Source: Xylophilus sp. ASV27 (GTDB lineage Bacteria > Pseudomonadota > Gammaproteobacteria > Burkholderiales > Burkholderiaceae_C). From it: a stretch of DNA of 64,000 nucleotides. The stretch lies in the NCBI RefSeq assembly GCF_016428875.1, contig NZ_JAELTO010000002.1, forward strand, positions 1-64,000. The letters are read 5' to 3'. Of this stretch, positions 1 through 64,000 are shown piece after piece (the stretch's first letter is position 1; the number at the start of each line of letters is the position of its first letter). Under the pieces are notes generated by a model. It was not told the origin of the DNA. It made no database searches and saw only the letters and a program-made list of their open reading frames with translations. Both the position numbers and the translations under genes were made by a program.

Positions 1-157
1 TCGGGTCCACTCGCGCGGCCATGGGCTCCACGCTCTTGCGCGACAGAGGAAGCATCAGGCCCGTGCAGTAACCGCGAAGGCCCGCATGCCGGTCCACGTG
101 ACCCAGGCCTTCGCTCAGGTGCTCCAGGTAGCTATCGAAACGCTCGGCTGCATTCAT
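1..157 (-). CDS. IS701-like transposase, N-terminal part, cut by the left window edge
   Basis: The 52 visible codons encode the amino end of a DDE transposase. The short blocks GYCTGLMLP (residues 29-37) and RKSVEPMAAR (40-49) are what I recognise from IS701-family transposases. The ATG at 157 is preceded by a GGAGG ribosome binding site. The catalytic domain lies outside the window, so intactness cannot be judged. The start is only 57 bases from the stop of the neighbouring CoA-transferase gene, so the end of the element should lie within 158-214, where an imperfect TGTGACAT/ATGACACA inverted pair is visible. An insertion here marks one boundary of the catabolic region. Confidence 0.8.
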   Translation of the reverse strand, partial: MNAAERFDSYLEHLSEGLGHVDRHAGLRGYCTGLMLPLSRKSVEPMAARVDP

Positions 158-214
158 CGATCCTCCAAATCGAAGTCCGGAAGATCGAATTGTGACATTT
201 ATGACACAGTAAGA

Positions 215-1396
215 CTAGACGATCCGCCGCCGCCGCAGATCGGCAATGCGCTGCGCATCGAGTCCGATGCCCGCCAGCACCTCGTCGGTGTGCTCGCCGT
301 TGAGCGGCGCACGCTGGCGGATTTCGGGCGGGGTGCGCGACAGGGTCACGGGCGTGGCGAAGATCGGCACCTTCTTCGGCGCGCCCGGGTAGTCCATCCA
401 GTGGATCAGATTCGCGGACTGGATGGTCTCGTCCTCCAGTGCCTGGCGCGGCGAGTTGACGCGGGCGGCGGGGATACGCGCCTCCTCGAGCAGCGCCAGC
501 GCCTCGCCCAGCGTCCTGTTCCGTGACCACTCGCTCATCACGCTGCTCAGGAACTCGCCATGCTCGCCGCGCAGCCTGTCACTGGCAAATCGCGGGTCGT
601 CCAGCAGTTCGGGCCGGTTCACCAGCCGCGTCCAGCTCTTGAACATGGCGCCGCCGATGATCTGGATGATGAACCAGCCATCCCGTGCCTTGAAGATGTC
701 GGACGGCGCATAGCTGGCGGCCCGGTTGAGCGTGGCCTGGCGGTCCAGGCCCAGCATGGCCTCCTCGATCAATGCGCCGCTGGCCATGTTCAGCCCGGTG
801 CCCAGCAGGGACGCGCTGACTTCCTGGCCCTTGCCGCTGCGCTGGCGCTCGTAGAGCGCCAGCAGCGTGCCCAGGGCGCAGGCGAACGAGGTGGCGAAAT
901 CCACCACGGGCACCATGGCCTTCTGTGGCTGCTCGGGCGTGCCCGCCATGTAGACCGCGCCGCTGAGGGCCTGGCCCACGCCGTCGAAACCCACGCGGTC
1001 GCGCACGGCCGGCGCGTGGCCGAAGGCGTTGGAGGCCACCAGGATGACGTCGGGCTTGATGCCGCAGAGGGTGTCGTAGTCCAGCCCCAGACTCTTGAGC
1101 GTGCGCGGCGGCATGTTGGCGATCACCACGTCGGCTCCGGCCACCAGCTTGCGCACGATCTCGCGGCCCTCGGGGCTGGCGAGGTCGAGCGTGAGCGAGC
1201 GCTTGTTGCGATTGAGCTGCAGGAACATCGCGCCCTCGCCGCCCTCGGTCACGGGCACGATGTAGCGGTCTTCCCCGCCCTCCACCCGGTCGATGCGGAT
1301 GACTTCCGCGCCGTAGTCGGCCAGCAGCGCGGCGCAGTACGGGCCGGCGATGAAGCGGCCGAAGTCGAGAACCTTGATGCCTTCTAGTACCGTCAT
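215..1396 (-). CDS. CaiB/BaiF class III CoA-transferase
   Basis: The predicted role is to move CoA from a donor thioester to a carboxylic acid in the cytoplasm. The 393-residue product has the usual family length. It carries the N-terminal Rossmann block with IAGPYCA and ADYGAEVIRID, the LNRNKRS motif at 62-68, and the expected catalytic aspartate in VPVVDFATS (D166). I chose the ATG at 1396 because family members start just before a 'LEGIKVLD'-type block. A GTG at 1408 would overlap the stop of the upstream IclR gene as GTGA and is the alternative. It is the last gene of a minus-strand operon with an acyl-CoA synthetase, thiolase, SDR and hydratase. The natural substrate cannot be read from sequence. 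Confidence 0.9.
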   Translation of the reverse strand: MTVLEGIKVLDFGRFIAGPYCAALLADYGAEVIRIDRVEGGEDRYIVPVTEGGEGAMFLQLNRNKRSLTLDLASPEGREIVRKLVAGADVVIANMPPRTLKSLGLDYDTLCGIKPDVILVASNAFGHAPAVRDRVGFDGVGQALSGAVYMAGTPEQPQKAMVPVVDFATSFACALGTLLALYERQRSGKGQEVSASLLGTGLNMASGALIEEAMLGLDRQATLNRAASYAPSDIFKARDGWFIIQIIGGAMFKSWTRLVNRPELLDDPRFASDRLRGEHGEFLSSVMSEWSRNRTLGEALALLEEARIPAARVNSPRQALEDETIQSANLIHWMDYPGAPKKVPIFATPVTLSRTPPEIRQRAPLNGEHTDEVLAGIGLDAQRIADLRRRRIV

Positions 1397-1404
1397 GGTG
1401 TCTT

Positions 1405-2265
1405 TCACTGAAGATTCGGCGGCGTTCCTTCACCGATCATGTTGAATTCGGCCTGCAGCGAGCGGCCCATGGCCAACAGGCGCGGCCCCAGTTCGCGCTC
1501 GACGCGCGCGCGTGTCATGCCCTGGCTGGCACCGATGCAGGCCAGCACGAAGGGCGACGAGCCCTCCAGCAGCATCGGCGTGGCGATGATGCCCAGGTCG
1601 GGCTCCCATTCTCCGATGGCCGCGCAGTAGCCCTTGTCGCCCACCTGCGCAATGCCTTCGGACACCCGGCGGCGCTGGCGCGGCCAGTCCCTGGACATGC
1701 GGCGCTCCAGGTTTTCGAGCAGGTAGCAGCGCTCCAGCTCCGGCAGTGCCGCGAGCAGCGCCCAGCCCATGGGCGACAGCGCCATGCCCACGCGCATGCC
1801 CACGTGCAGCGGCAGCATCACGGGCGAGCCCAGGCTGCGCCGGCATTCGAGCACGACCAGGTCCAGCCGGTCGCGGACCGCCAGGCACACGTGCGCGTTG
1901 TTCTGCTGCGCGAAGTTCGCCATGGGCCCGCTCGCCAGCCCCTGGATGGCCGAGTGCGCGATGGCCGCGTAGCCCAGCCCCAGCACGGCGGGCGAGAGCC
2001 GGTACTTGCGCCGCGCGCCGTCGTACAGGAGGTAGCCCAGTTGCACCAGCGAATGGGCGATGCGCGTCACGGTGGAGGGCGGCAGTCCGGTGCGGTGCGC
2101 CAGCTGGCCGTTGCCCAGCCAGCGCTCGTGCGGAGCGAAGGCCGAAATCAGCGCTAGCGCGCGCACCAGCGGCGTCACCACCGTCACGCCCGGTTCGGGC
2201 CGCAGCCAGTCAGACATGCTGGCCCGCGTGGACTGCACGCTGGCATGGGCGGCGGCGCGGGCCAT
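1405..2265 (-). CDS. IclR-family transcriptional regulator
   Basis: A 286-residue regulator with an N-terminal winged helix-turn-helix (HRTGLPPSTVTRIAHSLVQL) followed by an IclR effector domain with CLAVRDRLDLVVLE and a PMGWALLAALPE block. It closely resembles the regulator at 9884. It lies inside the operon, 17 bases after the synthetase stop, and its TGA overlaps a possible GTG start of the CaiB gene, so it is probably co-transcribed with the genes it may control. The ATG at 2265 is upstream of a second in-frame ATG at 2217, and neither has a strong ribosome binding site. The operon's operator may be the palindrome at 7251, upstream of the first gene. That link is inference. Confidence 0.9.
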   Translation of the reverse strand: MARAAAHASVQSTRASMSDWLRPEPGVTVVTPLVRALALISAFAPHERWLGNGQLAHRTGLPPSTVTRIAHSLVQLGYLLYDGARRKYRLSPAVLGLGYAAIAHSAIQGLASGPMANFAQQNNAHVCLAVRDRLDLVVLECRRSLGSPVMLPLHVGMRVGMALSPMGWALLAALPELERCYLLENLERRMSRDWPRQRRRVSEGIAQVGDKGYCAAIGEWEPDLGIIATPMLLEGSSPFVLACIGASQGMTRARVERELGPRLLAMGRSLQAEFNMIGEGTPPNLQ

Positions 2266-2282
2266 GCTGCGGCGCGGGGGCT

Positions 2283-4241
2283 TCAGGCCGCGGCGGCGGC
2301 ACGCACGTCGTCCAGCGCCCCGGGGTTGTCCAGCGACGAGAGATCGCCCGGCGGCTGGCCGCAGTACACGCTGCGGATCACGCGGCGCATGATCTTGGAG
2401 CTGCGCGTCTTGGGCAACTGGCCCACCACATGCACCTTGGCCGGACGGAAGGGCCGGCCCAGGCGCTTGTCCACGTGCGCCGAAACGGCGGCCTGCAGCG
2501 CTTCGTGCGAAGCGTCGATGCCCGGCCTGGGCACGATGAAGACCACCAGCTTCTGGCCCTTCTCGGCGTCGGCCACGCCGATGGCGGCGGCCTCGGACAC
2601 CTCGTGCAGCTCCAGCACCACCTCCTCCACCTCGGCCGGACCCAGGCGCTTGCCGGCCACCTTGAGCGTGTCGTCCGAGCGGCCCATCATGAAGAAGTTG
2701 CCCTCGGGCGTGCGCAGGGCCAGGTCGCCGTGCACCCAGAGGCCTGGCACAGCCTGCCAGTAGGTTTCGAGGTAGCGCTCGTCGTCGCGCCAGAACGACT
2801 GGGTCATGCCCACGAAGGGCGCGCGGATCGCGAGTTCGCCCACTTCGCCGGTCACGCTGCGGCCTGACGGGTCCACGACGTCGGCGGCCACGCCGGGCGA
2901 GATGGTGTTGAAGCCGCTCGGCGGAATCGCCCGGATCGGCACGCTGGCCAGCAGCGCGCCCGAAGCCTCGGTGCCGCCGGTGTAGTTGATCAGCGGCGCG
3001 GTGCCGTCGCCAAATCTCTGCTGGAACCAGTTGAAGTGCTCGGGCGCGATGCCCTCGCCAGCCGTGATCAGCAGGCGCAGGGTGGAGCGCTCGCCCGCCA
3101 GCGCCAGGTCTTCGTGGCTCGCCATGCCGCGGATCAGCGTGGGCGCCGAGCCGAAGTGCGTGACCCGGTGGCGCTCCACCACCCTGGACATGCGCGACCA
3201 ATCGGGATAGTCCGGCGCGCCGTCGTAGCAGACCAGGGTTGCGCCGCGCAACAGCGCGCAACCCAGCACCAGGGTGCCGGCGATCCAGCCCATGTCGGCG
3301 GGCCAGCAATACACGTCGCCCGGGTGCACGTCGAAGTGCACCAGCGAGTCGTGCGCGATCTTGATCGGGAAGCTGCCATGCGTATGCACCACGCCCTTGG
3401 GCTTGCCGGTGGTGCCCGAGGTGTAGATGACCATGAAGGGCGTGTCGGGCGTGACGGACACGGCATCGCCTCCCCTGCCCTGCGCGACGGCGGCGGTTTC
3501 CTGCCAGTCCAGGTCGCGCGCATCCTGCGCGGCCTCGCCTTCTGCGCGCTTCCAGATCACGTGTTCAAGCAGCGGCAACTGGCGCCAGGCATCGCGCAAG
3601 GCGCCCTGCGCGTCCACGCGCCTGGCGCGGCGCGAGAAGCCGGTGGAGGCGATGGCCATGCGCGCCTCGGCGGCCGACAGGCGCGCCACGATGGCATCGA
3701 CGCCGAAGCCGCTGAACAGCGGCACGACCAGCGCGCCCAGGTGCACGATGGCGAGCAGCGAGACGGTCGCCTCGACCCCGTTCTCCATCAGCAGGCCGAT
3801 GCGGTCGCCCTGCCGCACGCCGTGCCGCGCGAGCCCCGCGGCGAAGTCGCGCACGCGCGCTTCGAGTTCGGCATAGGTCAGTGAACTGAGGCTGCCGTCC
3901 TCGCGCTCACCGACCACCGCCGTCCGCTGCGCGGTGGCGGGCTTGCGCGCCCAGCCGTAGATCGTGTTGACCCAGTTCAGCCTGCCGCCGGGGAACCAGC
4001 TCGGGAACTGCGGCCCACGCGAAAGATCGACGTAGCCCGTGGGCGGCTGGTCCCAGGCGATGGCGCATTCGCGCATCACGGTCCGCCAGTAGCGTTCGGG
4101 CTCGGCCACGGAGACACGCAACAGTTCGTCGTAGGTGGGCAGATCCAGCGCACGCATCAATTGCACGATGCCGGCGTTCTGCAACTCGCGCTGGCCGGGC
4201 TGCCAGTTCTTGGTGGAATCCATGGGCCGATTCACCTTCAT
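2283..4241 (-). CDS. AMP-forming acyl-CoA synthetase (acetoacetyl-CoA synthetase-like)
   Basis: The enzyme should adenylate a carboxylic acid with ATP and then form its CoA thioester. Features are an N-terminal acetyl-CoA-synthetase-type cap, the P-loop VIYTSGTTGKPKG, an INYTGGTEASG block, and the C-terminal KTRSSKIMRR segment, whose lysine is the expected catalytic residue. At 652 residues it matches acetoacetyl-CoA synthetases rather than the shorter fatty-acyl ligases. The ATG at 4241 overlaps the thiolase stop (ATGA), indicating translational coupling. An ATG at 4223 with AAGGTGA eight bases upstream is an alternative start. With the adjacent thiolase, SDR and hydratase it would feed a beta-oxidation-like pathway. 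The substrate is not known. Confidence 0.88.
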   Translation of the reverse strand: MKVNRPMDSTKNWQPGQRELQNAGIVQLMRALDLPTYDELLRVSVAEPERYWRTVMRECAIAWDQPPTGYVDLSRGPQFPSWFPGGRLNWVNTIYGWARKPATAQRTAVVGEREDGSLSSLTYAELEARVRDFAAGLARHGVRQGDRIGLLMENGVEATVSLLAIVHLGALVVPLFSGFGVDAIVARLSAAEARMAIASTGFSRRARRVDAQGALRDAWRQLPLLEHVIWKRAEGEAAQDARDLDWQETAAVAQGRGGDAVSVTPDTPFMVIYTSGTTGKPKGVVHTHGSFPIKIAHDSLVHFDVHPGDVYCWPADMGWIAGTLVLGCALLRGATLVCYDGAPDYPDWSRMSRVVERHRVTHFGSAPTLIRGMASHEDLALAGERSTLRLLITAGEGIAPEHFNWFQQRFGDGTAPLINYTGGTEASGALLASVPIRAIPPSGFNTISPGVAADVVDPSGRSVTGEVGELAIRAPFVGMTQSFWRDDERYLETYWQAVPGLWVHGDLALRTPEGNFFMMGRSDDTLKVAGKRLGPAEVEEVVLELHEVSEAAAIGVADAEKGQKLVVFIVPRPGIDASHEALQAAVSAHVDKRLGRPFRPAKVHVVGQLPKTRSSKIMRRVIRSVYCGQPPGDLSSLDNPGALDDVRAAAAA

Positions 4242-5449
4242 GCGCGCTCGAACACCATGGCGATGCCCTGCCCGCCGCCGATGCACATGGTCTCCAGCCC
4301 GTAGCGGGCCTGGCGGCGCTGCATTTCGTGGAGCAGCGTGCTCATGATGCGCACGCCGGTCGCGCCCACGGGGTGGCCCAGGGAGATGCCCGAGCCGTTG
4401 ACGTTGAGCCGGTCTTCCAGCGCCTCCATGGTGCTGCCCCAGCCCTTGACGCAGGCCAGCGCCTGGCAGGCAAAGGCCTCGTTGAGTTCGATCAGGTCCA
4501 TCTGCTCGAACTTCAGGCCGGTGCGCGCCATGACCTTCTGCACCGCAGGCACGGGGCCGACGCCCATGCGCGCCGGGTCGCAGCCGGCGGCGGCCCAGCC
4601 CACCAGCCAGCCGATCGGCGTGAGGCCCAGCGCTTCGAGCCTGTCCTCGGCCACGACCAGGCAGGCGGCGGCTGCGTCGTTCTGCTGGCAGGCGTTGCCG
4701 GCGGTGACGATGCCGTCCTTCATGATGGCGCGCAGGCTGGCCAGGCTCTCGGCCGTGGTGTCGCCGCGCACGCCTTCGTCGCGGCTCACCATTAGCGGCT
4801 CACCCTTGCGCTGCGGCACCGGAACGGGAACGATCTCGCCCTCGAACAGGCCCGCCGCCTGCGCCCTGGCGGCGCGCTGGTGGCTGCGCGCGGCAAAGCG
4901 GTCGGCGTCCTCGCGGCTGATCTGGTACTCGCGCGCCAGCGTCTCGGCGGTTTCGATCATGCCGCTGATGCGGCCGAAGCGCTCTTCGGGCTGCGAGCGC
5001 TCGCGGCCCCGGTCCAGCCGGTCGTAGAACCTGACGTTGCCGGCGCGCTTGCCCCAGCGCATGTCGGTGGTGTAGTACTCGACGTTGCTCATGCTCTCCA
5101 CGCCGCCGGCCATCACCACGTCGGCCGCGCCGGTCTGCACCATCATGGCGGCCGTGGCCAGGGCCTGCACGCCGCCGCCGCAGCGCCGGTCGAGCTGCAT
5201 GCCCGCGACCTCGATCGGGAAGCCCGCCTGCAAGGCCACCCAGCGGCCGGTGCAAGGCGTCTCGCCGCTGGCGTAGCTCTGGGCGAAGACCACGTCGTCG
5301 ATGCACGCCGGGTCCAGCCCGGTGCGCTGCACGACGGCGCGCGCCACGGTGGCGCCCAGTTCCTCGACGGGAACGCCTCTGAGTGCCCCGCCGTAGGCGC
5401 CCACGGGGGTGCGCAGCGGGGAGACGATGGCTGCTCGTTTCATGTCCAT
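4238..5449 (-). CDS. Acetyl-CoA acetyltransferase (thiolase)
   Basis: This 403-residue thiolase cleaves 3-ketoacyl-CoA with CoA, or runs in reverse. The acylated cysteine is C90 in DRRCGGG. The histidine is H359 in GHPVGATG, and the second catalytic cysteine is C389 in CIGGGQG, so the active site is complete. Two starts are close, ATG 5449 and ATG 5443. GAGGT upstream is better spaced for the second. It sits between the SDR and the synthetase in one minus-strand operon, though a 49-bp dispersed repeat separates it from the SDR gene. It is probably the last step of acyl-CoA chain shortening. Confidence 0.93.
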   Translation of the reverse strand: MDMKRAAIVSPLRTPVGAYGGALRGVPVEELGATVARAVVQRTGLDPACIDDVVFAQSYASGETPCTGRWVALQAGFPIEVAGMQLDRRCGGGVQALATAAMMVQTGAADVVMAGGVESMSNVEYYTTDMRWGKRAGNVRFYDRLDRGRERSQPEERFGRISGMIETAETLAREYQISREDADRFAARSHQRAARAQAAGLFEGEIVPVPVPQRKGEPLMVSRDEGVRGDTTAESLASLRAIMKDGIVTAGNACQQNDAAAACLVVAEDRLEALGLTPIGWLVGWAAAGCDPARMGVGPVPAVQKVMARTGLKFEQMDLIELNEAFACQALACVKGWGSTMEALEDRLNVNGSGISLGHPVGATGVRIMSTLLHEMQRRQARYGLETMCIGGGQGIAMVFERA

Positions 5450-5474
5450 GTACCTCAGGATTTCGATGAAAATT

Positions 5475-5523
5475 GGCCTCCAGCCCAGATCGCTCCTGGG
5501 CTACCAGCTATTATTTTGATAGC
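5475..5523. repeat. Dispersed intergenic repeat, copy 1
   Basis: A 49-bp element with two adjacent stem-loops: AGCCCAG...CTGGGCT, then AGCTAT...TTTTGATAGCT. It fills the gap between the thiolase and SDR genes. Four other copies lie near 18853, 31070, 49682 and 62847. Similar sequences are common between genes in Comamonadaceae as far as I know. The second hairpin with T-runs could slow transcription or protect mRNA ends. Confidence 0.75.
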
Positions 5524-6273
5524 TCATCCATAGCGCCCGCCGGTCACGTGCAGCACCTCGCCACTGATGAAGCCGGCGCGCTCGCTGGCCAGGAAGGCCA
5601 CGGCGTCGGCGATGTCCTCGGGCTGGCCCACGCGCTTGACCGGCTGGGCGGCGATGGCGTTGTCCTTGATGGTTTCGTAGGTCGGCAGCGCGCGCACCAT
5701 TTCGGTTTCCATGAAGCCGGGCGCCACGCAGTTGCAGGTGACGCCGTAGCGCCCCTCTTCCTTCGACAGCGCCCGCGCCATGCCGATCAGCCCGGCCTTG
5801 GCGGCGGAGTAGTTGGCCTGCGTCGGGTTGCCCAGGTGGGCGCGCGAGCTGATGTTGATGACGCGGCCCCAGCCCTGCCCGATGAAGTGCGGCATCACCG
5901 CCTTGGTGGCCAGGAAGGCGCCCTTGAGCATGACGGCCATCACGAAGTCCCAGTCGTCCTCGCTCATCTTCACCAGGTACTTGTCGCGCGGCGCGCCGGC
6001 GTTGTTCACCAGCACGTGCACACCGCCGAAGTGCGCCACGGTCTCATCCACCAGGCGCTTCACGTCCGCCCCCTGGGTGATGTCGCCCACCACGCAGTGC
6101 GCGGCCAGGCCCTCGCCGCGCAGCGCCTTGGCCGTGGCCTCGGCCAGCTCCGCATTGATGTCGGTGATCACCACCTTGGCGCCCTCTTGCGCCAGGCGCC
6201 GCGCCGTGGCAGCGCCCAGGCCGCGCGCCGAGCCGGTGACGATGGCGACCTTGCCGTTCAAACCCAGATCCAT
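5524..6273 (-). CDS. Short-chain dehydrogenase/reductase, FabG-like
   Basis: A classical 249-residue SDR, probably a 3-hydroxyacyl-CoA or 3-oxoacyl dehydrogenase. It has the cofactor motif TGSARGLG (13-20), NNAG at 90-93, and a complete active site with S142/S143, Y155 and K159 in YSAAK. The ATG at 6273 has AAGGAG eight bases upstream. A longer upstream frame is open but has no ribosome binding site. An acidic residue (D38) after the second strand suggests NAD rather than NADP, which is a family rule and not shown here. It lies between the MaoC hydratase and the thiolase, the order expected for hydration, oxidation and thiolysis. Confidence 0.93.
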   Translation of the reverse strand: MDLGLNGKVAIVTGSARGLGAATARRLAQEGAKVVITDINAELAEATAKALRGEGLAAHCVVGDITQGADVKRLVDETVAHFGGVHVLVNNAGAPRDKYLVKMSEDDWDFVMAVMLKGAFLATKAVMPHFIGQGWGRVINISSRAHLGNPTQANYSAAKAGLIGMARALSKEEGRYGVTCNCVAPGFMETEMVRALPTYETIKDNAIAAQPVKRVGQPEDIADAVAFLASERAGFISGEVLHVTGGRYG

Positions 6274-6296
6274 GACGGTTGCTCCTTGGAAAATGC

Positions 6297-7172
6297 TCAG
6301 CGCAGATCGACCCGCGCATTGTTCAAGACCACCACGCTGCGTTCCACCGCCGTGGTGCGCAGCGATACCGTGGCGCCGCGCACCCACATCTCGGTGCGCA
6401 GCGTGTCGCCTGGCCAGGCGGGTGCGGTGAAGCGCACCCGCATGCCGGCAAAACGGGTGTCCTCATAGTCCAGCACCGTGCGCAGCACCGCGTGCGCGGC
6501 CACGCCCATCAGCGCCATGCCGTGCAGGATGGGCCGCGCAAAGCCCGCGGCCGCGGCCACGGCCGGGTCGGCGTGCAAGGGGTTCAGGTCGCCGCTCAGG
6601 CGGTAGATCAGCGCAAGTTGCGCGGGTGTGGCGAGGTCGCACACGTGGTCGGGCGCGCCCTCGGGCATGGCGTGCGGCGCGGGCGGCGCGCCTTCGGTGC
6701 CGCCCGCGCCAAACCCGCCGTCGCCGCGCAGCAGGCTCAACTGCTGGACGGTGGCGAGCAGGCGGCCGCTGGCGGCATCGGTGATCTCGCGCGTCTGCTG
6801 CAGCAGGGCACCCCTGCCCTCGCCCTTGTCCCACAGGCCGGTGATGCGCGTGCAGCCCGTCACGCGACCGCTGGCGGGCAATGGCGCGTGCCATCGGACT
6901 TCCTGCTCGGCATGCAGGAGCTTTTGCCAGGTGATGCCGGTATCGGGATCGCGCGCCCAGAAGCCTGGGTAGGCCAGGACGTTGGCCATGGTGGGCATGG
7001 CGCGCAGCGATGCGCCGTCCCGCCCTTCGTAGACGTAGCGCAGTTGTCCCGCGTCCAGCGGGTCCGCGCCCAGGCCCAGGCCCAGCGCGTAGAGCTGGGT
7101 GTCGCGCTGCGAGTAGGCGTGCTCGATGGCGGGAAAGGGCCGTGCCAGCAGGCGGGCTGGGTCGATAGGCAT
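6297..7172 (-). CDS. MaoC-like double hot-dog enoyl-CoA hydratase
   Basis: The product is 291 residues with two hot-dog folds. The N-terminal half has the FAS1-dehydratase-like block ANVLAYPGFW. The C-terminal half carries the hydratase-2 motif YRLSGDLNPLHADP with D195, N197 and H200, the residues that activate water in (R)-specific enoyl-CoA hydratases. It should hydrate a 2-enoyl-CoA from the divergent acyl-CoA dehydrogenase. It is the first gene of the minus-strand operon, so the promoter lies in 7173-7401, where an IclR-like palindrome is found. Confidence 0.9.
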   Translation of the reverse strand: MPIDPARLLARPFPAIEHAYSQRDTQLYALGLGLGADPLDAGQLRYVYEGRDGASLRAMPTMANVLAYPGFWARDPDTGITWQKLLHAEQEVRWHAPLPASGRVTGCTRITGLWDKGEGRGALLQQTREITDAASGRLLATVQQLSLLRGDGGFGAGGTEGAPPAPHAMPEGAPDHVCDLATPAQLALIYRLSGDLNPLHADPAVAAAAGFARPILHGMALMGVAAHAVLRTVLDYEDTRFAGMRVRFTAPAWPGDTLRTEMWVRGATVSLRTTAVERSVVVLNNARVDLR

Positions 7173-7227
7173 GGGAGAGGACTCTTGGTGAGGAAGCAGG
7201 GGCGACGATGCCGCCGCAGCCCGCCCC

Positions 7228-7265
7228 GGTCAACAGGCATGCGGGCTTCGTTCCGTACAACGGCA
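7228..7265 (-). promoter_or_regulatory. Putative IclR-type operator with TTGACC -35 box
   Basis: On the minus strand a half-conserved palindrome (TGCCG-N5-CGGAA, 7251-7265) is followed 16 bases later by GTTGACC (7228-7234), upstream of the MaoC gene. The same palindrome, spacing and -35 box occur at 52082-52119 and 57477-57514. The -10 position here (about 7204-7209) is a poor match, so this site is weaker than the other two. Confidence 0.45.
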
Positions 7266-7401
7266 TGCGATGGGCGCATCCTCTGTGCGTGCAGGCGTTC
7301 AAGGCATTTCCATCTTTCGGAACGCGCGTGCCACGGCGCTTGCGTCGGACACAGCGGCGGCGCAGCATGCCGCACCATCCTCATCCCTTGATTCGCCCGC
7401 C

Positions 7402-8550
7402 ATGATCCGCGACCCAGAAACGCTCAACGTCCTGCTCGACTCCATCCGCCGCTTCGTGAACGAGCGTCTCATCCCCAATGAGGAACTGGTGGCCGACTCC
7501 GACGAAATCCCCGAGGACATCGTGCAGGACATGCGCACGCTGGGCCTGTTCGGCCTGACCATCCCGGAACGCTTCGGCGGCCTGGAGCTCACGATGGAAG
7601 AAGAAGTGCTGGCCATGTTCGAGCTGTGCCGCGCCTCGCCCGTCTTCCGCTCGCTCATCGGCACCACGGTGGGCATCGGCTCGCAGGGCATCCTGTTCGA
7701 CGGCACCCAGGCGCAGCAGGAAAAATACCTGCCCCGCCTGGCCACGGGCGAACTGCTGGCCTCCTTCGCGCTGACCGAGCCCGAGGCCGGCTCGGACGCC
7801 GCCTCGCTGCGCACCACCGCCATCCGGGACGGCGACGGCTACGTGGTCAACGGCACCAAGCGCTTCATCACCAACGCGCCGCAGGCCGGCATGTTCACGC
7901 TGATGGCGCGCACCGACCCGGGCGTCAAGGCCGCGGGCGGCGTGTCGGCCTTCATCGTCGATGCCGACACGCCCGGCATCAGCTTCGGCAAGCGCGACAA
8001 GAAGATGGGCCAGAAGGGCGCGCACACCTGCGACGTGATCTTCGACAACGTGCGCGTGCCGGCCGACAACCTCATCGGCGGCAAGGAAGGCAAGGGCTTC
8101 AAGACCGCGATGAAGGTGCTGGAGAAGGGCCGCATCCACATCGCAGCCGTCTGCGTGGCCGTGGCCGAGCGCATGCTGGACATGGCGCTGCGCTATGCCG
8201 CCGAGCGCAAGCAGTTCGGCCAGCCGATCGCCAACTTCCAACTCGTGCAGGCCATGCTCGCCGACAGCAAGGCCGAGATCTACGCGGCGCGCTGCATGGT
8301 GCTGGACGCCGCCCGCCGCCGCGACGACAAGCTGCCCGTGGGCACCGAGGCCTCGTGCGCCAAGATGTTCGCCTCCGAGATGTGCGGCCGCGTGGCCGAC
8401 CGCGCGGTGCAGATCTTCGGCGGCGCGGGCTACATGGCCGAATACGGCATCGAGCGCTTCTACCGCGACGTGCGCCTGTTCCGCATCTACGAGGGCACGA
8501 CACAGATCCAGCAGACAGTGATTGCGAAGAACATGCTGCGGGAGCTGTGA
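7402..8550 (+). CDS. Acyl-CoA dehydrogenase
   Basis: A 382-residue FAD flavoenzyme that introduces an alpha,beta double bond into an acyl-CoA. It has the ALTEPEAGSDA flavin/substrate block, the RFITNAPQA block, and C-terminal IYEGTTQIQQ in which E364 is the catalytic base at the usual medium-chain position. I started it at the ATG at 7402, as family members begin just before this helix. The frame is open back to 7270 but that part is not conserved-looking. It is divergent from the hydratase operon across a 229-bp spacer and very likely belongs to the same pathway. Confidence 0.95.
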   Translation: MIRDPETLNVLLDSIRRFVNERLIPNEELVADSDEIPEDIVQDMRTLGLFGLTIPERFGGLELTMEEEVLAMFELCRASPVFRSLIGTTVGIGSQGILFDGTQAQQEKYLPRLATGELLASFALTEPEAGSDAASLRTTAIRDGDGYVVNGTKRFITNAPQAGMFTLMARTDPGVKAAGGVSAFIVDADTPGISFGKRDKKMGQKGAHTCDVIFDNVRVPADNLIGGKEGKGFKTAMKVLEKGRIHIAAVCVAVAERMLDMALRYAAERKQFGQPIANFQLVQAMLADSKAEIYAARCMVLDAARRRDDKLPVGTEASCAKMFASEMCGRVADRAVQIFGGAGYMAEYGIERFYRDVRLFRIYEGTTQIQQTVIAKNMLREL

Positions 8551-8567
8551 CGAGGGCGTGTCATCCT

Positions 8568-8705
8568 TCAACAGCCCATTTCGGCCGCCACGATGGCCGG
8601 CAGCCACAACTGCGCCCGATCGAGCGCGGCAAAGCGCTCGATCATCTGTGCGGGATGGCGGCGCAGGATGTAGCTGCAGATGTGGGTATCCATCGTGCGG
8701 CGCAT
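8568..8705 (-). pseudogene. VapC-like PIN-domain toxin, truncated remnant
   Basis: Only 45 codons remain. MDTHICSYILRR followed by a helix and LPAIVAAEMG resembles the first two elements of a VapC PIN ribonuclease (the usual LDTNIC and SSIVAAEL blocks), including the first acidic residue. A stop follows where the family has about 90 more residues, so the nuclease cannot be active. It begins eight bases after the antitoxin-like reading frame, the normal vapBC order. Identification rests on a short match. Confidence 0.5.
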
Positions 8706-8713
8706 GGCGGGCG

Positions 8714-8827
8714 TCAAGTCCAGTCGCGCTCTTGCGCCGGGACATCCTGGCGCCGGGTCAGGAAGTCGTCGGGCAGCGGCTCGCCTCTATGTAACAACAC
8801 ATCGCCATATTGCATCGAAATCGACAT
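8714..8827 (-). pseudogene. VapB-like antitoxin, C-terminal remnant
   Basis: A 37-codon frame ends in DDFLTRRQDVPAQERDW, a toxin-wrapping tail of the sort found at the carboxy end of VapB antitoxins. The DNA-binding half is missing. GGGGAG precedes the ATG at 8827, so the stub could still be translated. Together with the VapC stub it is the only content of the 362-bp gap 8551-8912. The rest, 8828-8912, shows nothing I can name. Confidence 0.45.
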
Positions 8828-8912
8828 TTCGCGCTCCCCACCGCCACTCTCACGCGGCGGAGCGCGTGGAACGACGGATGGGCGTCCCTGACGTTGCGCT
8901 GGCCCCTGGCGG

Positions 8913-9794
8913 CTATGTTCTTTGGCGAATGAAGCCGATCGCCATCTGACCGAAGGCATCGTTGTCATCCCCCGTGAGCATGTGCCCCGCCCCCGGCACA
9001 TCGACGTGGCTCGCCCGCGGACACAGCGCCAGGAATTCGCGCACGGCCTCGTCGGTGACCACGTCGGAATGCGCGCCGCGCACCAGCAGCGTCGGCACCG
9101 CGAGCCGCCGCGCACACTGCGCCAGCCGCCGCGCGCGCGCCGCCAGGTCTTCCCGGCCGTCGAGAAAGCGCGGGTCCCAGTGCCAGTACAGGCGCCCGTC
9201 CGCGCCCTGGCGCAGATTCTTGGCCAGGCCCGCCGGGCTGCGCCGCCGGTGTGCCCGCGCACCCTGGTAGGCGCCGATGGCGTCCGCCGCCTCCTGCAGC
9301 GAAGCAAAGCCCTGCGCGTGGCGCGTCATGAAGCCGCGCACGCGCTCGAAACCGGCCGGCGCCGTGGTGTGCAAGACGTCGGCCAGGATCAGCGCGGCAG
9401 CCTGCACCACCGCTTCGCCCGTGGCCACCAGGCCCGTGATGCCACCCATCGAGGCGCCTATCAGCACCGGCCGGGCGGCAGCGCCCGCGCCGGCGATGCC
9501 GCGCAGCACGCAGGCCAGGTCCTGTGCCATCGCCGCATCGCCATAGTCGCCGCTGGGCACCCAGTCCGAATCGCCATGGCCGCGCGCGTCATAGGCCACG
9601 GCGTGGTAACCCGCCTGCGCCAGCGACAGCGCCGTGCGCCGCCACGAATGCCGCGTCTGCCCGCCGCCATGCAGCAGCACGACGGGCGGCGCGGACGGAT
9701 CGCCCCAACTGTCGCCGCACAGGCGGTTGCCGTGGGCGCCCGTCCAGGCGAGCTTGGGCCGGGGCGTGCCGGGAAGTGGCTTGAGCGGAGTCAT
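8913..9794 (-). CDS. Alpha/beta-fold hydrolase
   Basis: A 293-residue soluble hydrolase with the oxyanion loop HGGGQTRHSW, nucleophile elbow GASMGG, VRGAHSDVV (a likely acidic residue) and a late histidine in GAGHM. This is a full serine-hydrolase triad by position. It probably acts on an ester, lactone or CoA thioester, but the substrate is open. The ATG at 9794 gives a typical start. A longer in-frame extension to 9908 would run into the divergent IclR gene and is unlikely. Divergence from that regulator suggests it is a target. Confidence 0.88.
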   Translation of the reverse strand: MTPLKPLPGTPRPKLAWTGAHGNRLCGDSWGDPSAPPVVLLHGGGQTRHSWRRTALSLAQAGYHAVAYDARGHGDSDWVPSGDYGDAAMAQDLACVLRGIAGAGAAARPVLIGASMGGITGLVATGEAVVQAAALILADVLHTTAPAGFERVRGFMTRHAQGFASLQEAADAIGAYQGARAHRRRSPAGLAKNLRQGADGRLYWHWDPRFLDGREDLAARARRLAQCARRLAVPTLLVRGAHSDVVTDEAVREFLALCPRASHVDVPGAGHMLTGDDNDAFGQMAIGFIRQRT

Positions 9795-9883
9795 GGTTCG
9801 AGCAGATCCAGCAAAGAGAAAACCCCAATCGACTTTTTTCTTCCTTCGTATTCTAATGAATGTTAGTTTGATGAGAGTGTTCC

Positions 9884-10711
9884 ATGAACCGCAGCATGCA
9901 CCACCCATCTTCGCCCTCCCCTGATGGCCCCGGCCCGCGCCCGCGATCCGAGCGCTGCACCATCGTGACGCCCTTCGCCCGCGCCCTGTCCATTCTCTCG
10001 GCGTTCACGCCGCAGGACCGCTGGCTCTGCAACGGCGACCTGGTGGCACGCACCGGCCTGCCCGCATCGACGGTGACGCGCATGACGCGCACCCTGGTGA
10101 CGCTGGGCTACCTGCGCTGCGCCGCCGACACGCGCAGGTTCCGCCTGAGCCCGTCCGCCCTGGCCCTGGGCTACCGGGCCGCGGCGGACACCGAGATCCA
10201 CCGCGCCGCCAACCAGCGCATGAGCCAGTTCGCCGAACGCCACCAGGTGCACGTGCACCTGAGTTCCCGCGACCGGCTGGACCTGGTGGTGATCGACAGT
10301 TGCAGCACCAGCGCCCTGCCCGCATCGCTGCAGCCCGGCGTCGGCACCCGCCTGGGCCTGGCCTCGTCCGCCGCCGGCTGGGCGCTGCTGGCCAGCCTGC
10401 CCGATGCCGAGCGCCATTACCTGCTGCAAAGCGCCGCGCAGCATCCGCACGACGACGCGCGGCAGACGCGCCTGCGTTCGAGCGCAGCCATGGTGCAGGT
10501 GCGCAAGGACGGCTTCTGCGTGGCGCTGGGCGAATCGGGCCAGCCCATGACCATGGTGGCCGCGCCCATCCAGTTGCCGGACCAGGCCCCGCTGGCGGTG
10601 AGTTGCATGGCGCCGTCCATGCTCATGGGCCGCACCCGCAGCGTGCGCGAACTGGGGCCGGCCCTGGTGCGCATGGCCCAGGAAATCCAGCGCTCGCGGG
10701 GGCGGCCATGA
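9884..10711 (+). CDS. IclR-family transcriptional regulator
   Basis: The product has 275 residues with an N-terminal winged helix (ARTGLPASTVTRMTRTLVTL) and an effector domain with HVHLSSRDRLDLVVID. It is a clear paralogue of the regulator at 1405, sharing the unusual opening VTPFARALSILSAFTPQDRWL. The ATG at 9884 is followed by a proline/serine-rich leader of about 20 residues. The 89-bp divergent spacer contains CTAA-N6-TTAG at 9853-9866, a possible operator. The next gene overlaps its stop. Confidence 0.92.
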   Translation: MNRSMHHPSSPSPDGPGPRPRSERCTIVTPFARALSILSAFTPQDRWLCNGDLVARTGLPASTVTRMTRTLVTLGYLRCAADTRRFRLSPSALALGYRAAADTEIHRAANQRMSQFAERHQVHVHLSSRDRLDLVVIDSCSTSALPASLQPGVGTRLGLASSAAGWALLASLPDAERHYLLQSAAQHPHDDARQTRLRSSAAMVQVRKDGFCVALGESGQPMTMVAAPIQLPDQAPLAVSCMAPSMLMGRTRSVRELGPALVRMAQEIQRSRGRP

Positions 10712-11505
10712 GCGCTGCCGGGGCGCAGGCCGCCGAAAGCGCCACGCTGATGACTGTGGAGCGCGGGCTCGAAGTGCTGCGTGCCTTCCGCTCGGACCGC
10801 ACGCCACTCACCAATGCCGAACTGGTGCGGCGCACCGGCCTGCCCAAGGCCACCGTTTCGCGCCTGACCTCCACGCTGCTGCAGGTCGGCTTTCTGCGCC
10901 TGGTGCCGGGCCGGCGCGAGTTCGAGCTGTCGGCCGGCGCGCTGGGCATCGGCCATGCGTACCTGGCCACCAACGACATGCTGCAGGCCGCGCAGCCGCT
11001 GATGCAGGAGCTGGCGGACCGGCTCGACGTGTCGGTCGCGCTCGGCATCCAGGACGGCATCGACATCCTCTACGTGGGCTATCGCGTGAGCCGCAAGGTG
11101 GCCACGCTGCGGCTGGGCGTTGGCTCGGTGCTGCCCATGGGCGCCACCTCCATCGGCCGTGCCTACCTCTGGGGGCTGCCGCCCGGGCAGCAGCGCGCGT
11201 TGATCGAGGAGCACAAGCGCCGCGCGGGCGCGCAGGGCGAGGCGCTGGAGCAGTCGATCCGCGCCTCCTTCGCCGAACTGGCGCAGTCGGGCACCTGCGC
11301 CGTGCTGGGCGGCTACCAGCGCGGCACCTACGGCGTGGCTTTGCCGATCCGCGTGGGCCTCCAGGGCGCGCTCATGAGCCTGAGCTGCGGCAAGGCAGAC
11401 GTTGAGCTGGACCTGCGCTCGGAGCGCGAGCGCATCGCTCCCGCGCTCAAGGAAACGGCCGCGCGGCTCCAGGCGCTGCTGGCCGGGTTCGACAGCCATC
11501 TGTGA
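10708..11505 (+). CDS. IclR-family transcriptional regulator, second of a coupled pair
   Basis: This 265-residue regulator starts with an ATG that overlaps the TGA of the previous gene (ATGA), so the two are translated together. It has the helix-turn-helix RRTGLPKATVSRLTSTLLQV and an IclR effector domain ending in PIRVGLQGALMSLSCG. It belongs to a different subgroup from its partner, with an early MTVERGLEVLRAF block, so the pair is not a recent tandem duplicate. It may act on the convergent MmgE-racemase operon to its right. IclR proteins often sense aromatic or short carboxylic acids, but the ligand is unknown. Confidence 0.92.
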   Translation: MSAAGAQAAESATLMTVERGLEVLRAFRSDRTPLTNAELVRRTGLPKATVSRLTSTLLQVGFLRLVPGRREFELSAGALGIGHAYLATNDMLQAAQPLMQELADRLDVSVALGIQDGIDILYVGYRVSRKVATLRLGVGSVLPMGATSIGRAYLWGLPPGQQRALIEEHKRRAGAQGEALEQSIRASFAELAQSGTCAVLGGYQRGTYGVALPIRVGLQGALMSLSCGKADVELDLRSERERIAPALKETAARLQALLAGFDSHL

Positions 11506-11538
11506 CGGCCACCTGGCATCGCCCAGGGCGAAAGGCGC

Positions 11539-12957
11539 TCATCGCCGCGGAATCAGCGCCTGCGCCAATGCCCGTGCGCCCTGCCCGCCGTCCCAGATGC
11601 ACTTGCGCAAGCGTTCGCCGGTCGCAGCACCGCCCGCCAGGCCCAGCCCCTTGGCAAGGATCTGCTCCCTGGTCAGCGGCTTGCACGGCGTGCCCACGCT
11701 GTCCACGACCACGCTGGCGCGCTCGCTGCCGTCGCTGAAGCGCATGCGCACGCCCGTGGCGAAGTGCTGGGGGTAGTAGCTGCGCGTCAGTTCCTCGCTC
11801 AGCTCGAAACGCACTCTGTCAGCGATGCCGAGGATGGCGGCGTCGCCCAGATGCTCTTCGCCATAGGCGTCGTAGCGCCGCGGCCCGTAGGCCAGCGTGG
11901 CGCCCACGATGAACGGGGCGCTGTACTGCGCCGCCATGCTGCCCTCGGGCCGCCGCAGCATGTGCTGGTCGGCGATCAGTTGCGGGCCGCTGAGGGTGAT
12001 GCTCTCGATGGAATCCACCGGTGTGCTGAAGCCGTGGGTGACTTCGCGCAGTGCGTCGATGGTGGAGTGAAACAGCCGGCAGCACGCATAGGGCTTGAAG
12101 CTGATGTTGCGGATCTGCAGCGTGCCGGCGGGCTCGACCTGGCGCAGCGGGCCGCCGAACAGCGCCGCCAGCCCGTACGCGCCTTCGGCCACGCGGCGCG
12201 GCGCGGTGACGGCGGGCATGCGCGCGAACTCCGCCGCCAGCACGCCGTTGCGCGCGCCGAAGCCTGCGTGCGCGCGCTTGACCTCGCCGCCGCCCGGCTC
12301 GGCGGAGAACTGCATTGCGCCGCAGGCCTGCGACAGCGCATGGCCCCAGGCGGCGATCATTGCATCGGGCGCGACCGCTTCGCCACGCGCATAGGCATGC
12401 AGACAGGTGCAGGCGGTGGCCGCGCCAAAGGAGCCGAACACCGATGTCGGGTGAAAGCCGCGGTGCACCGTCTCCATGCCGCCCGCCGAAGCGCCCAGCA
12501 GGGCCATGGCCTCATAGCCCGCAGCCAGCGCGCGCAGCAGATCGGCCTGCGGCGCGCCGGCGGCGGCGCCCACGGCCAGCGCGGCGGGAATGATCGCGGC
12601 GCCGGGGTGGCTCAGGGTTTCGTCGTGCGTGTCGTCGAGTTCGAAGCTGTGGGCGGCCGTGCCGTGCACCAGCGCCGCCACCATGGGGTCGGCGCACCAG
12701 TCCGCGCCCAGCACGGGGCTGGCGCCGCTGCCGGCGAAGCGCTGCGCCCACTGCGCGATCTCGCGCGTCCAGGGCCGGGTGGCGCCCCACAGCGAGACGA
12801 TGAAGTTGTCCAGCAGCAGCCGGCGCGCGGCCTCGGTGTCGGCCTCGGAGAGCGGCATGTTCGCCACGCGGGCCACGTGGGCCGCGATGGCGGCGGTCAT
12901 GTGCGCGCTGGCCGGATCCTTCACGACCTCACGGGCCAGCTTCTGGGACACAGTCAC
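11539..12957 (-). CDS. MmgE/PrpD family protein
   Basis: A member of the 2-methylcitrate dehydratase / aconitate decarboxylase family. The all-helical N-terminal domain contains LLLDNFIVSLWGA and the family block ELDDTHDETLSHPGAAI. The lid domain follows after about residue 280. Its reaction is probably addition or removal of water or CO2 on a di- or tricarboxylic acid. The GTG at 12957 overlaps the racemase stop (GTGA) and gives 472 residues. An ATG at 12900 gives 453 and a more typical start. It is the last gene of the operon behind a CoA racemase and two TTT receptors. Confidence 0.87.
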   Translation of the reverse strand: MTVSQKLAREVVKDPASAHMTAAIAAHVARVANMPLSEADTEAARRLLLDNFIVSLWGATRPWTREIAQWAQRFAGSGASPVLGADWCADPMVAALVHGTAAHSFELDDTHDETLSHPGAAIIPAALAVGAAAGAPQADLLRALAAGYEAMALLGASAGGMETVHRGFHPTSVFGSFGAATACTCLHAYARGEAVAPDAMIAAWGHALSQACGAMQFSAEPGGGEVKRAHAGFGARNGVLAAEFARMPAVTAPRRVAEGAYGLAALFGGPLRQVEPAGTLQIRNISFKPYACCRLFHSTIDALREVTHGFSTPVDSIESITLSGPQLIADQHMLRRPEGSMAAQYSAPFIVGATLAYGPRRYDAYGEEHLGDAAILGIADRVRFELSEELTRSYYPQHFATGVRMRFSDGSERASVVVDSVGTPCKPLTREQILAKGLGLAGGAATGERLRKCIWDGGQGARALAQALIPRR

Positions 12958-14141
12958 CGCGCCAGCTCCGCATCGCCGGGCGACAGCGCTGCGCCGGCCT
13001 GGTGCAGCGCGTCGATCTCGAAGCTGGACAGGCCCCAGTCGCGCAGCACCTCGCGCGTGTGCTGGCCGGGCCGCGCGGGCGGGCGCTGGATCGCGCCTGG
13101 GGTGCGGCTGAAGCGTGGCGCGGGCGCGGGTTGCGCCACGCCGTCGACCTCGACGAAGGTGCCGCGCTGCTGAAGATGCGGGTGCGCGGGCGCCTCGGCC
13201 ATCGAGAGCACGGGCGTGATGCAGGATTCGCTGCCCTCGGCAAGCGCCACCCACTCGGCCTGCGTGCGGGTGCGGAACACTTCGGCGAACCGCGCCTGCA
13301 TGGCGGGCCAGCCGCTGCGATCGTGCTGCCCGGCCAGCGGCTCGTCCTGCAGCCCCATCACCGCCAGCGCGGCGCGGTAGAAGCGCGCTTCGTTCGCGGC
13401 GATGCTGACGTAGCTGCCGTCGCGGGTCTCGTACACGTTGTACCAGGGCGCGCCCGAGTCGAGCCGGTTGGTGCCGCGCTGGTCGCTCCAGTAGCCCGCG
13501 GCGCGCATGCCGTAGATCAGCGTCATGAGCGAGGCCGAGCCGTCGACCATGGCGGCATCCACCACCTGGCCGCGCCCGCTGCCGCGCGCCTCCAGGATGG
13601 CGCTGACCACGCCAAGCGCCAGGTAGAGCGAGCCGCCGCCGAAGTCGCCCACGAGGTTGAGCGGAATGGCAGGCGGCTCGCCCGCCCGGCCCACGGCATT
13701 GAGCACGCCCGTGAGCGAGATGTAGTTGATGTCATGCCCCGGCGCATGGGCCAGCGGCCCCGTCTGGCCCCAGCCGGTCATGCGGCCGTAGACCAGGCGC
13801 GGGTTGACGCCCAGGCAGGTCTCCGGCCCCAGTCCCAGGCGCTCGGCCACGCCGGGGCGAAAGCCCTCGATGAAGGCGTCGGCCTGCGCCACCAGGCGCA
13901 ACACGGCGGCGGCGGCCTCGGGCTTCTTCAGGTCCATCATCGCGCTGCGCCGGCCGCGGTTGAGCAGGTCGAAGCGCGCGGCGATGGGCGCGCCGCCGTC
14001 ATGCCCCGGCGGACGGTCGATGCGGATCACCTCGGCGCCCAGGTCGGCCAGCAGCATGCAGCAGAACGGGCCGGGGCCGATGCCGCCCAGCTCCACGATG
14101 CGGACGCCCGCCAGCGGGCCCTGTTTCCTCTTGTCGGTCAT
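12954..14141 (-). CDS. CaiB/BaiF family, alpha-methylacyl-CoA racemase-like
   Basis: The 395-residue protein has the racemase-type signature rather than the transferase one. H136 lies in GHDINYISLTG and D166 in NLVGDFGGG, matching the His/Asp pair that abstracts and returns the alpha proton in alpha-methylacyl-CoA racemase. It opens with GIGPGPFCCMLLADLGAEVIRID. Its ATG overlaps the DUF2889 stop and its own stop overlaps the MmgE start. A close paralogue is at 60392 and a broken one at 32357. Some such proteins act as transferases, so racemase activity is likely but not certain. Confidence 0.88.
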   Translation of the reverse strand: MTDKRKQGPLAGVRIVELGGIGPGPFCCMLLADLGAEVIRIDRPPGHDGGAPIAARFDLLNRGRRSAMMDLKKPEAAAAVLRLVAQADAFIEGFRPGVAERLGLGPETCLGVNPRLVYGRMTGWGQTGPLAHAPGHDINYISLTGVLNAVGRAGEPPAIPLNLVGDFGGGSLYLALGVVSAILEARGSGRGQVVDAAMVDGSASLMTLIYGMRAAGYWSDQRGTNRLDSGAPWYNVYETRDGSYVSIAANEARFYRAALAVMGLQDEPLAGQHDRSGWPAMQARFAEVFRTRTQAEWVALAEGSESCITPVLSMAEAPAHPHLQQRGTFVEVDGVAQPAPAPRFSRTPGAIQRPPARPGQHTREVLRDWGLSSFEIDALHQAGAALSPGDAELAR

Positions 14142-14710
14142 GCGTTTCCTTGGTTGTCACGTTCAGGAGCAGGCTTGTGGAACGCCGGCCACTGCAGCGC
14201 CACCAGTTCGCGCGAGGCGCCGTAGGCATAGCAACTGTCGATCTTGCGCGGCCGGCCATTGACATCCTTCTCGTCCACATGGCTGGTGCGCACCGAGTAA
14301 ATGGTCTGGAAGGCCGCGCTGGCCAGCGGCGCCATCATTTCCTTCAGATGCGTGCAGGTGTCGCCCGCGGGCAGGCGTTTGCGCAGTTCGCTATTCCATC
14401 CCGCGCCCATGCGCAATCCGACCAGCGCCTGCAAGGTATCGCCGCCGGCCGCGCACTCGCGGTAGGGGTAGGCTCGGATGGCCGTGGTGATCTCAAGGAT
14501 CACCATGTCCTCGCCGAACACCACCCGCAATCCGTGGTCATGGATGGTGTCGCCCGCCGGCACATGCCGCCCGCCGCTGGGCGGCGCGAAGTCGCAGGTC
14601 TTGCGGTCGGTGAGGCGCGCCTCGACCTCGAAAAGGCCATCGCTGCGGCGAAAACCGCGGAAATCGATGCGCCGGAAGTGCAGCTCCTCGCGCGTGACTT
14701 CTTCCGCCAT
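14138..14710 (-). CDS. DUF2889 family protein
   Basis: A 190-residue cytoplasmic protein with the pattern I associate with DUF2889: an early RRSDGLFEVEARLTDRK block and a central FGEDMVILEI. It has no signal peptide and no known catalytic motif. These proteins are seen near CoA racemases and acyl-CoA genes in betaproteobacteria, but I know of no proven role. It sits three bases after a TTT receptor and overlaps the racemase start, so it is translated as part of the same operon. Confidence 0.75.
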   Translation of the reverse strand: MAEEVTREELHFRRIDFRGFRRSDGLFEVEARLTDRKTCDFAPPSGGRHVPAGDTIHDHGLRVVFGEDMVILEITTAIRAYPYRECAAGGDTLQALVGLRMGAGWNSELRKRLPAGDTCTHLKEMMAPLASAAFQTIYSVRTSHVDEKDVNGRPRKIDSCYAYGASRELVALQWPAFHKPAPERDNQGNA

Positions 14711-14713
14711 GCC

Positions 14714-15676
14714 TCAAGCCCTGGTCAGTTGCACCAGGCGGCGCCAATGGGCCGCTTCGCCCGCGGCGGCCGCCCTGGCCTGCGCCGCGCCCTGGAAGTC
14801 CTGCTCCAGGTACTGAGCGGCGCAGAAGGCCATGAAGTCAGGCGTGGCGGCGATCGCGGCCAATGCGTCGGACAGCTTGCTGCGCACGGCATCGGGCGTA
14901 CCGCGCGGGGCCATCGCCCAGATGGGCGAGGTGAGCTCGTAGCCCTGGATGCCGGCCGACTCGTTCAGGGTGGGAACGCCGGGCAGATACACCGAGCGCC
15001 TGGCCGAGGTGATGGCCAGCAGGCGCAGCCGGCCGCTCTTGACCAGCGGCAAGGACGCCGCGCCCGAGAACGCGACGTGGACCTGTCCGCTGCCGGTTTC
15101 GATCATGGCCTGCGAGCCGTTGCGATACGGCGCATGCACCATCTCCACACCGGCGATGGACTCCAGCAGCGCGCCGCCCATGTGCGAGGGCGTGCCCTGC
15201 CCCGCCGAGGCGTAGGTGACCGAGCGCGGCGCGCGCCGGGACGCCACGACCACGTCGGCCACGCTCTTGAAGGGCGAATCCGGCGCGGTCACCATGAACA
15301 GTGGGGAGCTGGCCAGCCGGGCGACCGGCTCGAAGTCGGCCACCGGGTCGTAGGGCGTCTTGTCGATCAGCGGCGTGGTGTAGTGGGCCGAGAAGGTGAA
15401 CAGCAGCGTGTACCCGTCAGGCAACGCCTTGGCCACATAGTCCGTACCCACCGCCCCGCCGGCGCCGGGCTTGTTGTCAACGATGCAGGCCACGCTCCAC
15501 AACCTGTTCAGCGCCACGGACACCTGGCGGGCGACGAGATCGGTGCCGGCGCCCGCCGCGACCGGGACGATGAAGCGGATCGGGCGGTCGGGCCAGGGTG
15601 TCTGGGCGAATGCGTCCTGCGCCAGCAAGCTGACTGCGGCGGGCAGGCCGGCGAGGAATGATCGGCGGGAAGTCAT
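14714..15676 (-). CDS. TTT (Bug) family periplasmic solute receptor
   Basis: A 320-residue extracytoplasmic receptor of the tripartite tricarboxylate transporter type. RR at residues 3-4 followed by a hydrophobic stretch and AFAQ form a signal peptide. The mature protein has the family blocks PDRPIRFIVPVAAGAGTD and NKPGAGGAVGTDYVAK, which bind the carboxylate. The gene is between a second receptor and DUF2889. The tail, rich in alanine with WRRLVQLTRA, resembles the receptors at 46994 and 59415. No TctA/TctB gene accompanies it. Confidence 0.92.
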   Translation of the reverse strand: MTSRRSFLAGLPAAVSLLAQDAFAQTPWPDRPIRFIVPVAAGAGTDLVARQVSVALNRLWSVACIVDNKPGAGGAVGTDYVAKALPDGYTLLFTFSAHYTTPLIDKTPYDPVADFEPVARLASSPLFMVTAPDSPFKSVADVVVASRRAPRSVTYASAGQGTPSHMGGALLESIAGVEMVHAPYRNGSQAMIETGSGQVHVAFSGAASLPLVKSGRLRLLAITSARRSVYLPGVPTLNESAGIQGYELTSPIWAMAPRGTPDAVRSKLSDALAAIAATPDFMAFCAAQYLEQDFQGAAQARAAAAGEAAHWRRLVQLTRA

Positions 15677-15688
15677 GGGCGCTTTCTC

Positions 15689-16651
15689 TCAGCGCGCTAC
15701 GCCCAGCGCCTGCTTCCAGAAGCGCTCCAGCGATGCGACCTCTTCGCCGGCCTCGGCCAGCGTGGTCGGCGCGGGCTGAAGGGACATGCCGCTCAGCTTC
15801 TCGAGCACCGCCGGTTCGGCCAGCACCTTGCGCAAGGCGGCGTTGAACTCCTGCGCCATGTCCCTGGGCAGGTTCTTGGGCGCGAAGAAGCCGAGAAAGG
15901 TGTAGAACTCCAGCCCCTCAATGCCCAGTTCCTTGAAGGTCGGAACGTCGGGCAGCAGCGCCGAGCGCCGCGTGCCGGACACGGCGATCACCCGCGCCTT
16001 GCCCGAGCGGTGCACCGCCATGGCCTCGGGCATGCCCGTGATGCCCGCCGGCACCTGGGCGGCCATGACGTTCTGGATGACGGGCCCGGATCCGCTATAG
16101 GGAATGGCCGTCATGGCAACGCCCCAACGGCGGCCCAGGGCCTGGCCGATCAGCGTCGGAGCGCCGTCCGTGAACGGCACGCCGAAGGAGCGCAACGACG
16201 CATCGGCCTTGAGCGCGGCGGCGAAGCCTGCGAAGTCCTGGTAGGGCGCGCTCGCGGGAATGCTCAGCGTCCACACGGAGCGCGCGGCCTGCCCGAGCGC
16301 GGTGAAGTCCGCCGCCGCGTCATATCTGGCGGCGGGGGTGGTCAACGGCACGGTGATCAGCGAGTGATCGACGGTGAACAGCAGCGTGGCGCCGTTGGGC
16401 GCCGCGGCCTGCACGAACTGCGTGCCGATCTGTCCACTGGCGCCCGCCTTGTTCTCGATGAGCACGGACTGGCCCAGTTCCTTCGACAGCCCCTGCCCCA
16501 GCAGGCGCGCGAGCACGTCGGTGCCACCGCCTGCCGCGTAGGGCACGACGATCTTGATCGGCGCCTTGAACGTCTGGGCGAGTCCGGCGGCCGGCAACAG
16601 GCCGCCAACGGACGACACGGCGATGGCCGTGATGCATGCGAGTTTCTTCAT
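15689..16651 (-). CDS. TTT (Bug) family periplasmic solute receptor
   Basis: A 320-residue receptor from a different subgroup than its neighbour. The signal peptide MKKLACITAIAVSS...AGLAQ is of the Sec type. The binding region has KIVVPYAAGGGTDVLARLL and ENKAGASGQIGTQFV, and the C-terminal half has FTDGAPTLIGQALG. I used the ATG at 16651; an upstream extension to 16837 has no plausible signal peptide. It is the first gene of the minus-strand operon, so its promoter should lie in the repeat-rich gap on its left flank (16652 onward). Two unlike receptors in tandem may widen the ligand range. Confidence 0.9.
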   Translation of the reverse strand: MKKLACITAIAVSSVGGLLPAAGLAQTFKAPIKIVVPYAAGGGTDVLARLLGQGLSKELGQSVLIENKAGASGQIGTQFVQAAAPNGATLLFTVDHSLITVPLTTPAARYDAAADFTALGQAARSVWTLSIPASAPYQDFAGFAAALKADASLRSFGVPFTDGAPTLIGQALGRRWGVAMTAIPYSGSGPVIQNVMAAQVPAGITGMPEAMAVHRSGKARVIAVSGTRRSALLPDVPTFKELGIEGLEFYTFLGFFAPKNLPRDMAQEFNAALRKVLAEPAVLEKLSGMSLQPAPTTLAEAGEEVASLERFWKQALGVAR

Positions 16652-16712
16652 GACGCTCGTCTTCTGGGTTGCGAAGGGTGACCAGCGCCGCCCGCAGCAC
16701 ATGCAACCCCAA

Positions 16713-16873
16713 GGCAACGCTGAACAAGCCCCTCGCGTGTCGCGCGTCCCTGCCGTGGGCGGTCTGCGGCGTTGCAAATTCTCGCCATGGCGGCGGCCAT
16801 GGCTGCGGTTTGCGCCCTGCATTCCATCCCACACCAAGGCGCGCGCCAGCGCGGGGATTTGTTCAGCGTCGCC
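16713..16873. repeat. About 160-base imperfect palindrome
   Basis: The outer arms GGCAACGCTGAACAAG (16713-16728) and the complementary TTGTTCAGCGTCGCC (16859-16873) differ at few positions. The centre is a perfect CCATGG-N6-CCATGG at 16785-16802. Both pairs have the same midpoint near 16793, and partial complementarity runs between them. This could be a non-autonomous transposable element or a group-specific intergenic repeat. No transposase gene is inside. Confidence 0.65.
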
Positions 16874-16904
16874 CTAAGGCTCAAGATGCCGCGGAGCAGG
16901 CCAT

Positions 16905-17000
16905 GCCAGGACATCCGCAGAACCGGCTCCGCCGGTCCGCTGGATGTGCGCCCTCGCACGAGGAAGGCGAAGACGCGAAGCGCGCAGCCTGGGGGTGGTT
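16905..17000. repeat. Cluster of small hairpins
   Basis: Two clear stems are ACCGGC-TCC-GCCGGT (16922-16936), nested in an outer CATCC/GGATG pair, and CCTCG-CA-CGAGG (16951-16962). GCGAAGACGCGAAGCGCGC follows. The arrangement resembles repeats seen between genes in Acidovorax and relatives, from memory only. It may be a terminator region or a mobile repeat. Confidence 0.45.
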
Positions 17001-17036
17001 TCATTGCATGCAGATCTTCAAGGAACCGCGCCGCGC

Positions 17037-17080
17037 ATCCAAGTGAGGAATTCCGAAGCGGCGATTCGGGGATACCGAAT
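17037..17080. promoter_or_regulatory. Putative operator, copy 1 of a motif shared with 24059-24100
   Basis: The 31 bases from ATCCAAGTG to GATTC (17037-17067) match 24059-24089 at all but four positions. The matched stretch has GGAATTCCGAAGCG at its centre and is followed in both places by GG-N2-ACCGAA or ACGAA. It lies 96-139 bases upstream of the GMC gene. LysR from the same cluster (21878) is a candidate binder. That is inference. Confidence 0.5.
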
Positions 17081-17132
17081 ACCTAGGACAAACCCTTGAT
17101 CACCCAGAAGAACCGATGCAAGGCCATGAATT

Positions 17133-17152
17133 TATCTAACAATTACTAGATA
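17133..17152. promoter_or_regulatory. AT-rich palindrome TATCTA-N8-TAGATA
   Basis: A perfect six-base inverted repeat separated by eight bases, 23 bases upstream of the GMC start codon. It sits in the only AT-rich part of this region. Its place at the probable core promoter suggests an operator for a small regulator, but no cognate protein is evident. Confidence 0.35.
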
Positions 17153-17175
17153 GATTAAGCACTGGAAAGCAGGCA

Positions 17176-18795
17176 ATGGAGGTGTACGACTACATCGTCG
17201 TCGGCGCGGGCTCGTCGGGCTGCGTGGTGGCACGCCGGCTGTCGGACGATCCGCAGGCGCGCGTGCTGCTGATCGAGGCCGGCGGCGACATGGACGACTT
17301 CTGGGTGCACACCCCCGCCGGCATGGCCAAGCTGTTCGCCAGCCAACGTTTCAACTGGCGCTTCAAGACCGCGCCCGTGCCCACGCTGGGCGGGCGCCAG
17401 GTGCAATGGGACCGTGGCAAGGGCCTGGGCGGCTGCAGCGCCGTCAACGGCATGATCTACATGCGCGGCCAGCCCGAGGATTACGAGCAGTGGGCGCGCG
17501 CGGGCAATGCGGGATGGGGCTGGGACGATGTGCTGCCCTACTTCAAGCGCTCGGAGAACAACGCGCGCGGCGCCAGCGCGTTCCACGGCGACCAGGGACC
17601 GCTCAGCGTCACGGATCCGGTGGAGGTCCATCCCGCGGCCGAGGATTTCCTCGCCGCCTGCGCCAACGCGGGAATCCCGCGCTCTGCCGATCTGAACGCC
17701 CCGCCCCACCCCGCGGCCGGATTGCGGCAGTACACGATCCGGGGCGGGCGGCGCCATTCGGCGTACCAGGCGTTCATCGAACCCGTGCGCCAGCGCCGCA
17801 ACCTGAGCATCCTGACCGGCGCCCACGCCACGCGCGTGCTGCTGGAGAACGGCGAGGCCGCGGGCGTGGAGGTGCAGCACGGCGGCCGGCGGCGCAGCCT
17901 CCTGGCGGCGCGCGAGGTGGTGCTCAGCGGCGGCGCTCTCGCCTCGCCGCAGATCCTCATGCTCTCGGGCATCGGCGACGCGGCACAGTTGCAGCGCCAC
18001 GGCATCGCGTTGCAGCGCGAACTGCCGGGCGTGGGGCGCAACCTGCAGGACCACTGGTACGCATCGTTCGCTTGGCGCGTGATCCCGGGCAGCTCGGTCA
18101 ACCATCGCCTCAGCGGCCTGCGCAAATACCTCGAAGGCGCACGCTACCTGTTGACCCGCACCGGCTACCTGGCCCTGGGCGCGGCGCCGGTCACGGCCTA
18201 CGTGAACAGCGAGGAAGGCGGCCGCGCCGACCTGCAGTTGTCGTTCAACGCCATGAGCTTCTCCGCCACGCCCTCGGGCGAGGTGGCGGCCGACGGCTAT
18301 CCCGGCATCTCCGCCTCCGTCGTGCTGCTCACGCCCGCATCGCGCGGCCACATGGAACTGGCGAGCAGCGACCCGCTGCAAGCGCCTCTGTTTCACCCCA
18401 ACTACCTCAGCCATGCGAGCGACGTCCGCCGCCACGTCGCGGGCATGCGCCGGCTGCGCAAGATCATCCAGACGCCGCCGCTGGGCCTGCGCGTGGTCGA
18501 GGAGGTCAAGCCCGGCCCCGCTGCCGCAAGCGACGAACAGTTGCTCGACTATCTCAAGCGCTTCGGCGGGACCGCCTGGCACCCGGTGGGCACCTGCAAG
18601 ATGGGCCATGACGATCAGGCCGTGGTCGATGCGCGGCTGCGCGTGCAAGGCGTGCGGCGCCTGCGGGTGATCGACGCCTCGATCATGCCCACCATCCCCA
18701 CCGGCAACACCAACGCGCCCTGCATCATGCTCGGCGAGAAGGGCGCGGACATGCTCCGCGAGGACGCGCTGCCCGCGCGCGCCGTGGCGGCCTGA
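17176..18795 (+). CDS. GMC-family FAD oxidoreductase (choline dehydrogenase-like)
   Basis: A 539-residue flavoprotein that oxidises an alcohol to an aldehyde. The dinucleotide motif GAGSSG is at 10-15, with the adenine-binding VLLIEAGG downstream. The second GMC signature [16 protein letters not shown] is central. The active-site histidine is H469 in [10 protein letters not shown], with the second active-site region at N511/N513 in TGNTNAP. No signal peptide is present, so it is cytoplasmic or membrane-associated like BetA. It heads the plus-strand set with MmgE/PrpD and aldehyde dehydrogenase. An alcohol dehydrogenase followed by an aldehyde dehydrogenase would convert an alcohol to an acid. 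Confidence 0.93.
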
Positions 18796-18852
18796 TCTTC
18801 ATCGACAGCAAGGCAAAGCCTGATGGCATCCGCCGAATTTCAGACATTGAAT

Positions 18853-18901
18853 GCCTGTAGCCCATATAAAAACTAGGCTTTTAGCTATGAATATTATAGC
18901 A
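18853..18901. repeat. Dispersed intergenic repeat, copy 2
   Basis: It follows the consensus of copies 1, 4 and 5 (GCCTGTAGCCC, then CTAGGCTTTTAGCTAT, then TTATAGCA) with a diverged first stem. It lies between the GMC and MmgE/PrpD genes, in the 141-base gap. Confidence 0.65.
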
Positions 18902-18936
18902 AATCAACGACAGCACCTCTCCTGCAGGAGCCACCC

Positions 18937-20376
18937 ATGAGCCCCCACACCATCGTCGAACAGCTCGCCCATTTCGCCGCCGGCGTCGATATCGCCCAAC
19001 TGCCGGAGAACGTCGTGCAGGAGTGCAAGCGCGACATCCTCGACTCTCTCGGCGTCGCGCTGGCGGGCATCGATCACGCCCGGAGCCGCATCGGCATCGA
19101 GATGGCCCGCCGGATAGGCGGCAGCGCAGGCACTGCGACCATCATCGGCACCGGCGAGCGCTCGACTGTCTACGGCGCCGCCTTCGCCAACAGCGAGATG
19201 CTCAACGCGCTGGACGCCGATTCGGTGCTGCTGCCCGGGCACGTGAGCCCCTACGTGCTGCCCGGCGCCTTCGCCACGGCCGAGGCGCTGCGGCGCTCCG
19301 GCCGGGACCTGATCGCCGCCGTGGCGGTGTCGCACGAAATCTCCTGCCGCTTCGGCGCCGCGATGCCCGGCTACCGCGATACGAAGGACGGCAAGCTCGC
19401 CAACCCCGCCTCGGTCGTGGGCTACAGCAGCACCGTGTTCGGCGCCACCGCATCGGCAGGCAAGCTCAAGCGCCTGTCGGCCGCCCAACTGGCCAACGCA
19501 CTTGGCCTGGCCGCGGCCTCCGCGCCGGTCAACGCGCAGCGCGCCTGGTTCATGCATGCGCCCACGGCCACCATCAAGTACCAGTTGGCCGGCGGGATGA
19601 CCAGCGTCGCGCTCACTGCCGCCGACATGGGCGAACTGGGCCATCGCGGCGACCTGCGCATCCTGGACGACGAGGTCAACGGCTGGGCCAGCTTCATCGG
19701 AACCGACCGCTGGCTGCCCACCGCCATCACCGACGGCCTGGGCCAGGACTGGCGCTTTCCCGCGTTCCAGATGTTCAAGCCCTATCCGCACTGCCGCGTC
19801 ATGCACGCGCCGCTGGACCTGCTGATCGACATCGTGAGCACCCACGATCTGAAGCCGGACGAGATCGAGAGCATCACCTCCTTCGGCGAAGGCTGGGCCT
19901 ATGTGCTGCCCTGCTTCACCAGCCGCGAGATCCTGCAGGTGCACGACGCGCAGTTCTGCTTCGCGCACGGCCTGGCCGTGGCGGCCCACCGCATCCCGCC
20001 CGGCCCGCGCTGGCAGGACCCGGCGGTGGTGTTCGATCCGTCCGTGCTGGCGTTGATGAACCGGGTTTCGCTGCAGACCCACCCGGGCTACTTCCAGTCG
20101 GTGTCGACGGACATCTCCAGCCGCCCGTCGCGCGTGGAAGTGCGCGCGCGCGGCCAAGTCTTCGCCGGTGAGAAGATGTTCCCCAAGGGCACGCCCTCGG
20201 CCGACCCCTCGACCTACATGACGACGGAAGAACTGGTCGCCAAGTTCCGCAGCTTCGTCGACGGCCTGCTCCCCGCGGCGGCCATCGACCGGGCGGTGGA
20301 CAGCGTGCTGAACCTCGAACAGGTGAAGGACTTCGGCACCGTCATCCGCCAGTTCGTGCGCTCGCCGCAGCCCTGA
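18937..20376 (+). CDS. MmgE/PrpD family protein
   Basis: The 479-residue protein belongs to the same family as the product of 11539 but is clearly different in sequence. It has the N-terminal helical block CKRDILDSLGVALAGIDHARS, LNALDADSVLLPGHVSPYV in place of the usual D-D-H segment, and FKPYPHCRVMHAPLD in the lid domain. These are the canonical regions of 2-methylcitrate dehydratase relatives, so a hydro-lyase or decarboxylase acting on a polycarboxylate is expected. It is 11 bases upstream of the aldehyde dehydrogenase and surely co-transcribed. Confidence 0.88.
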   Translation: MSPHTIVEQLAHFAAGVDIAQLPENVVQECKRDILDSLGVALAGIDHARSRIGIEMARRIGGSAGTATIIGTGERSTVYGAAFANSEMLNALDADSVLLPGHVSPYVLPGAFATAEALRRSGRDLIAAVAVSHEISCRFGAAMPGYRDTKDGKLANPASVVGYSSTVFGATASAGKLKRLSAAQLANALGLAAASAPVNAQRAWFMHAPTATIKYQLAGGMTSVALTAADMGELGHRGDLRILDDEVNGWASFIGTDRWLPTAITDGLGQDWRFPAFQMFKPYPHCRVMHAPLDLLIDIVSTHDLKPDEIESITSFGEGWAYVLPCFTSREILQVHDAQFCFAHGLAVAAHRIPPGPRWQDPAVVFDPSVLALMNRVSLQTHPGYFQSVSTDISSRPSRVEVRARGQVFAGEKMFPKGTPSADPSTYMTTEELVAKFRSFVDGLLPAAAIDRAVDSVLNLEQVKDFGTVIRQFVRSPQP

Positions 20377-20387
20377 GGAGACAAGCC

Positions 20388-21860
20388 ATGAAAAGCCCGT
20401 CCCTGAACATGCCCCACGCCGACCGGCTCTACATCGGCGGCCGGTGGGTCCAGCCCTCCACCAGCGAGACGTTTGCCGTGCTCAACTGCGCCACCGAAGA
20501 GGTGGTGGCGCACGCCGCCCAGGCCACCGAATCCGACGTGGCCGCTGCCGTGCAGGCCGCGCGCGAGGCCTTCGACCACGGCCCCTGGCCACGCATGGCG
20601 CCGGCCGAGCGCGCCGCCTACCTGGAGAAGATCGCCGAGCGGCTCGAAGCGCTGAACGACGAGTTCGCGCGCGGCTGGAGCATCGAATCCGGCGTGCTCT
20701 ACAAAATAGCCAAGCCGCGCATCGGCCTGTTCCTGAGCGGCGCATTCCGCCAGTACACGGCCATGGCGCAGACCTATCCGTTCGTGGCGCCCACGCGCTC
20801 GGTCACCGGCCACCAGGCCTATCAGGTGCAGGAGCCCGTGGGCGTGGTCGCCGTGATCGTGCCGTGGAACGGCCCGGCCGGGCTGCTGGCCTACAAGCTC
20901 GCGCCCGCGCTGCTGGCGGGCTGCACGGCCGTCATCAAGAACACGCCCGAGACGCCGAGTTCGGGCCACCTGTTCGCGCAGATCTGCCACGAGGAGGGGC
21001 TGCCGCCCGGCGTGGTCAACATGGTGACGGCGGACCGGGCCGTGTCCGAGACGCTGGTGCGCCACCCCGGCGTGGACAAGATCACCTTCACCGGCTCCAC
21101 CGGCGCGGGCCGGCGCATCGGCGCCGTGGCCGCCGAGCGCGTGGCCCGCGTCACGCTGGAGCTGGGCGGCAAGTCGCCCGCCGTGGTGCTGGACGACTAC
21201 GACGTGGAGGCCGCCGCCAAGGTGCTGGGCGCGCCCTACTTCGGCTACCTCTCGGGCCAGGTCTGCCACAGCCTCACGCGCATCATCGTACCGGCCGCTA
21301 GGCACGACGCGATGGTCGAGGCACTGGCCGCCGCCGCGCGCAGCATGGTGTTGGGCGACCCGCTCGACGAGGCGACGAGCATGGGTCCGCTTGCCACGGC
21401 GGCGCAGCGCGGCGTGGTCGAGCGCATGGTGGCGCAAAGCGTCGCCCAGGGCGCGCAGCTCGTCACGGGCGGCAGGCGCCCCGCGCACCTCGGGCGCGGC
21501 TTCTTCTTCGAGCCCACGGTGTTCGCCAACGTGGACAGCCGCTCCTTCGCGGCGCAGAACGAGTTCTTCGGCCCCGTGCTGTCGGTGATCGCGGCCGACA
21601 GCGAACGGCACGCGATCGACATGGCCAACGACAGCATCTTCGGCCTCAACGCCGTGGTGTTCACCCACGACACCGAGCGCGCCATGCGCGTGGCGCGCCA
21701 GTTGCGCGCGGGCTCGGTGGGGCACAACGCCTCGCGCACGGACTTCTCGATCGGCTTCGGCGGCTTCAAACAGTCGGGCATCGGGCGCGAAGGCGGCGTG
21801 GGCGGACTCGAAGCCTTCCTCGAATCGAAGACCGTGGTGCTGGACCGGATGGCCTCCTGA
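20388..21860 (+). CDS. NAD(P)-dependent aldehyde dehydrogenase
   Basis: A 490-residue enzyme oxidising an aldehyde to a carboxylate. The catalytic cysteine is C293 in SGQVCHS and the general base is E258 in LELGGKSP. VPWNGPAGL holds the oxyanion asparagine, and the FTGSTGAG loop binds the cofactor. The residue before GQVC, serine, replaces the common asparagine, a minor oddity. The C-terminal GFGGFKQSGIGREGG signature is present. It would act on the product of the GMC enzyme upstream. The LysR gene starts 17 bases downstream. Confidence 0.94.
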   Translation: MKSPSLNMPHADRLYIGGRWVQPSTSETFAVLNCATEEVVAHAAQATESDVAAAVQAAREAFDHGPWPRMAPAERAAYLEKIAERLEALNDEFARGWSIESGVLYKIAKPRIGLFLSGAFRQYTAMAQTYPFVAPTRSVTGHQAYQVQEPVGVVAVIVPWNGPAGLLAYKLAPALLAGCTAVIKNTPETPSSGHLFAQICHEEGLPPGVVNMVTADRAVSETLVRHPGVDKITFTGSTGAGRRIGAVAAERVARVTLELGGKSPAVVLDDYDVEAAAKVLGAPYFGYLSGQVCHSLTRIIVPAARHDAMVEALAAAARSMVLGDPLDEATSMGPLATAAQRGVVERMVAQSVAQGAQLVTGGRRPAHLGRGFFFEPTVFANVDSRSFAAQNEFFGPVLSVIAADSERHAIDMANDSIFGLNAVVFTHDTERAMRVARQLRAGSVGHNASRTDFSIGFGGFKQSGIGREGGVGGLEAFLESKTVVLDRMAS

Positions 21861-21877
21861 GCCCGGAGCCGGCCGCC

Positions 21878-22807
21878 ATGACCTTCAACCGACTGCACTT
21901 CATCCGTCAGGTCGATCTGTTCACGCTGCGGCTGTTCCTCTCGGCCGTGGATGAACAGCAGATCGGCCGCGCCGCGATCCGCGAGAATATCGCCGCATCC
22001 ACCGCCACCAAGCGCATCCAGGACTTCGAGGAGATCGCGGGCGTGCCGCTGCTGGAGCGCACGCCCAAGGGCGTGGTGGCCACACCGGCGGGCGAGGTCA
22101 TCGTGCGCTACATCCGCAAGCTGTTCTCCGACATGGACGACATGCGCGCGGAGATCGCCGCCTTCGGTGAAGGGCTGCGCGGCGAGGTGTTCGTGGCCTC
22201 GGCGCGCTCCATCTTCGTGCCGTTCCTCTCGCGCGAGTTGGGCAATTTCGCGCGCGATTTTCCGCAAGTGGACCTGGTGCTGCGCGAGCTGGAGAACACG
22301 GCCATCGTGCAGGCCGTGATCCAGGGAGACGCGGACATCGGCGTGTTCGCCATGGCGCCGGGGCTGGACCTGGGCGGAATCAACACCCACCCCTACCGCA
22401 CCGACCGGCTGGTGGCCGTGGTACCCGAGGCCCACCCGCTGGCCGCCCACGCAAGCGTTTCGTTCGAGGAACTCGTTCCCGAGAACCTGATCGTGATATC
22501 GGCCATGCACGCGACTTTCGCCAAGGCGGCGCGCAAGCTGGGCGGCGAATACAAGCCCAAATACAGCGTGCGCAGCACGGGCGTGGCCATGAGCCTGGCG
22601 CAGGCCCGGCTGGGGGTGACGGTGCAGCCCGAGTGCGACGTCGTGCAGGCGCAGATCGACGGCGTGGTGGCCGTGCCCATGTCGGACGCCTGGGCCCGGC
22701 GCATCGTGCAGATCGCCACCCCGCGCGAGCGCACGCTGAGCCCCGCCGCGCGCGCCTTGCTCGAGCAGTTGCTGAGCCGGCCGGCGGACACGCCGCCAGG
22801 CGCCTGA
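21878..22807 (+). CDS. LysR-family transcriptional regulator
   Basis: A 309-residue LysR protein with an N-terminal helix-turn-helix (around residues 18-75: DLFTLRLFLSAVD, then IAASTATKRIQDFEEIAGVPLLER) and a periplasmic-binding-like co-inducer domain with GDADIGVF. The recognition region is less canonical than usual. It is co-oriented with the GMC-aldehyde dehydrogenase genes rather than divergent, and probably co-transcribed. It is the best candidate to bind the shared motif at 17037 and 24059. Confidence 0.9.
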   Translation: MTFNRLHFIRQVDLFTLRLFLSAVDEQQIGRAAIRENIAASTATKRIQDFEEIAGVPLLERTPKGVVATPAGEVIVRYIRKLFSDMDDMRAEIAAFGEGLRGEVFVASARSIFVPFLSRELGNFARDFPQVDLVLRELENTAIVQAVIQGDADIGVFAMAPGLDLGGINTHPYRTDRLVAVVPEAHPLAAHASVSFEELVPENLIVISAMHATFAKAARKLGGEYKPKYSVRSTGVAMSLAQARLGVTVQPECDVVQAQIDGVVAVPMSDAWARRIVQIATPRERTLSPAARALLEQLLSRPADTPPGA

Positions 22808-23194
22808 TCAGGCGGCCGGCTCGGCAGGCGCGGCGGCCCGCGCGCCGCGCGGCTGCAGCAGCGCCCCGATCTCGTCCAGGCCAAAGCCGTACTCGCCCAG
22901 CAGCGCCTCGGTGCGCTCGCGCAGGCGCAGCGCCGAGTGGCGCAGCGTGGCCGGGCTCTCGCTCCACTGCTGCGGAATGCCGATGGTGCGAATCGTGCCC
23001 TCGCCCGGATGCTCCAGCACGCCGAAGAAGCCTACGGCCTGCCTGTGCGCGTCCTGCAGCAGGGTTTCGGGCGTGTTCATGGCGATGGCGGGGATGTCCA
23101 TGGCCTGCGGCCGCAGGCTGAACAGCAGCGCGTCCGCCGATGCCAGCACGCGCCGCTGTGCCGCCAGCCCGTGGGGGTGCTTCAGGTCCAGCAA
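22808..23194 (-). pseudogene. caiB-like pseudogene with internal deletion
   Basis: The frame reads as two separate parts of a CaiB protein joined in phase. LDLKHP...FSLRPQAM corresponds to residues near 72-101 of the protein at 29864, then it jumps to DIPAIAMNTPETLL, which corresponds to residue 309 onward, and runs through GIPQQWSES to a normal-looking C-terminus. About 207 residues including the catalytic aspartate are missing, and so is the N-terminus. The upstream end runs into the 3' end of the SDR gene. It cannot be a working transferase. The source gene was a close relative of 29864. Confidence 0.85.
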
Positions 23195-24009
23195 TGGATC
23201 GTGAGCCCGCCCGTCGGGCTGATGGCGGTGCCGGTGAGATGGGCCGCATCGTCCGACGCGAAGAAGGCCACGACCTTGCCGATGTCCGCCGGGCTGGCCA
23301 CGCCCAGCGGGCTGTGCGCGACGATCTTCTCGTACTGCCTGCGGTGCATGTCCGAGACGGTGCTGCCGGGGCCGAACACCGCGCTCCAGGACGGCGTGTC
23401 GCGCACCACGGTCACACAGACGCAGTTCACGCGGATGCGCTCCCGTGCCAGATCCCTGGCCAGCACCCTGCTCGCGGCAATCAGCCCGCCCGAGAAGCTG
23501 GCGATGGCCGTCTGCCCCGGCGTGGGGCTGCGCCCGCCCTCGGAGGTGACGAACACCACGCTGCCGCCGCCGCGCTCGCGCATCGCGGGCACGGCGGCCT
23601 GCACCACGAGCAGCTTGGCCGCGAGGGCCTGGCCGACGAACTGCGCGACGCGCTCCAGATCGATGCCGGCGAACGGGCCGCGCACCTCGGGCGAGCGCGC
23701 CTCATCGTCATTGCCGCCCGCGTTGGGCACCACGATGTCCACACCGCCGAAGCGGCGAACCGCCTCGGCCGCCACGGCCTGCATGTCGGCCCGGGAACGC
23801 ACGTCGCCTGGGGCGAAGCAGGCCTCGCCGCCCAGGTCGCGGATCTCGTCGAGCACGGCGCGGGCGTTGTCCGCGCTGCGCCCATTGACGACGACGCGCG
23901 CGCCGCGCGCTGCCAGTTGCAGCGCCACGCCTTTTCCGATGCCGCCCGTGCCGCCCGTGACGATGGCGACCCTGCCATCCAGTAGGTTGATCGTCGGATG
24001 TGGTGCCAT
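23182..24009 (-). CDS. SDR-family protein lacking the catalytic Tyr and Lys
   Basis: The 275-residue protein has a normal nucleotide-binding half (TGGTGGIGKG, residues 18-27; DV at 69-70; PNAGG at 95-99) and a catalytic-site serine in FVTSEGG. At the YxxxK position the sequence is I169-A-S-F-S173, so both key residues are gone. It may bind a nucleotide without ordinary dehydrogenase chemistry, or use another mechanism. The last few codons overlap the remains of a caiB gene, so its C-terminus could be altered. It is divergent from the acyl-CoA dehydrogenase at 24252, with a conserved motif between them. Confidence 0.85.
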   Translation of the reverse strand: MAPHPTINLLDGRVAIVTGGTGGIGKGVALQLAARGARVVVNGRSADNARAVLDEIRDLGGEACFAPGDVRSRADMQAVAAEAVRRFGGVDIVVPNAGGNDDEARSPEVRGPFAGIDLERVAQFVGQALAAKLLVVQAAVPAMRERGGGSVVFVTSEGGRSPTPGQTAIASFSGGLIAASRVLARDLARERIRVNCVCVTVVRDTPSWSAVFGPGSTVSDMHRRQYEKIVAHSPLGVASPADIGKVVAFFASDDAAHLTGTAISPTGGLTIHCWT

Positions 24010-24058
24010 GCCCTATTGCTCCTGGTGTGGGCCACAGCGTACGCGGCGACATGCGCCG

Positions 24059-24100
24059 ATCCAAGTGCGGATTTCCGAAGCGCCGCTTCCAGGAAACGAA
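24059..24100. promoter_or_regulatory. Putative operator, copy 2 of the motif shared with 17037-17080
   Basis: It matches the 17-kb motif over 31 bases with four differences. Two inverted repeats are nested here: GAAGCG-C-CGCTTC (24077-24089) and GGATTTC with GAAATCC (about 24069-24104). It lies between the divergent SDR and acyl-CoA dehydrogenase genes, 50 bases from the former. Confidence 0.5.
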
Positions 24101-24185
24101 ATCCGCCGTGACCGATTCGCATCAGAACGTCCTCCGCGACGCGAGCGCTTCGGGGCCATCGAAACGCGGCTTCGAAATTCACAAC

Positions 24186-24214
24186 TTGGATTGCCTGGCC
24201 GCTTTCCCTAGCCT
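24186..24214 (+). promoter_or_regulatory. Putative sigma-70 promoter of the acyl-CoA dehydrogenase/AtuA operon
   Basis: TTGGAT at 24186-24191 and TAGCCT at 24209-24214 are 17 bases apart, 38 bases before the start codon at 24252. The boxes are reasonable but not perfect matches. The shared motif at 24059 would lie about 100 bases upstream, a fitting place for an activator. Confidence 0.4.
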
Positions 24215-24251
24215 ACCGGGGTCAACGCAATACCCCAAGGAGCAACCGACC

Positions 24252-25397
24252 ATGGCCAATTTCCTCGACGACTCGCAGCAGATGTGGCTCGACACCGTGA
24301 ACCGTTTCATGGACAACGAGATCACCGTCGAATACATCCGCAAGTGCGACGTGGGCCGCGACTACCCCTACGAGGCCTACGAGAAGATCGCCCGGCAAGG
24401 CTGGCTGGGCCTGCTGTTCAGCGAGGAGGAAGGCGGCGCCGGCGGCAACATCTTCGACTACACGCTGATGGCGGAGGGCCTGGGAAAGTACGGCTTCGAC
24501 TTCGCGGCCGCCATCCTGGTGCCCACCTTCACCGCGATGAACATCGCCAAGTACGGCTCGCCCGCGCAGAAAGAGAAGTACATCCGGCCCTTCATCGAAG
24601 GCAAGATCCGCTTCTCGGTGTCGATCTCCGAGCCCGACGCCGGCTCCGACGCTTCCAACACCAAGACCCGCGCGCGGCGCGACGCCAACGGCGACTGGAT
24701 CGTCAGCGGCCAGAAGCTCTGGTGCAGCGGCGCGGCGGCCAAGGACGTGGTGATCGCCATGCTGGTGCGCACCGACCCCGACAACAAGCACGGCGGCCTG
24801 TCGGTGCTGCTGATCCCGAACGACACGCCGGGCATGGTCATCAACAAGCTGCCCACGCTGTCGCGCCATGCCACCGGAACGACCGAGATCTTCCTCGACA
24901 ACGTGCGCGTGCCGGGCGACGCCATGCTGGGCGAGGAAGGCCAGGGCTGGAAGATCATCACCGAGCATCTGGAACTGGAACGCTGCTCGGTGGCCGCGGC
25001 CTACGTGGGCAATGCCCAGGAGGCGGTGTCGAACGCGGTGCGCTATGCGCATGAGCGCATCCAGTTCGGCAAGCAGTTGTGGGACTTCCAGGTGCTCAAG
25101 CACATGCTGGCAGACCGCCAGACCGAGGTCGATGCCGCGCGCCTGCTGTGTTACCGCGCCGCGCAACTGGCCGCCGAGCACAAGCCCTGCAGCCGCGAGG
25201 TGTCGATGGCCAAGCTCTACGGCTCCGAGACGCTCAAGGCCTGCGCGTTGACCGGCATGCAGGTGCTGGGCGGCTATGCCAACCTGCCGGAGGCCGACAT
25301 GGAGCGCTACCTGCGCGAGAGCATCCAGTGCACGATCGGCGGTGGCACCTCGCAGATCCAGAAGACCATCATCGCCAAGTCGATGCGTCTGGGTTGA
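24252..25397 (+). CDS. Acyl-CoA dehydrogenase, isovaleryl-type active site
   Basis: A 381-residue flavoenzyme. ISEPDAGSDASN and KLWCSGAA mark the FAD and acyl-CoA pocket. At the usual catalytic spot near the C-terminus the sequence is GGGTSQIQ, with G364 instead of glutamate. LELER at 240-244 matches the isovaleryl-CoA dehydrogenase pattern where the base comes from another helix, so E243 is the likely base. That points to branched substrates. The ATG at 24252 follows AAGGAG, and the frame is open back to 24000 without family resemblance. First gene of a plus-strand operon to 32313. Confidence 0.93.
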   Translation: MANFLDDSQQMWLDTVNRFMDNEITVEYIRKCDVGRDYPYEAYEKIARQGWLGLLFSEEEGGAGGNIFDYTLMAEGLGKYGFDFAAAILVPTFTAMNIAKYGSPAQKEKYIRPFIEGKIRFSVSISEPDAGSDASNTKTRARRDANGDWIVSGQKLWCSGAAAKDVVIAMLVRTDPDNKHGGLSVLLIPNDTPGMVINKLPTLSRHATGTTEIFLDNVRVPGDAMLGEEGQGWKIITEHLELERCSVAAAYVGNAQEAVSNAVRYAHERIQFGKQLWDFQVLKHMLADRQTEVDAARLLCYRAAQLAAEHKPCSREVSMAKLYGSETLKACALTGMQVLGGYANLPEADMERYLRESIQCTIGGGTSQIQKTIIAKSMRLG

Positions 25398-25414
25398 CCC
25401 CTTCGGAGACAAGC

Positions 25415-25912
25415 ATGAGCCTCATCAACAACCAGATCAACCAGACCTTCGACGAGCTGGAAGACGGCCAGGTCTTCAACTCGGGCGGCCGCACCATCAC
25501 CGAGACCGACGTGGTCAACTACTGCGCGCTCACCGGCAACTGGATCGCGATCCACTCCAACACGCTCTACGCCTCCAAGACCCGCTTTGGCAAGCGGCTG
25601 GTGCAGGGCGCCCTCACCTACTCCATCGCCACCGGCCTGATCCAGTTCGGCCTGGGCATCCAGGCCAACTACGGCATAGACAACATGCGCTTCCTCAAGC
25701 CCGTGCTGATCGACGACACCGTGTTCGCCAAGGCCACCGTGATCGGCAAGAAGGTCAAGGACGAGAAGTACGGCGTGATCAAGTTCCTGATCCAGGTGCA
25801 GAACCAGGACGGCGACGTAGTGCAGCAGGGCGAATGGAGCCTGTTGATGCTGCGCCGGCGCGAGGACCTCGACGCGCTGGTGGCCTCCACCTTGCCCGCG
25901 TCCAGGGGCTGA
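25415..25912 (+). CDS. MaoC-family single hot-dog hydratase
   Basis: The 165-residue protein has one hot-dog fold with the hydratase motif region YCALTGNWIAIHSN. The family usually has GDxNPxH. Here the aspartate position is N42 while H47 is kept, so catalysis may be altered. A GAGAC ribosome binding site precedes the ATG at 25415. It lies 17 bases after the acyl-CoA dehydrogenase, suggesting hydration of the enoyl-CoA product, and four bases before the AtuA-like gene. Confidence 0.88.
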   Translation: MSLINNQINQTFDELEDGQVFNSGGRTITETDVVNYCALTGNWIAIHSNTLYASKTRFGKRLVQGALTYSIATGLIQFGLGIQANYGIDNMRFLKPVLIDDTVFAKATVIGKKVKDEKYGVIKFLIQVQNQDGDVVQQGEWSLLMLRRREDLDALVASTLPASRG

Positions 25913-25916
25913 GGCC

Positions 25917-27275
25917 ATGAAGACCATCCGCATCGGCTCGGGCAGCGGTTTCTGGGGCGACAACCTCGACCCCGCGATCGAGATCGCCAGGCACGGCAAC
26001 GTGCAGTACCTCGCCTACGATTTCCTGGGCGAGCCCACTATTCCACTGCTGCAGAAGATGCGGCAGAAGAACCCCGCGCAGGGCTTCGTGCCTGCGATCC
26101 GCGCCGTGGTGCGCGGCGTGCTGCCGATCTGCCTCGAAAAAGGCATCAGGATCCTGACCAACGCGGGCGCGGCCAATCCTCAGGCCTGCGCCGACACCAT
26201 CCTTGCCTCGGCCAGGGAACTGGGCATCACCCGGCTCAAGGTCGGCATCGTCACGACGAACGACATCCAGCAGAAGGTCGAGCAACTGCTCGACAGCGGC
26301 GCGAAGTTCACCAACCTGGACACGGGCGACGACGACCTGGGCCGGGTGCGAGAGCGCATCGTCGGCTCCTACGTCTATTCCGGCGCCTATGGCTACGTGC
26401 AGGCGCTGCAGCAGGGCTGCGACATCATCATCTCCGACCGCGCGACCGATGACGCCGCCATCCTGGCGCCGCTGGTGCATGAATTCGGCTGGAAGTGGGA
26501 CGAATGGGACAAGCTCGCCACCGGCATCACGGCGGGCCACCTGATCGAATGCGGCGCGGCCTGCTCGGGCGGCATCACCAGCCTGTGGAAAGAGGTGCCC
26601 GAGCCGTGGAACATCGGCTACCCGATCGCCGAGGTCAACGAGAAGGGCGAGCTGTTCATCACCAAGGTGCACGGCACGGGCGGCCTGGTCAACACGATCA
26701 CGCTGACCGAGCACCTGCTGTACGAGGTGCACGACCCGGGCAACTACCTGATGCCCGAGGTCATCACCGACTTCACCCAGGTGCAGATGGAGGAGGTCGC
26801 CAAGGACCGCGTGAAGGTCTGGGGCGCCAGGGGCAAGCCAGCGCCCGCGACGCTCAAGGCCGGCATCGCCTACACCGACGGCTACATCGGCGAGGTCGAG
26901 TCCTCCGTGACCTGGCCTGACGCGGTGGCCAAGGCGCGGCGCTCGTTGGAGATCATCCGCAAGCGCTTCGAAATGGTGAAGCTCAAGGCCGACGAGGTGC
27001 GCTTCGACATGATCGGCGTCGATTCCTGCCACTGGTCCGCCTCGCCCGAGCCCGACCCTGAGATCAACGAGGTGCGCATCCGCGTGGCCGCCAAGTGCGC
27101 GGACCGCGCCGAGGCCGGCAAGGTGGCGCGCGAGTGCGTGATGCTGATGGGCACTGGCCCCATCGGCTCGACCGGCCAGTTGAACACGCCCGCGCCGCGC
27201 GAAGTGTTCGCGCTGTGGCCCACGCTGATCGCGCGCGAGGAAGTGGTGCAGAACGTAGAGACCAGGGAGCTTTGA
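25917..27275 (+). CDS. AtuA-like protein (DUF1446 domain)
   Basis: A 452-residue protein matching the DUF1446 domain of AtuA, named from acyclic terpene utilisation in Pseudomonas. Recognisable stretches are RIGSGSGFWGDNLDPAI at the start, TNAGAANPQACAD, DRATDDAAILAPLV, and the C-terminal LMGTGPIGSTGQL. The biochemical role of this domain is not known to me. Its steady association with CoA-ester catabolism suggests a CoA-dependent step. The usual C-terminal domain of AtuA is a separate gene here, starting two bases after this stop codon. Confidence 0.85.
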   Translation: MKTIRIGSGSGFWGDNLDPAIEIARHGNVQYLAYDFLGEPTIPLLQKMRQKNPAQGFVPAIRAVVRGVLPICLEKGIRILTNAGAANPQACADTILASARELGITRLKVGIVTTNDIQQKVEQLLDSGAKFTNLDTGDDDLGRVRERIVGSYVYSGAYGYVQALQQGCDIIISDRATDDAAILAPLVHEFGWKWDEWDKLATGITAGHLIECGAACSGGITSLWKEVPEPWNIGYPIAEVNEKGELFITKVHGTGGLVNTITLTEHLLYEVHDPGNYLMPEVITDFTQVQMEEVAKDRVKVWGARGKPAPATLKAGIAYTDGYIGEVESSVTWPDAVAKARRSLEIIRKRFEMVKLKADEVRFDMIGVDSCHWSASPEPDPEINEVRIRVAAKCADRAEAGKVARECVMLMGTGPIGSTGQLNTPAPREVFALWPTLIAREEVVQNVETREL

Positions 27276-27276
27276 C

Positions 27277-27618
27277 ATGGCCAAACTGCAACTGAAAGAT
27301 CTGGTGTACGCCCGCTCGGGCGACAAGGGCGACATCAGCAACATCGCCGTCATCGCCAAGGAGCCGCGCTTCTACCCTCTACTGCAGAAGCACCTGACGG
27401 CCGAGCGCGTGAAGGAGTTCTTCGGCGAAATGTCCAAGGGCCCCGTGGAGCGCTACGAGGTGCGCACACTGCATGCGATGAACTTCGTGCTGCGCAATTC
27501 GCTGGGCGGTGGCGCCACGCGCAGCCTGCGCGTCGACTTCACCGGCAAGACCATGTGCCAGGCCATCCTGCGCATCGTGCTGGAGGTCGATGAGAGCGAT
27601 CTCCGCCTCATTCATTGA
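27277..27618 (+). CDS. AtuA C-terminal-domain protein, separate small subunit
   Basis: A 113-residue protein equal to the carboxy domain that is fused to DUF1446 in full-length AtuA. Its opening LVYARSGDKGDISNIAVIA is the typical block. GGGATRSLRVD and a MCQAILRI strand follow. One base separates the preceding stop from this ATG, so the two products are very likely made together and form one complex. No catalytic residues are known to me. Confidence 0.82.
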   Translation: MAKLQLKDLVYARSGDKGDISNIAVIAKEPRFYPLLQKHLTAERVKEFFGEMSKGPVERYEVRTLHAMNFVLRNSLGGGATRSLRVDFTGKTMCQAILRIVLEVDESDLRLIH

Positions 27619-27631
27619 AGGAGACGCAGAC

Positions 27632-28816
27632 GTGAGCAGCAGCAAAGCCAGAATCATCGGCGTCAACATGGTGAAGTTCGCCAAGCCGGGATCGCACGAA
27701 CCCTACGAGGTCATGGGCGCCAAGGCCATCCAGGGCGCACTGCAGGATGCGGGCATCGGCTACGGCGAGGTACAGCAGGCATTCGCCGGCTATGTCTATG
27801 GCGACAGCACCTGCGGCCAGCGCGTGGCCTATGGCGTGGGCATGAGCGGCATTCCCGTTTTCAACCTGAACAACTACTGCGCCTCGGGCTCGTCCGCGCT
27901 GTTCCTGGCGCGCCAGGCGGTGGAGTCGGGCGCGATCGACTGCGCGCTGGCCTTCGGCTTCGAGGAGATGAAGCCCGGCGCTCTCGCCAGCGCCTTCGGC
28001 GACCGCACCTCGCCCGTGGGCTGGATCTACGAGCGCCAGCGCGAGCTGGCGCCCGATCTGCCGCAGGACGCGCCGCGCGCCATCAAGGCCTTCGGCTCGG
28101 CGGGCTGGGAGTACATCAACCGCCATGGGGCCAACCCCGACATCTTCGCCCGCGTGGCCGTGAAGACGCGCAGCCATGCGGTGCACAACCCCTACTCGCT
28201 GTTCACCAAGCCGCTGACGGTCGAGGAGGTGATGGGCGCCGCGCCGATGTACCCCTATCTCACGCGCCTGATGGCCTGCCCGCCCACCTGCGGCGCGGCG
28301 GCGGCCATCGTCTGCAGCGAGGCGTTCGCAAGGAAGCACGGCATCGGCAACGCCGTCGAAATCGCGGCCCAGGCCATGACCACGGACACCGAGGCCAGCA
28401 AGACCGACCTGATCAACCTGGTGGGCGCGGACATGACGCGCCGCGCCGCCCGCGAGGTCTATGAGAAGGCGGGCATCGGCCCCGAAGACCTGAACGTGGT
28501 GGAACTGCACGACTGCTTCACGCCCAACGAGGTCATCAGTTACGAGGGCCTGGGCCTGTGCCCCGAGGGCGGTGCCGAGAAGTTCATCGCCGACGGCGAC
28601 AACACCTACGGCGGCAGGTACGTCGTCAACCCGTCGGGCGGCCTCATGTCCAAGGGCCACCCGCTGGGCGCGACCGGCCTGGCGCAGTGCGCCGAACTCG
28701 TGTGGCACCTGCGCGGCCAGGCCGGCCAGCGCCAGGTCGAGAACGCGCGCATCGCGCTGCAGCACAACATCGGCCTGGGCGGCGCCTGTGTGGTGACGAT
28801 GTACCGGCGCGCCTGA
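27632..28816 (+). CDS. SCP-x/lipid-transfer-type thiolase
   Basis: A 394-residue thiolase of the sterol-carrier-protein type. C83 in NYCASGSSAL is the acyl acceptor, HDCFTPNE holds the HDCF block typical of this branch, and GHPLGATG has the catalytic histidine. Such enzymes often cleave branched or steroid-like 3-ketoacyl-CoA. I chose the GTG at 27632 because AAGGAG lies nine bases upstream; no ATG fits in frame. It is part of the acyl-CoA dehydrogenase-MaoC-AtuA operon and would close the cycle. Confidence 0.92.
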   Translation: MSSSKARIIGVNMVKFAKPGSHEPYEVMGAKAIQGALQDAGIGYGEVQQAFAGYVYGDSTCGQRVAYGVGMSGIPVFNLNNYCASGSSALFLARQAVESGAIDCALAFGFEEMKPGALASAFGDRTSPVGWIYERQRELAPDLPQDAPRAIKAFGSAGWEYINRHGANPDIFARVAVKTRSHAVHNPYSLFTKPLTVEEVMGAAPMYPYLTRLMACPPTCGAAAAIVCSEAFARKHGIGNAVEIAAQAMTTDTEASKTDLINLVGADMTRRAAREVYEKAGIGPEDLNVVELHDCFTPNEVISYEGLGLCPEGGAEKFIADGDNTYGGRYVVNPSGGLMSKGHPLGATGLAQCAELVWHLRGQAGQRQVENARIALQHNIGLGGACVVTMYRRA

Positions 28817-28850
28817 CGGCTGCCGGCCTTCAATGAACAAGGAGACGATG

Positions 28851-29858
28851 ATGACCAACCACCTGGACCGCCGAGGCTGGATGCAGTCGGCCACCCTGGT
28901 CGCGGCCTGCGCGGTGGCGGGCCTTTTCGGGGCCGGCAGCGCCCAGGCCCAGGACTGGCCGACCAAGCCCGTGCGCATCGTGCTAGCCATCGGCCCGGGC
29001 TCCTCCGGCGACACGCTGGCGCGCATGATGGCGCCCAGGCTGGAGGCGCGCTGGAAACAGCCCGTGATCGTGGAGAACAAGCCCGGCGCGGGCGGCGTGG
29101 TGGGCACCGAGTACGTGGTGCGCGCTACCGACGGACACACGCTGCTGCTGGGCACGCAAAGCTCCATCCTGCCCAAGTACACGCAGAAGGGCCTGCGCTT
29201 CGACCCGCTCACCGACCTGGTGCCCGTGCGCAAGGTGCTGAACTATCAGCTCGTGATCGCCACGAATGGCGAGACGGCGAAGCAGGCCCGCACGCTCAAG
29301 GAGCTGATCGACCTGAGCAAGAAAGGCAGCCAGGGGCTCTTCCTTGCGGGCCTTGGGCCGACGTCCGTCTTCAACCTGTCCTACGCCATCCTCAACCGTC
29401 AGCTCGGGGCCCGGTACTCCTCGGTGAACTTCAACAACGTCAACGACGCGAACCTGGCCGTGATGCGCAACGACGCACAGTTCATCGTCAATAACCCGGC
29501 ATCGGTCAGGCCCTACTTCGCCACCAATGCAATCGTGCCGCTGGCCGCCATCGGCATGCAGCGCTATGCCAGCCTGCCCGACGTGCCGACCCTGCAGGAG
29601 GCCGTGGGCTATAGCGGCTACCTGCCCCAGTTGTGGACGGGCTTCTTCGTGCCCAGGAACACGCCGGCGGCCCTCGTGGAGCGGATCAGCCAGGACGTGG
29701 CTGCGATCTTCGAAGAACCGGAATTCCGCAGGCAAGTGGAGGACAAGCTCACCGCATCGGTGGCGTCCTCGTCGCCTGATGCCTTCGCCAAGGACATCCG
29801 CGAAGAGACGACGCTCTGGCAAGATCTGTTCAAGAGCCTGAACATCCAACCGGAGTAA
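28851..29858 (+). CDS. TTT (Bug) family periplasmic solute receptor
   Basis: The 335-residue receptor begins with a signal peptide (RRGWMQSATLVAACAVAGLFGAGSAQAQ). RR near the start hints at Tat but is not a strict motif. The mature part has [24 protein letters not shown], with the carboxylate loop NKPGAGGVVGTEYV. Of three nearby ATGs (28833, 28848, 28851), the last has AAGGAG at the best distance. Closely similar to the receptor at 40586 along its whole length. Five bases separate it from the following CaiB gene. Confidence 0.92.
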   Translation: MTNHLDRRGWMQSATLVAACAVAGLFGAGSAQAQDWPTKPVRIVLAIGPGSSGDTLARMMAPRLEARWKQPVIVENKPGAGGVVGTEYVVRATDGHTLLLGTQSSILPKYTQKGLRFDPLTDLVPVRKVLNYQLVIATNGETAKQARTLKELIDLSKKGSQGLFLAGLGPTSVFNLSYAILNRQLGARYSSVNFNNVNDANLAVMRNDAQFIVNNPASVRPYFATNAIVPLAAIGMQRYASLPDVPTLQEAVGYSGYLPQLWTGFFVPRNTPAALVERISQDVAAIFEEPEFRRQVEDKLTASVASSSPDAFAKDIREETTLWQDLFKSLNIQPE

Positions 29859-29863
29859 TCGGC

Positions 29864-31078
29864 ATGGCAGGTCCTCTCACCGGGGTGCGCATCCTCGACC
29901 TCACGTCCAATTTCATGGGGCCCTACGCCTCGCTGCTGCTGGCCGACATGGGCGCGGACATCTGCAAGATCGAAGCGCCCGCGGGTGACCCCACGCGCGG
30001 CGTCGGCCCCTGCCGCAACCCGGGCATGAGCGCCATCTTCCTGCACCTCAACCGCAACAAGCGCAGCGCGGTGCTGGACCTCAAGAACGCCCGGGCCGCG
30101 GAGGCGCTGCGGACCATGCTGGCATCGGCCGACGTGGTGCTGCACAGCCTGCGCCCCAAGGCGATGGCCCGGCTCGGGCTGGCCTACGAACAGGTCAGGA
30201 CCGTCAACCCGCGGATCATCTACTGCGGCGCCTTCGGCTTCGGCCAGAACGGCCCGTATGCGGATCGGCCCGCGTACGACGACCTGATCCAGGCGGCCGT
30301 GGGCATGCCCGTGCTGCAGGCGCGCAAGGTGGGCCCGCCCGCCTACGTGGCCACCGCCATCGCCGACCGCCTGGTGGGCATGGCCACCAGCAACGCCGTG
30401 GCCATGGCACTGTACTACCGCGAGAAGACCGGCCGCGGCCAGTCGGTGCAAGTGCCCATGTTCGAAACCTTCGCGCACTTCGTGATGGGCGACCATCTCT
30501 ACGGCCACAGCTTCGAGCCGCCGATCGGCGACTGGGGCTACGCCCGCATGATGAGCGCCGAGCGCCGCCCCTACCAGACCCAGGACGGCTACGTGGGCGT
30601 CAACATCTATACCGACCGCCACTGGCGGCGCTTTTTCCTGGCCGTGGGCCGCGCCGACATGGCGGACGACCCGCGCTACGGCACCATCTTCGGCCGCACC
30701 GAGAACATCGCCGACCTCTACCGGTTCCTGGCCGAGACCTTCCAGACCAAGACCACGGCGGAGTGGCTGCGCCTCCTGATCGAGGCCGACATCCCGATCA
30801 TCGAGATGAACACGCCCGGCACCCTGCTGCACGACCCGCACATGCAGGCGGTGAATTTCTTCCAGATGCAGCAGCACCCGAGCGAAGGCCTGCTGCGCAT
30901 GCTGGGCATTCCGCAGCAATGGAGCGAAAGCGCCCCCGAGCAGCGCTACCCCGCGCCGCGCCTGGGCGAGCACACCCTGCAACTGCTGACCGAATACGGG
31001 CTGGCGCGGGACCAAGCGCAGCAGGTCATCGCTGCGGGCGGCGCCATGCAGGCCCCTGCCGTGGAATATCAAAAATGA
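29864..31078 (+). CDS. CaiB/BaiF class III CoA-transferase
   Basis: A 404-residue transferase with LTSNFMGPYASLLLADMGAD at the N-terminus, NRNKRSAVLDLKN near 65, and the expected aspartate D168 in ATAIADRLVG. The late block NTPGTLLHDPHMQAVNFFQ is shared with the pseudogene at 22808, marking a common subgroup. The last codons (EYQK) and the stop lie inside a dispersed repeat (31070-31113), so the C-terminus has been set by the repeat. It probably activates the acid delivered by the receptor just upstream. Confidence 0.9.
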   Translation: MAGPLTGVRILDLTSNFMGPYASLLLADMGADICKIEAPAGDPTRGVGPCRNPGMSAIFLHLNRNKRSAVLDLKNARAAEALRTMLASADVVLHSLRPKAMARLGLAYEQVRTVNPRIIYCGAFGFGQNGPYADRPAYDDLIQAAVGMPVLQARKVGPPAYVATAIADRLVGMATSNAVAMALYYREKTGRGQSVQVPMFETFAHFVMGDHLYGHSFEPPIGDWGYARMMSAERRPYQTQDGYVGVNIYTDRHWRRFFLAVGRADMADDPRYGTIFGRTENIADLYRFLAETFQTKTTAEWLRLLIEADIPIIEMNTPGTLLHDPHMQAVNFFQMQQHPSEGLLRMLGIPQQWSESAPEQRYPAPRLGEHTLQLLTEYGLARDQAQQVIAAGGAMQAPAVEYQK

Positions 31079-31113
31079 TAGCTGGAAGCGCTTGACGCAC
31101 TAGGGCTACAGCC
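31070..31113. repeat. Dispersed intergenic repeat, copy 3 (reverse orientation)
   Basis: Read on the minus strand it has GGCTGTAGCCC, a variant first loop with AAGCGCTT, and AGCTATCATTTTT. It overlaps the last codons of the caiB gene at 29864 and fills most of the gap to the next caiB gene. Confidence 0.65.
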
Positions 31114-31143
31114 CGATTCGCTTTGAGAATTAAGGAGATGACG

Positions 31144-32313
31144 ATGCAGGACGACATGCGATCCGACCTGCCCCTGGCAGGCGTGACCGTGGTGGAGCTG
31201 GGCGACAGCGCCTCGGCGCCGTTCGCGGGGCAAATACTGGCCGGCCTGGGCGCGGAGGTGTGGAAGGTGGAGCGCCCCACGGGCGACTCCTCGCGCGGCT
31301 GGGGGCCGAGCCAGTGGAGGAGCAGCGGCGCGGCCTTCCACGCGCTCAACCGCGGCAAGCGCTCGATCTGCCTGGACATCAAGGACAGGGTGCAACTGGC
31401 CACGCTGCACGACCTGATCGAGCGCCATACCGACGTGTTCCTGCACAACCTGCGCCCGGGCAGCGCCCACCAGTACCGGCTCGACCCCGAGAGCCTGCGC
31501 CAGCGCAAGCCCGGGCTGGTGGTCTGCGAAGTCGGCGCCTACGGCCACGTCGGCCCGCTCAACAAGCTGCCCGGCTACGACCCGCTGATGCAGGCCTTCG
31601 CCGGCATCATGAGCCTGACCGGCGAGGAAGGCCAGGCGCCCGTGCGCGCGGGCGTCTCCATCGTCGACTTCGGCACCGGCATGTGGGCCGTGATCGGCAT
31701 CGTCTCGGCGCTGCTGCGGCGCGAACGCAGGCAGATCGGCGCCACCGTCAACAGTTCGCTGCTGGAGACCGCCATCGCCTGGATGTCGGTCGGCGTCGCC
31801 AACTACGCCGCCGACGGCGAGCCCGGCGGGCGCCACGGCTCGGGCGTGGCCTTCATCGTGCCGCACCGCGCCTACGAGGCGGCCGACGGCCACGCCATCA
31901 TCAGCGCCGCCAACGACCGGTTGTTCGCGCGGCTGTGCGAGGCGCTGGGCCACCCCGAATGGGCGAGTGACGCCAGGTTCGCCACCAACGCCGCGCGCCT
32001 GGCCCACCGCAAGGAAATCGACACGCTGATCGGCCAGCGCATGAAGCAGCACACGCGCGACCACTGGCAAAAGCACCTCGACGGCTACGGCCTGCCCTGC
32101 GCCTCGGTACAGACCACGGCCGAGCTGGTGGCGCACGCGCAGACCCGGGCGCTGGGCATTCTAGGCAAGAGCCGCGAAGACGAAATCGCCCTGGTGGGCA
32201 TGCCGCTTTCCTTCGACGGGCAGCGCCCGCCGCCGCTCGATTCCGCACCCGGCATCGGGCAGGACGACGAGCGCTTGCACGAACTGATGCGGGCCAACGG
32301 CAAAGGGGAATAG
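31144..32313 (+). CDS. CaiB/BaiF class III CoA-transferase
   Basis: The second CaiB of the operon, 389 residues and only distantly similar to the first. N-terminal ELGDSASAPFAGQILAGLGAE, LNRGKRSICLDI, aspartate D175 in SIVDFGTGM, and the tail MPLSFDGQRPPPL. TAAGGAG with six-base spacing selects the ATG at 31144 over the one at 31138. Two unlike CaiB proteins may form a heteromer or act on different steps. A C-terminal relative survives as a remnant at 41989-42409. Confidence 0.9.
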   Translation: MQDDMRSDLPLAGVTVVELGDSASAPFAGQILAGLGAEVWKVERPTGDSSRGWGPSQWRSSGAAFHALNRGKRSICLDIKDRVQLATLHDLIERHTDVFLHNLRPGSAHQYRLDPESLRQRKPGLVVCEVGAYGHVGPLNKLPGYDPLMQAFAGIMSLTGEEGQAPVRAGVSIVDFGTGMWAVIGIVSALLRRERRQIGATVNSSLLETAIAWMSVGVANYAADGEPGGRHGSGVAFIVPHRAYEAADGHAIISAANDRLFARLCEALGHPEWASDARFATNAARLAHRKEIDTLIGQRMKQHTRDHWQKHLDGYGLPCASVQTTAELVAHAQTRALGILGKSREDEIALVGMPLSFDGQRPPPLDSAPGIGQDDERLHELMRANGKGE

Positions 32314-32315
32314 AC

Positions 32316-32369
32316 ATGCGACGCAGGCAACTGATGCATGCGCTGGCCGCGCTCGGCCTGACGTGCTGA
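32316..32369 (+). pseudogene. TTT receptor remnant: signal peptide only
   Basis: ATG followed by RRRQLMHALAALGL looks like the amino end of a Bug receptor signal peptide, starting two bases after the caiB stop. After 15 or so codons the sequence switches to racemase coding sequence in another frame, and a stop follows at once. The junction is near 32357. The 42.5-kb block has a receptor remnant at the same place after its caiB gene. Confidence 0.6.
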
Positions 32370-33262
32370 TCGAGGGCTTTCGCTCCGGCGTGATGGAGCG
32401 CCTGGGCCCGGGGCCCGACGCTTGCCTGCAAACTAAACCACGCCTGGTCTGTGGCCGCATGGCGGTCTGGGGCCGGGACGGACCACTGGCCCAGGCGCCC
32501 GGGCACGATGTGAACTACATCTCGCTGACCGGCACGCTGCACGCCATGGGCCGCGCGGGCGAGGCGCCCGCCACTCCGCTGAACCTGATGGGTGCCTTCG
32601 GCAACTGCTCGCTGTACCTGGCGCTTGGCGTGCTCAGCGCGCTTCTGGAGGCACGCAGTTCCGGTCAGGGCCAGGTGGTCGATGCCGCCATGGTCGATGG
32701 CACCACCTCGCTGATGACGCTGCTCTACGGCTTCCTGGCCGCCGGCTACTGGAAGGATGAACGCGGCGCGAACCGCCTCGACTCCGGCGCGCCCTGGTAC
32801 ACCGTATACGAAACCCAGGGCGGCAAGCACGTCAGCATCGCCGCCAACGAAACGCGCTTCTACCGCGAAGCGCTGGGCGTGATGGGCCTCAAGAAAGAGG
32901 ACCTGCCCGGCCACCAGCACGACCAGGCCGGCTGGCCGTACATGAAGCAGCGCATTGCAGACGTCTTCAAGACCCGTACGCGCGACGAATGGGTCCGGCT
33001 CGCCGCCGGCACGCAATCGTGAATAGCGCCCGCGCTATCCATGGCCGAGGTGCCGTACCATGCTCACATCCAGGAGCGCAACTGCCTCGTCGAGGTCGAA
33101 GGCGTGGCGCAGCCCGCGCCGGCTCCGCGCTTCAGCCGCACCCTCGACGCCATCCAGAACCCGCCGCAGCGCCCGGGCCAGGACGCGGAGGCGGTGCTCG
33201 GCGACTGGGGCTTCTCCGCCCAGGAGCAGCAGGCCCTGCGCGCTGCGGGCGCGGTGCTGTAG
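32357..33262 (+). pseudogene. CoA racemase pseudogene, 5' truncated, internal TGA
   Basis: The reading frame matches the racemases at 12954 and 60392 from their residue 89 or so (DVLIEGFRSGVMERLG) to the C-terminus, but the first 85-90 codons are gone. A TGA at 33020-33022 stands where the intact relatives have cysteine (GSESCIT), and the frame continues without a shift to 33262. The catalytic aspartate is replaced by alanine (NLMGAFGNC), while GHDVNYIS keeps the histidine. Three independent defects make this dead. The left end is fused to a receptor signal peptide. Confidence 0.88.
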
Positions 33263-33350
33263 CACCACCACGCACGGGGCGCCTTCGCTCGTCGCCGAAA
33301 TCCGGCAAAGCACGAAATCAATCTCCAATGCGGGGGAAAAGGAGTCTCGA

Positions 33351-34316
33351 ATGACGATAGCCGCACTTGAAGCCTGGCACCCGGAGTTGCGCGATGTGAT
33401 TCCGACGACACGAGCTTTCACCCTGCGCTCGGAGTTCGTCGGCGGTACCTTTGCGGTGTGGGTGACGGTGCCGCCGGGATACGGTGCAGGAACTGCCGCC
33501 TTGCCCGTGCTTTACGTTTTGGATGGCAACACGCAGCTTGCGATCACCGCCCCCACTGGCTCGCTGATGATGATGCACGAGACCAGCCCGATCCGGCCAT
33601 TCATCCAAGTGACTGTTGGATACTTCGGCGACGACGCGAGAAATTTCCTGAAGGTGCGCAACCGCGACCTCGTGCCGCCGAGCGAGCCGTTCCCTCACCA
33701 GATGGCGGCTCATCTGCGCCCCCGCGTCGAGCGGGGAGCGCTTAGCGAAGCACAATACGCCGCGGTCATCGCCGATCTACGCCAATCCGCTGGTGATCGG
33801 TTTCTCGCCTTCCTTGAGCGCGAACTTCACCCTCGTATCGCCGAGCTCTGGCGAGTGGATGCCCATGACGTCGGCCTTTTCGGCTATTCCTACGGCGGAC
33901 TCTTCGCCATGTACGTGTTTGCGACGTCCAACCCGCTATTCACCGTGATCGGAGCGAGCAGCCCCGGCATACTTTCGGAGAAGAGCGAAGTGTTCCATCA
34001 CTACGATCGCCGCATCGCCGAGGGAGACAGCACGCTGCCGCCCCGGCTGCACCTGACGATCAACGACAGCGAGACGAGTAGCGAGTTCGCGCTCTATCGA
34101 GACCTCTCGCACAACTATCTGGCACTCGTAGACCGTATCCGCCGCACCCCGCTTCCAGGCTTGCGCGCGACGGCCGAGGTGATCCGAGGCGAGACCCATG
34201 GCACCGGCATCGTCGACGCCTACCGCAGCTTCGTGCGTTCCTGCTACGGGGTGAGGGGGCATGATCCCCGTACCGAGCTCTCATGGCCTGCTGTGGAAGT
34301 TCCTGGTTGTCGCTAG
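33351..34316 (+). CDS. Putative esterase, alpha/beta hydrolase (esterase D/IroE-like)
   Basis: A 321-residue serine hydrolase with VLYVLDGNTQLAI near the start and the nucleophile elbow GYSYGGLFAMY. A late GETHGTG could supply the histidine. This is the fold of esterases that act on siderophores, S-formylglutathione or acyl sugars. AAAAGGAG precedes the ATG at 33351. It opens the plus-strand island 33.3-40.4 kb, whose codon choice is less strictly G/C-ending than the rest, a hint of separate origin. No signal peptide. Confidence 0.8.
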   Translation: MTIAALEAWHPELRDVIPTTRAFTLRSEFVGGTFAVWVTVPPGYGAGTAALPVLYVLDGNTQLAITAPTGSLMMMHETSPIRPFIQVTVGYFGDDARNFLKVRNRDLVPPSEPFPHQMAAHLRPRVERGALSEAQYAAVIADLRQSAGDRFLAFLERELHPRIAELWRVDAHDVGLFGYSYGGLFAMYVFATSNPLFTVIGASSPGILSEKSEVFHHYDRRIAEGDSTLPPRLHLTINDSETSSEFALYRDLSHNYLALVDRIRRTPLPGLRATAEVIRGETHGTGIVDAYRSFVRSCYGVRGHDPRTELSWPAVEVPGCR

Positions 34317-34363
34317 TCCACCGAAGTACTCACTCCTGCAGTTCTATCAGCGCTGAAGCCACC

Positions 34364-36730
34364 ATGCATTCGCCTGGCCAGGGCAACCTCCCCGCCGAAG
34401 TGACGAGTTTCGTCGGTCGGAAAGCCGAGTTGGATGAGGCGCGCGCCCTTCTCCCGTCGACTCGTCTGCTGACTCTGACCGGGTCCGGCGGGGTCGGCAA
34501 GACCCGCCTTGCCAAGCAGATCGGCGCTGAAGAGCGACAGGCCTTTCGCGACGGGGTATGGTTCGTCGACCTCACGGACATCACCGATGGCGGCCTGCTC
34601 CCATCGGTGATCGGCTCAAGGCTCGGCCTTTTCCACTCTCCCACCGAGACCGTCGACGATCTGGCCAAGCACCTGCGCGGACGGCACGTCATGCTTGTCG
34701 TCGACAACTGCGAGCACCTCCTCGAGCCGGTCGCCGTGTTGCTGCACGATCTGCTTGCGGCAGCGCCCGAGCTTCGTGTGGTCGCGACAAGCCGGCAGGT
34801 GCTGGGCGTGCCCGGGGAACGGGTCTTCCCGATAGTGCCGCTCGCAGTATCGCTGGACAATGAAGCGGCCCCGAGCCGTGACGGCACGGCCCCTGTGAGA
34901 GCAGCATCCCCGGCGATCCCGGATGCGGTCCTGCTTTTCGCGGACCGCGCGAAGGCGGCGCTTCCCGGGTTTGCCATCGACACCTCCAATCAAGATCTGC
35001 TGTACCGGATCTGCCACCGGCTGGAGGGAATTCCCCTGGCGATCGAGCTTGCCGCAACACGCCTGCGCGCCTTCTCGCTCGAAACGATCCTTGAGCGACT
35101 GGACGGCGCTGTCGGAGCGCTCGCAAGTACGCTGCGAACGACGCCCAAGCGCCACCGCACCCTGGAGTCGACAGTGGCGTGGAGCTTCGGGTTGTGCTCT
35201 GCCCCCGAGCAGGTCCTGTGGACTCGTCTCTCGGTCTTCACCGATGGCATCGCCGTCGACGCGGTTGAAGACGTCTGCAGTGGTGGGCCGATAGTGCGCG
35301 AGCAAATCTTCGACCTCCTCGCCGGTCTGGTCGACAAGTCGATCCTGGCCCGGCAGGGAGGTTCGAGCGGCGCAACGTCAAGGCTGACGATGCTTGGCCT
35401 GCTTCGCGATTTCGGAATCGAGCGACTGCGGGAATGTGGCGAGGAAATGCAGTTCCGGCGGAATCACCTCGACTACTTCCGCGCACTGGCCGGGCGCGGC
35501 CAGACGGCGTACTTCAGTCCCCGCGAGATGGAGTGGGCACGTCGCGTACGAGAAGAGCACTCCAACCTGCGCACGGCCGTCGAGTACTGCAGTACCGAAT
35601 TGCGCGATCACGCCAGCGTGATGGCCATCGTCACGCCCCTCCAGCTGTACCGGGTCGGCGCCAGCTACGTCGTTGAGGAGTACCGCTGGCTCGCCTCTGC
35701 GCTCGAGCACGACCGTACCCCCAACGAGATCCGCGCACGCGCGCTCGTGGCGTGCAGCTATGCGGCGTCCATCATGGGCAACGGCGATGAAGCCGAGCAG
35801 CGCGCACTTGAGGCCGCCGATCTCGCCGACGCCCTGGGCCTGCCCAGCGTCGCGGCGGACGCTGCATGCGGCCTCGCGCGCGCGAGCTTCTACAGCGGGG
35901 ATCGCGCTCGCACACTCCGGCTCTCTGAAGCAGCGATCGCCCGCTGCACCGCCTCGGGCAATCTTGCCGGCGCCTGCGACGCGTTTTACCGCGCAGCGGT
36001 CACCGCTTTCGGCATGCACGACGACCGGGCCGCCGAGTTCGCCCGAAGGTCTCTGGCCCTGGCGCAAGAGTACGGGTCCCCCTATCGCATCGCGAGCAGC
36101 CTATGGATAGAGGGCCTCTGCCTCTGGCGTGCCGGCGATCAACAGCTCGCTTCGGCCCGCCTGCAGCAGGCGCTGCCCCTCTACGAAGCCCGAGGCTTCA
36201 CAGGGGGCATCGCAATGTGCTGCGAAGGATTGGCGTTGACCGCCGCCGCAAACGGACAGGCCGAGCACGCGGCGACCCTCAAGGGTGCCGCCCATGCAGC
36301 GTGGCGCAAGGCCGCGGCTCCGTTTCCACAGGCCGTGGTACGCAGTCTCGGCACCGACGCCATCGACGACCAGGTCCGCAACGCACTTGGCGAGGCGCGC
36401 TATCGAGCAGCATTCGACCACGGTGCCGCGTTCTCGGTGGCCGAGGCGGCTCGCTTTGCGGTCGGCAACGCTCCTGAACTCGGCTCTGCGCCTGCACCCC
36501 GAAAGGCCGACAACGCCGAGCCTCTCGTTGCGGAGAGCCTCACACGACGCGAGGCTGAAGTCGCGGCGCTCATCGCCGAGGGGCTCAGCAACCGGCAGAT
36601 CGCGGAGCGGCTCTTTATCGCCCAGCGTACCGCCGAAGGCCATGTGGAACGAATCCTCGCCAAGCTCGGCTTTCGCTCCCGTGCCAAGGTGGCCTCATGG
36701 GTCGCCCAGCAGCAGCGAATACCCGATTGA
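34364..36730 (+). CDS. Large NB-ARC/LuxR-type ATPase transcriptional regulator
   Basis: A 788-residue signal-transduction ATPase with three parts. The N-terminal AEVTSFVGRKAEL leader and Walker A GSGGVGKT (40-47), with VMLVVDNCEHLLEP as Walker B, form an AAA/NB-ARC unit. A helical, TPR-like middle region spans about 380-680. A C-terminal LuxR helix-turn-helix (LTRREAEVAALIAEGLSNRQIAERL) follows. This architecture is most common in actinobacteria as far as I know. The ATG at 34364 lies 48 bases after the esterase stop; an earlier ATG at 34283 would overlap it. It probably controls the island's own genes. Confidence 0.88.
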   Translation: MHSPGQGNLPAEVTSFVGRKAELDEARALLPSTRLLTLTGSGGVGKTRLAKQIGAEERQAFRDGVWFVDLTDITDGGLLPSVIGSRLGLFHSPTETVDDLAKHLRGRHVMLVVDNCEHLLEPVAVLLHDLLAAAPELRVVATSRQVLGVPGERVFPIVPLAVSLDNEAAPSRDGTAPVRAASPAIPDAVLLFADRAKAALPGFAIDTSNQDLLYRICHRLEGIPLAIELAATRLRAFSLETILERLDGAVGALASTLRTTPKRHRTLESTVAWSFGLCSAPEQVLWTRLSVFTDGIAVDAVEDVCSGGPIVREQIFDLLAGLVDKSILARQGGSSGATSRLTMLGLLRDFGIERLRECGEEMQFRRNHLDYFRALAGRGQTAYFSPREMEWARRVREEHSNLRTAVEYCSTELRDHASVMAIVTPLQLYRVGASYVVEEYRWLASALEHDRTPNEIRARALVACSYAASIMGNGDEAEQRALEAADLADALGLPSVAADAACGLARASFYSGDRARTLRLSEAAIARCTASGNLAGACDAFYRAAVTAFGMHDDRAAEFARRSLALAQEYGSPYRIASSLWIEGLCLWRAGDQQLASARLQQALPLYEARGFTGGIAMCCEGLALTAAANGQAEHAATLKGAAHAAWRKAAAPFPQAVVRSLGTDAIDDQVRNALGEARYRAAFDHGAAFSVAEAARFAVGNAPELGSAPAPRKADNAEPLVAESLTRREAEVAALIAEGLSNRQIAERLFIAQRTAEGHVERILAKLGFRSRAKVASWVAQQQRIPD

Positions 36731-36796
36731 GAAACGGGGAGCGATTCACGTATTTCTCCCCTCGCGCGCGGGAACACGCTTGGATAACGTGGCTCC

Positions 36797-38071
36797 ATGA
36801 CCACACCGACGCATGCCCCATTCGCCATCTCGCTGCTCGACTACTTGCGACCGCAGGACACCGTATTGGTCGGCCAGGCTGCCGCCGAGCCGCACGAACT
36901 CGTCGCACAGCTCGTTGACGCATCGCAGCAAATCGCGGATCTCACGGTGGTGTGCGGATACGCGCTCTCGGACGACTGGAAGCGCGTGACGCGCGGCAAG
37001 CCGCGTGTGGTCACCTATTCCGCGCACGGCCCGCTGCGTGGCCTGGCACGTTCGGGCGAGATCGACATCCTGCCCAACCACTACAGCCACTTCGGGCGTC
37101 TCGTCACCACTGGCGCGTTTCAGCCGAATGTGATCCTGCTGCAACTGCCCCCCGCCGACGCGGACGGGTACCACAGCTTCGGCACCACCGTCGATTACGT
37201 CGCGCAGGCCGCGCAAACGGCGCCGGCAGCAACACCAACGGGGCGCGTTGACCGCCTCGGACCCATCATCATTGCCGAGATCAACGAAAACATGCCATCC
37301 ACTCGATCGAAGTGGCGGCTGCATCAATCACAGATCACCGCCTCGTTCTCGAACGACCGGCCGCTGGAGGGAACCCCTGCACGCGTCCCCTCGGACATCG
37401 ACTACGCGATCGCGCGCCACGTCGCATCCGTCGTGCCCGACGGAGCTTCGGTCCAGCTCGGCATCGGAGCGCTCGCGACAGCAATAGGTCGCGCACTCTG
37501 CAGGCACCGCGAGCTGCGCGTGCGGTCCGGCCTCGTCGGAGACTGGCTGCTCGAACTCGACGCCGCAGGGGCACTGGCAAGCGGAGATGATGCATGCGTC
37601 GCGGGCATGGCGCTCGGCAGTCCAGCGCTCTACGATTTCGTCGCGCGGCATGACCGGGTCCGTTTCATGCCCATCACCGATCTGACCGCATCAGCGGCCG
37701 TATCGTTCTGCAATCCCTACGTCGCGGTGAACTCCGCGCTCGAAGTCGATCTGCTCGGGCAGGTCAATTCCGAAGTCGCCGGCGGCATGTACATCGGTGC
37801 GCTGGGCAGCCAGGTCGATACCTTCCGCGCCACCCGCGTTGCGCCATCAGGACTCGCGATCGTCGCCATGCCGGCTCGCGGCCCCAAGGGGGCCTCCCAG
37901 ATCGTCACCGCGCTCAGCGGGCCGGTCACCTCGCTGCAAAGCGACATCGACATGGTCATCACCGAATACGGTATCGCCGACCTGCAAGGCACCACGGCCG
38001 CAGAACGAGCTGCACGCCTGATCGAGATCGCGGCCCCTGAGCACCGCGATGCGCTGCGCGCTGCGCACTGA
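36797..38071 (+). CDS. Acetyl-CoA hydrolase/transferase family protein, non-canonical
   Basis: The 424-residue protein has the class I CoA-transferase fold: ILPNHYSHFGRLV, the PADADGYHSFGTTVDY block, and the C-terminal LSGPVTSLQSDIDMVITEYGIADLQG. In the GIG region the usual catalytic glutamate (HTE or HSE) is replaced, RVRSGLVGD, by glycine. The homologue at 49710 has the same change (FHSGAIGD), so this is a subgroup feature. It may work as a hydrolase or use a different nucleophile. It lies 66 bases downstream of the LuxR gene, next to CaiB. Confidence 0.85.
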   Translation: MTTPTHAPFAISLLDYLRPQDTVLVGQAAAEPHELVAQLVDASQQIADLTVVCGYALSDDWKRVTRGKPRVVTYSAHGPLRGLARSGEIDILPNHYSHFGRLVTTGAFQPNVILLQLPPADADGYHSFGTTVDYVAQAAQTAPAATPTGRVDRLGPIIIAEINENMPSTRSKWRLHQSQITASFSNDRPLEGTPARVPSDIDYAIARHVASVVPDGASVQLGIGALATAIGRALCRHRELRVRSGLVGDWLLELDAAGALASGDDACVAGMALGSPALYDFVARHDRVRFMPITDLTASAAVSFCNPYVAVNSALEVDLLGQVNSEVAGGMYIGALGSQVDTFRATRVAPSGLAIVAMPARGPKGASQIVTALSGPVTSLQSDIDMVITEYGIADLQGTTAAERAARLIEIAAPEHRDALRAAH

Positions 38072-38105
38072 TCGCACTCGACATCAGCACCACAAGGAGC
38101 CCGCC

Positions 38106-39386
38106 ATGCCGAACCCGGCAGACCACAACCCTTTCTCCCCAAGGCCCGAAAGCGGCGCACTGCCCCTGAGCGGCATTCGCGTCGTCGACCTCACCCAGGT
38201 GGGCGCCGGCCCCTACTGCACTTCGCTGCTGGGCGACCTCGGCGCCGATGTCATCAAGATCGAGCCGCTTGAGGGAGACACTTTCCGCTACGTCGATGAC
38301 GCATTCGGCGAGGGGGAAAGCGCCTACTTCTACGGCGTGAACCGCAGCAAGCGCTCCATCGCACTGAACCTCAAAAGCGAACGCGGCTTCGAGGTGCTCA
38401 CCCGGCTCGTCAAAAATGCCGACGTGTTCGCCGTCGCATTCAGGCCCGACGCCGTGCAGCGCATGGGCATCGACTATGAGTCCCTGCGCAAGATCAACGG
38501 CCGCCTCATCTACTGCTCCATCACCGCATTCGGTGAGACCGGACCGCGTGCGCACCTTCCCGGCATGGACATCCTCGCGCAGGCCATGAGCGGGATCATG
38601 GGCGTCACCGGCGAGATCGGCGGGGGCCCCGTGAAGGTCGGCGTGCCGATCGCCGACTTCGCCGCCTCCTACCTGCTCGGCTTCGGCGTCTGCGCCGCGC
38701 TGCGGCTGCGCGACCAGACCGGCCAAGGCGACAAGGTCACGGTCAACCTGCTCGACGGTCTGATCGCCAGCTTCGCGAACTACCTGACGGTGTACGACAA
38801 AACCCGGGTGCCGTTTCGCCGTCAGGGCGGCGGGCACCCGCAGCTCGTGCCCTATCAGCCGTTCCTCGGCTCCGACCAGAAGCACTTCATCCTCGCCTGC
38901 ATGAACGACAAGTTCTGGCGGAAGATGCTGCCGCTGCTCGATCGCTATGGGGATTTCCATGATCCGCGCTTTGCCACGAACACCGGCCGCGTCACGCATC
39001 GCCTGGAACTGTGCAGTCGGCTCGAAGCCATCTTCGCGACGCAGCCTGCCGAATACTGGCTCGCAGAGCTCGAAGCCGCCGGCGTGCCCTGCGGCCCGAT
39101 CCACAAGCTCGAAGACGCGATCGAGGATCCACAAGCCATCGCCAACCAATCCCTTACCACCCTCAACCACCCGATCCACGGCGAGTACCGCGTGCCCAAC
39201 AACCCGATCCGGTTTGCGAAGGCCCCCACCGGCCCCCGCGGCTACGCGCCCACGCTTGGGGAGCACACCGCCGAGATCTTGCGCGAAGCCGGGTTCGACG
39301 ACGCGGAGATTGCGTCGCTAACGAGCGCCGGCATCGCCCGGGAAGCATCGACCCAGCAGCACAACCACACGGAGACAGCATCATGA
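38106..39386 (+). CDS. CaiB/BaiF class III CoA-transferase
   Basis: A 426-residue transferase with an N-terminal extension of about 20 residues, then LTQVGAGPYCTSLLGDLGADVIKIE, GVNRSKRSIAL and the aspartate D184 in VPIADFAAS. AAGGAG precedes the ATG at 38106. Its stop overlaps the next ATG (ATGA). Within the island it is the enzyme expected to activate an acid. The preceding acetyl-CoA hydrolase homologue might supply or remove CoA. Confidence 0.92.
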   Translation: MPNPADHNPFSPRPESGALPLSGIRVVDLTQVGAGPYCTSLLGDLGADVIKIEPLEGDTFRYVDDAFGEGESAYFYGVNRSKRSIALNLKSERGFEVLTRLVKNADVFAVAFRPDAVQRMGIDYESLRKINGRLIYCSITAFGETGPRAHLPGMDILAQAMSGIMGVTGEIGGGPVKVGVPIADFAASYLLGFGVCAALRLRDQTGQGDKVTVNLLDGLIASFANYLTVYDKTRVPFRRQGGGHPQLVPYQPFLGSDQKHFILACMNDKFWRKMLPLLDRYGDFHDPRFATNTGRVTHRLELCSRLEAIFATQPAEYWLAELEAAGVPCGPIHKLEDAIEDPQAIANQSLTTLNHPIHGEYRVPNNPIRFAKAPTGPRGYAPTLGEHTAEILREAGFDDAEIASLTSAGIAREASTQQHNHTETAS

Positions 39387-40441
39387 AGGCACTCGTCATC
39401 GGGGGCACCGGCCCCACCGGCCCGTTCATCGTCGAGGGGCTGCGGCAGCGCGGCTACAAGACCACTATCCTGCACACGGGGCGGCACGAGATCGACCTGC
39501 CCGACGACGTGCCGCACATTCACACCGATCCGAACTTCCTCGAGGGCCTGACCGAGGCGCTCAAGGGCCATCGCTACGACCTCGTTGTGGCGACCTACGG
39601 GCGCCTGCGCCTATTTGTCGACGCGCTCGCGGGTGTGAGCGAACGACTGATCACCATCGGCGGCGCGGCCTATGGCGACAACCTGGCACGACCCTCCGCG
39701 GAGGACGGTCCCCGCAAGACGGGGCACAAGCTCAGCGAGAAGATCGTGCAGACCGAGCAGATTCTCATGGAGGCCCATTCGGCCGGACACTACAACATCA
39801 CGCACCTGCGCTATCCCTGCCTGTTCGGCCCCCGCCAGCTCGCTCCCCGCGAGTGGAGCATCATCCGCCGCGTCCGCGATGGGCGCACCCACATCCCCGT
39901 CATCAATGGCGGCCTGACCCTGGAGAGCAAGGCCTACGTCGAGAATGCTGCAAACGCGATCCTGCTCTGCGTTGATCAACCCGAGGCCTCATCGGGGCAG
40001 ACCTACAACGTTGCGGACGCCTATACGCCCTCCGATGCCATCCTGGTGCGCGCCATAGCGCGGGCCATGGGCGTCGAGGTTGAACTCGCGAACTTCACGC
40101 CCGAAATGGGCCGCCCCGCCTACTTCTGGGGCGCGAACCGGGACCTCAATTTCACCAAGACCGGTCTCCCGCCCACGACGCACCACCTGCTGATCGACAG
40201 CGGAAAGATCCGCAGAGAACTGGGATACACCGATCTCGTCAGCTTCGAAGAAGGCATCAGGCGCACTGTCGAGCACTACCTCGGGCACCCCCTCGGGATT
40301 GAGGCCGAACAGCAGATCGGGGACCCCTTCGACTACGCGGCAGAGGATGCGTTCATCGCGCTGCTCGACGAGATGAACCGGCGAGCAGCGGAACTGCCGT
40401 TCGCAGGCGTGCAGTACCAGCACCCCTACGCGCACCCCTAA
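39383..40441 (+). CDS. NAD-dependent epimerase/dehydratase family protein
   Basis: An extended SDR of 352 residues. The N-terminal GGTGPTGPF dinucleotide motif is clear, and YNITHLRYPCLFGPRQ is in the place of the substrate region. The YxxxK motif is not evident. HKLSEKIVQTEQIL is at the expected position, so the catalytic type is uncertain. These relatives act on nucleotide sugars or reduce other carbonyl compounds; nothing here indicates sugar metabolism. It is coupled to CaiB by the ATGA overlap and ends the island operon. Confidence 0.85.
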   Translation: MKALVIGGTGPTGPFIVEGLRQRGYKTTILHTGRHEIDLPDDVPHIHTDPNFLEGLTEALKGHRYDLVVATYGRLRLFVDALAGVSERLITIGGAAYGDNLARPSAEDGPRKTGHKLSEKIVQTEQILMEAHSAGHYNITHLRYPCLFGPRQLAPREWSIIRRVRDGRTHIPVINGGLTLESKAYVENAANAILLCVDQPEASSGQTYNVADAYTPSDAILVRAIARAMGVEVELANFTPEMGRPAYFWGANRDLNFTKTGLPPTTHHLLIDSGKIRRELGYTDLVSFEEGIRRTVEHYLGHPLGIEAEQQIGDPFDYAAEDAFIALLDEMNRRAAELPFAGVQYQHPYAHP

Positions 40442-40585
40442 GCACCGATCGGTTCCTGAGGAAGGGATATTGAAGCAGGTCGATGGAGCCGACCAATGCT
40501 GCGCTTGCGTGAGACCTGGATGCGCTAGTGGCTTCGGAGAGGCCGGATGGCAAAGGACACCACATTATTCAAACAGGGGACAGAC

Positions 40586-41581
40586 ATGCATACTACCAAC
40601 ACCCGCCGCGCCTGGCTGAAGACGGCGCTTGCCACCACCGTCCTGGGGCTTGCGAGCGCGGGCGCCGCGGCGCAGGACTGGCCCAGCAAGCCGGTGCGCA
40701 TCGTCCTGGCCATTGGCCCGGGTTCGTCGGGCGACACACTGGCGCGCCTGATCGCGCCAAGGCTGGAGCAGCGCTGGAAGCAGCCCGTGATCGTGGAGAA
40801 CAAGCCCGGCGCCAGCGGCGCAGTGGGCACCGAGTACGTCGTGCGTACCACCGACGGCCACACTCTGCTGCTGGGCTCCCAGAGTTCCATACTGCCCAAG
40901 TACACGCAGAAAGGCCTGCGCTTCGACCCCCTGACCGACCTGGTGCCCGTGCGCAAAATGCTCAACTACCAGCTCGTGATCGCTACCAACGGCGACACCG
41001 CCAGGCAGGCCCCGACGCTGAAGGATCTGGTCATGCTGAGCAAGAAGGACGACAAGGGCATCTTCCTCGCAGGACTGGGGCCGACCTCTGCCTTCAACCT
41101 GACGTATGCCATCCTGAACCAGCAGTTGGGCATGCAGTATTCGGCGGTGAACTTCAGCAACGTCAGCGATGCCAATCTTTCTCTGGTGCGCAACGACGCG
41201 CAGTTCATCGTCAACAACCCGGCCTCGGTCAAGCCCTTCTTCGCCAACGGCGCCATCGTGCCGCTGGCGGCCATCAGCACTCAGCGTTACCCGGGCTTTC
41301 CCGAGGTGCCGACGCTGCAGGAGGCCGTGGGCTACCGTGGCTACCTTCCGCAGCTATGGATCGGTTTCTTCCTGCCCAAGGGCACGCCCGATGCTGTAAT
41401 CCGCCGGGTGAACGCCGACCTGCAGGCCATATTCGAGGATGAAGCCTTCCGCAAGGAGGTCGAAGGCAAGCTCACCGCCTCGGTACCCGCATCGTCCCCC
41501 GAGGCGTTCGCCAAGGACATCCGCGAGGAGACGACACTTTGGCAAGAACTGTTCAAGACCCTGAATATCAGGCCGGAGTGA
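40586..41581 (+). CDS. TTT (Bug) family periplasmic solute receptor
   Basis: A 331-residue receptor nearly collinear with that at 28851: [38 protein letters not shown] and the C-terminal IREETTLWQELFK are common to both. Signal peptide with RR, a long hydrophobic stretch and GAAAQ. The ATG at 40586 follows a GGGGAC-type ribosome binding site; an ATG-initiated extension from 40547 is less likely. The CaiB partner that should follow is broken by an IS3 remnant, so this intact receptor has lost its local enzyme. Confidence 0.9.
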   Translation: MHTTNTRRAWLKTALATTVLGLASAGAAAQDWPSKPVRIVLAIGPGSSGDTLARLIAPRLEQRWKQPVIVENKPGASGAVGTEYVVRTTDGHTLLLGSQSSILPKYTQKGLRFDPLTDLVPVRKMLNYQLVIATNGDTARQAPTLKDLVMLSKKDDKGIFLAGLGPTSAFNLTYAILNQQLGMQYSAVNFSNVSDANLSLVRNDAQFIVNNPASVKPFFANGAIVPLAAISTQRYPGFPEVPTLQEAVGYRGYLPQLWIGFFLPKGTPDAVIRRVNADLQAIFEDEAFRKEVEGKLTASVPASSPEAFAKDIREETTLWQELFKTLNIRPE

Positions 41582-41589
41582 TCGCTCGG

Positions 41590-41992
41590 CAAGTTGGTGC
41601 CGTTGTGCAGCGATGGCGCGCCTTGCTTTGGTTGTATAAGGCGATCCAGCCCATCACGGCTTGGCGGGCCTGCTCGCGGGTGGCGAATCGGCGGCCATGT
41701 ACGTAGGCCGTTTTCAGCCGCCCCCACAGGCTCTCGGTGGGCGCGTCGTGCCGCAATTGCCTTTGCGCGACATCGAGCTGCGGATGCCCCAGGCCTGGAG
41801 CGTGTCCTGCAAATCGCGACTGCAGTATTGACTGCCGCGATCGCTGTGCAAGATCAGCCCTGGCGTTGTCCGGCGCCGCAAGCAGGCCATCAGCAGCGCA
41901 TCCTTCACCAGCGGGTCTGCATGTGCGGCGGCAGGCTCCAGCCCACCACCTAGCGGCTGTGCAGCTCCAGCAACACGGCCAGGTACAGCTAC
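41590..41992 (-). mobile_element. IS3-family transposase remnant (orfB)
   Basis: The minus strand encodes degraded parts of an IS3 integrase. [12 protein letters not shown] and [12 protein letters not shown] come first, then [28 protein letters not shown] in another frame, then the C-terminal [27 protein letters not shown]. At least two stops and two frameshifts separate these parts, and orfA and the ends are missing, so it is dead. Its left part follows the receptor stop and its right edge meets caiB sequence at about 41988. Confidence 0.85.
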
Positions 41993-42409
41993 CTGATGCT
42001 CAGCTGTGCCAGCGATGCGTTGTTCACCAAGCTGTACAACGCGCTGGGACATGCCCAGTGGTATGCTGACCCCAGGTTTACAACCAACAACGCGCGGCTG
42101 CGGCATCGCGCGCAACTCGACGCACTGCTCGAAGCCTGCCTGCGCGAGCACCCGCAGGAATATTGGCAGCGCAGGCTCCGAGCGGGCGGCGTGCCCTGCG
42201 CGCCGGTGCAGGAGGTCGAGGAGGTGCTGCGCTACGAACAGGTTAAAGCGCTGGGCATCCTGGGCCAACCATCGAACGAGGAGTTCGAGGTCGTGGGCCT
42301 GCCGCTGTCCTTCGACGGCCTGCGCCCGCCGCCGCCGGGGGCGGCCGGCGATCTCGGGCAGGACAACGGCCTGCAGCCTACCCTGGCCACGACCGCCGAA
42401 TCCCGGTAG
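41989..42409 (+). pseudogene. caiB pseudogene, C-terminal third only
   Basis: From [21 protein letters not shown] to the C-terminus this matches the last 140 or so residues of CaiB proteins. [28 protein letters not shown] resembles the tail of the product of 31144. The N-terminal two-thirds, with the active site, has been replaced by the IS3 remnant. An ATG at 41996 could start a 137-residue product but it would have no catalytic part. Confidence 0.82.
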
Positions 42410-42503
42410 CGGGGAACCAGGCTGTTCGCGGGGGTGCCGCCGCCCAGGGGCTTCCGGCCCGGAGCACGGCGCCATCGTTTCGTTCCCTCGAAACCCGGTT
42501 TCG

Positions 42504-42631
42504 AAAATTGCGGCTTGGGCCGCGGCGGCGCTGGGGCTGGCAGCGGCTGCCGACTGGATCCAGGACTGGCCCACCAAGCCGGTGAGGATCGTGCTGGCTA
42601 TCGCGCCGAGCTCCACCAGCGACACTGTAGG
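42504..42631 (+). pseudogene. TTT receptor remnant, N-terminal part
   Basis: Translation gives [18 protein letters not shown], then [21 protein letters not shown], the end of a signal peptide and first strand of a receptor like that at 28851. It lacks a start codon and breaks off after about 42 codons. From 42632 to the LysR stop at 42691 I see nothing recognisable. The order caiB remnant then receptor remnant mirrors 31144-32369. Confidence 0.7.
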
Positions 42632-42690
42632 CTTTCGCAGGTATCAAGAGGATGACCAGCGCCGCGAACGGGGCTATCTGCTTGACACCT

Positions 42691-43671
42691 TCATGACTCA
42701 AGCAACAACTTCAACGGCTTGTGAGACAGCAACTTAGCCCAGGTTTGCCTTACAACCGAACGAATCCAGACATGGCCAGGGTCACGATGGAACCGTTCAT
42801 GCCATATGGAATGCACGGGAACCGACTCGATGGCAAACGGCAACGGACGTAACTTGATGGGAAACAACCGGCTCAGTTTCACCGCCATATGACCAGGTAC
42901 GGTAGCGATCCAATCCGCCTCGGCCACCATTTCCGCCGCGACGAAATGGTTTGCCACCTCCATAGCGATGCTGCGATGGATACCTGCATCCTGCATGCGC
43001 ATGCCCACCGGGTCGCCATAGTCATTGATGCGCTTGACCACCACATGCCGCGCCAGCGCGAAATCCTCAGTGCCGAGTGGGGCCTCGGCCCACCGGCCAC
43101 TCGCCGACACCAGGCAGACGGCCGGGTAGTCGCCCAACAGTTGGCGGCGCAATGAAGGGTTGGCGCGGTGAAGGTTGCCGGTGGCCAGATCTATCTCTCC
43201 GGACTCGAGCAAGTGGTGCAGCTCGGACACCGGCACCTGACGGCCTCGGATACTGCATCCAGGCGCCTTCCGCAGCAAGGTTCTGAGCACCATGGGCAGC
43301 GCGGCGAATTCCGCATCCGCCGATATGCACAGCACGAATTGCCGCTGCGCCGTCGCGGGGTCAAACGAAATCTGCCGCGCCGACAACAATTGCAAATCCC
43401 GCAACAGCCGTGAGGCCAACGGCGCGAGCGCAATAGCGCGTGGAGTCGGATGGAGTGCATTGCCGCTGCGCACAAACAACTCGTCACCGTAGTAGTCACG
43501 CAGGCGGCGCAACGTATGGCTTACGGCCGGCTGCGTCACTCCAAGGACTTCGGCCGCCTTCGAGGCTGTGCCAGTCGAAAGCACCGCTTGGAATGTAGCC
43601 ACCATCGTCAGATCGACGGATGGCAAGTGCTGAACATCCCCCGCAGGATGTTGGTGAGTGCTCAAGGTCAT
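42691..43671 (-). CDS. LysR-family transcriptional regulator
   Basis: A 326-residue LysR protein with a canonical helix-turn-helix (GTASKAAEVLGVTQPAVSHTLRRLRD, followed by DELFVR) and a co-inducer domain. It resembles the NodD/NahR/LinR branch by the opening DLTMVATFQAVLS. It is divergent from the receptor-CitE-CaiB operon at 43769 with a 97-bp spacer, the classical arrangement for LysR control of the neighbour. An aromatic or other carboxylic acid is a plausible inducer. Confidence 0.92.
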   Translation of the reverse strand: MTLSTHQHPAGDVQHLPSVDLTMVATFQAVLSTGTASKAAEVLGVTQPAVSHTLRRLRDYYGDELFVRSGNALHPTPRAIALAPLASRLLRDLQLLSARQISFDPATAQRQFVLCISADAEFAALPMVLRTLLRKAPGCSIRGRQVPVSELHHLLESGEIDLATGNLHRANPSLRRQLLGDYPAVCLVSASGRWAEAPLGTEDFALARHVVVKRINDYGDPVGMRMQDAGIHRSIAMEVANHFVAAEMVAEADWIATVPGHMAVKLSRLFPIKLRPLPFAIESVPVHSIWHERFHRDPGHVWIRSVVRQTWAKLLSHKPLKLLLES

Positions 43672-43768
43672 GAGCTGTGTTTATACCCGGAATAGACGGT
43701 ACTGGCTTCCTTCACAAAGGACAGACTCCTACGATGCGTCCATCGCAGCTTCCTTCCAAGGATGAGCC
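43672..43768. promoter_or_regulatory. Divergent promoter region of LysR and receptor operon
   Basis: This 97-bp spacer must hold both promoters and the LysR site. It has a stretch TTTATACCCGGAATAGAC near 43679-43696, relatively AT-rich. I cannot fix exact boxes. AAGGATG before the receptor ATG serves as the ribosome binding site. Confidence 0.4.
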
Positions 43769-44791
43769 ATGCCTCTATCACGGCGCCAATTCGTGCGTGC
43801 CGGCTTGAATGCCGCAATTGCTTTGGGCATACCAGTCGCCAAACCCAGCGTTGCCGGCGCATCGAGATCCCATGATGCCTTTCCGGTCCGCCCGGTGAAG
43901 CTGTTTGTACCTTTTACACCTGGCACCTCGGGCGACCTGTGGGCGCGTCAGTTGGCACCAACGCTGGAAGCGCGCTGGAGACAGCCCGTCATCGTGGAGA
44001 ACAAGCCCGGCGCGGGAGGCTTGATCGGTGCCGAGCAAGTGGCACGCGCTCAGGCCGATGGGCACACGCTGCTGGTTGGCAGCCAATCGACGGCGTTTGC
44101 GAAGTTCACTTTGGCGGGTGTGCGCATCGACCCACTGGCAGACCTCGATCCCGTCATCAAGTTTCTGAACTACAAGATGCTGTTGGTCGTTAGCGCCAGC
44201 ACGCATGCCAAGGCGAGGAGCCCGGAAGCACTGCTGGCGCTGAGCCGCGCCTCACAAGGCGGCCTGTTCTTCGGCAGCGTGGGGGTGGCCTCGCAGCAGA
44301 GCGTCAAGAACGGCATCCTGGCCGAGGGCATCGGCTTGCGGTTCACGCCCGTGGAATATCCCGGTGTAGCGCAGACAGTCATCGCGCTGGTGCGCGACGA
44401 GGTGCAGTACATCCTGGCTACGCCGGCATCGGTGAAGACCTTCATCGACAACGGCTCGGCCGTGCCAATGGCAGCACTCGCGGACACACGCTATGCCGAC
44501 TGGCCAGCGGTACCGTCTATCCGCGAGTTGGGGCTGAAAGGCTATCTGCCCGATACCTGGGGTGGCCTGTTTGCGCCCCAGGGCACCTCACTTGCCATCA
44601 CGGAGCGCATCGGCCGGGATATCCAGCTGGCAGTGGATGAAACCAAGGACCTGAAGGCCCGCATCGAGTCGTCACTCAGTGGCTCGGTGCCCTTGTCCGA
44701 TCCGCAGTCATTTAGATCAGAACTTAACCTGGAGGCGCAGCAACTGCGGGCCTATCTCCAGCGCATCCATTTCACCAAGAAAGAATCGTGA
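43769..44791 (+). CDS. TTT (Bug) family periplasmic solute receptor
   Basis: A 340-residue receptor with an RRQFVRAG start, a hydrophobic signal and a cleavage region around GASRSHDA. The mature part starts FPVRPVKLFVPFTPGTSGDLWAR and has ENKPGAGGLIGAEQVAR. It groups with 28851 and 40586 by the FxxxGVRIDPLADLDPVIKFLNYK block. The end overlaps the start of the CitE-like gene. First gene of an operon with CitE, CaiB and a second receptor, under the divergent LysR. Confidence 0.92.
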   Translation: MPLSRRQFVRAGLNAAIALGIPVAKPSVAGASRSHDAFPVRPVKLFVPFTPGTSGDLWARQLAPTLEARWRQPVIVENKPGAGGLIGAEQVARAQADGHTLLVGSQSTAFAKFTLAGVRIDPLADLDPVIKFLNYKMLLVVSASTHAKARSPEALLALSRASQGGLFFGSVGVASQQSVKNGILAEGIGLRFTPVEYPGVAQTVIALVRDEVQYILATPASVKTFIDNGSAVPMAALADTRYADWPAVPSIRELGLKGYLPDTWGGLFAPQGTSLAITERIGRDIQLAVDETKDLKARIESSLSGSVPLSDPQSFRSELNLEAQQLRAYLQRIHFTKKES

Positions 44792-44793
44792 TC

Positions 44794-45720
44794 ATGAAGC
44801 CCAACTCCGATATCTGGCCCCTGAGCTCCCTGCTATTCTTGCCTGCGCACAAGATCGAGTGGGCGCGCAAGGTCTCCAAATATAAGCCTTCGGCCGTCAT
44901 TCTCGATCTGGAAGATGCCGTCCCGACCAACATGAAAGCCGAGGCCCGGGAGATCGCCCGCGAAGCCATTGCTGTGCTTGCGGAGGCAGGCATTGCCCCG
45001 TTCGTACGCGTCAATGGCTGGGACTTTGGCGGCCCCCAGGACGTGGAGCGTATAACCGTCCCTGGACTGGCAGGAGTGATGCTGGCCAAGGCCGATTCTG
45101 CAGAGGAGGTGCGTGCGCTCGACCTGGCTCTCACCTATGGAGAAGGCAAAAGCGGCATGGCCCGCGGCTGCGTGGCGATTGTGCCGCTGCCCGAAACCAG
45201 CAACGGCCTTTATGAAGGCCGTGCGCTGGCGCGTGCCAGCCAGCGCTGCATGGGCCTCGCGGGCATGGTCGGCCCGGTCAACGGCGACGTGGCACGCGCC
45301 GCAGGCTTCCTCCCTACGCTCGAAGGCATGGAGCAGCTCTATCTGGCCTCCAAGACCGTGCTCGACAGCCGCGCCGGTGGCGCCATGTACCCCAAGGGCA
45401 GCATCGTCGGCATGCGCATCGATGACCTGGACGCCGTGCGCATGCTATGCCAGCGGGCGAAGCAACTGGGTTTTACCGGTGCGGTACTGATCCATCCAAG
45501 CCACGTGGCCATCGCGAACGAGGTCTTCGCACCCTCCGCCGAGGAAATCGACTATGCGCAGGGTGTGATCGAAGCGGTGAGCCAGGCACAGGAGCGCGGA
45601 GACGGCGCTGTGCAGTTCCGCGGCCAGATGGTGGACTATGCAATGCTGCCGCATGCACACGACGTGCTGCGCCGTGCCCGGCGTATGGGGCTGACCGCAA
45701 CGGAAAGGGCCAATCCATGA
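44794..45720 (+). CDS. HpcH/HpaI aldolase / CitE-like lyase
   Basis: The 308-residue TIM-barrel enzyme resembles CitE and malyl-CoA or citramalyl-CoA lyases. LFLPAHK near the start binds substrate, LDLEDAVP holds acidic residues, and FVRVNGWD has the conserved arginine. The metal ligands are the glutamate in PLPETSNG and the aspartate in VNGDVAR. It should cleave a 3-hydroxy-acid CoA ester to acetyl-CoA and a keto acid. A GTG at 44788 that overlaps the receptor stop is an alternative start. Its stop overlaps the CaiB ATG, so the two act together. Confidence 0.9.
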   Translation: MKPNSDIWPLSSLLFLPAHKIEWARKVSKYKPSAVILDLEDAVPTNMKAEAREIAREAIAVLAEAGIAPFVRVNGWDFGGPQDVERITVPGLAGVMLAKADSAEEVRALDLALTYGEGKSGMARGCVAIVPLPETSNGLYEGRALARASQRCMGLAGMVGPVNGDVARAAGFLPTLEGMEQLYLASKTVLDSRAGGAMYPKGSIVGMRIDDLDAVRMLCQRAKQLGFTGAVLIHPSHVAIANEVFAPSAEEIDYAQGVIEAVSQAQERGDGAVQFRGQMVDYAMLPHAHDVLRRARRMGLTATERANP

Positions 45721-46961
45721 AAGTCGGAGACATCGCCCATCCCGAGCGGATACGCTTCGGCAAACCCCTAGAAGGCGTGCGCATCCTCGCGCTGGAGCAG
45801 GCACACGCCATGCCGTTTGCCACGCAGCTGATGGCCCGGCTGGGAGCCGACGTGGTGCGCATCGAGCCTCCCGACACAGGTGAGCAGGCACGCAATACCT
45901 ACCCGGCCGCGCGCGACCCCGAAGGACGCCTGCTGGGCAGCACCTTCCTGCGCAACAACCTCAACAAGCGATCCATCACAATCGACATCAAAAACCCGGA
46001 GGGCCGCGATCTCGTGCTGCGCTTGGCGGGCAAGTTCGACGTGTTCGCCGAGAACTTCCGCGGCGGCGCGCTGCAGCGCGCGGGTCTGGGCTACGAGGCG
46101 ATGGCGGCGCTGCATCCACGGATCATCTATGCCTCCATTTCCGGCTTCGGCACCGATGGCCGGTCGCCGTACCATGGGCGCGCCGCGTTCGCGCCCATCG
46201 TCGAAGCAATCTCGGCGTTCTATGACTTTAAGCGCACCAAGGATGAGCGGCCGCAGGTAGGCTCCGCCGGAGCCCTGGGCGACACGGCCAGCGGGCTGTA
46301 CGCCGTGATCGGCATCCTGTCCGCGCTGCGCCATCGGGATCGCATCGGTACAGGACAGCACGTGGACATTGCAATGTACGACGTCATGGTCTCGATGGTG
46401 GACGTGATGATGAGCTATGCCTCGATGGGCAAGAAATCGACGCATGTACCCACCTCGCTGACAGCCGCGTTCAAGGCGCGCGACGGCTTCTTCATCCTCA
46501 TGTGCAATACGCGCCAGCACTTCGTAAGCCTGGCCCAGGCAGTGGGCTGCCCGCAGTGGCTGACTGACCCCCGGCTGGAAACCTCGGCCGACTGGGGCGC
46601 GCAGATCGACGCGCTGATCCGCCCCGAAGTGGAGCGATGGGCCTCGGCGCACAGCCATCGGGAAGCAGCGGAGATTCTGGGCCGCGCAGGCATCGCGGTA
46701 GCGCCCTGCCAGAGCATCCAGGAGGTCATGCAAGACCCCCACGTGATCGCCCGCAACATGGTGGTGGAACTGGAGCGCCCGGACGGCGTACCCCAGCCCG
46801 CATGCACGCCGGGCAACCCCGTCAAGATGTCCCGCGTGGCCGAAGGGCCCGAACGCCGCGTGCCCTGGGTCGGCGAGCACACGGGCGAATTACTTGCGCG
46901 GGAATTGGCCCTGGACACCGCACAGATCGAGCGGCTGCGGGACTTCCAAGTGATTGGCTGA
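45717..46961 (+). CDS. CaiB/BaiF class III CoA-transferase
   Basis: A 414-residue transferase translationally coupled (ATGA) to the CitE-like lyase. RFGKPLEGVRILALEQAHAMPFATQLMARLGADVVRIE is the N-terminal block, LNKRSITIDIKNPEG follows, and the catalytic aspartate is D189 in GALGDTASG. Pairing with a CitE-type lyase matches citramalyl-CoA or malyl-CoA pathways, where a CaiB enzyme makes the CoA ester and the lyase splits it. The substrate itself is inference. A second receptor starts 32 bases downstream. Confidence 0.93.
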   Translation: MKVGDIAHPERIRFGKPLEGVRILALEQAHAMPFATQLMARLGADVVRIEPPDTGEQARNTYPAARDPEGRLLGSTFLRNNLNKRSITIDIKNPEGRDLVLRLAGKFDVFAENFRGGALQRAGLGYEAMAALHPRIIYASISGFGTDGRSPYHGRAAFAPIVEAISAFYDFKRTKDERPQVGSAGALGDTASGLYAVIGILSALRHRDRIGTGQHVDIAMYDVMVSMVDVMMSYASMGKKSTHVPTSLTAAFKARDGFFILMCNTRQHFVSLAQAVGCPQWLTDPRLETSADWGAQIDALIRPEVERWASAHSHREAAEILGRAGIAVAPCQSIQEVMQDPHVIARNMVVELERPDGVPQPACTPGNPVKMSRVAEGPERRVPWVGEHTGELLARELALDTAQIERLRDFQVIG

Positions 46962-46993
46962 CGCCGCACTCATCAGTTTTCCGAGGAGCAATA

Positions 46994-47947
46994 ATGATCA
47001 ACAGGCGTTCAACAGTGATGTGTCTGGCCGGCTTCCTGGGCGTTGCCCGGCCGGCGTGGACGCAGGTCTCCGCGCAGCCGATGCGCATCGTCGTCCCCAC
47101 CGGTCCGGGGACGGGAAGCGACGCCACGGCCCGCTTCGTCGCGCAAGCCCTGGGGGCATCCTGGCAAATGCCGGTCGTGGTGGACAACAAGATGGGCGCC
47201 GGCGGCGTGATCGGCACCGACTTCGTGGCCAAGGCCCCGGCCGACGGGCGCACGTTGCTGTTGACCTATGCCTCGCACTACACCAATCAATGGCTGGGCA
47301 AGACGCCTTACGACGCCGTTGCGGATTTCGAGCCCGTGGCGCGCATCGCCTCGTCGGCGCTGGTGCTGGTCACCGCGGCCGACTCGCCGCTGCGCTCCGT
47401 CGCCGACGTTATTGCGGCAGCCCGGCTCAAGCCCCAGGCCTTGTCTTACGGCTCGTCGGGCACCGGCTCGACGTCGCACATGTCGGGGGCGCTGCTGGCC
47501 CACATGGCCCACCTCCAGTTCAACCATGTGCCCTACAAGGCCCCCGGCCAGGTGGCCATCGATGCGGCCAGCGGCCAGGTCGACACGGCCTTCGGGGGCG
47601 TGGCCACCTTCCTGCCGATGATCAGGAGCGGGCGCCTGCGCGCCCTGGCGGTGACGACCGCCGTGCCGTCGCAGCATCTGCCGAACGTGCCCCCGATGGC
47701 GGCATCGGGTCTCGCGGGCTACGACGTCAGCACGCCCATCTGGGTGTTCGCGCCGCGCGGCACCTCGCCTGGTGCCGTTGCGCGGCTTTCGCAAGCGCTG
47801 ACGCGAATGGCGGCCACCGCGGAGTTCGGCAGCTTCTGCCTCGGCCAGGGGCTGGACGTGGATATCCAGGACGCCGCTACCGCCAAGGCCAGCGCGCCCG
47901 CGGAGCTGGAAAAGTGGCGGCAACTGGTGGCCCTGACCACTGCATAA
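46994..47947 (+). CDS. TTT (Bug) family periplasmic solute receptor
   Basis: A 317-residue receptor of the GTGSDATARFVAQALG type. The loop NKMGAGGVIGTDFVAK and the region YKAPGQVAIDAASGQVD are shared with 51026 and 59415. The C-terminal DVDIQDAATAKA is very close to 59415. Signal peptide MINRRSTVMCLAGFLGVARPAWTQ. GAGGAG lies nine bases before the ATG at 46994. It ends the operon; the next gene is convergent. Confidence 0.92.
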   Translation: MINRRSTVMCLAGFLGVARPAWTQVSAQPMRIVVPTGPGTGSDATARFVAQALGASWQMPVVVDNKMGAGGVIGTDFVAKAPADGRTLLLTYASHYTNQWLGKTPYDAVADFEPVARIASSALVLVTAADSPLRSVADVIAAARLKPQALSYGSSGTGSTSHMSGALLAHMAHLQFNHVPYKAPGQVAIDAASGQVDTAFGGVATFLPMIRSGRLRALAVTTAVPSQHLPNVPPMAASGLAGYDVSTPIWVFAPRGTSPGAVARLSQALTRMAATAEFGSFCLGQGLDVDIQDAATAKASAPAELEKWRQLVALTTA

Positions 47948-47956
47948 AGTGCCGCA

Positions 47957-49453
47957 CTACAGCCGCTCCAGCAATTGCCGCCGCATCAGCTTGCCATTCG
48001 CGCTCATCGGCAGCTCATCGATGGCGACAATGCGCGCGGGCCGCTTATAGGGCGCAAGCTGCTCGCGCAGGTACTGATGAAGCGCGGTCTCGTCGGTAGG
48101 ATGGGCGGCATCAGGGACGATGAAGGCGATCACGGCCTCGTTACCGTCGGCCTCCTTCTGGCCGACAACGGCCGAGCGCAGGATGCCGGGAAAGCGGTTG
48201 AGTGTCTGCTCAACCTCGGCCGGGTAGACGTTGAAGCCCGAGCGGATGATCATTTCCTTGATGCGGCCCACCACGAACAGCGCGCCGTCGGCATGCAACT
48301 CGCCCAGGTCGCCGCTGGCGTACCAGCCGCCTTCGCGCATGGCCTCGGCGGTGGCCTGCGGGTCGCGGAAGTAGCCGGGCATCAGGCCGACGCCGCGCAG
48401 CCAGATCTCTCCGCGCTCGCCCGGCGGCAACGCGCGGCCGGTGGCGGGATCGACGATGCGCAGCTCCGCCCCGGGGAAGGCATGGCCGGCACTGGTGTCG
48501 GCGCGGTGCTCGCCCAGGCGCGTGGCATGCAGCGAGCCCGCGTATTCCGACAGGCCGTAGCCGTGGTGCAGCGGCTGGCCGAAGCTGGCCTCGACCCTCA
48601 GCTTGAGCGCCATGTCCAGCGGGCCCGCGCCCGCATACAGGTAGCGCAGGCGCGGCGCCTGCGGGCGCGTGATGCCCTGCTCCGCGCAATGCTGCAGCAG
48701 GCGCGCGAACAGCGCGGGCGGCCCCTGCACCTGGGACACGCCGCGGTACGCGAGCGCGTGGAGCAGTTCCGCGGGCTCGAACTGCGGGCGCATCTCCAGC
48801 GATGCCCCGGCGTGCAGGGAGGCCAGCAGCACGGTACCCAGGCCGAAGATGTGCGTCATGGGTGCATGGGCGTAGACCCGGTCGCCCGGTCCCAGTTCCC
48901 GCGACTCGGCCGAGACGCGCGCGAAGTGCAGCACGCCGCGGTGGGTCATCATCACGCCCTTGGGCGCGCCGGTAGTGCCCGAGGTGAAGATGACGGCGGC
49001 CACCTCGCTCGCCAGCGGTTCGGGCCGCGCCTCGGCCGCGATGCGCGCGGCGCGGCGCAGCAGGCCGTGCACGCAAGAGGGCACGGCCCCGTGCCGCGCG
49101 GCATGCGCGGCGGCCGCGGGTGAGACGCCCGCGGTGAAATACAACGCCCGCGCATCGGCCTTGGCCGCGAAGGCCGCCACTTCGCCCGGCGCCATGCGCG
49201 CGTTCACGCCGCAGGACCAGGCGCCCACGCGGCTGCAGGCGACGATCAGCGCGGCATGCTCGGGGCAGTTCTCGGCCACCACCAGCACGCGGTCGCCGGG
49301 GCGCACGCCGTCCGCGCGCAGTTCGCTTTCCAGCGCATCGGCGAGCATGCCCAGATCGGCATAGCTCAGGCTGCGATCGGGCAGGTGGATGAAGGGCCGC
49401 GCGGGCGCCTCGGCCAGCCAGCGGTCCAGCAGCGCGTGGATGCGTTCTGGCAT
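47957..49453 (-). CDS. AMP-forming acyl-CoA ligase
   Basis: A 498-residue ligase of the class I ANL superfamily. P-loop VIFTSGTTGAPKGVMMTH, the A5-type block HHGYGLSEYAG, the hinge VVGRIKEMIIRSGFNVYPAEVE, and the C-terminal lysine in ANGKLMRR are all present, so both half-reactions should be possible. It resembles fatty-acyl or phenylacyl ligases and is shorter than the synthetase at 2283. It is convergent with the receptor at 46994, only nine bases apart, without a clear terminator between them. Confidence 0.9.
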   Translation of the reverse strand: MPERIHALLDRWLAEAPARPFIHLPDRSLSYADLGMLADALESELRADGVRPGDRVLVVAENCPEHAALIVACSRVGAWSCGVNARMAPGEVAAFAAKADARALYFTAGVSPAAAAHAARHGAVPSCVHGLLRRAARIAAEARPEPLASEVAAVIFTSGTTGAPKGVMMTHRGVLHFARVSAESRELGPGDRVYAHAPMTHIFGLGTVLLASLHAGASLEMRPQFEPAELLHALAYRGVSQVQGPPALFARLLQHCAEQGITRPQAPRLRYLYAGAGPLDMALKLRVEASFGQPLHHGYGLSEYAGSLHATRLGEHRADTSAGHAFPGAELRIVDPATGRALPPGERGEIWLRGVGLMPGYFRDPQATAEAMREGGWYASGDLGELHADGALFVVGRIKEMIIRSGFNVYPAEVEQTLNRFPGILRSAVVGQKEADGNEAVIAFIVPDAAHPTDETALHQYLREQLAPYKRPARIVAIDELPMSANGKLMRRQLLERL

Positions 49454-49480
49454 GGGATCAGCCCACCTCGATGGCCTGCC

Positions 49481-49651
49481 TCACGCCCTGCCGAGCAGCG
49501 GGGCCGGGAGGCGCGCGGCCTGGTTCACCGGCGCGCCGGCCGCATTGCCGACGACGAGGCCGATGGAATCGCCCTGCGCATGCGCAAGGCCCTGGGCGCT
49601 CAGGGCCGGCAGGGCGGCGGCGAGCCGGCGGAGGCGATGGGCGTGGAACAT
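49481..49651 (-). pseudogene. TTT receptor remnant, N-terminal part
   Basis: Fifty-six codons from the ATG at 49651 encode a signal peptide (RRLAAALPALSAQGLAHAQ) and then SIGLVVGNAAGAPVNQAARLPAPLLGRA, the first strand and helix of a Bug receptor. A stop follows and the acyl-CoA ligase starts 27 bases further on. The ligand-binding core is gone, so this is the left stump of a deletion. Confidence 0.72.
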
Positions 49652-49681
49652 GCGTATTTCCCTGATTATTGAAAGAAATCT

Positions 49682-49730
49682 GCCTGCAGCCCAGGTAAGA
49701 CCTGGGTTATTAGCTATATTTTTTGTAGCA
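49682..49730. repeat. Dispersed intergenic repeat, copy 4
   Basis: GCCTGCAGCCCAGG, CCTGGGTTATTAGCTAT and TTTTTTGTAGCA, close to copies 1 and 5. It overlaps the 3' end of the CoA-transferase homologue at 49710, whose last residues CYKKYS and stop are encoded by the repeat. Confidence 0.75.
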
Positions 49731-51020
49731 TCCACAGCATGATGCGAAGACCGCGCCGCGGTGGCGCAGCGCGCCATGGGCCTGGCGCTCCAGCGCGGCG
49801 CGGTGCTCGGGCGCGGCGATGTCCAGCATGCGCTGCACGCGGCGCGACAGCGTCTGGCCGCGCAGGTCGGCCACGCCGTGCTCGGTGACGATCAGGCCCG
49901 CGTCGCAACGCGGCGTGCTCACCGGGCCGCTCAGTTGCGCCACGATGCGCGTCGCGCCTTTGGCGGTGGCGGGCAGCGCGACGATGGGCAGGCCGCCCCG
50001 GCTGCGTGCCGCCCCGCGCAGGAAGTCCACCGCGCCGCCCAGGGCACCCACGTAGACGCCGCCCGCCACCTCGGCGTTGGTCTGGCCGGTCAGGTCCACC
50101 TCGATGGCGGAGTTGATCGCCACCAACTGATGCAGGCTGGCCAGAACCTCGGGGTCGTGCGTGTACTCGGTGCCACGCAGCGCGAGCCCCGGGTTGCGGT
50201 GCGCCCAGCGGCGCAGCCGCTCGCCGCCCATGAGGATGCCGGCGATGCCCACGCCCGCATCGCGGCCCTTGCGCGCGTTGGTCAGCGCGCCGGACTCGGC
50301 CAGCGCGGCGATGCCGTCGCCGATGGCGCCGCTGTGAAAGCCCAGGTCGCGCCGCCCGTGCAGGGCCGAGAGCACGGCCTCGGGGATCTTGCCGATGCCC
50401 ACCTGCAGCGTGGCTGCGTCGGGCACGCGTTCGGCGATGTGGCGGGCTATGGCGCGCTCGGTCGCGCCGGGCGCGGCGCTGTCCGCGTCGAGCGGTGGGT
50501 GCTCGGCGTCCACCAGCAGGTCGAAATCGCCGGCCTGGAGGTGCACGCTGCCGTGCGTCCAGGGAATGGCGGGGTGGACCTCGGCGACCACCACGCGCGC
50601 CTTCTCCAGCGCGGCGGTGAGGTATTCATGCACCAGGCCCAGGCTGTAGCGGCCCTGCCCGTCGGGCGGCGAGACCTGCAGCAGCACCACGTCGGCCGGC
50701 AGCACGCCTTCGCCGATCAGCCGCGGGATGTGCGAGTAGTGGCTGGGCAGGATGTCCAGCACGCCCGCCTGCGCGAGCGCGCGGTGCGTTGCGCTGGCGG
50801 CGTAGCCGAAGAAGTCGATCACGTCGGCCTGCTCGGGCCGCAGCGTGTCGGAGTGGCCGATGCCCACGAACACGCGCAGCCGCCCGCCCTGGGCCAGCGC
50901 ATGACGGTGCTGCACCAATGCGCGCGTGAGCGTCAGCGGCTCGGCCGTGGCCTGGCCCCACCACAGCGTGTCGCCCGCGCGCAGCAGGCCTTGCAGGCGC
51001 GCGGCCAGGTGCTGAGGCAT
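49710..51020 (-). CDS. Acetyl-CoA hydrolase/transferase family protein, non-canonical
   Basis: A 436-residue homologue of the product of 36797. Shared blocks are ILPSHYSHIPRLIGEG, LQVSPPDGQGRYSLG, EVDLTGQTNAEVAGGVYVGALGG, and ITEHGVADLRG-like IVTEHGVADLRG. GIGKIPEAVLSALHGRRDLGFHSGAIGD has glycine where 4-hydroxybutyrate CoA-transferases have catalytic glutamate. The C-terminal CCGCYKKYS comes from the dispersed repeat and is not a family feature. It is five bases downstream of a receptor, so it is likely the CoA-activating partner of that receptor. Confidence 0.86.
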   Translation of the reverse strand: MPQHLAARLQGLLRAGDTLWWGQATAEPLTLTRALVQHRHALAQGGRLRVFVGIGHSDTLRPEQADVIDFFGYAASATHRALAQAGVLDILPSHYSHIPRLIGEGVLPADVVLLQVSPPDGQGRYSLGLVHEYLTAALEKARVVVAEVHPAIPWTHGSVHLQAGDFDLLVDAEHPPLDADSAAPGATERAIARHIAERVPDAATLQVGIGKIPEAVLSALHGRRDLGFHSGAIGDGIAALAESGALTNARKGRDAGVGIAGILMGGERLRRWAHRNPGLALRGTEYTHDPEVLASLHQLVAINSAIEVDLTGQTNAEVAGGVYVGALGGAVDFLRGAARSRGGLPIVALPATAKGATRIVAQLSGPVSTPRCDAGLIVTEHGVADLRGQTLSRRVQRMLDIAAPEHRAALERQAHGALRHRGAVFASCCGCYKKYS

Positions 51021-51025
51021 CGGCG

Positions 51026-51988
51026 CTATACCTTTACGCCGGCCAGGTCCACCAGGCGCTTCCACTTGTCGAACTCCCTGGGCGCGGAGACCTTCAACTC
51101 GGCCGGCCCCTGGATCGCGACGTCCAGGCCCTGGGCCTGGCACAGATCCTTGAACTCGGGCATGGCTGCCGCGGCCATCATGGCGGCGCCGATGGTTTCC
51201 ACGATCGGCGTGGGCGTGCCGGCGCGCACCAGGGCGAGGATCGGCGTGACGAAGTCGTAGCCCTTCAGGCCCGACTCATCGAGCGTGGGCACCTGGGGCA
51301 GCGAGGCCGAGCGCTTGAGGCTGCTGACGGCGAGGATGCGGATCCTGCCCGCCTGCAGCAGCGGCAGCGTCGCGCCCGTGCCGTTGAAACCCACCTGGGC
51401 CTGGCCCGAGGCCACCTCCAGCGCCGCCTGCGAGGCCGACTTGTAGGGCACGTGCAGCATGTGGATACCGGCCTGGTGGGCCAGCATCACCGCTGCCAGG
51501 TGCGACGAGGTGCCGGCGCCCGGCGACGAGTAGCTCACGCTGTCGGGCGTCTTCTTCGAGGCGTCGACCACGTCCTGCACGGTCTTGAACGGCGAGTCGG
51601 CCGGCACGAACACCACGATGGGCGCCTGCGCGAAGGCGGCCACCGGCGTGAAGTCGGCCCGGGCGTCGAAGGTGAGCTTGTCGTACAGCGCCGGAAAGCT
51701 GAAGTGCGCGCCGGTGGTGAACAGGATGTTGTAGCCGTCGGGCGCCGTCTTGGCGACGAAGTCGGTGCCCAGCACGCCGCCCGCGCCCGCCTTGTTCTCG
51801 ACGAACACCGACTCGCCCCACTTCCTGCCCATCTGGGTGGTGATGAAGCGCGCCGTGATGTCGGTGCCGGTGCCCGGTGCGTTACTGACGATGGCGCGCA
51901 CCGGCTGGCTCGGATAGGCGGCGGCCCGGGCCGCGAACGGCAGCCCCGCGCAGGCAACGGCCAGGGTGAAGTGGCGGCGTTGGATCAT
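51026..51988 (-). CDS. TTT (Bug) family periplasmic solute receptor
   Basis: A 320-residue receptor with signal peptide RRHFTLAVACAGLPFAARA and the binding loops NAPGTGTDITARFI and NKAGAGGVLGTDFVAK. YKSASQAALEVASGQ replaces the usual YKAPGQ block. The ATG at 51988 has GGAG 11 bases upstream. Upstream at 52058-52119 is the best example of the IclR-like promoter module. With 49710 it forms a two-gene unit. Confidence 0.92.
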   Translation of the reverse strand: MIQRRHFTLAVACAGLPFAARAAAYPSQPVRAIVSNAPGTGTDITARFITTQMGRKWGESVFVENKAGAGGVLGTDFVAKTAPDGYNILFTTGAHFSFPALYDKLTFDARADFTPVAAFAQAPIVVFVPADSPFKTVQDVVDASKKTPDSVSYSSPGAGTSSHLAAVMLAHQAGIHMLHVPYKSASQAALEVASGQAQVGFNGTGATLPLLQAGRIRILAVSSLKRSASLPQVPTLDESGLKGYDFVTPILALVRAGTPTPIVETIGAAMMAAAAMPEFKDLCQAQGLDVAIQGPAELKVSAPREFDKWKRLVDLAGVKV

Positions 51989-52057
51989 GGTGTGGTGTCT
52001 CCGGAAAAAAGCTGCTCCGCGCCGGCCCGCTTTCAGAGTCGTCCGCGCAGTGCAGGC

Positions 52058-52119
52058 ATTGGACGAGCCCGGCCGCACGCGGGTCAACGCTGCCGGGCCA
52101 TGCGTTCCGTACCTCGGAA
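52058..52119 (-). promoter_or_regulatory. IclR-type operator and promoter of the 51988-49710 unit
   Basis: On the minus strand a perfect TTCCG-N5-CGGAA (52105-52119) is followed after 16 bases by TTGACC (52082-52087) and after 18 more by TCCAAT (52058-52063). The start codon at 51988 is about 70 bases further on. The same arrangement occurs upstream of the liv binding protein. Operator position just upstream of -35 suits an activator. Confidence 0.6.
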
Positions 52120-52196
52120 GAAATGATGGTCACCGGCGCGCGAGTGCCCAGCGGCGCGTGCCGCTCGCCTCCTGGGGCTTATTCCACGCGACACCG

Positions 52197-52955
52197 TCAG
52201 ACGATGGAGCGGCGCGAGGTCAGGCCGCCGTCGACGGTGAAGATCGCGCCGCTGCTGTAGCCCGAGCGGCTGGAGGCGAGATAGACGAACAGGTCCGCCA
52301 CCTCCTGCACACTGGCGGGCCGGCCCAGCGGCATGCCGGCCATCGTGTCACTGCGGTCGCCGCGCTGGCGCAGCACCTTGCGGATACGCTCGGTGTCCAC
52401 CGGGCCGGGGTTCACGCCCAGCACGCGGATGCCGTCCTGCAGGCTGCGCCCGCCCAGGGCGCGGGTGAAGGCCATCAGCGCCGCATTGCCGGTGGTGCCG
52501 GCGATGTAGTCGAAGTCATAGTTCTCGCCGCCGTTGCCGATGTTGTTGAGGATCACGCCACCGCCGCTGGCCTTCATGCGCGCGTACACCAGGCGCGTGA
52601 GGTTGATGTAGCCGAACACCTTCAGCTCCCAGCCCCGGCGCCAGGCGGCCTCATCCACCTCCCACAGCGAACCGCCCGGAATGGCGCCCGCGTTGTTGAC
52701 GAGCACGTCGGCATCATCTGAGAACGCGGCTACCTGCTCCGGCGCGCCGGGAGCAGTCATGTCCAGCGCCAGGGTCCGAACCAGCGCCCCGTGGCGGTCG
52801 CGCACCGCCTGCGCCACGCGCGCCAAGTCGTCGCCCGCGCGTGCCGTCAGATACAGTGCGCAGCCTTCGGCGGCAAACGCATGGGCCAGCCCTTCGCCTA
52901 TGCCGCGCGATGCGCCGGTGACGAGGACCTTGCGGCCGTTCAGTTGCAGATCCAT
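52197..52955 (-). CDS. SDR-family protein with altered YxxxK motif
   Basis: The 252-residue protein has the cofactor site TGASRGIG (13-20), NNAG at 87-90, and PGPVDTE late in the chain. At the catalytic site it reads Y150-I-A-G-T154, so the lysine is threonine, and the catalytic serine position (NNIGNGG) also lacks serine. This differs from the SDR at 23182, which lost both Tyr and Lys. Ten bases separate it from the LivF stop, so it ends the Liv operon. Activity as a normal dehydrogenase is doubtful. Confidence 0.87.
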   Translation of the reverse strand: MDLQLNGRKVLVTGASRGIGEGLAHAFAAEGCALYLTARAGDDLARVAQAVRDRHGALVRTLALDMTAPGAPEQVAAFSDDADVLVNNAGAIPGGSLWEVDEAAWRRGWELKVFGYINLTRLVYARMKASGGGVILNNIGNGGENYDFDYIAGTTGNAALMAFTRALGGRSLQDGIRVLGVNPGPVDTERIRKVLRQRGDRSDTMAGMPLGRPASVQEVADLFVYLASSRSGYSSGAIFTVDGGLTSRRSIV

Positions 52956-52965
52956 GTCTGACGCC

Positions 52966-53685
52966 TCACAAGCCCAGATAGGCCTTCTTGATGTCCGGAT
53001 CGTGCAGGAACACGCCGGACGGCCCGTGCTTGACCACCGCGCCCGACTCCATCACGTAGGCGTAGTTGCTCACGCGCAGCGCGACTTCTGCGTTCTGCTC
53101 GACCAGCAGCACCGTGACGCCCTGGCGGTTGATGTCGCGCACCACCGCGCTGATCACATTGACGAACGCGGGCGCGAGGCCGATGGTGGGCTCGTCCAGC
53201 AGCAGCACGCTGGGCGCGCTCATCAGCGCGCGCGCCACGGCCACCATCTGCTGCTGGCCGCCAGAGAGGGCATTGGCGGCGCTGGGCAGCTTGGGCCTGA
53301 GGTCGGGGAAGTAGCGCAGGCAGGTATCGAGCAGTTCGGCCTTGCGCTGCGCGTCGTGGATGCGGTAGGCGCCCATCTCCAGGTTCTCGCGCACCGTCAT
53401 GCTGCCGAACAGGCGCCGCCCCTCGGGCACGAGGGCGATGCCGTGGTCCAGGATGGCGTTGGGCGGGCGGTTGGCGAGCGCCTGCCCGCCGTACGTCACC
53501 TCGCCCGAGCGCACCTTCACGAGGCCGGTGATGGCTTTGATCAGCGTGGACTTGCCCGCGCCATTGGCCCCGATCAGCGCGGCGATGCTGCCGCCCCGGA
53601 CCTCCAGGCTGACGCCGCTGATGGCGGGCACGGCGCCATAGTGCACCGTCAGGTCGCGCACGGCGAGGCTTTTCTCAGAGCCCAT
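52966..53685 (-). CDS. livF: Branched-chain amino acid-type ABC transporter ATPase, LivF
   Basis: A 239-residue cytoplasmic ATPase with Walker A GANGAGKST (39-47), signature LSGGQQQMV, Walker B VLLLDEPTIGL and a switch histidine region VLLVEQNAEVAL. The length and ISGVSLEVRGG opening are typical of LivF. Its start overlaps the end of LivG by 11 bases. Together with LivG, LivH, LivM and the binding protein it makes a complete HAAT transporter. In this context the substrate may be an aromatic or other carboxylic acid, not leucine. Confidence 0.95.
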   Translation of the reverse strand: MGSEKSLAVRDLTVHYGAVPAISGVSLEVRGGSIAALIGANGAGKSTLIKAITGLVKVRSGEVTYGGQALANRPPNAILDHGIALVPEGRRLFGSMTVRENLEMGAYRIHDAQRKAELLDTCLRYFPDLRPKLPSAANALSGGQQQMVAVARALMSAPSVLLLDEPTIGLAPAFVNVISAVVRDINRQGVTVLLVEQNAEVALRVSNYAYVMESGAVVKHGPSGVFLHDPDIKKAYLGL

Positions 53686-54424
53686 GCGCCTCCCCCAGGT
53701 AGGCCTTGAGCACGACCTCGCTGGCCTTCACCTCCTCGGGCGCGCCCGTGAAGATGATCTCGCCATGGTGCAGCACGTAGATGCGGTCGCAGATGGCCAT
53801 CACGGCCCGCATGTTGTGTTCGACGAGCAGGATCGACATGCCGAACTCGCTCTTGAGCCTGCGATAGACCTGAAGCGTCACGGCCACCTCGGTCTGGTTC
53901 AGGCCGGTGAGCGGCTCGTCATAGCAGATCAGCGTGGGCCGCGCCGCGAAGGCTATGGCCATGCTCAAAAGGCGCTGCAGGCCATGCGGCAGGTTCTTTG
54001 CCACCTGGCGCCGCTGTTCGGTGAGGCCGAAAAGCGCGATGGCCTGCCGGATCACGTCGGCCTGTTCGGCGCGCGGCACGCGGCCGCTGCGCGTGCCGCC
54101 CAGCGCGCCGATGAGCACGTTGTCCTCTACCGTCATGCTCGGCATGTAGCTGCCGTGCTGGAAGGTGCGCACCAGGCCCTGCGCGCTGATGCGCTCGGGC
54201 GTGGCGCCGGTCATGTCGATGCCGGCGATGGTGAGCTGGCCGGTGGTGGGCGGCAGGAAGCCGCTGAGCAGGTTGAAGGTGGTGCTCTTGCCCGCGCCGT
54301 TGGGGCCGATCAGGCCGACGATCTCACCGCGCCGGATGTCGATGTCCACGCCCGACACCGCCAGCAGCCCCTTGAACTGCTTGGACAGGTTGCACCCCGA
54401 AAGGAGTGTGCCGCCGCCTGCCAT
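53675..54424 (-). CDS. livG: Branched-chain amino acid-type ABC transporter ATPase, LivG
   Basis: A 249-residue ATPase with Walker A GPNGAGKST, QGLVRTFQHGSYMPSMTVEDNVLIG typical of LivG, Walker B LICYDEPLTGLN and ILLVEHNMRAV. The signature is LPHGLQRLLS, not the LSYGQQR usual in LivG, so the C-loop serine is replaced by proline-histidine. This may lower ATP hydrolysis unless the partner site compensates. The start at 54424 lies two bases after the LivM stop. Confidence 0.93.
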   Translation of the reverse strand: MAGGGTLLSGCNLSKQFKGLLAVSGVDIDIRRGEIVGLIGPNGAGKSTTFNLLSGFLPPTTGQLTIAGIDMTGATPERISAQGLVRTFQHGSYMPSMTVEDNVLIGALGGTRSGRVPRAEQADVIRQAIALFGLTEQRRQVAKNLPHGLQRLLSMAIAFAARPTLICYDEPLTGLNQTEVAVTLQVYRRLKSEFGMSILLVEHNMRAVMAICDRIYVLHHGEIIFTGAPEEVKASEVVLKAYLGEAHGL

Positions 54425-54426
54425 GT

Positions 54427-55344
54427 TCACCGCCCTCCCCCATGCCTGAATCCGTGCAGCAGGCCCATCAGCCCCTTGGGCATGAACAGCACCGACAGCA
54501 CGATGGCCGCGCCGTACAGGATGTGCTCGCTGCCGCCCAGGCTCTGCGCCCAGCTGGCAACGCCCACCAGCAGCACCGCGCCGACGACCGGCCCGAGCGG
54601 GCTGTCCTCGCCGCCGACCTTGAGATAGGCCAGCGCGAAGGTGGAGAGCATGAAGCCGAAGTCCAGCGGGCTGATCACGTTGTTGGCGAAGGCATGCAGC
54701 GAGCCCGCCAGCCCGGCCACGGCCGAGGCGATGGCAAAGCACACCACCTTGGCCACGAACACGCGGTTTCCCACGCTGCGCACGACGTAGTCGTTGTCGC
54801 GGATGGCGACGAAGATCCTGCCCAGGTGCGAGCGCTCGATGGCCAACAGCCCCAGGATGAGCGCGAAGCACAGCACGGTGGCGAAGTACTGGTAGTGCGC
54901 ATCCAGCCAGGCGGGCGGAAAGATGCCCACCAGCCCCGAGTTGCCGCCAAGCGCATCGGTGCGTGTGTAGAGGATGCGCATGGCCTCGGTGAACGCAAAG
55001 CCGATCAGCAGAAAGTACGGGCCCTTCACCTTGAGCGTGATGCAGCCGAAGGCGATGCTCACCACCAGCGCCAGCGCAGCGCTGAGCGCGAGCGTGGCGA
55101 AGAAGGGCCATTGCAGCGTGTTGGCCACATAGCCGGTGCAGTAGGCCCCGATGCCGAAGAATGCGGCCGAGGCGAAGTTCAGTTCGCCGATCAGCAGCAC
55201 GAAGCGCAGGCTGGCCGCCATCAGCGCCGCAATCGCCATCCACACCACCAGGTTGCCCGTGTACCCGCCGCCCCAGAAGATGCAGCCCAGCAGAACGGCG
55301 GCGACGGCAACGATGCCCGGCAGGTCGAAGTTCTTCTCAGTCAT
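54427..55344 (-). CDS. livM: ABC transporter permease, LivM
   Basis: A 305-residue inner-membrane permease with many hydrophobic helices and the LivM blocks GELNFASAAFFGIGAYCTGY and GLLAIERSHLGRIFVAIRDND, the latter being the cytoplasmic loop that contacts the ATPases. The ATG at 55344 lies four bases after the LivH stop. A TTG at 55350 is possible but less likely. Confidence 0.94.
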   Translation of the reverse strand: MTEKNFDLPGIVAVAAVLLGCIFWGGGYTGNLVVWMAIAALMAASLRFVLLIGELNFASAAFFGIGAYCTGYVANTLQWPFFATLALSAALALVVSIAFGCITLKVKGPYFLLIGFAFTEAMRILYTRTDALGGNSGLVGIFPPAWLDAHYQYFATVLCFALILGLLAIERSHLGRIFVAIRDNDYVVRSVGNRVFVAKVVCFAIASAVAGLAGSLHAFANNVISPLDFGFMLSTFALAYLKVGGEDSPLGPVVGAVLLVGVASWAQSLGGSEHILYGAAIVLSVLFMPKGLMGLLHGFRHGGGR

Positions 55345-56212
55345 TTCCAAAGAACCCTTTCGGCCTGACCAGCAGCACCACCATCACGATCACGAAGATC
55401 GCCAGGTTCGCCATCGAAGGGTCTACGTAGAAGCCGACGAAGGACTCCAGCAGCGCGATCAGCAGGCTGCCCACGATGGCCCCCATGATGCTGCCCATGC
55501 CCCCCACCACCACGGCGATGAAGCCCTTGACGAGGTAGGAGTCGCCCAGCGTGGGCGTCACCGCGGCCATGGGCGCGATCAGCATGCCCGCGATGGCGGC
55601 GACGCCGGTGGCCATCAGGAAGCCGTACAGCGCGATCTGCCGGTAGGCGATGCCCTGCAGCATCGCGGCCTCGTGGTCGATGGAGACGGCGCGCAGCGCC
55701 TTGCCGAACCGGGTGCGGTTCAGCAGCACGATGATGGATGCCGTCAGCAGCACGGCGAAGACCAACAGCGCCAGCCGCTGGGCCGACAGGTTCAGGCCCA
55801 GCACCTGCACGTTGCCTTCGAGCAGCGCCGGCACGGGCCGCACCGCGCCGCCGAAGACCTCGAGCATGATCCCCTCGAACAGCAGCACCAGGCCGGCCGA
55901 GAGGATGAAGGAGCCGATCATGTCGCGTTCCAGCCGCTTGAAGCCGAACTGGTACACCACCAGCCCCGCCGCGAGGCAGGCCGCCAGCCCTGCCAGTCCC
56001 GCCAGCAGGTAGGCGGCCCAGCCGTGTCCCAGGCGGGGCGCCAGCGCACCGAGCACCATCGACAGCACCAGCGCGCCGAAAGTGAAGAACTGCCCGTGCG
56101 CGAAGTTCACCACCTTCAGCACGCCGAAGATGATGGTCAGCCCCAGCGAGAACAGGATGTACACCGAGCTGATCTGCAGCGCCGTGAGCAGCAGTTGGAA
56201 GACGTCCTGCAT
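55337..56212 (-). CDS. livH: ABC transporter permease, LivH
   Basis: A 291-residue permease. The first helices include LQISSVYILFSLGLTIIFGVLKVVNFAHGQFF, the strongest LivH marker, and RAVSIDHEAAMLQGI is the coupling-helix loop. Several further membrane helices follow, ending in VVLLVRPKGFFG. It overlaps the LivM start by eight bases and starts six bases after the binding protein stop. Confidence 0.95.
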   Translation of the reverse strand: MQDVFQLLLTALQISSVYILFSLGLTIIFGVLKVVNFAHGQFFTFGALVLSMVLGALAPRLGHGWAAYLLAGLAGLAACLAAGLVVYQFGFKRLERDMIGSFILSAGLVLLFEGIMLEVFGGAVRPVPALLEGNVQVLGLNLSAQRLALLVFAVLLTASIIVLLNRTRFGKALRAVSIDHEAAMLQGIAYRQIALYGFLMATGVAAIAGMLIAPMAAVTPTLGDSYLVKGFIAVVVGGMGSIMGAIVGSLLIALLESFVGFYVDPSMANLAIFVIVMVVLLVRPKGFFGND

Positions 56213-56218
56213 GGAACC

Positions 56219-57388
56219 TTACTTCTGCACCCGGCCGACTTCCTGCAAGCTGGCGCCCACCAGCCTGGTGACGATGACGGGCAGGCGCATCTGCTGGTCG
56301 CTGCCGTAGACGTCCTTGCCGCCGAAGCCGGTCTGGCCGTAGAAGGACTTGAAGCTGACCGTCGGCATGGCCCTGGCGACGTCGGCCGGCTCTATGCTCT
56401 GCGCCTGCTCCATGGCCGCCTTGATGGCCCAGACCGCGTCGTAGAAGCCGATCTGGATGGCGTTGGTGCTCTCGCCGGTGGCCTTGCGCACGCCCTCGTC
56501 CAGGGCTTTTTGCTGCGGCGTCATGCCGTCCACGCTCACGGCGGCGCCCAGGTAGGTGCCTTCCACCGCATCCTTGCCGGTCGCCAGCAGGCCGTCGGCG
56601 CCGGTTCCCACCTCGACCACCTTCACGCCGCTCCAGCCCAGGGACTTCAGCTCCTTGAAGATCAGGCCAGCGTCCGCCGGCGGAGTGGACGCCAGGTCCA
56701 CCACGTCGGGCTTGGCCGCGTGCAGCTTGGCGGCGATGGGCTGGAACTCGCTGGTGCCGCGCTCATACCAGTCGCTCACCAGCACCTTCACGCCATTCTT
56801 CTCCCACGCGGCCTTGGCGACCTTCTCGGTCTCCTGGCCGGTGGCGTCGTTGGGGTTGAGCAAGGCCACCGTCTTCACCCCGGGGTGCAGCTTCATGATC
56901 TCGGTGACCAGCGGCTCGGAGATCTCGTTGGGCGAATTCATCTGCGAGAAGGTCAGCGGGAACTTCGGCCCCTTCATGCTGTTGCCCCAGGCGGCCGTGA
57001 ACATGAGCACGCCCCGGCGCTCGGTGAGCGACTGCAGCGCGCGTGCCGGCGCCACACCGATGCTGCCGGCCACGAACCTAACCCCGTCTCGCGCGACCAG
57101 CGCCTGCGCCACCTTGGCGCCCTCGGCCGCGTTGTACTTGTTGTCGTAGGCCACGCACTCGAATTGATGGGCCTGGCCCTTGACCTTGACGCCGCCCTGG
57201 GCGTTGACCTCCTGCGCGGCCTTGGCGCACATCCATTCGGAGCCCTTGCCCCAATTGGCGCCTGAGCCCGACAGCGGCACGGACAGGCCCAGCCTGATGG
57301 TGTCGGCCGCGCTGAGGTTCGCGGCGGCAAGAACCGCAGCGGCGCCGGCGATCTTCAGCACTGCCGGCAGGTGAAACGTGGCTTGCAT
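56219..57388 (-). CDS. ABC transporter substrate-binding protein, Liv/HAAT type
   Basis: A 389-residue periplasmic protein with signal peptide (VLKIAGAAAVLAAANLSAAD) and a type I fold: IRLGLSVPLSGSGANWGKG at the start and VRFVAGSIGVAPARAL in the first hinge region. AAGGAG lies six bases before the ATG at 57388. First gene of the transporter operon. Its promoter is the module at 57453-57514. Ligands of such proteins range from amino acids to benzoates. I cannot tell which applies. Confidence 0.93.
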   Translation of the reverse strand: MQATFHLPAVLKIAGAAAVLAAANLSAADTIRLGLSVPLSGSGANWGKGSEWMCAKAAQEVNAQGGVKVKGQAHQFECVAYDNKYNAAEGAKVAQALVARDGVRFVAGSIGVAPARALQSLTERRGVLMFTAAWGNSMKGPKFPLTFSQMNSPNEISEPLVTEIMKLHPGVKTVALLNPNDATGQETEKVAKAAWEKNGVKVLVSDWYERGTSEFQPIAAKLHAAKPDVVDLASTPPADAGLIFKELKSLGWSGVKVVEVGTGADGLLATGKDAVEGTYLGAAVSVDGMTPQQKALDEGVRKATGESTNAIQIGFYDAVWAIKAAMEQAQSIEPADVARAMPTVSFKSFYGQTGFGGKDVYGSDQQMRLPVIVTRLVGASLQEVGRVQK

Positions 57389-57452
57389 GGAGTCTCCTTC
57401 AAGTGGGAATGGATGCGCCGGCCCGGTGCGGTACGGCCCGCGCGGTGCAGGC

Positions 57453-57514
57453 ATTGGATGGCCCCGGACGGGCGCAGGTCAACGCGCCAGCGCCATCCGT
57501 TCCGTACATCGGAC
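57453..57514 (-). promoter_or_regulatory. IclR-type operator and promoter of the liv operon
   Basis: Minus strand: GTCCG-N5-CGGAA (57500-57514), 16 bases, TTGACC (57477-57482), 18 bases, TCCAAT (57453-57458). The start codon of the binding protein is 65 bases further on. The flank TCCAATGCCTGCAC is also identical to that of the 52-kb site, so both may derive from one duplicated promoter and answer to the same regulator. Confidence 0.6.
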
Positions 57515-57532
57515 GAAGAGCGATCCGATGGC

Positions 57533-58303
57533 TCAGGCCTTGTGGGCAAAGCCCTGCACGCCCGCCTCCAGCGCGGGGGACTGCGTGCGGTAGCGGTGCT
57601 GCATCCAGCGCTCGTGGCGCAGCCCGTCCTGCAGGGGCAGCTCCAGGGCCTTGCGCGCCATCTCTTTCATCGAGGCCAGGGCCAGCGCGTCGGCCCGGGC
57701 GATCTCCTGCGCCAGTTGCAGCGTGGCGGCCTCCAGTTCGGCCGCGGACACGGCTTGAGCGGCCAGCCCCAGCGCCACCGCCTCGCGGCCGGTCATGCGG
57801 CGGCCGGTGACGAGGTAGTAGATCGCGCGCTGCAGTCCCAGCCGGCGCGGCAGCCGCTGCGAACTGCCGCCGCTGGGCAGCAGGTTGCGGCGGATGTGCT
57901 CGTCACCCAGCAGCGCGGCCTCGTGGGCCACGATCAGGTCGCAGGCCAGCGCCAGTTCGAAGCCGCCCGCCACGGCAAAGCCATTGACGCTGGCGATCAC
58001 GATCTGCGGCGCGCTCTCCAGGCGCGCGAAAGTGTCCTGCATCAGATCCTGGTGCCGCATGTGCGCCGCGCGATCGTCCAGCACGCCGCTGGCGAGCCAC
58101 TCCAGGTCGTTGCCTGCGCAGAAGGCGCGGCCGCTGCCGCGAATGACGAGCACCTTGACGGCATCGCCTGCCGCCACGCAATCGCGCACCGCCTGGTTCA
58201 GCGCCTGCAGCGTGGGGCCGTCCAGCGCATTCATGCGCTCGGGACGGTGGAGCGTGAGGCGCCGGACGTGGGGCGCGGGGTCGTCTATCAGCAAGGTGCC
58301 CAT
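57533..58303 (-). CDS. Enoyl-CoA hydratase/isomerase family protein
   Basis: A 256-residue crotonase-fold enzyme. The oxyanion loops are GRAFCAGNDL and VAGGFELALACD. E116 and E135 (in GDEHIRR) stand at the two catalytic glutamate positions, so hydratase activity is likely. The start at 58303 lies four bases from the nitroreductase stop. It belongs to the minus-strand run from the acyl-CoA dehydrogenase at the right edge. A 144-bp gap with the liv promoter follows it. Confidence 0.9.
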   Translation of the reverse strand: MGTLLIDDPAPHVRRLTLHRPERMNALDGPTLQALNQAVRDCVAAGDAVKVLVIRGSGRAFCAGNDLEWLASGVLDDRAAHMRHQDLMQDTFARLESAPQIVIASVNGFAVAGGFELALACDLIVAHEAALLGDEHIRRNLLPSGGSSQRLPRRLGLQRAIYYLVTGRRMTGREAVALGLAAQAVSAAELEAATLQLAQEIARADALALASMKEMARKALELPLQDGLRHERWMQHRYRTQSPALEAGVQGFAHKA

Positions 58304-58307
58304 GGCG

Positions 58308-58991
58308 TCACACCAGCCGCAGGATGTCGTCCACCTCTGCGCGCTCGGTGCGGTAGCCGTTGGCCGGGTGCGCGGTGTCGGCATAGCCGAAGGAGATGCC
58401 GCACACCAGGCGGCGATCCTCGGGCATGCCGAAGTAGCGGCGGATGAACGTCGACTGCATGGCCAGCGCCGCCTGCGGCGTGGTGGCCACGCCGTGGGCC
58501 TGGGCCGAGAGCAGGAAGGCGCAGACGAAGCCGCCCGCGTCCACCGCGCCGTAGGTGCCCAGTTCCTGCGGCACGGTGACGATGGCCACGTGCGGTGCGC
58601 CGAACAGGCGGAAGTTCTCGAAGGACTGGCTCTCGCGCCCTGCCCTGTCGCCGCGGTCTATGCCCAGCGCTTCGTAGAGCTGGAAGCCCGCGCGGCGGCG
58701 GCGCTCCAGGTACACGCCCTTGTATGCGTCCGGGAAGGGAAAGTCCGAATCCAGTTCGGGATGCTGCCGCGCCTGCTCCATCAGAGCATCGCGGAACCGG
58801 TCGGTGCTTGCGCCGGAGGTGACCACGAGGTCCCAGGGCTGGGTGTTGCACCACGAGGCGGTGCCCCGCGCCAGGTCCACGATGCTGCGGATCGCCTCGG
58901 CCGGCACCGGCGCGGGCAGGTAGGCGCGGCAGGTGGCGCGCCCGGAGATCAGGCGCCGCAGCGCCTGGACGTCGGCATTCGGTGCGGTCAT
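58308..58991 (-). CDS. Nitroreductase-family FMN protein
   Basis: A 227-residue flavin protein. SGRATCRAYLPAPVPAEAI is the usual FMN-binding opening, SWCNTQPWDLVV is the active-site region, and a late GFVCAFLLSAQAHGVAT helix and GISFGYAD complete the fold. It would reduce or oxidise a nitro group, quinone or enone with NAD(P)H. The CoA context suggests an enoate or a detoxification role, but this is a guess. Four bases before it is the SnoaL-like gene. Confidence 0.88.
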   Translation of the reverse strand: MTAPNADVQALRRLISGRATCRAYLPAPVPAEAIRSIVDLARGTASWCNTQPWDLVVTSGASTDRFRDALMEQARQHPELDSDFPFPDAYKGVYLERRRRAGFQLYEALGIDRGDRAGRESQSFENFRLFGAPHVAIVTVPQELGTYGAVDAGGFVCAFLLSAQAHGVATTPQAALAMQSTFIRRYFGMPEDRRLVCGISFGYADTAHPANGYRTERAEVDDILRLV

Positions 58992-58995
58992 GAAG

Positions 58996-59418
58996 TCAGT
59001 CTTTGCCCAGCGGCGGCGCCGGGGGAACCGTGGAGAAATGGTGGTCGGCGATGCGCCAGTCCCCGGCCTCGCGTCGCAGCACCAGCGTGGCGCGCAGCGT
59101 GGAGCGGGTGCGCTCGCCGCCCGCGAGCGTGAAGGCAAATTCGACGATGCCCTGCGCGAGCACGCATCCGGGCGCGAGCATGCGCAGTTCGGTCCCGAAC
59201 ATCTGCATGGCACCCGAAAAAATGACTCCGTCATAGGACGCGAAGTAGCCCTGGATGGCCGCGCGCCCCACCGAATGGCCGGGGCGGCCGCCGAACAGCA
59301 GCGCGTCCTCGGCATAGATGGCGGCCAGCGCCTGCGCATCCCAGCTTGCGCCGGCGCGGTTCCAGGCGGCGACGGCCTGGTCCAGCGCCGCCTGGGCGTC
59401 GGGCTGCGCGGCCATCAT
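58996..59418 (-). CDS. SnoaL/NTF2-like (DUF4440) protein
   Basis: A 140-residue cone-shaped NTF2-fold protein with AWNRAGASWDAQALAAIYAEDALLFGG at the start and GDWRIADHHFSTVP near the end. Members are small hydrolases, isomerases or ligand-binding partners. The ATG at 59418 overlaps the receptor stop, so it is coupled to the TTT receptor. No specific reaction can be named. Confidence 0.85.
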   Translation of the reverse strand: MMAAQPDAQAALDQAVAAWNRAGASWDAQALAAIYAEDALLFGGRPGHSVGRAAIQGYFASYDGVIFSGAMQMFGTELRMLAPGCVLAQGIVEFAFTLAGGERTRSTLRATLVLRREAGDWRIADHHFSTVPPAPPLGKD

Positions 59419-60377
59419 TCGGCCTTGGCACCGGCCACGCTCATGAGCTTGCGCCACTTCTCCAGCTCGCCCGGGCCGGCGGCCTTGGCGGTGGCGGCGT
59501 CCTGGATGTCCACCTCCAGGCCCTGGTTCAGGCACAGCTCCCTGAAGCCCTGCGACTGCGCCTGGCGCACCACGGCTTCGGACAGCTTGCTGACGATGGC
59601 CTGCGGCGTGCCGCGCGGCGCGAAGATCCAGATCGGTGAAGCGGCCTCGTAGCCGGGGTAGCCCAGTTCCGCCACGGTGGGCACGTCGGGCAGGCTTTGC
59701 GAGCGCTGCGGGGTGGTGACGGCCAGCGCGCGCAGGCGGCCACCCTTGATGAGGGGCAGTACGGAGGACATGCCGTTGAAGCTCAGGTCGATCTGCCCGG
59801 CCGCCGCGTCCAGCGCCACCTGGCCCGGCGCCTTGTAGGGCACGTGGTTGAGCCTGATGCCCGCCATGTGCTCGAACAGCGCCGCGGCCATGTGCGAGGT
59901 GGTGCCGTTGCCCGACGAGCCATAGGTGATGATGCCGGGCTTCTGCTTGGCGGCCTCGATCACGTCCTTCAGGGTCCTGTAGGGCGAGCTGCCGGCCACC
60001 GAGATCACCAGCGCCGAGTTGGCGATGCGCGCGATGGGCTCGAAGTCCTTCACCGCGTCGTAGGGCGTCTTCTGCACGAGCTGGTTGGTGTAGTGCTGCG
60101 CGTAGGTGCCCAGCAGCGTGGTCCCGTCCGGCGCGGCCTTGGCGACGTAGTCGGTGCCGATCACGCCGCCCGCGCCGGTCTTGTTCTCGATGATGACGGG
60201 CGTGTTCAGTTCCTTGCCAAGCCCGACGGCGATCTGCCGCGCGGTGAGGTCCGAGCCCGAGCCCACGCCCGTGGCGACGACGATGCGGATCGGCTTGCCG
60301 TCCGGGAAGTCCGCCGCGAAGGCAGTGGGTGCCAGCGCCGCCAGCGCCAGGGCCAGCGTCAAAGTGCGTCTTTGCAT
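59415..60377 (-). CDS. TTT (Bug) family periplasmic solute receptor
   Basis: A 320-residue receptor with a strong signal peptide (QRRTLTLALALAALAPTAFAAD) and the blocks IRIVVATGVGSGSDLTARQI, NKTGAGGVIGTDYVAK and YKAPGQVALDAAAGQ. Very like the one at 46994, including the tail DIQDAATAKA. AAGGAG is nine bases before the ATG at 60377. It lies 14 bases downstream of a CoA racemase and overlaps SnoaL, in an operon that also has or neighbours an ABC importer. Confidence 0.93.
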   Translation of the reverse strand: MQRRTLTLALALAALAPTAFAADFPDGKPIRIVVATGVGSGSDLTARQIAVGLGKELNTPVIIENKTGAGGVIGTDYVAKAAPDGTTLLGTYAQHYTNQLVQKTPYDAVKDFEPIARIANSALVISVAGSSPYRTLKDVIEAAKQKPGIITYGSSGNGTTSHMAAALFEHMAGIRLNHVPYKAPGQVALDAAAGQIDLSFNGMSSVLPLIKGGRLRALAVTTPQRSQSLPDVPTVAELGYPGYEAASPIWIFAPRGTPQAIVSKLSEAVVRQAQSQGFRELCLNQGLEVDIQDAATAKAAGPGELEKWRKLMSVAGAKAE

Positions 60378-60391
60378 GATGCTCATCTCCT

Positions 60392-61558
60392 TCAAATGAA
60401 AGTGGATCGCGCGCGGCAGGCGGCGATGCGCTCATCGGGCAGCCAGCCTTGCAGCGCGGCGACGGCGTTGTCGGTGGACAGCGGCGCGGGCGGCACGGGC
60501 CGCGCGGCGGGGGTGCGCGAGAAGCGCGGGCCGGGAGCGGGCTGCACCACGCCGTCGATCTCGGTCAGCGTGCCGCGCGCGCGGATGTGCGGGTGGCCCG
60601 GCGCCTCGTCGAAATCGAGAACGGGAGCCACGCACACGTCCAGTTCGCCGAGCAGAGCCGTCCACTCGTCGCGCGTGCGCCGCCTGAACGTGGCGGCCAG
60701 CACCTGCTTGGCCTCGGGCCACGTGGCGCGGTCCATCTGCTTCTGCAGCAGCGGGTGCGCCTGCAGCTCGAGCTTTTCGAGCAGCAGCCGGTAGAACCTG
60801 CCCTCGATGGGCGCCACGCTGAGGTACCTGCCATCGGCGCATTCGTAGACCTCGTAGAAATGCGCGCCGGTGTCGAGCAGGTTGGTGCCGCGCTCCTTGC
60901 CCAGCATGCCGGCCGCGTGCAGGCTCAGGGTCACCGTCATGAGGCTGGCCACGCCATCGACCATGGCCGCATCCACCACCTGCCCCTTGCCGGAGGCGCG
61001 TGCTTCGAGGATGCCCGCGAGCAGGCCGAACGCGAGGTAGAGCGAGCCGCCCGCGTAGTCGCCGAGCAGGTTGAGCGGCGGCGTGGGCGCCTGCCCCGCA
61101 CGACCCATGGCACTGAGCGCGCCGGTGATGGCGATGTAGTTGAGGTCGTGCCCGGCGACCTGCGCAAGCGGCCCTTCCTGGCCCCAGCCCGTGACGCGGC
61201 CGTAGACCAGGCGCGGGTTGCGGGCCAGGCATGGATCGGGCCCCAGGCCCAGACGCTCCATCACGCCGGGGCGGAAGCCCTCGATCAACGCATCGGCCTG
61301 GGCAATGAGGTCCATCACCATCTCTACCGCCGCGGGGTCTTTCAGGTCCACGCGGATGGACTGGCGGTTGCGCAGCCCCAGGTCGAACTGCACGGGCCGC
61401 GGCGCGCCCAGGTCCGATGGCTGCTTGCGGTCCACGCGGATCACGGTGGCGCCCAGGTCGGCCAGGAACATCGCCGCGAGCGGGCCGGGGCCGATGCCGG
61501 CGACTTCCACCACCTTGATGCCCGCCAGGGGGCCGGAACGGGTCGGCGCGGCGGTCAT
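60392..61558 (-). CDS. CaiB/BaiF family, alpha-methylacyl-CoA racemase-like
   Basis: A 388-residue paralogue of the product of 12954. GIGPGPLAAMFLADLGATVIRVD opens the chain. H137 in GHDLNYIA and D167 in LLGDYAGG are the predicted racemase pair. It starts two bases from the stop of the next CaiB. The last 20 residues (ALQGWLPDERIAACRARSTF) differ from the relatives and may have been altered by a small 3' change. It probably inverts the alpha-methyl centre of a CoA ester before dehydrogenation. Confidence 0.88.
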   Translation of the reverse strand: MTAAPTRSGPLAGIKVVEVAGIGPGPLAAMFLADLGATVIRVDRKQPSDLGAPRPVQFDLGLRNRQSIRVDLKDPAAVEMVMDLIAQADALIEGFRPGVMERLGLGPDPCLARNPRLVYGRVTGWGQEGPLAQVAGHDLNYIAITGALSAMGRAGQAPTPPLNLLGDYAGGSLYLAFGLLAGILEARASGKGQVVDAAMVDGVASLMTVTLSLHAAGMLGKERGTNLLDTGAHFYEVYECADGRYLSVAPIEGRFYRLLLEKLELQAHPLLQKQMDRATWPEAKQVLAATFRRRTRDEWTALLGELDVCVAPVLDFDEAPGHPHIRARGTLTEIDGVVQPAPGPRFSRTPAARPVPPAPLSTDNAVAALQGWLPDERIAACRARSTFI

Positions 61559-61560
61559 GG

Positions 61561-62799
61561 TCAGATCACTCCCTGGTCGCGCAACTGCTGCAATTGCTCC
61601 TGCGACAGGTTGAGCAGGCCGCGGTAGACCTCGTCGTTGGAGGCCCCCAGCTCCTGCGCGGGCTGGTCGAACTGGACAGGCGTCTCGGAGAACTTGATCG
61701 GCAGCCCCATGCCCATCGCATCCACGTCGGCCAGGCCCGGGTGCTCCAGCCTGACCACGGCGCCGCGCTGATGCAGCACCGGATCTTGCAGCACTTCGAG
61801 CGGAGAGCGCACGGCGGCGGCGGGGATGCCGCGCTTTTCCTGCAGTTCGCGGATGACCTCCTGCGTGGTGCGCTCCTGCGTCCAGGCCCCGATCAGCGCG
61901 TTGATCTCTGCGGCGTACCTCATGCGCGGGCCACGCGTGGCGTAGCGTGGATCCTTGGCCAACTCGGGCCTGCCCACGGCTTCCATGAGATTGCGGAACC
62001 AGTCGGGCTGGAAGGCCACCATGGCGACATTCCCATCGCGCGTAGCGTAGACCCCGAAGGGAACCAGCCGGTCGTGGAAATTGCCCGAGCGCTTGGGATA
62101 GCCGTGCGCCAGGAAAACGTCGAAGTGCTCCTCGGCCACCAGCGAGGCCAGGCAGTCGAGCATGGAGACCTGCACCTGCTGGCCCACGCCGGTCCTGCCG
62201 CGGTGGATGAGAGCGGACAGGATGCCGTTGACAGCGAACAGCGGCGCGATCAAGTCGGCCATGGGCAAGCCGCTGCGTGTGGGCGGGCCGTCGGCGAAGC
62301 CGGTCACGTCCATCATGCCCGACAGCGCCTGCACGATGATGTCCATGCCTTTGAGCTGCGGATACGGGCTGGGTTCACCAAACGCCTTGATCGAGGCGTA
62401 GACGATCCTCGGATTGGCCTTGCGCACGCTCTCGTAGTCCGTGCCCAGGCGGGCCATGACGCCCTCGCTGGCGTTTTCGATGAGCACATCGCATGCCTTG
62501 ACCAGTTCCAGGAACAGCGCCTTGCCCTGCGGCGACTTCAGATCCAGCGTGATGCTCTTCTTGTTGCGGGCGCGGTTGAGGATGGAGAGCGACACGTCGT
62601 CCGCCTGCCGCACTCCGAAGTGGATGCCCTCCTGGTTGACGTAGGGCGGGTTGTTGCGCGCGATGTCGCCGCCGCCGGGGGACTCGACGCGGATCACCTC
62701 CGCACCCAGGCCGCCGAGCAGCAGCGAGCCATACGGCCCCGCGAGCGCAACGGTCAGGTCGAGGACCCGGATGCCCTCCAGGGGCTTGGTGGCTGACAT
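61561..62799 (-). CDS. CaiB/BaiF class III CoA-transferase
   Basis: A 412-residue transferase. LTVALAGPYGSLLLGGLGAEVIRVE, ARNKKSITLDLKSP and the catalytic aspartate D182 in LPMADLIAP. AGGAG lies eight bases upstream of the ATG at 62799. It sits between the acyl-CoA dehydrogenase (with a dispersed repeat between) and the racemase, which makes a sensible order: CoA transfer, epimerisation, dehydrogenation, then hydration by the enoyl-CoA hydratase. Confidence 0.92.
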   Translation of the reverse strand: MSATKPLEGIRVLDLTVALAGPYGSLLLGGLGAEVIRVESPGGGDIARNNPPYVNQEGIHFGVRQADDVSLSILNRARNKKSITLDLKSPQGKALFLELVKACDVLIENASEGVMARLGTDYESVRKANPRIVYASIKAFGEPSPYPQLKGMDIIVQALSGMMDVTGFADGPPTRSGLPMADLIAPLFAVNGILSALIHRGRTGVGQQVQVSMLDCLASLVAEEHFDVFLAHGYPKRSGNFHDRLVPFGVYATRDGNVAMVAFQPDWFRNLMEAVGRPELAKDPRYATRGPRMRYAAEINALIGAWTQERTTQEVIRELQEKRGIPAAAVRSPLEVLQDPVLHQRGAVVRLEHPGLADVDAMGMGLPIKFSETPVQFDQPAQELGASNDEVYRGLLNLSQEQLQQLRDQGVI

Positions 62800-62846
62800 G
62801 CTTGTCTCCTGAAATCTGCGCGCGGACGGCTTGCGCGATCGCCGCT

Positions 62847-62895
62847 TGCTACAAAAATAATAGCTATCAGCCCAGGTATTGCCTGGGCTATAGGC
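62847..62895. repeat. Dispersed intergenic repeat, copy 5 (reverse orientation)
   Basis: Read on the minus strand: GCCTATAGCCCAGG, CCTGGGCTGATAGCTATT, then TTTTTGTAGC. This is the best-conserved copy, with both stems complete. It lies between two genes of one operon (62910 and 62799). Confidence 0.8.
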
Positions 62896-62909
62896 CATTT
62901 TCATGCCCA

Positions 62910-64000
62910 TTAGTACGATTTCGGCAGTCCGAGCTTGCGCTCGGCGATGTTCGACAGGATGAGCTGCGGCGTGACCGGCGCGATGTAGCCGATCCAGGCC
63001 TCGCGCATGAAGCGCTCCACGTGGTACTCCTTCGCGTAGCCGAAGCCGCCGTGCGTGAGCATCGAGGTCTGGCAGGCTTTCATGCAGGCCTCGGACGCCA
63101 GCAGCTTGGCCGCGTTGGCCTCGGAGCCACAGGGCAAGCCCTTGTCGTAGAGATCGGCGGCGGCCAGCAGCATGTGGTTGGCCGCTTCCAGCTCCGCCCA
63201 GTTGCGCGCCAGCGGATGCTGCACGCCCTGGTTCTGGCCGACGGGGCGGCCGAACACCACGCGCTCCTTGGCGTACTGCGTGGCCAGCCTGAGCACGGCG
63301 CGGCCGATGCCGACCTGCTCGGCTGCGACGAAGACGCGCTCCGCGTTCATGCCGTGGAAGATGTACTTCAGGCCCTTGCCCTCCTCGCCGATCAGCGCGT
63401 CCTTGGACACCGGCAACTGGTCGATGAAGAATTCGTTGGTGTCCACGGCGGCGCGGCCGAGCTTGTCGATCTCGCGGATGTCGACGTACCGGCGGTCCAG
63501 CGGGGTGTAGAACAGGCTCAGCCCATCGCCGTGCTTCTTGACCTGCTCGAGCGGCGTGGTGCGCGCAAGGATCAGCATGTGGTCGGCCACCTGCGCGGTC
63601 GAGATCCAGACCTTCTTGCCCGAGATCAGGTAGTTGCCATCGGCCTGCTTCTTCGCCACCACCTTGAGCCTGGTGGTGTCCAGGCCCGTGTCCGGCTCGG
63701 TCACCGCGAACACCGTCTTGTGCTCGCCGCGCGCAAAGGGCGGCAGCCAGGCCTGCTTCTGCGCCTCGGTGCCGAAGTGGATCACCGGCTGCAGGCCGAA
63801 GATGTTCATGTGGATGGTGGACGCGGCCGCCTGCCCGCCGCACTCGGCCACGGTGCGCAGAAACAGCGCCGCCTCGGTCACGCCGAGGTTGGAGCCGCCG
63901 AACGCCTCCGGCGTGCAGATGCCGAGCCAGCCGGCGCCGGCGACGGCCTGGAAGAACTCGTGCGGGAACTCGTGGTGCTTGTCCTTGTTGCGCCAGTAGT
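62910..64000 (-). CDS. Acyl-CoA dehydrogenase, 5' end beyond the right edge
   Basis: The 363 visible codons begin in the N-terminal helical domain (YWRNKDKHHEFPHEFF) and run to the natural stop. AVTEPDTGLDTTRLK is the flavin block. At the usual glutamate position the sequence is APVTPQLI, but GMNAERVFVAA has the LER/AER pattern of the isovaleryl-type base. This shares the relocated catalytic residue with 24252, though the two are not close. It is the first visible gene of the minus-strand operon with CaiB, racemase and receptor. Confidence 0.92.
   Translation of the reverse strand, partial: YWRNKDKHHEFPHEFFQAVAGAGWLGICTPEAFGGSNLGVTEAALFLRTVAECGGQAAASTIHMNIFGLQPVIHFGTEAQKQAWLPPFARGEHKTVFAVTEPDTGLDTTRLKVVAKKQADGNYLISGKKVWISTAQVADHMLILARTTPLEQVKKHGDGLSLFYTPLDRRYVDIREIDKLGRAAVDTNEFFIDQLPVSKDALIGEEGKGLKYIFHGMNAERVFVAAEQVGIGRAVLRLATQYAKERVVFGRPVGQNQGVQHPLARNWAELEAANHMLLAAADLYDKGLPCGSEANAAKLLASEACMKACQTSMLTHGGFGYAKEYHVERFMREAWIGYIAPVTPQLILSNIAERKLGLPKSY

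Follow-up and report, generated by a model that had tools for sequence, protein, structure and literature searches.

A split AtuA pair as candidate C-C lyase between hydratase and thiolase genes in an acyl-CoA operon of Xylophilus sp. ASV27

CmlAB, deposited as PDB 9erq and 9evf, is composed of an AtuA-family large chain of 456 aa and a chain of 105 aa; by entry title it acts on citramalate and not on a CoA thioester, and ADP is bound in 9evf. A second pair, ThnQS, is encoded by adjacent AtuA-like genes that occur with acyl-CoA dehydrogenase, hydratase, CoA-transferase and thiolase genes in culture N47, which degrades naphthalene anaerobically (PMC12016498, Table 1). In a 2025 review, where the work is cited as unpublished, ThnQS is described as converting a tertiary 3-hydroxyacyl-CoA into a 3-oxoacyl-CoA (PMC12016498). 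The available sections of the NaphS2 genome paper give NPH_5903 as a conserved hypothetical protein. In the acyclic terpene pathway of Pseudomonas, AtuA comprises the AtuA fold and a ferredoxin-like domain, according to the sections available of two papers (PMC4847356, PMC9973270).

Replacement of dehydrogenation and thiolysis by C-C cleavage after hydration by a MaoC protein is described, in the parts available of PMC12329534 and PMC11321319, for the steroid side-chain retro-aldolases Ltp2-ChsH2 and Sal-Shy. These complexes combine a thiolase fold with a DUF35 protein and release an acyl-CoA plus an aldehyde or a ketone. CtSal and TcLtp2 are presented there as thiolase-fold retro-aldolases, and CtSal carries Gly at the Cys site and acts bound to DUF35 (PMC12329534, sections available). 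The mesaconyl-CoA hydratase MeaC (8HGN), a two-domain MaoC, acts on a branched dicarboxylyl-CoA by means of a putative catalytic Asn/His pair, as stated in the available part of PMC10164722.

This article describes an operon found in a 64-kb stretch of Xylophilus sp. ASV27 DNA (the window). Direct reading and HMM comparison bore out the gene order given in an earlier note on this DNA, a single tight run on the + strand: an acyl-CoA dehydrogenase (ACAD, 24252..25397; PF00441/02770/02771), a MaoC hydratase (25415..25912), the AtuA large (25917..27275) and small (27277..27618) subunits, an SCP2-type thiolase (27632..28816), a TctC-type solute-binding protein, called there a TTT receptor (28833..29858; PF03401, 115 bits), and two CaiB/Frc family III CoA-transferases (29864..31078 and 31123..32313; PF02515, 370 and 358 bits). 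The same strand carries an aldehyde dehydrogenase (20388..21860), with NCBIfam matches of which none is above cut-off among those listed, and a LysR protein (21878..22807; PF03466/PF00126), which is likely the regulator of the cluster. Counterparts occur at related loci for TctC (65% identity in L035, 59% in L197 and L202), the first CaiB (75% in L035, 72% in L198, 68% in L199), the second CaiB (70-75% in L197, L198, L199 and L202), LysR (52% in L034, 62% in L202 and L198) and the aldehyde dehydrogenase (70-71% in L197 and L199). Under the names searched, no description of the operon was found in the open-licence literature.

The Glu of HLELER in the ACAD, which has IGGGT at the usual base site, is presumably at the isovaleryl-type place of the catalytic base. 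Both motifs are common to 12/12 kin loci, in agreement with the isovaleryl type assigned earlier. The substitution of Asn for Asp noticed in MaoC also holds in alignments, where Asn42 (in Asn42-x4-His47) stands at the position at which 1q6w, 4ffu and PaaZ carry Asp. It is kept in all 12 kin loci, which are not independent, since the MaoC served as the query that retrieved most of them, and L200/L201 and L197/L202 are near copies; other MaoC loci, compared on the best 30 places, have Asp in 27 of 28 and Leu in one. The Asn/His pair aligns, at equal spacing, with Asn226/His231 of MeaC, within a similarity that is weak overall (domain E-values about 2e-4 and 7e-4). Loss of activity through the Asp to Asn change was rejected as the default, given the Asn in the kin loci and its putative catalytic role in 8HGN; given the pair described for MeaC (PMC10164722), an Asn-type MaoC need not be dead.

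Exactly one base separates the AtuA genes (27275/27277). The large subunit matches PF07287 with 452 bits (cut-off 22.8) over profile positions 1-436 of 437, and the small subunit matches PF23544, the AtuA ferredoxin-like domain, with 106 bits (cut-off 27). No NCBIfam family was assigned to either part, neither Pfam nor NCBIfam entries give the pair a reaction, and no AtuA relative was found in viral_contigs. The earlier view of the AtuA reaction as a blank is superseded by the two-chain citramalate lyase of 9erq/9evf and by the reviewed cleavage of tertiary 3-hydroxyacyl-CoA, cited as unpublished (PMC12016498). For the large subunit, phmmer against PDB gave nothing relevant; hmmsearch matched it to 9erq_A (E 3.3e-5), and its predicted model, of modest quality (mean pLDDT 59, 5-row alignment), matched 9evf_A by Foldseek (E 2.8e-16) and by VIA-align (Z 19.6 over 277 residues at rmsd 3.7, against 6.3 for the next row), with 14-16% identity to CmlAB in structural alignments. 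The large subunit, a proposed C-C lyase, appears from profile and predicted fold to be a homologue of CmlA, matched over its length. For the small subunit the top-ranked structural match was 9evf_B, a weak one (Foldseek E 0.29, Z 5.4), and no sequence match to CmlB was obtained by phmmer against PDB or by profile; it is a possible CmlB counterpart. Core residues Y154, R175, D178, G207, H208, E211, C212, Y269, E270 and D285 are identical in 82/82 non-orthologous AtuA rows. The window protein departs at other, almost invariant positions (G114T, D115N, N152Y, A168C, G174D, Q215A, Q266H, D281E), and because of these changes its reaction could differ.

The block of five genes from ACAD to thiolase is syntenic in Azohydromonas australica (about 86% nt) and Sphingobium sp. 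C100 (about 80% nt), which suggests that its order is beyond chance; in 3/3 orthologous loci the AtuA pair lies inside it, between MaoC and thiolase. Four further operons, in stretches of about 18 kb each, have an ACAD 84-89% identical to that of the window and lack both AtuA genes. The place of AtuA, its partner and the Cys-thiolase is taken there by a thiolase-fold protein that lacks the Cys, together with a ChsH2-type (DUF35) protein that exceeds the cut-offs of OB_ChsH2_C and zf-ChsH2. This alternation of AtuA with a DUF35 cassette in kin operons is new here. The replacing pair has the make-up of the steroid retro-aldolases. In the DUF35-type thiolase-fold proteins nearest to the window, however, the Tyr that serves as base in CtSal and TcLtp2 is missing (SVNF versus YDCY in CtSal), and their aldolase role is putative. 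The bond cut would not be the same for the two cassettes. The deepest split in the ACAD and MaoC trees (11 loci), with 100/100 support, does not separate the operon types, each of which is present on both sides.

Taken together, the order of the genes, their homologies, the predicted fold, the conserved motifs and the exchange for a DUF35 cassette in kin operons make it probable that the operon degrades a beta-branched acyl-CoA with a second, free carboxylate, and that the AtuA pair is a retro-aldol lyase taking the place of a 3-hydroxyacyl-CoA dehydrogenase. CaiB would load CoA onto an acid imported with TctC, and the ACAD would form the 2,3-double bond at the branched carbon. The Asn/His MaoC would add water across it to yield a tertiary 3-hydroxyacyl-CoA, an alcohol that could not be oxidised by a dehydrogenase. 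Cleavage of its C3-C4 bond by the AtuA pair would release a free carboxylic acid and leave a 3-oxoacyl-CoA, from which the SCP2-type thiolase would free acetyl-CoA. The pair would thus do the job of the dehydrogenase by retro-aldol cleavage. Gene order puts AtuA between hydration and thiolysis, in support of the earlier note, which had it between dehydrogenation and thiolysis, and C-C cleavage at that point would require no 3-hydroxyacyl-CoA dehydrogenase. N47 is a sulfate-reducing culture with a cyclic substrate, unlike the case proposed here, and the likeness to ThnQS is one of gene content and reported reaction. The window CoA-transferases belong to family III, and ThnP to family I according to the sections available of PMC11659651, a difference that speaks against the model. 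So do the modest quality of the predicted AtuA structure, the changes at almost invariant AtuA positions, and the missing Tyr base and different bonds noted for the DUF35 cassette.

Ordinary beta-oxidation is the first alternative, an unlikely one: MaoC would form a secondary alcohol, oxidised by a short-chain dehydrogenase (SDR) or a genomic 3-hydroxyacyl-CoA dehydrogenase (HAD) and cleaved by the thiolase, AtuA being unrelated or accessory. The absence of a normal dehydrogenase, claimed earlier, stands for the local operon and fails for the cluster, where an intact SDR with YSAAK (5524-6273, -) belongs to a second beta-oxidation set of thiolase (4238-5449, -), MFE2-type hydratase (6297-7172, -) and ACAD (7402-8550, +). 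The SDR at 23182..24009 (-) lacks YxxxK, as had been noticed, but is not the only one nearby. The unusual site of this protein is conserved, being shared by the window and 3/3 orthologues found (L035, L197, L202; 70-74% identity), and the reading of the gene as a decayed pseudogene was rejected on this ground. Ordinary beta-oxidation is further favoured by L035 (Azohydromonas), in which orthologues of the second set (73-86%; SDR 86%) lie after the AtuA block with the same orientation, by a different SDR that follows the thiolase in L034, and by four strong PF02737 matches, all on contigs of the genome other than that of the window. It is opposed by the position of AtuA and its partner inside the block in all three orthologous loci, by the full hydratase, thiolase and ACAD set that the intact SDR has of its own, and by the kin operons, where the slot holds the DUF35 pair and no Cys-thiolase. 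That the cluster has this intact SDR along with a hydratase and a thiolase counts against the lyase model.

AtuA neighbourhoods were compared in 85 loci, made up of the window itself, L034-L037 and 80 fetched stretches, of which 2 come from its own genome and 78 from others. As gene calling missed genes in medium-GC genomes, labels were assigned by tblastn from a fixed set of seeds and cover only genes matching one of these; the fetched stretches are a chosen part of all matches, and L038, with a partial AtuA, was left out. The genes are split in 52/85 loci, fused in 27/85 and unassigned in 6/85, the last being loci that had no small-subunit call and stand outside the split and fused counts; the split form as a rare oddity was rejected on these numbers. 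Of 100 genomes sampled from the family to which the window belongs, its own among them, 52 carry AtuA-family genes. HAD genes (single PaaH seed) lie within 5.5 kb on the same strand at 0/52 split and 2/27 fused loci, which favours the lyase model. In the neighbourhood search proposed in the earlier note, the window and two orthologues were the only members of the 85-locus set to combine split AtuA with an ACAD, a MaoC and a thiolase inside 5.5 kb. Partial versions outside that set were met at the plasmid loci L194, L195 and L196 (AtuA is present in 161 plasmid records, 7 opened; MaoC in 34, 6 opened plus L194 and L196). The Pseudomonas-class AtuA loci fetched, unlike the window, encode a fused protein with biotin carboxylase and crotonase; with the seeds used, the 64 kb gave no biotin carboxylase or carboxyltransferase match for the acyl-CoA carboxylase of the Atu pathway, and a single crotonase match at 57.6 kb.

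Less likely still, and improbable, is that AtuA cleaves a free hydroxy-dicarboxylate in the manner of citramalate lyase, the CoA enzymes acting on other compounds up- or downstream in the same route. Among solved structures, its closest relative bears the title of a pyruvate-bound citramalate lyase, and split AtuA loci often have a carboxylate transporter (TctC in 19/52, CitMHS in 8/52), many of them with no acyl-CoA genes detected by the fixed seed set. However, in the window lineage and in L087, L194, L195 and L196, AtuA lies amid acyl-CoA genes and has His266 in common, and the thiolase gene that immediately follows AtuA points to a 3-oxoacyl-CoA as product. The transporter-only loci fit free-acid substrates, as for citramalate lyase, and in this respect speak against the model.

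The window thiolase scores 636 bits against the lipid-transfer protein family NF006102 (cut-off 436), matches 6hsj (E 3.3e-131) and carries the motifs of SCP2-thiolase type 1: HDCF, GHP and NYCASGS with its nucleophilic Cys. A search for DUF35 in the window, seeded from L197 at E 1e-5, gave no match; an assignment to the DUF35-bound thiolase-fold retro-aldolases was rejected, the Cys being kept, and the protein is not of the Ltp2/Sal kind. That this thiolase is itself the retro-aldolase, with AtuA as helper or in another step, is very improbable: enzymes of this fold with such activity exist (CtSal and TcLtp2), but in CtSal, according to the sections available of PMC12329534, Gly replaces the Cys and DUF35 is bound, and the window protein keeps its catalytic motifs.

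Beyond the lyase role proposed for the AtuA pair, a wider reading, plausible yet short of probable, is that of a mobile and undescribed route family. In it, an isovaleryl-type ACAD and Asn/His MaoC would lead to a tertiary 3-hydroxyacyl-CoA with a free carboxylate, and two-chain AtuA plus a true thiolase would be interchangeable with an unrelated cassette, a Cys-less thiolase-fold protein plus ChsH2-type DUF35, neither needing a hydroxyacyl-CoA dehydrogenase.

The operon fixes one AtuA-family pair between defined neighbours and predicts a substrate class, a bond and a product, and the kin operons with a closely similar ACAD and another cleaving cassette provide a natural control; the role of this poorly known family becomes directly testable. 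If the proposed route is true, it would represent an aerobic bypass of the tertiary alcohol in beta-oxidation through an AtuA lyase and would aid the annotation of pathways that degrade dicarboxylic acids of the branched and alicyclic kinds.

The gene order claimed by the earlier note was borne out on the window's contig (G000:C215), where genes for an acyl-CoA dehydrogenase (ACAD), a MaoC protein, the large (AtuA-N) and ferredoxin-like small AtuA subunits, a thiolase, TctC and two CaiB proteins form one tight run on the forward strand (24252-32313), separated by gaps of 1 to 44 bases. The thiolase retains its Cys, HDCF and GHP motifs, and the seven named CoA-transferase models matched by the CaiB proteins all have cut-offs far above the scores obtained. 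Two further AtuA loci occur in the same genome, on contigs C449 and C38.

With moderate confidence, AtuA is most likely a two-chain C-C lyase acting in place of hydroxyacyl-CoA dehydrogenation. The sole outstanding PDB match of the predicted large-subunit model (pLDDT 59, pTM 0.66) is 9evf_A, 'Citramalate lyase - ADP - pyruvate complex' (E 2.8e-16; Z 19.6, next row Z 6.3), and a profile search retrieved 9erq_A, 'Acyclic terpene utilization AtuA family protein | Citramalate lyase, subunit A (cmlA)' (E 3.3e-5). For the small-subunit model (pLDDT 72) the top-ranked structure was 9evf_B, a weak match (E 0.29, Z 5.4). A literature search found no paper on the citramalate lyase structure 9erq/9evf. 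In a review, thnQ and thnS are annotated as 'AtuA-like lyase' and the cleavage of a tertiary 3-hydroxyacyl-CoA to 3-oxoazeloyl-CoA by ThnQ/ThnS is stated as proven, citing unpublished results, the product then being cleaved by the thiolase ThnV (PMC12016498). Passages in two other papers name or speculate on an acetate lyase for atuA itself (PMC4847356, PMC9973270).

The main new argument that AtuA would perform the cleavage step is its alternation, seen at the level of gene content, with a DUF35 cassette. A plasmid search with the window's MaoC gave 34 records, including loci of Cupriavidus pinatubonensis (L197), Cupriavidus sp. P-10 (L202), Burkholderia arboris (L198) and Paracoccus versutus (L199) that resemble the window in ACAD (84-89%) and MaoC (62-79%) and, at some of the four, also in CaiB (68-75%), TctC (59%), LysR (62%), ALDH (70-71%) and an odd SDR (70-71%). 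No AtuA or small-subunit match was found at E 1e-3 in the ~18 kb examined at each; they encode a thiolase-fold protein (21-23% identity) with His at the position of the window's nucleophilic Cys, and a protein exceeding the cut-offs of OB_ChsH2_C and zf-ChsH2. On the more distant Roseobacter plasmids L200 and L201, Gly replaces the Cys and a Tyr is present within VYDSF. A second ACAD/MaoC clade joins the DUF35 locus L200 with two AtuA loci carried by conjugative plasmids, L194 of Sulfitobacter dubius and L196 of Paraburkholderia fungorum (both with ACAD 66% and Asn-MaoC 45-47% to the window), so that a split supported at 100/100 in both the ACAD and the MaoC tree of 11 loci has both types on either side, and the starred branches force at least two changes of the DUF35 label. 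L194 and L196 are partial versions of the window operon, since no thiolase-seed match occurs in the stretch examined and the AtuA pair of L196 is divergent from ACAD/MaoC. In L191, from a family genome, the ACAD/MaoC pair is present with neither cassette within 18 kb; an MmgE relative (52%) lies near its MaoC gene. According to one article, CtSal and TcLtp2 are DUF35-bound thiolase-fold retro-aldolases, CtSal having Gly at the Cys site and being incapable of thiolysis (PMC12329534). The alternation falls short of proof: each cassette would break a different bond, and the Tyr base of CtSal and TcLtp2 is missing from the DUF35-type proteins closest to the window.

The upstream enzymes are conserved across the 12 kin loci, all of which keep Glu in the HLELER motif of ACAD, which we take to be the isovaleryl-type base site, with Gly at the usual base position, as well as Asn42-x4-His47 in MaoC. 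Of the 30 best MaoC places obtained from 150 family genomes, one (L162, the gene of L191; 45% identity) likewise has Asn; the remaining 28, excluding the window's own, have Asp (27) or Leu (1). Asn42 and His47 align with Asn226 and His231 of mesaconyl-CoA hydratase 8HGN, described as the putative catalytic pair of that enzyme (PMC10164722).

AtuA may alternatively work on free acids rather than CoA thioesters, a reading kept in play because many split AtuA genes adjoin TctC, CitMHS or TRAP transporters. The 85 loci compared (the window, L034-L037 and 80 fetched, L067-L146, two from the own genome) comprise 52 split, 27 fused and 6 unassigned genes. Within 5.5 kb on the same strand, split genes neighbor TctC (19), CitMHS (8), ECH (7), ACAD (3) and carboxylase (1), LysR lying close to 19 on either strand; fused genes neighbor ECH (22), carboxylase (14) and ACAD (14). 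Within this set and distance, the neighborhood search called for by the earlier note found split AtuA with same-strand ACAD at the window and its two orthologues alone. Compact operons of LysR, a citrate-type CitMHS transporter, split AtuA and small subunit (L203, 5592-8666; L206, 5657-8660; also L068 and L080), with no acyl-CoA gene alongside, are candidate free hydroxy-acid lyases. At L089 (G069), a family locus, both kinds of cleaving gene share one neighborhood: split AtuA occurs there with crotonase, MFE2-type hydratase, CaiB, several TctC and a thiolase-fold protein, whose match did not span the Cys site, along with a DUF35 match.

Regarding the dehydrogenase said to be missing, none occurs in the local operon gene run, but an intact SDR in the second beta-oxidation set (4238-8550) could act directly on the MaoC product. 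Within 5.5 kb on the same strand, HAD genes (single PaaH seed) lie near 0/52 split and 2/27 fused AtuA genes, and SDR genes near 3/52 and 11/27. The second set could also handle the same substrate in another turn. The SDR at 23182-24009 (-), which has a normal cofactor motif, indeed lacks YxxxK; its odd site, TSEGG..PT..QTA, is retained in L035 (Azohydromonas australica), L197 and L202, so its catalytic role in the pathway may be a different one. Adjoining it is a 128-aa CaiB C-terminal remnant (22808-23194, -; profile 303-359 of 366), at whose place L035 has a 405-aa CaiB frame; a second partial CaiB frame (219 aa; profile 88-302) lies at 32363-33022 (+). The cluster also encodes a large 815-aa regulator with AAA, TPR-like and LuxR-type HTH parts (34283-36730, +) and two acetyl-CoA hydrolase/transferase family proteins (36797-38071, +; 49710-51020, -); the window further has two MmgE/PrpD family proteins (11539-12951, -; 18937-20376, +), one adjoining a GMC oxidoreductase (17176-18795).

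The AtuA tree groups the window with its two orthologues (clade support 100/100) on a long branch, whose position next to L087, a split AtuA adjoining carboxylase, is weakly supported (89/78). Residue 266 is His in this clade, L087, L194, L195 and L196, all adjoining acyl-CoA genes, and Gln in L036, L037, L089, L203-L206 and 81/82 rows of a larger set (sole exception L087); as acyl-CoA genes also lie near L036, L089 and fused loci, His266 tracks lineage, not gene context. At position 215, Ala is shared by the clade, L087, L194 and L196; L195 has Cys there, L206 has His and the remaining compared loci have Gln. T114, N115, Y152, C168, D174 and E281 are common to the three orthologues and rare or absent in 82 other rows. 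A scan of 84,980 species, one genome each, gave five AtuA loci. Two are close orthologues, one in Azohydromonas australica (92%) and one in Sphingobium sp. C100 (88%); the other three are at 38-41%. Among matches found in 100 family and 398 phylum genomes, the best AtuA outside the own genome reached at most 44% identity; further relatives may have escaped the word patterns used by the scan. The five-gene block from ACAD to thiolase is syntenic at ~86% (A. australica) and ~80% (Sphingobium) nucleotide identity, and insertion-sequence genes lie upstream of it in both: IS66 Orf2 in Sphingobium (L034, 7022-7375, -), IS200-like and OrfB_IS605 genes in A. australica (L035, 3316-3681, -; 3758-5020, +). 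Because a beta- and an alpha-proteobacterium share the block at such identity, we infer its horizontal transfer. The five-gene unit is real and rare, and has probably been shared horizontally.
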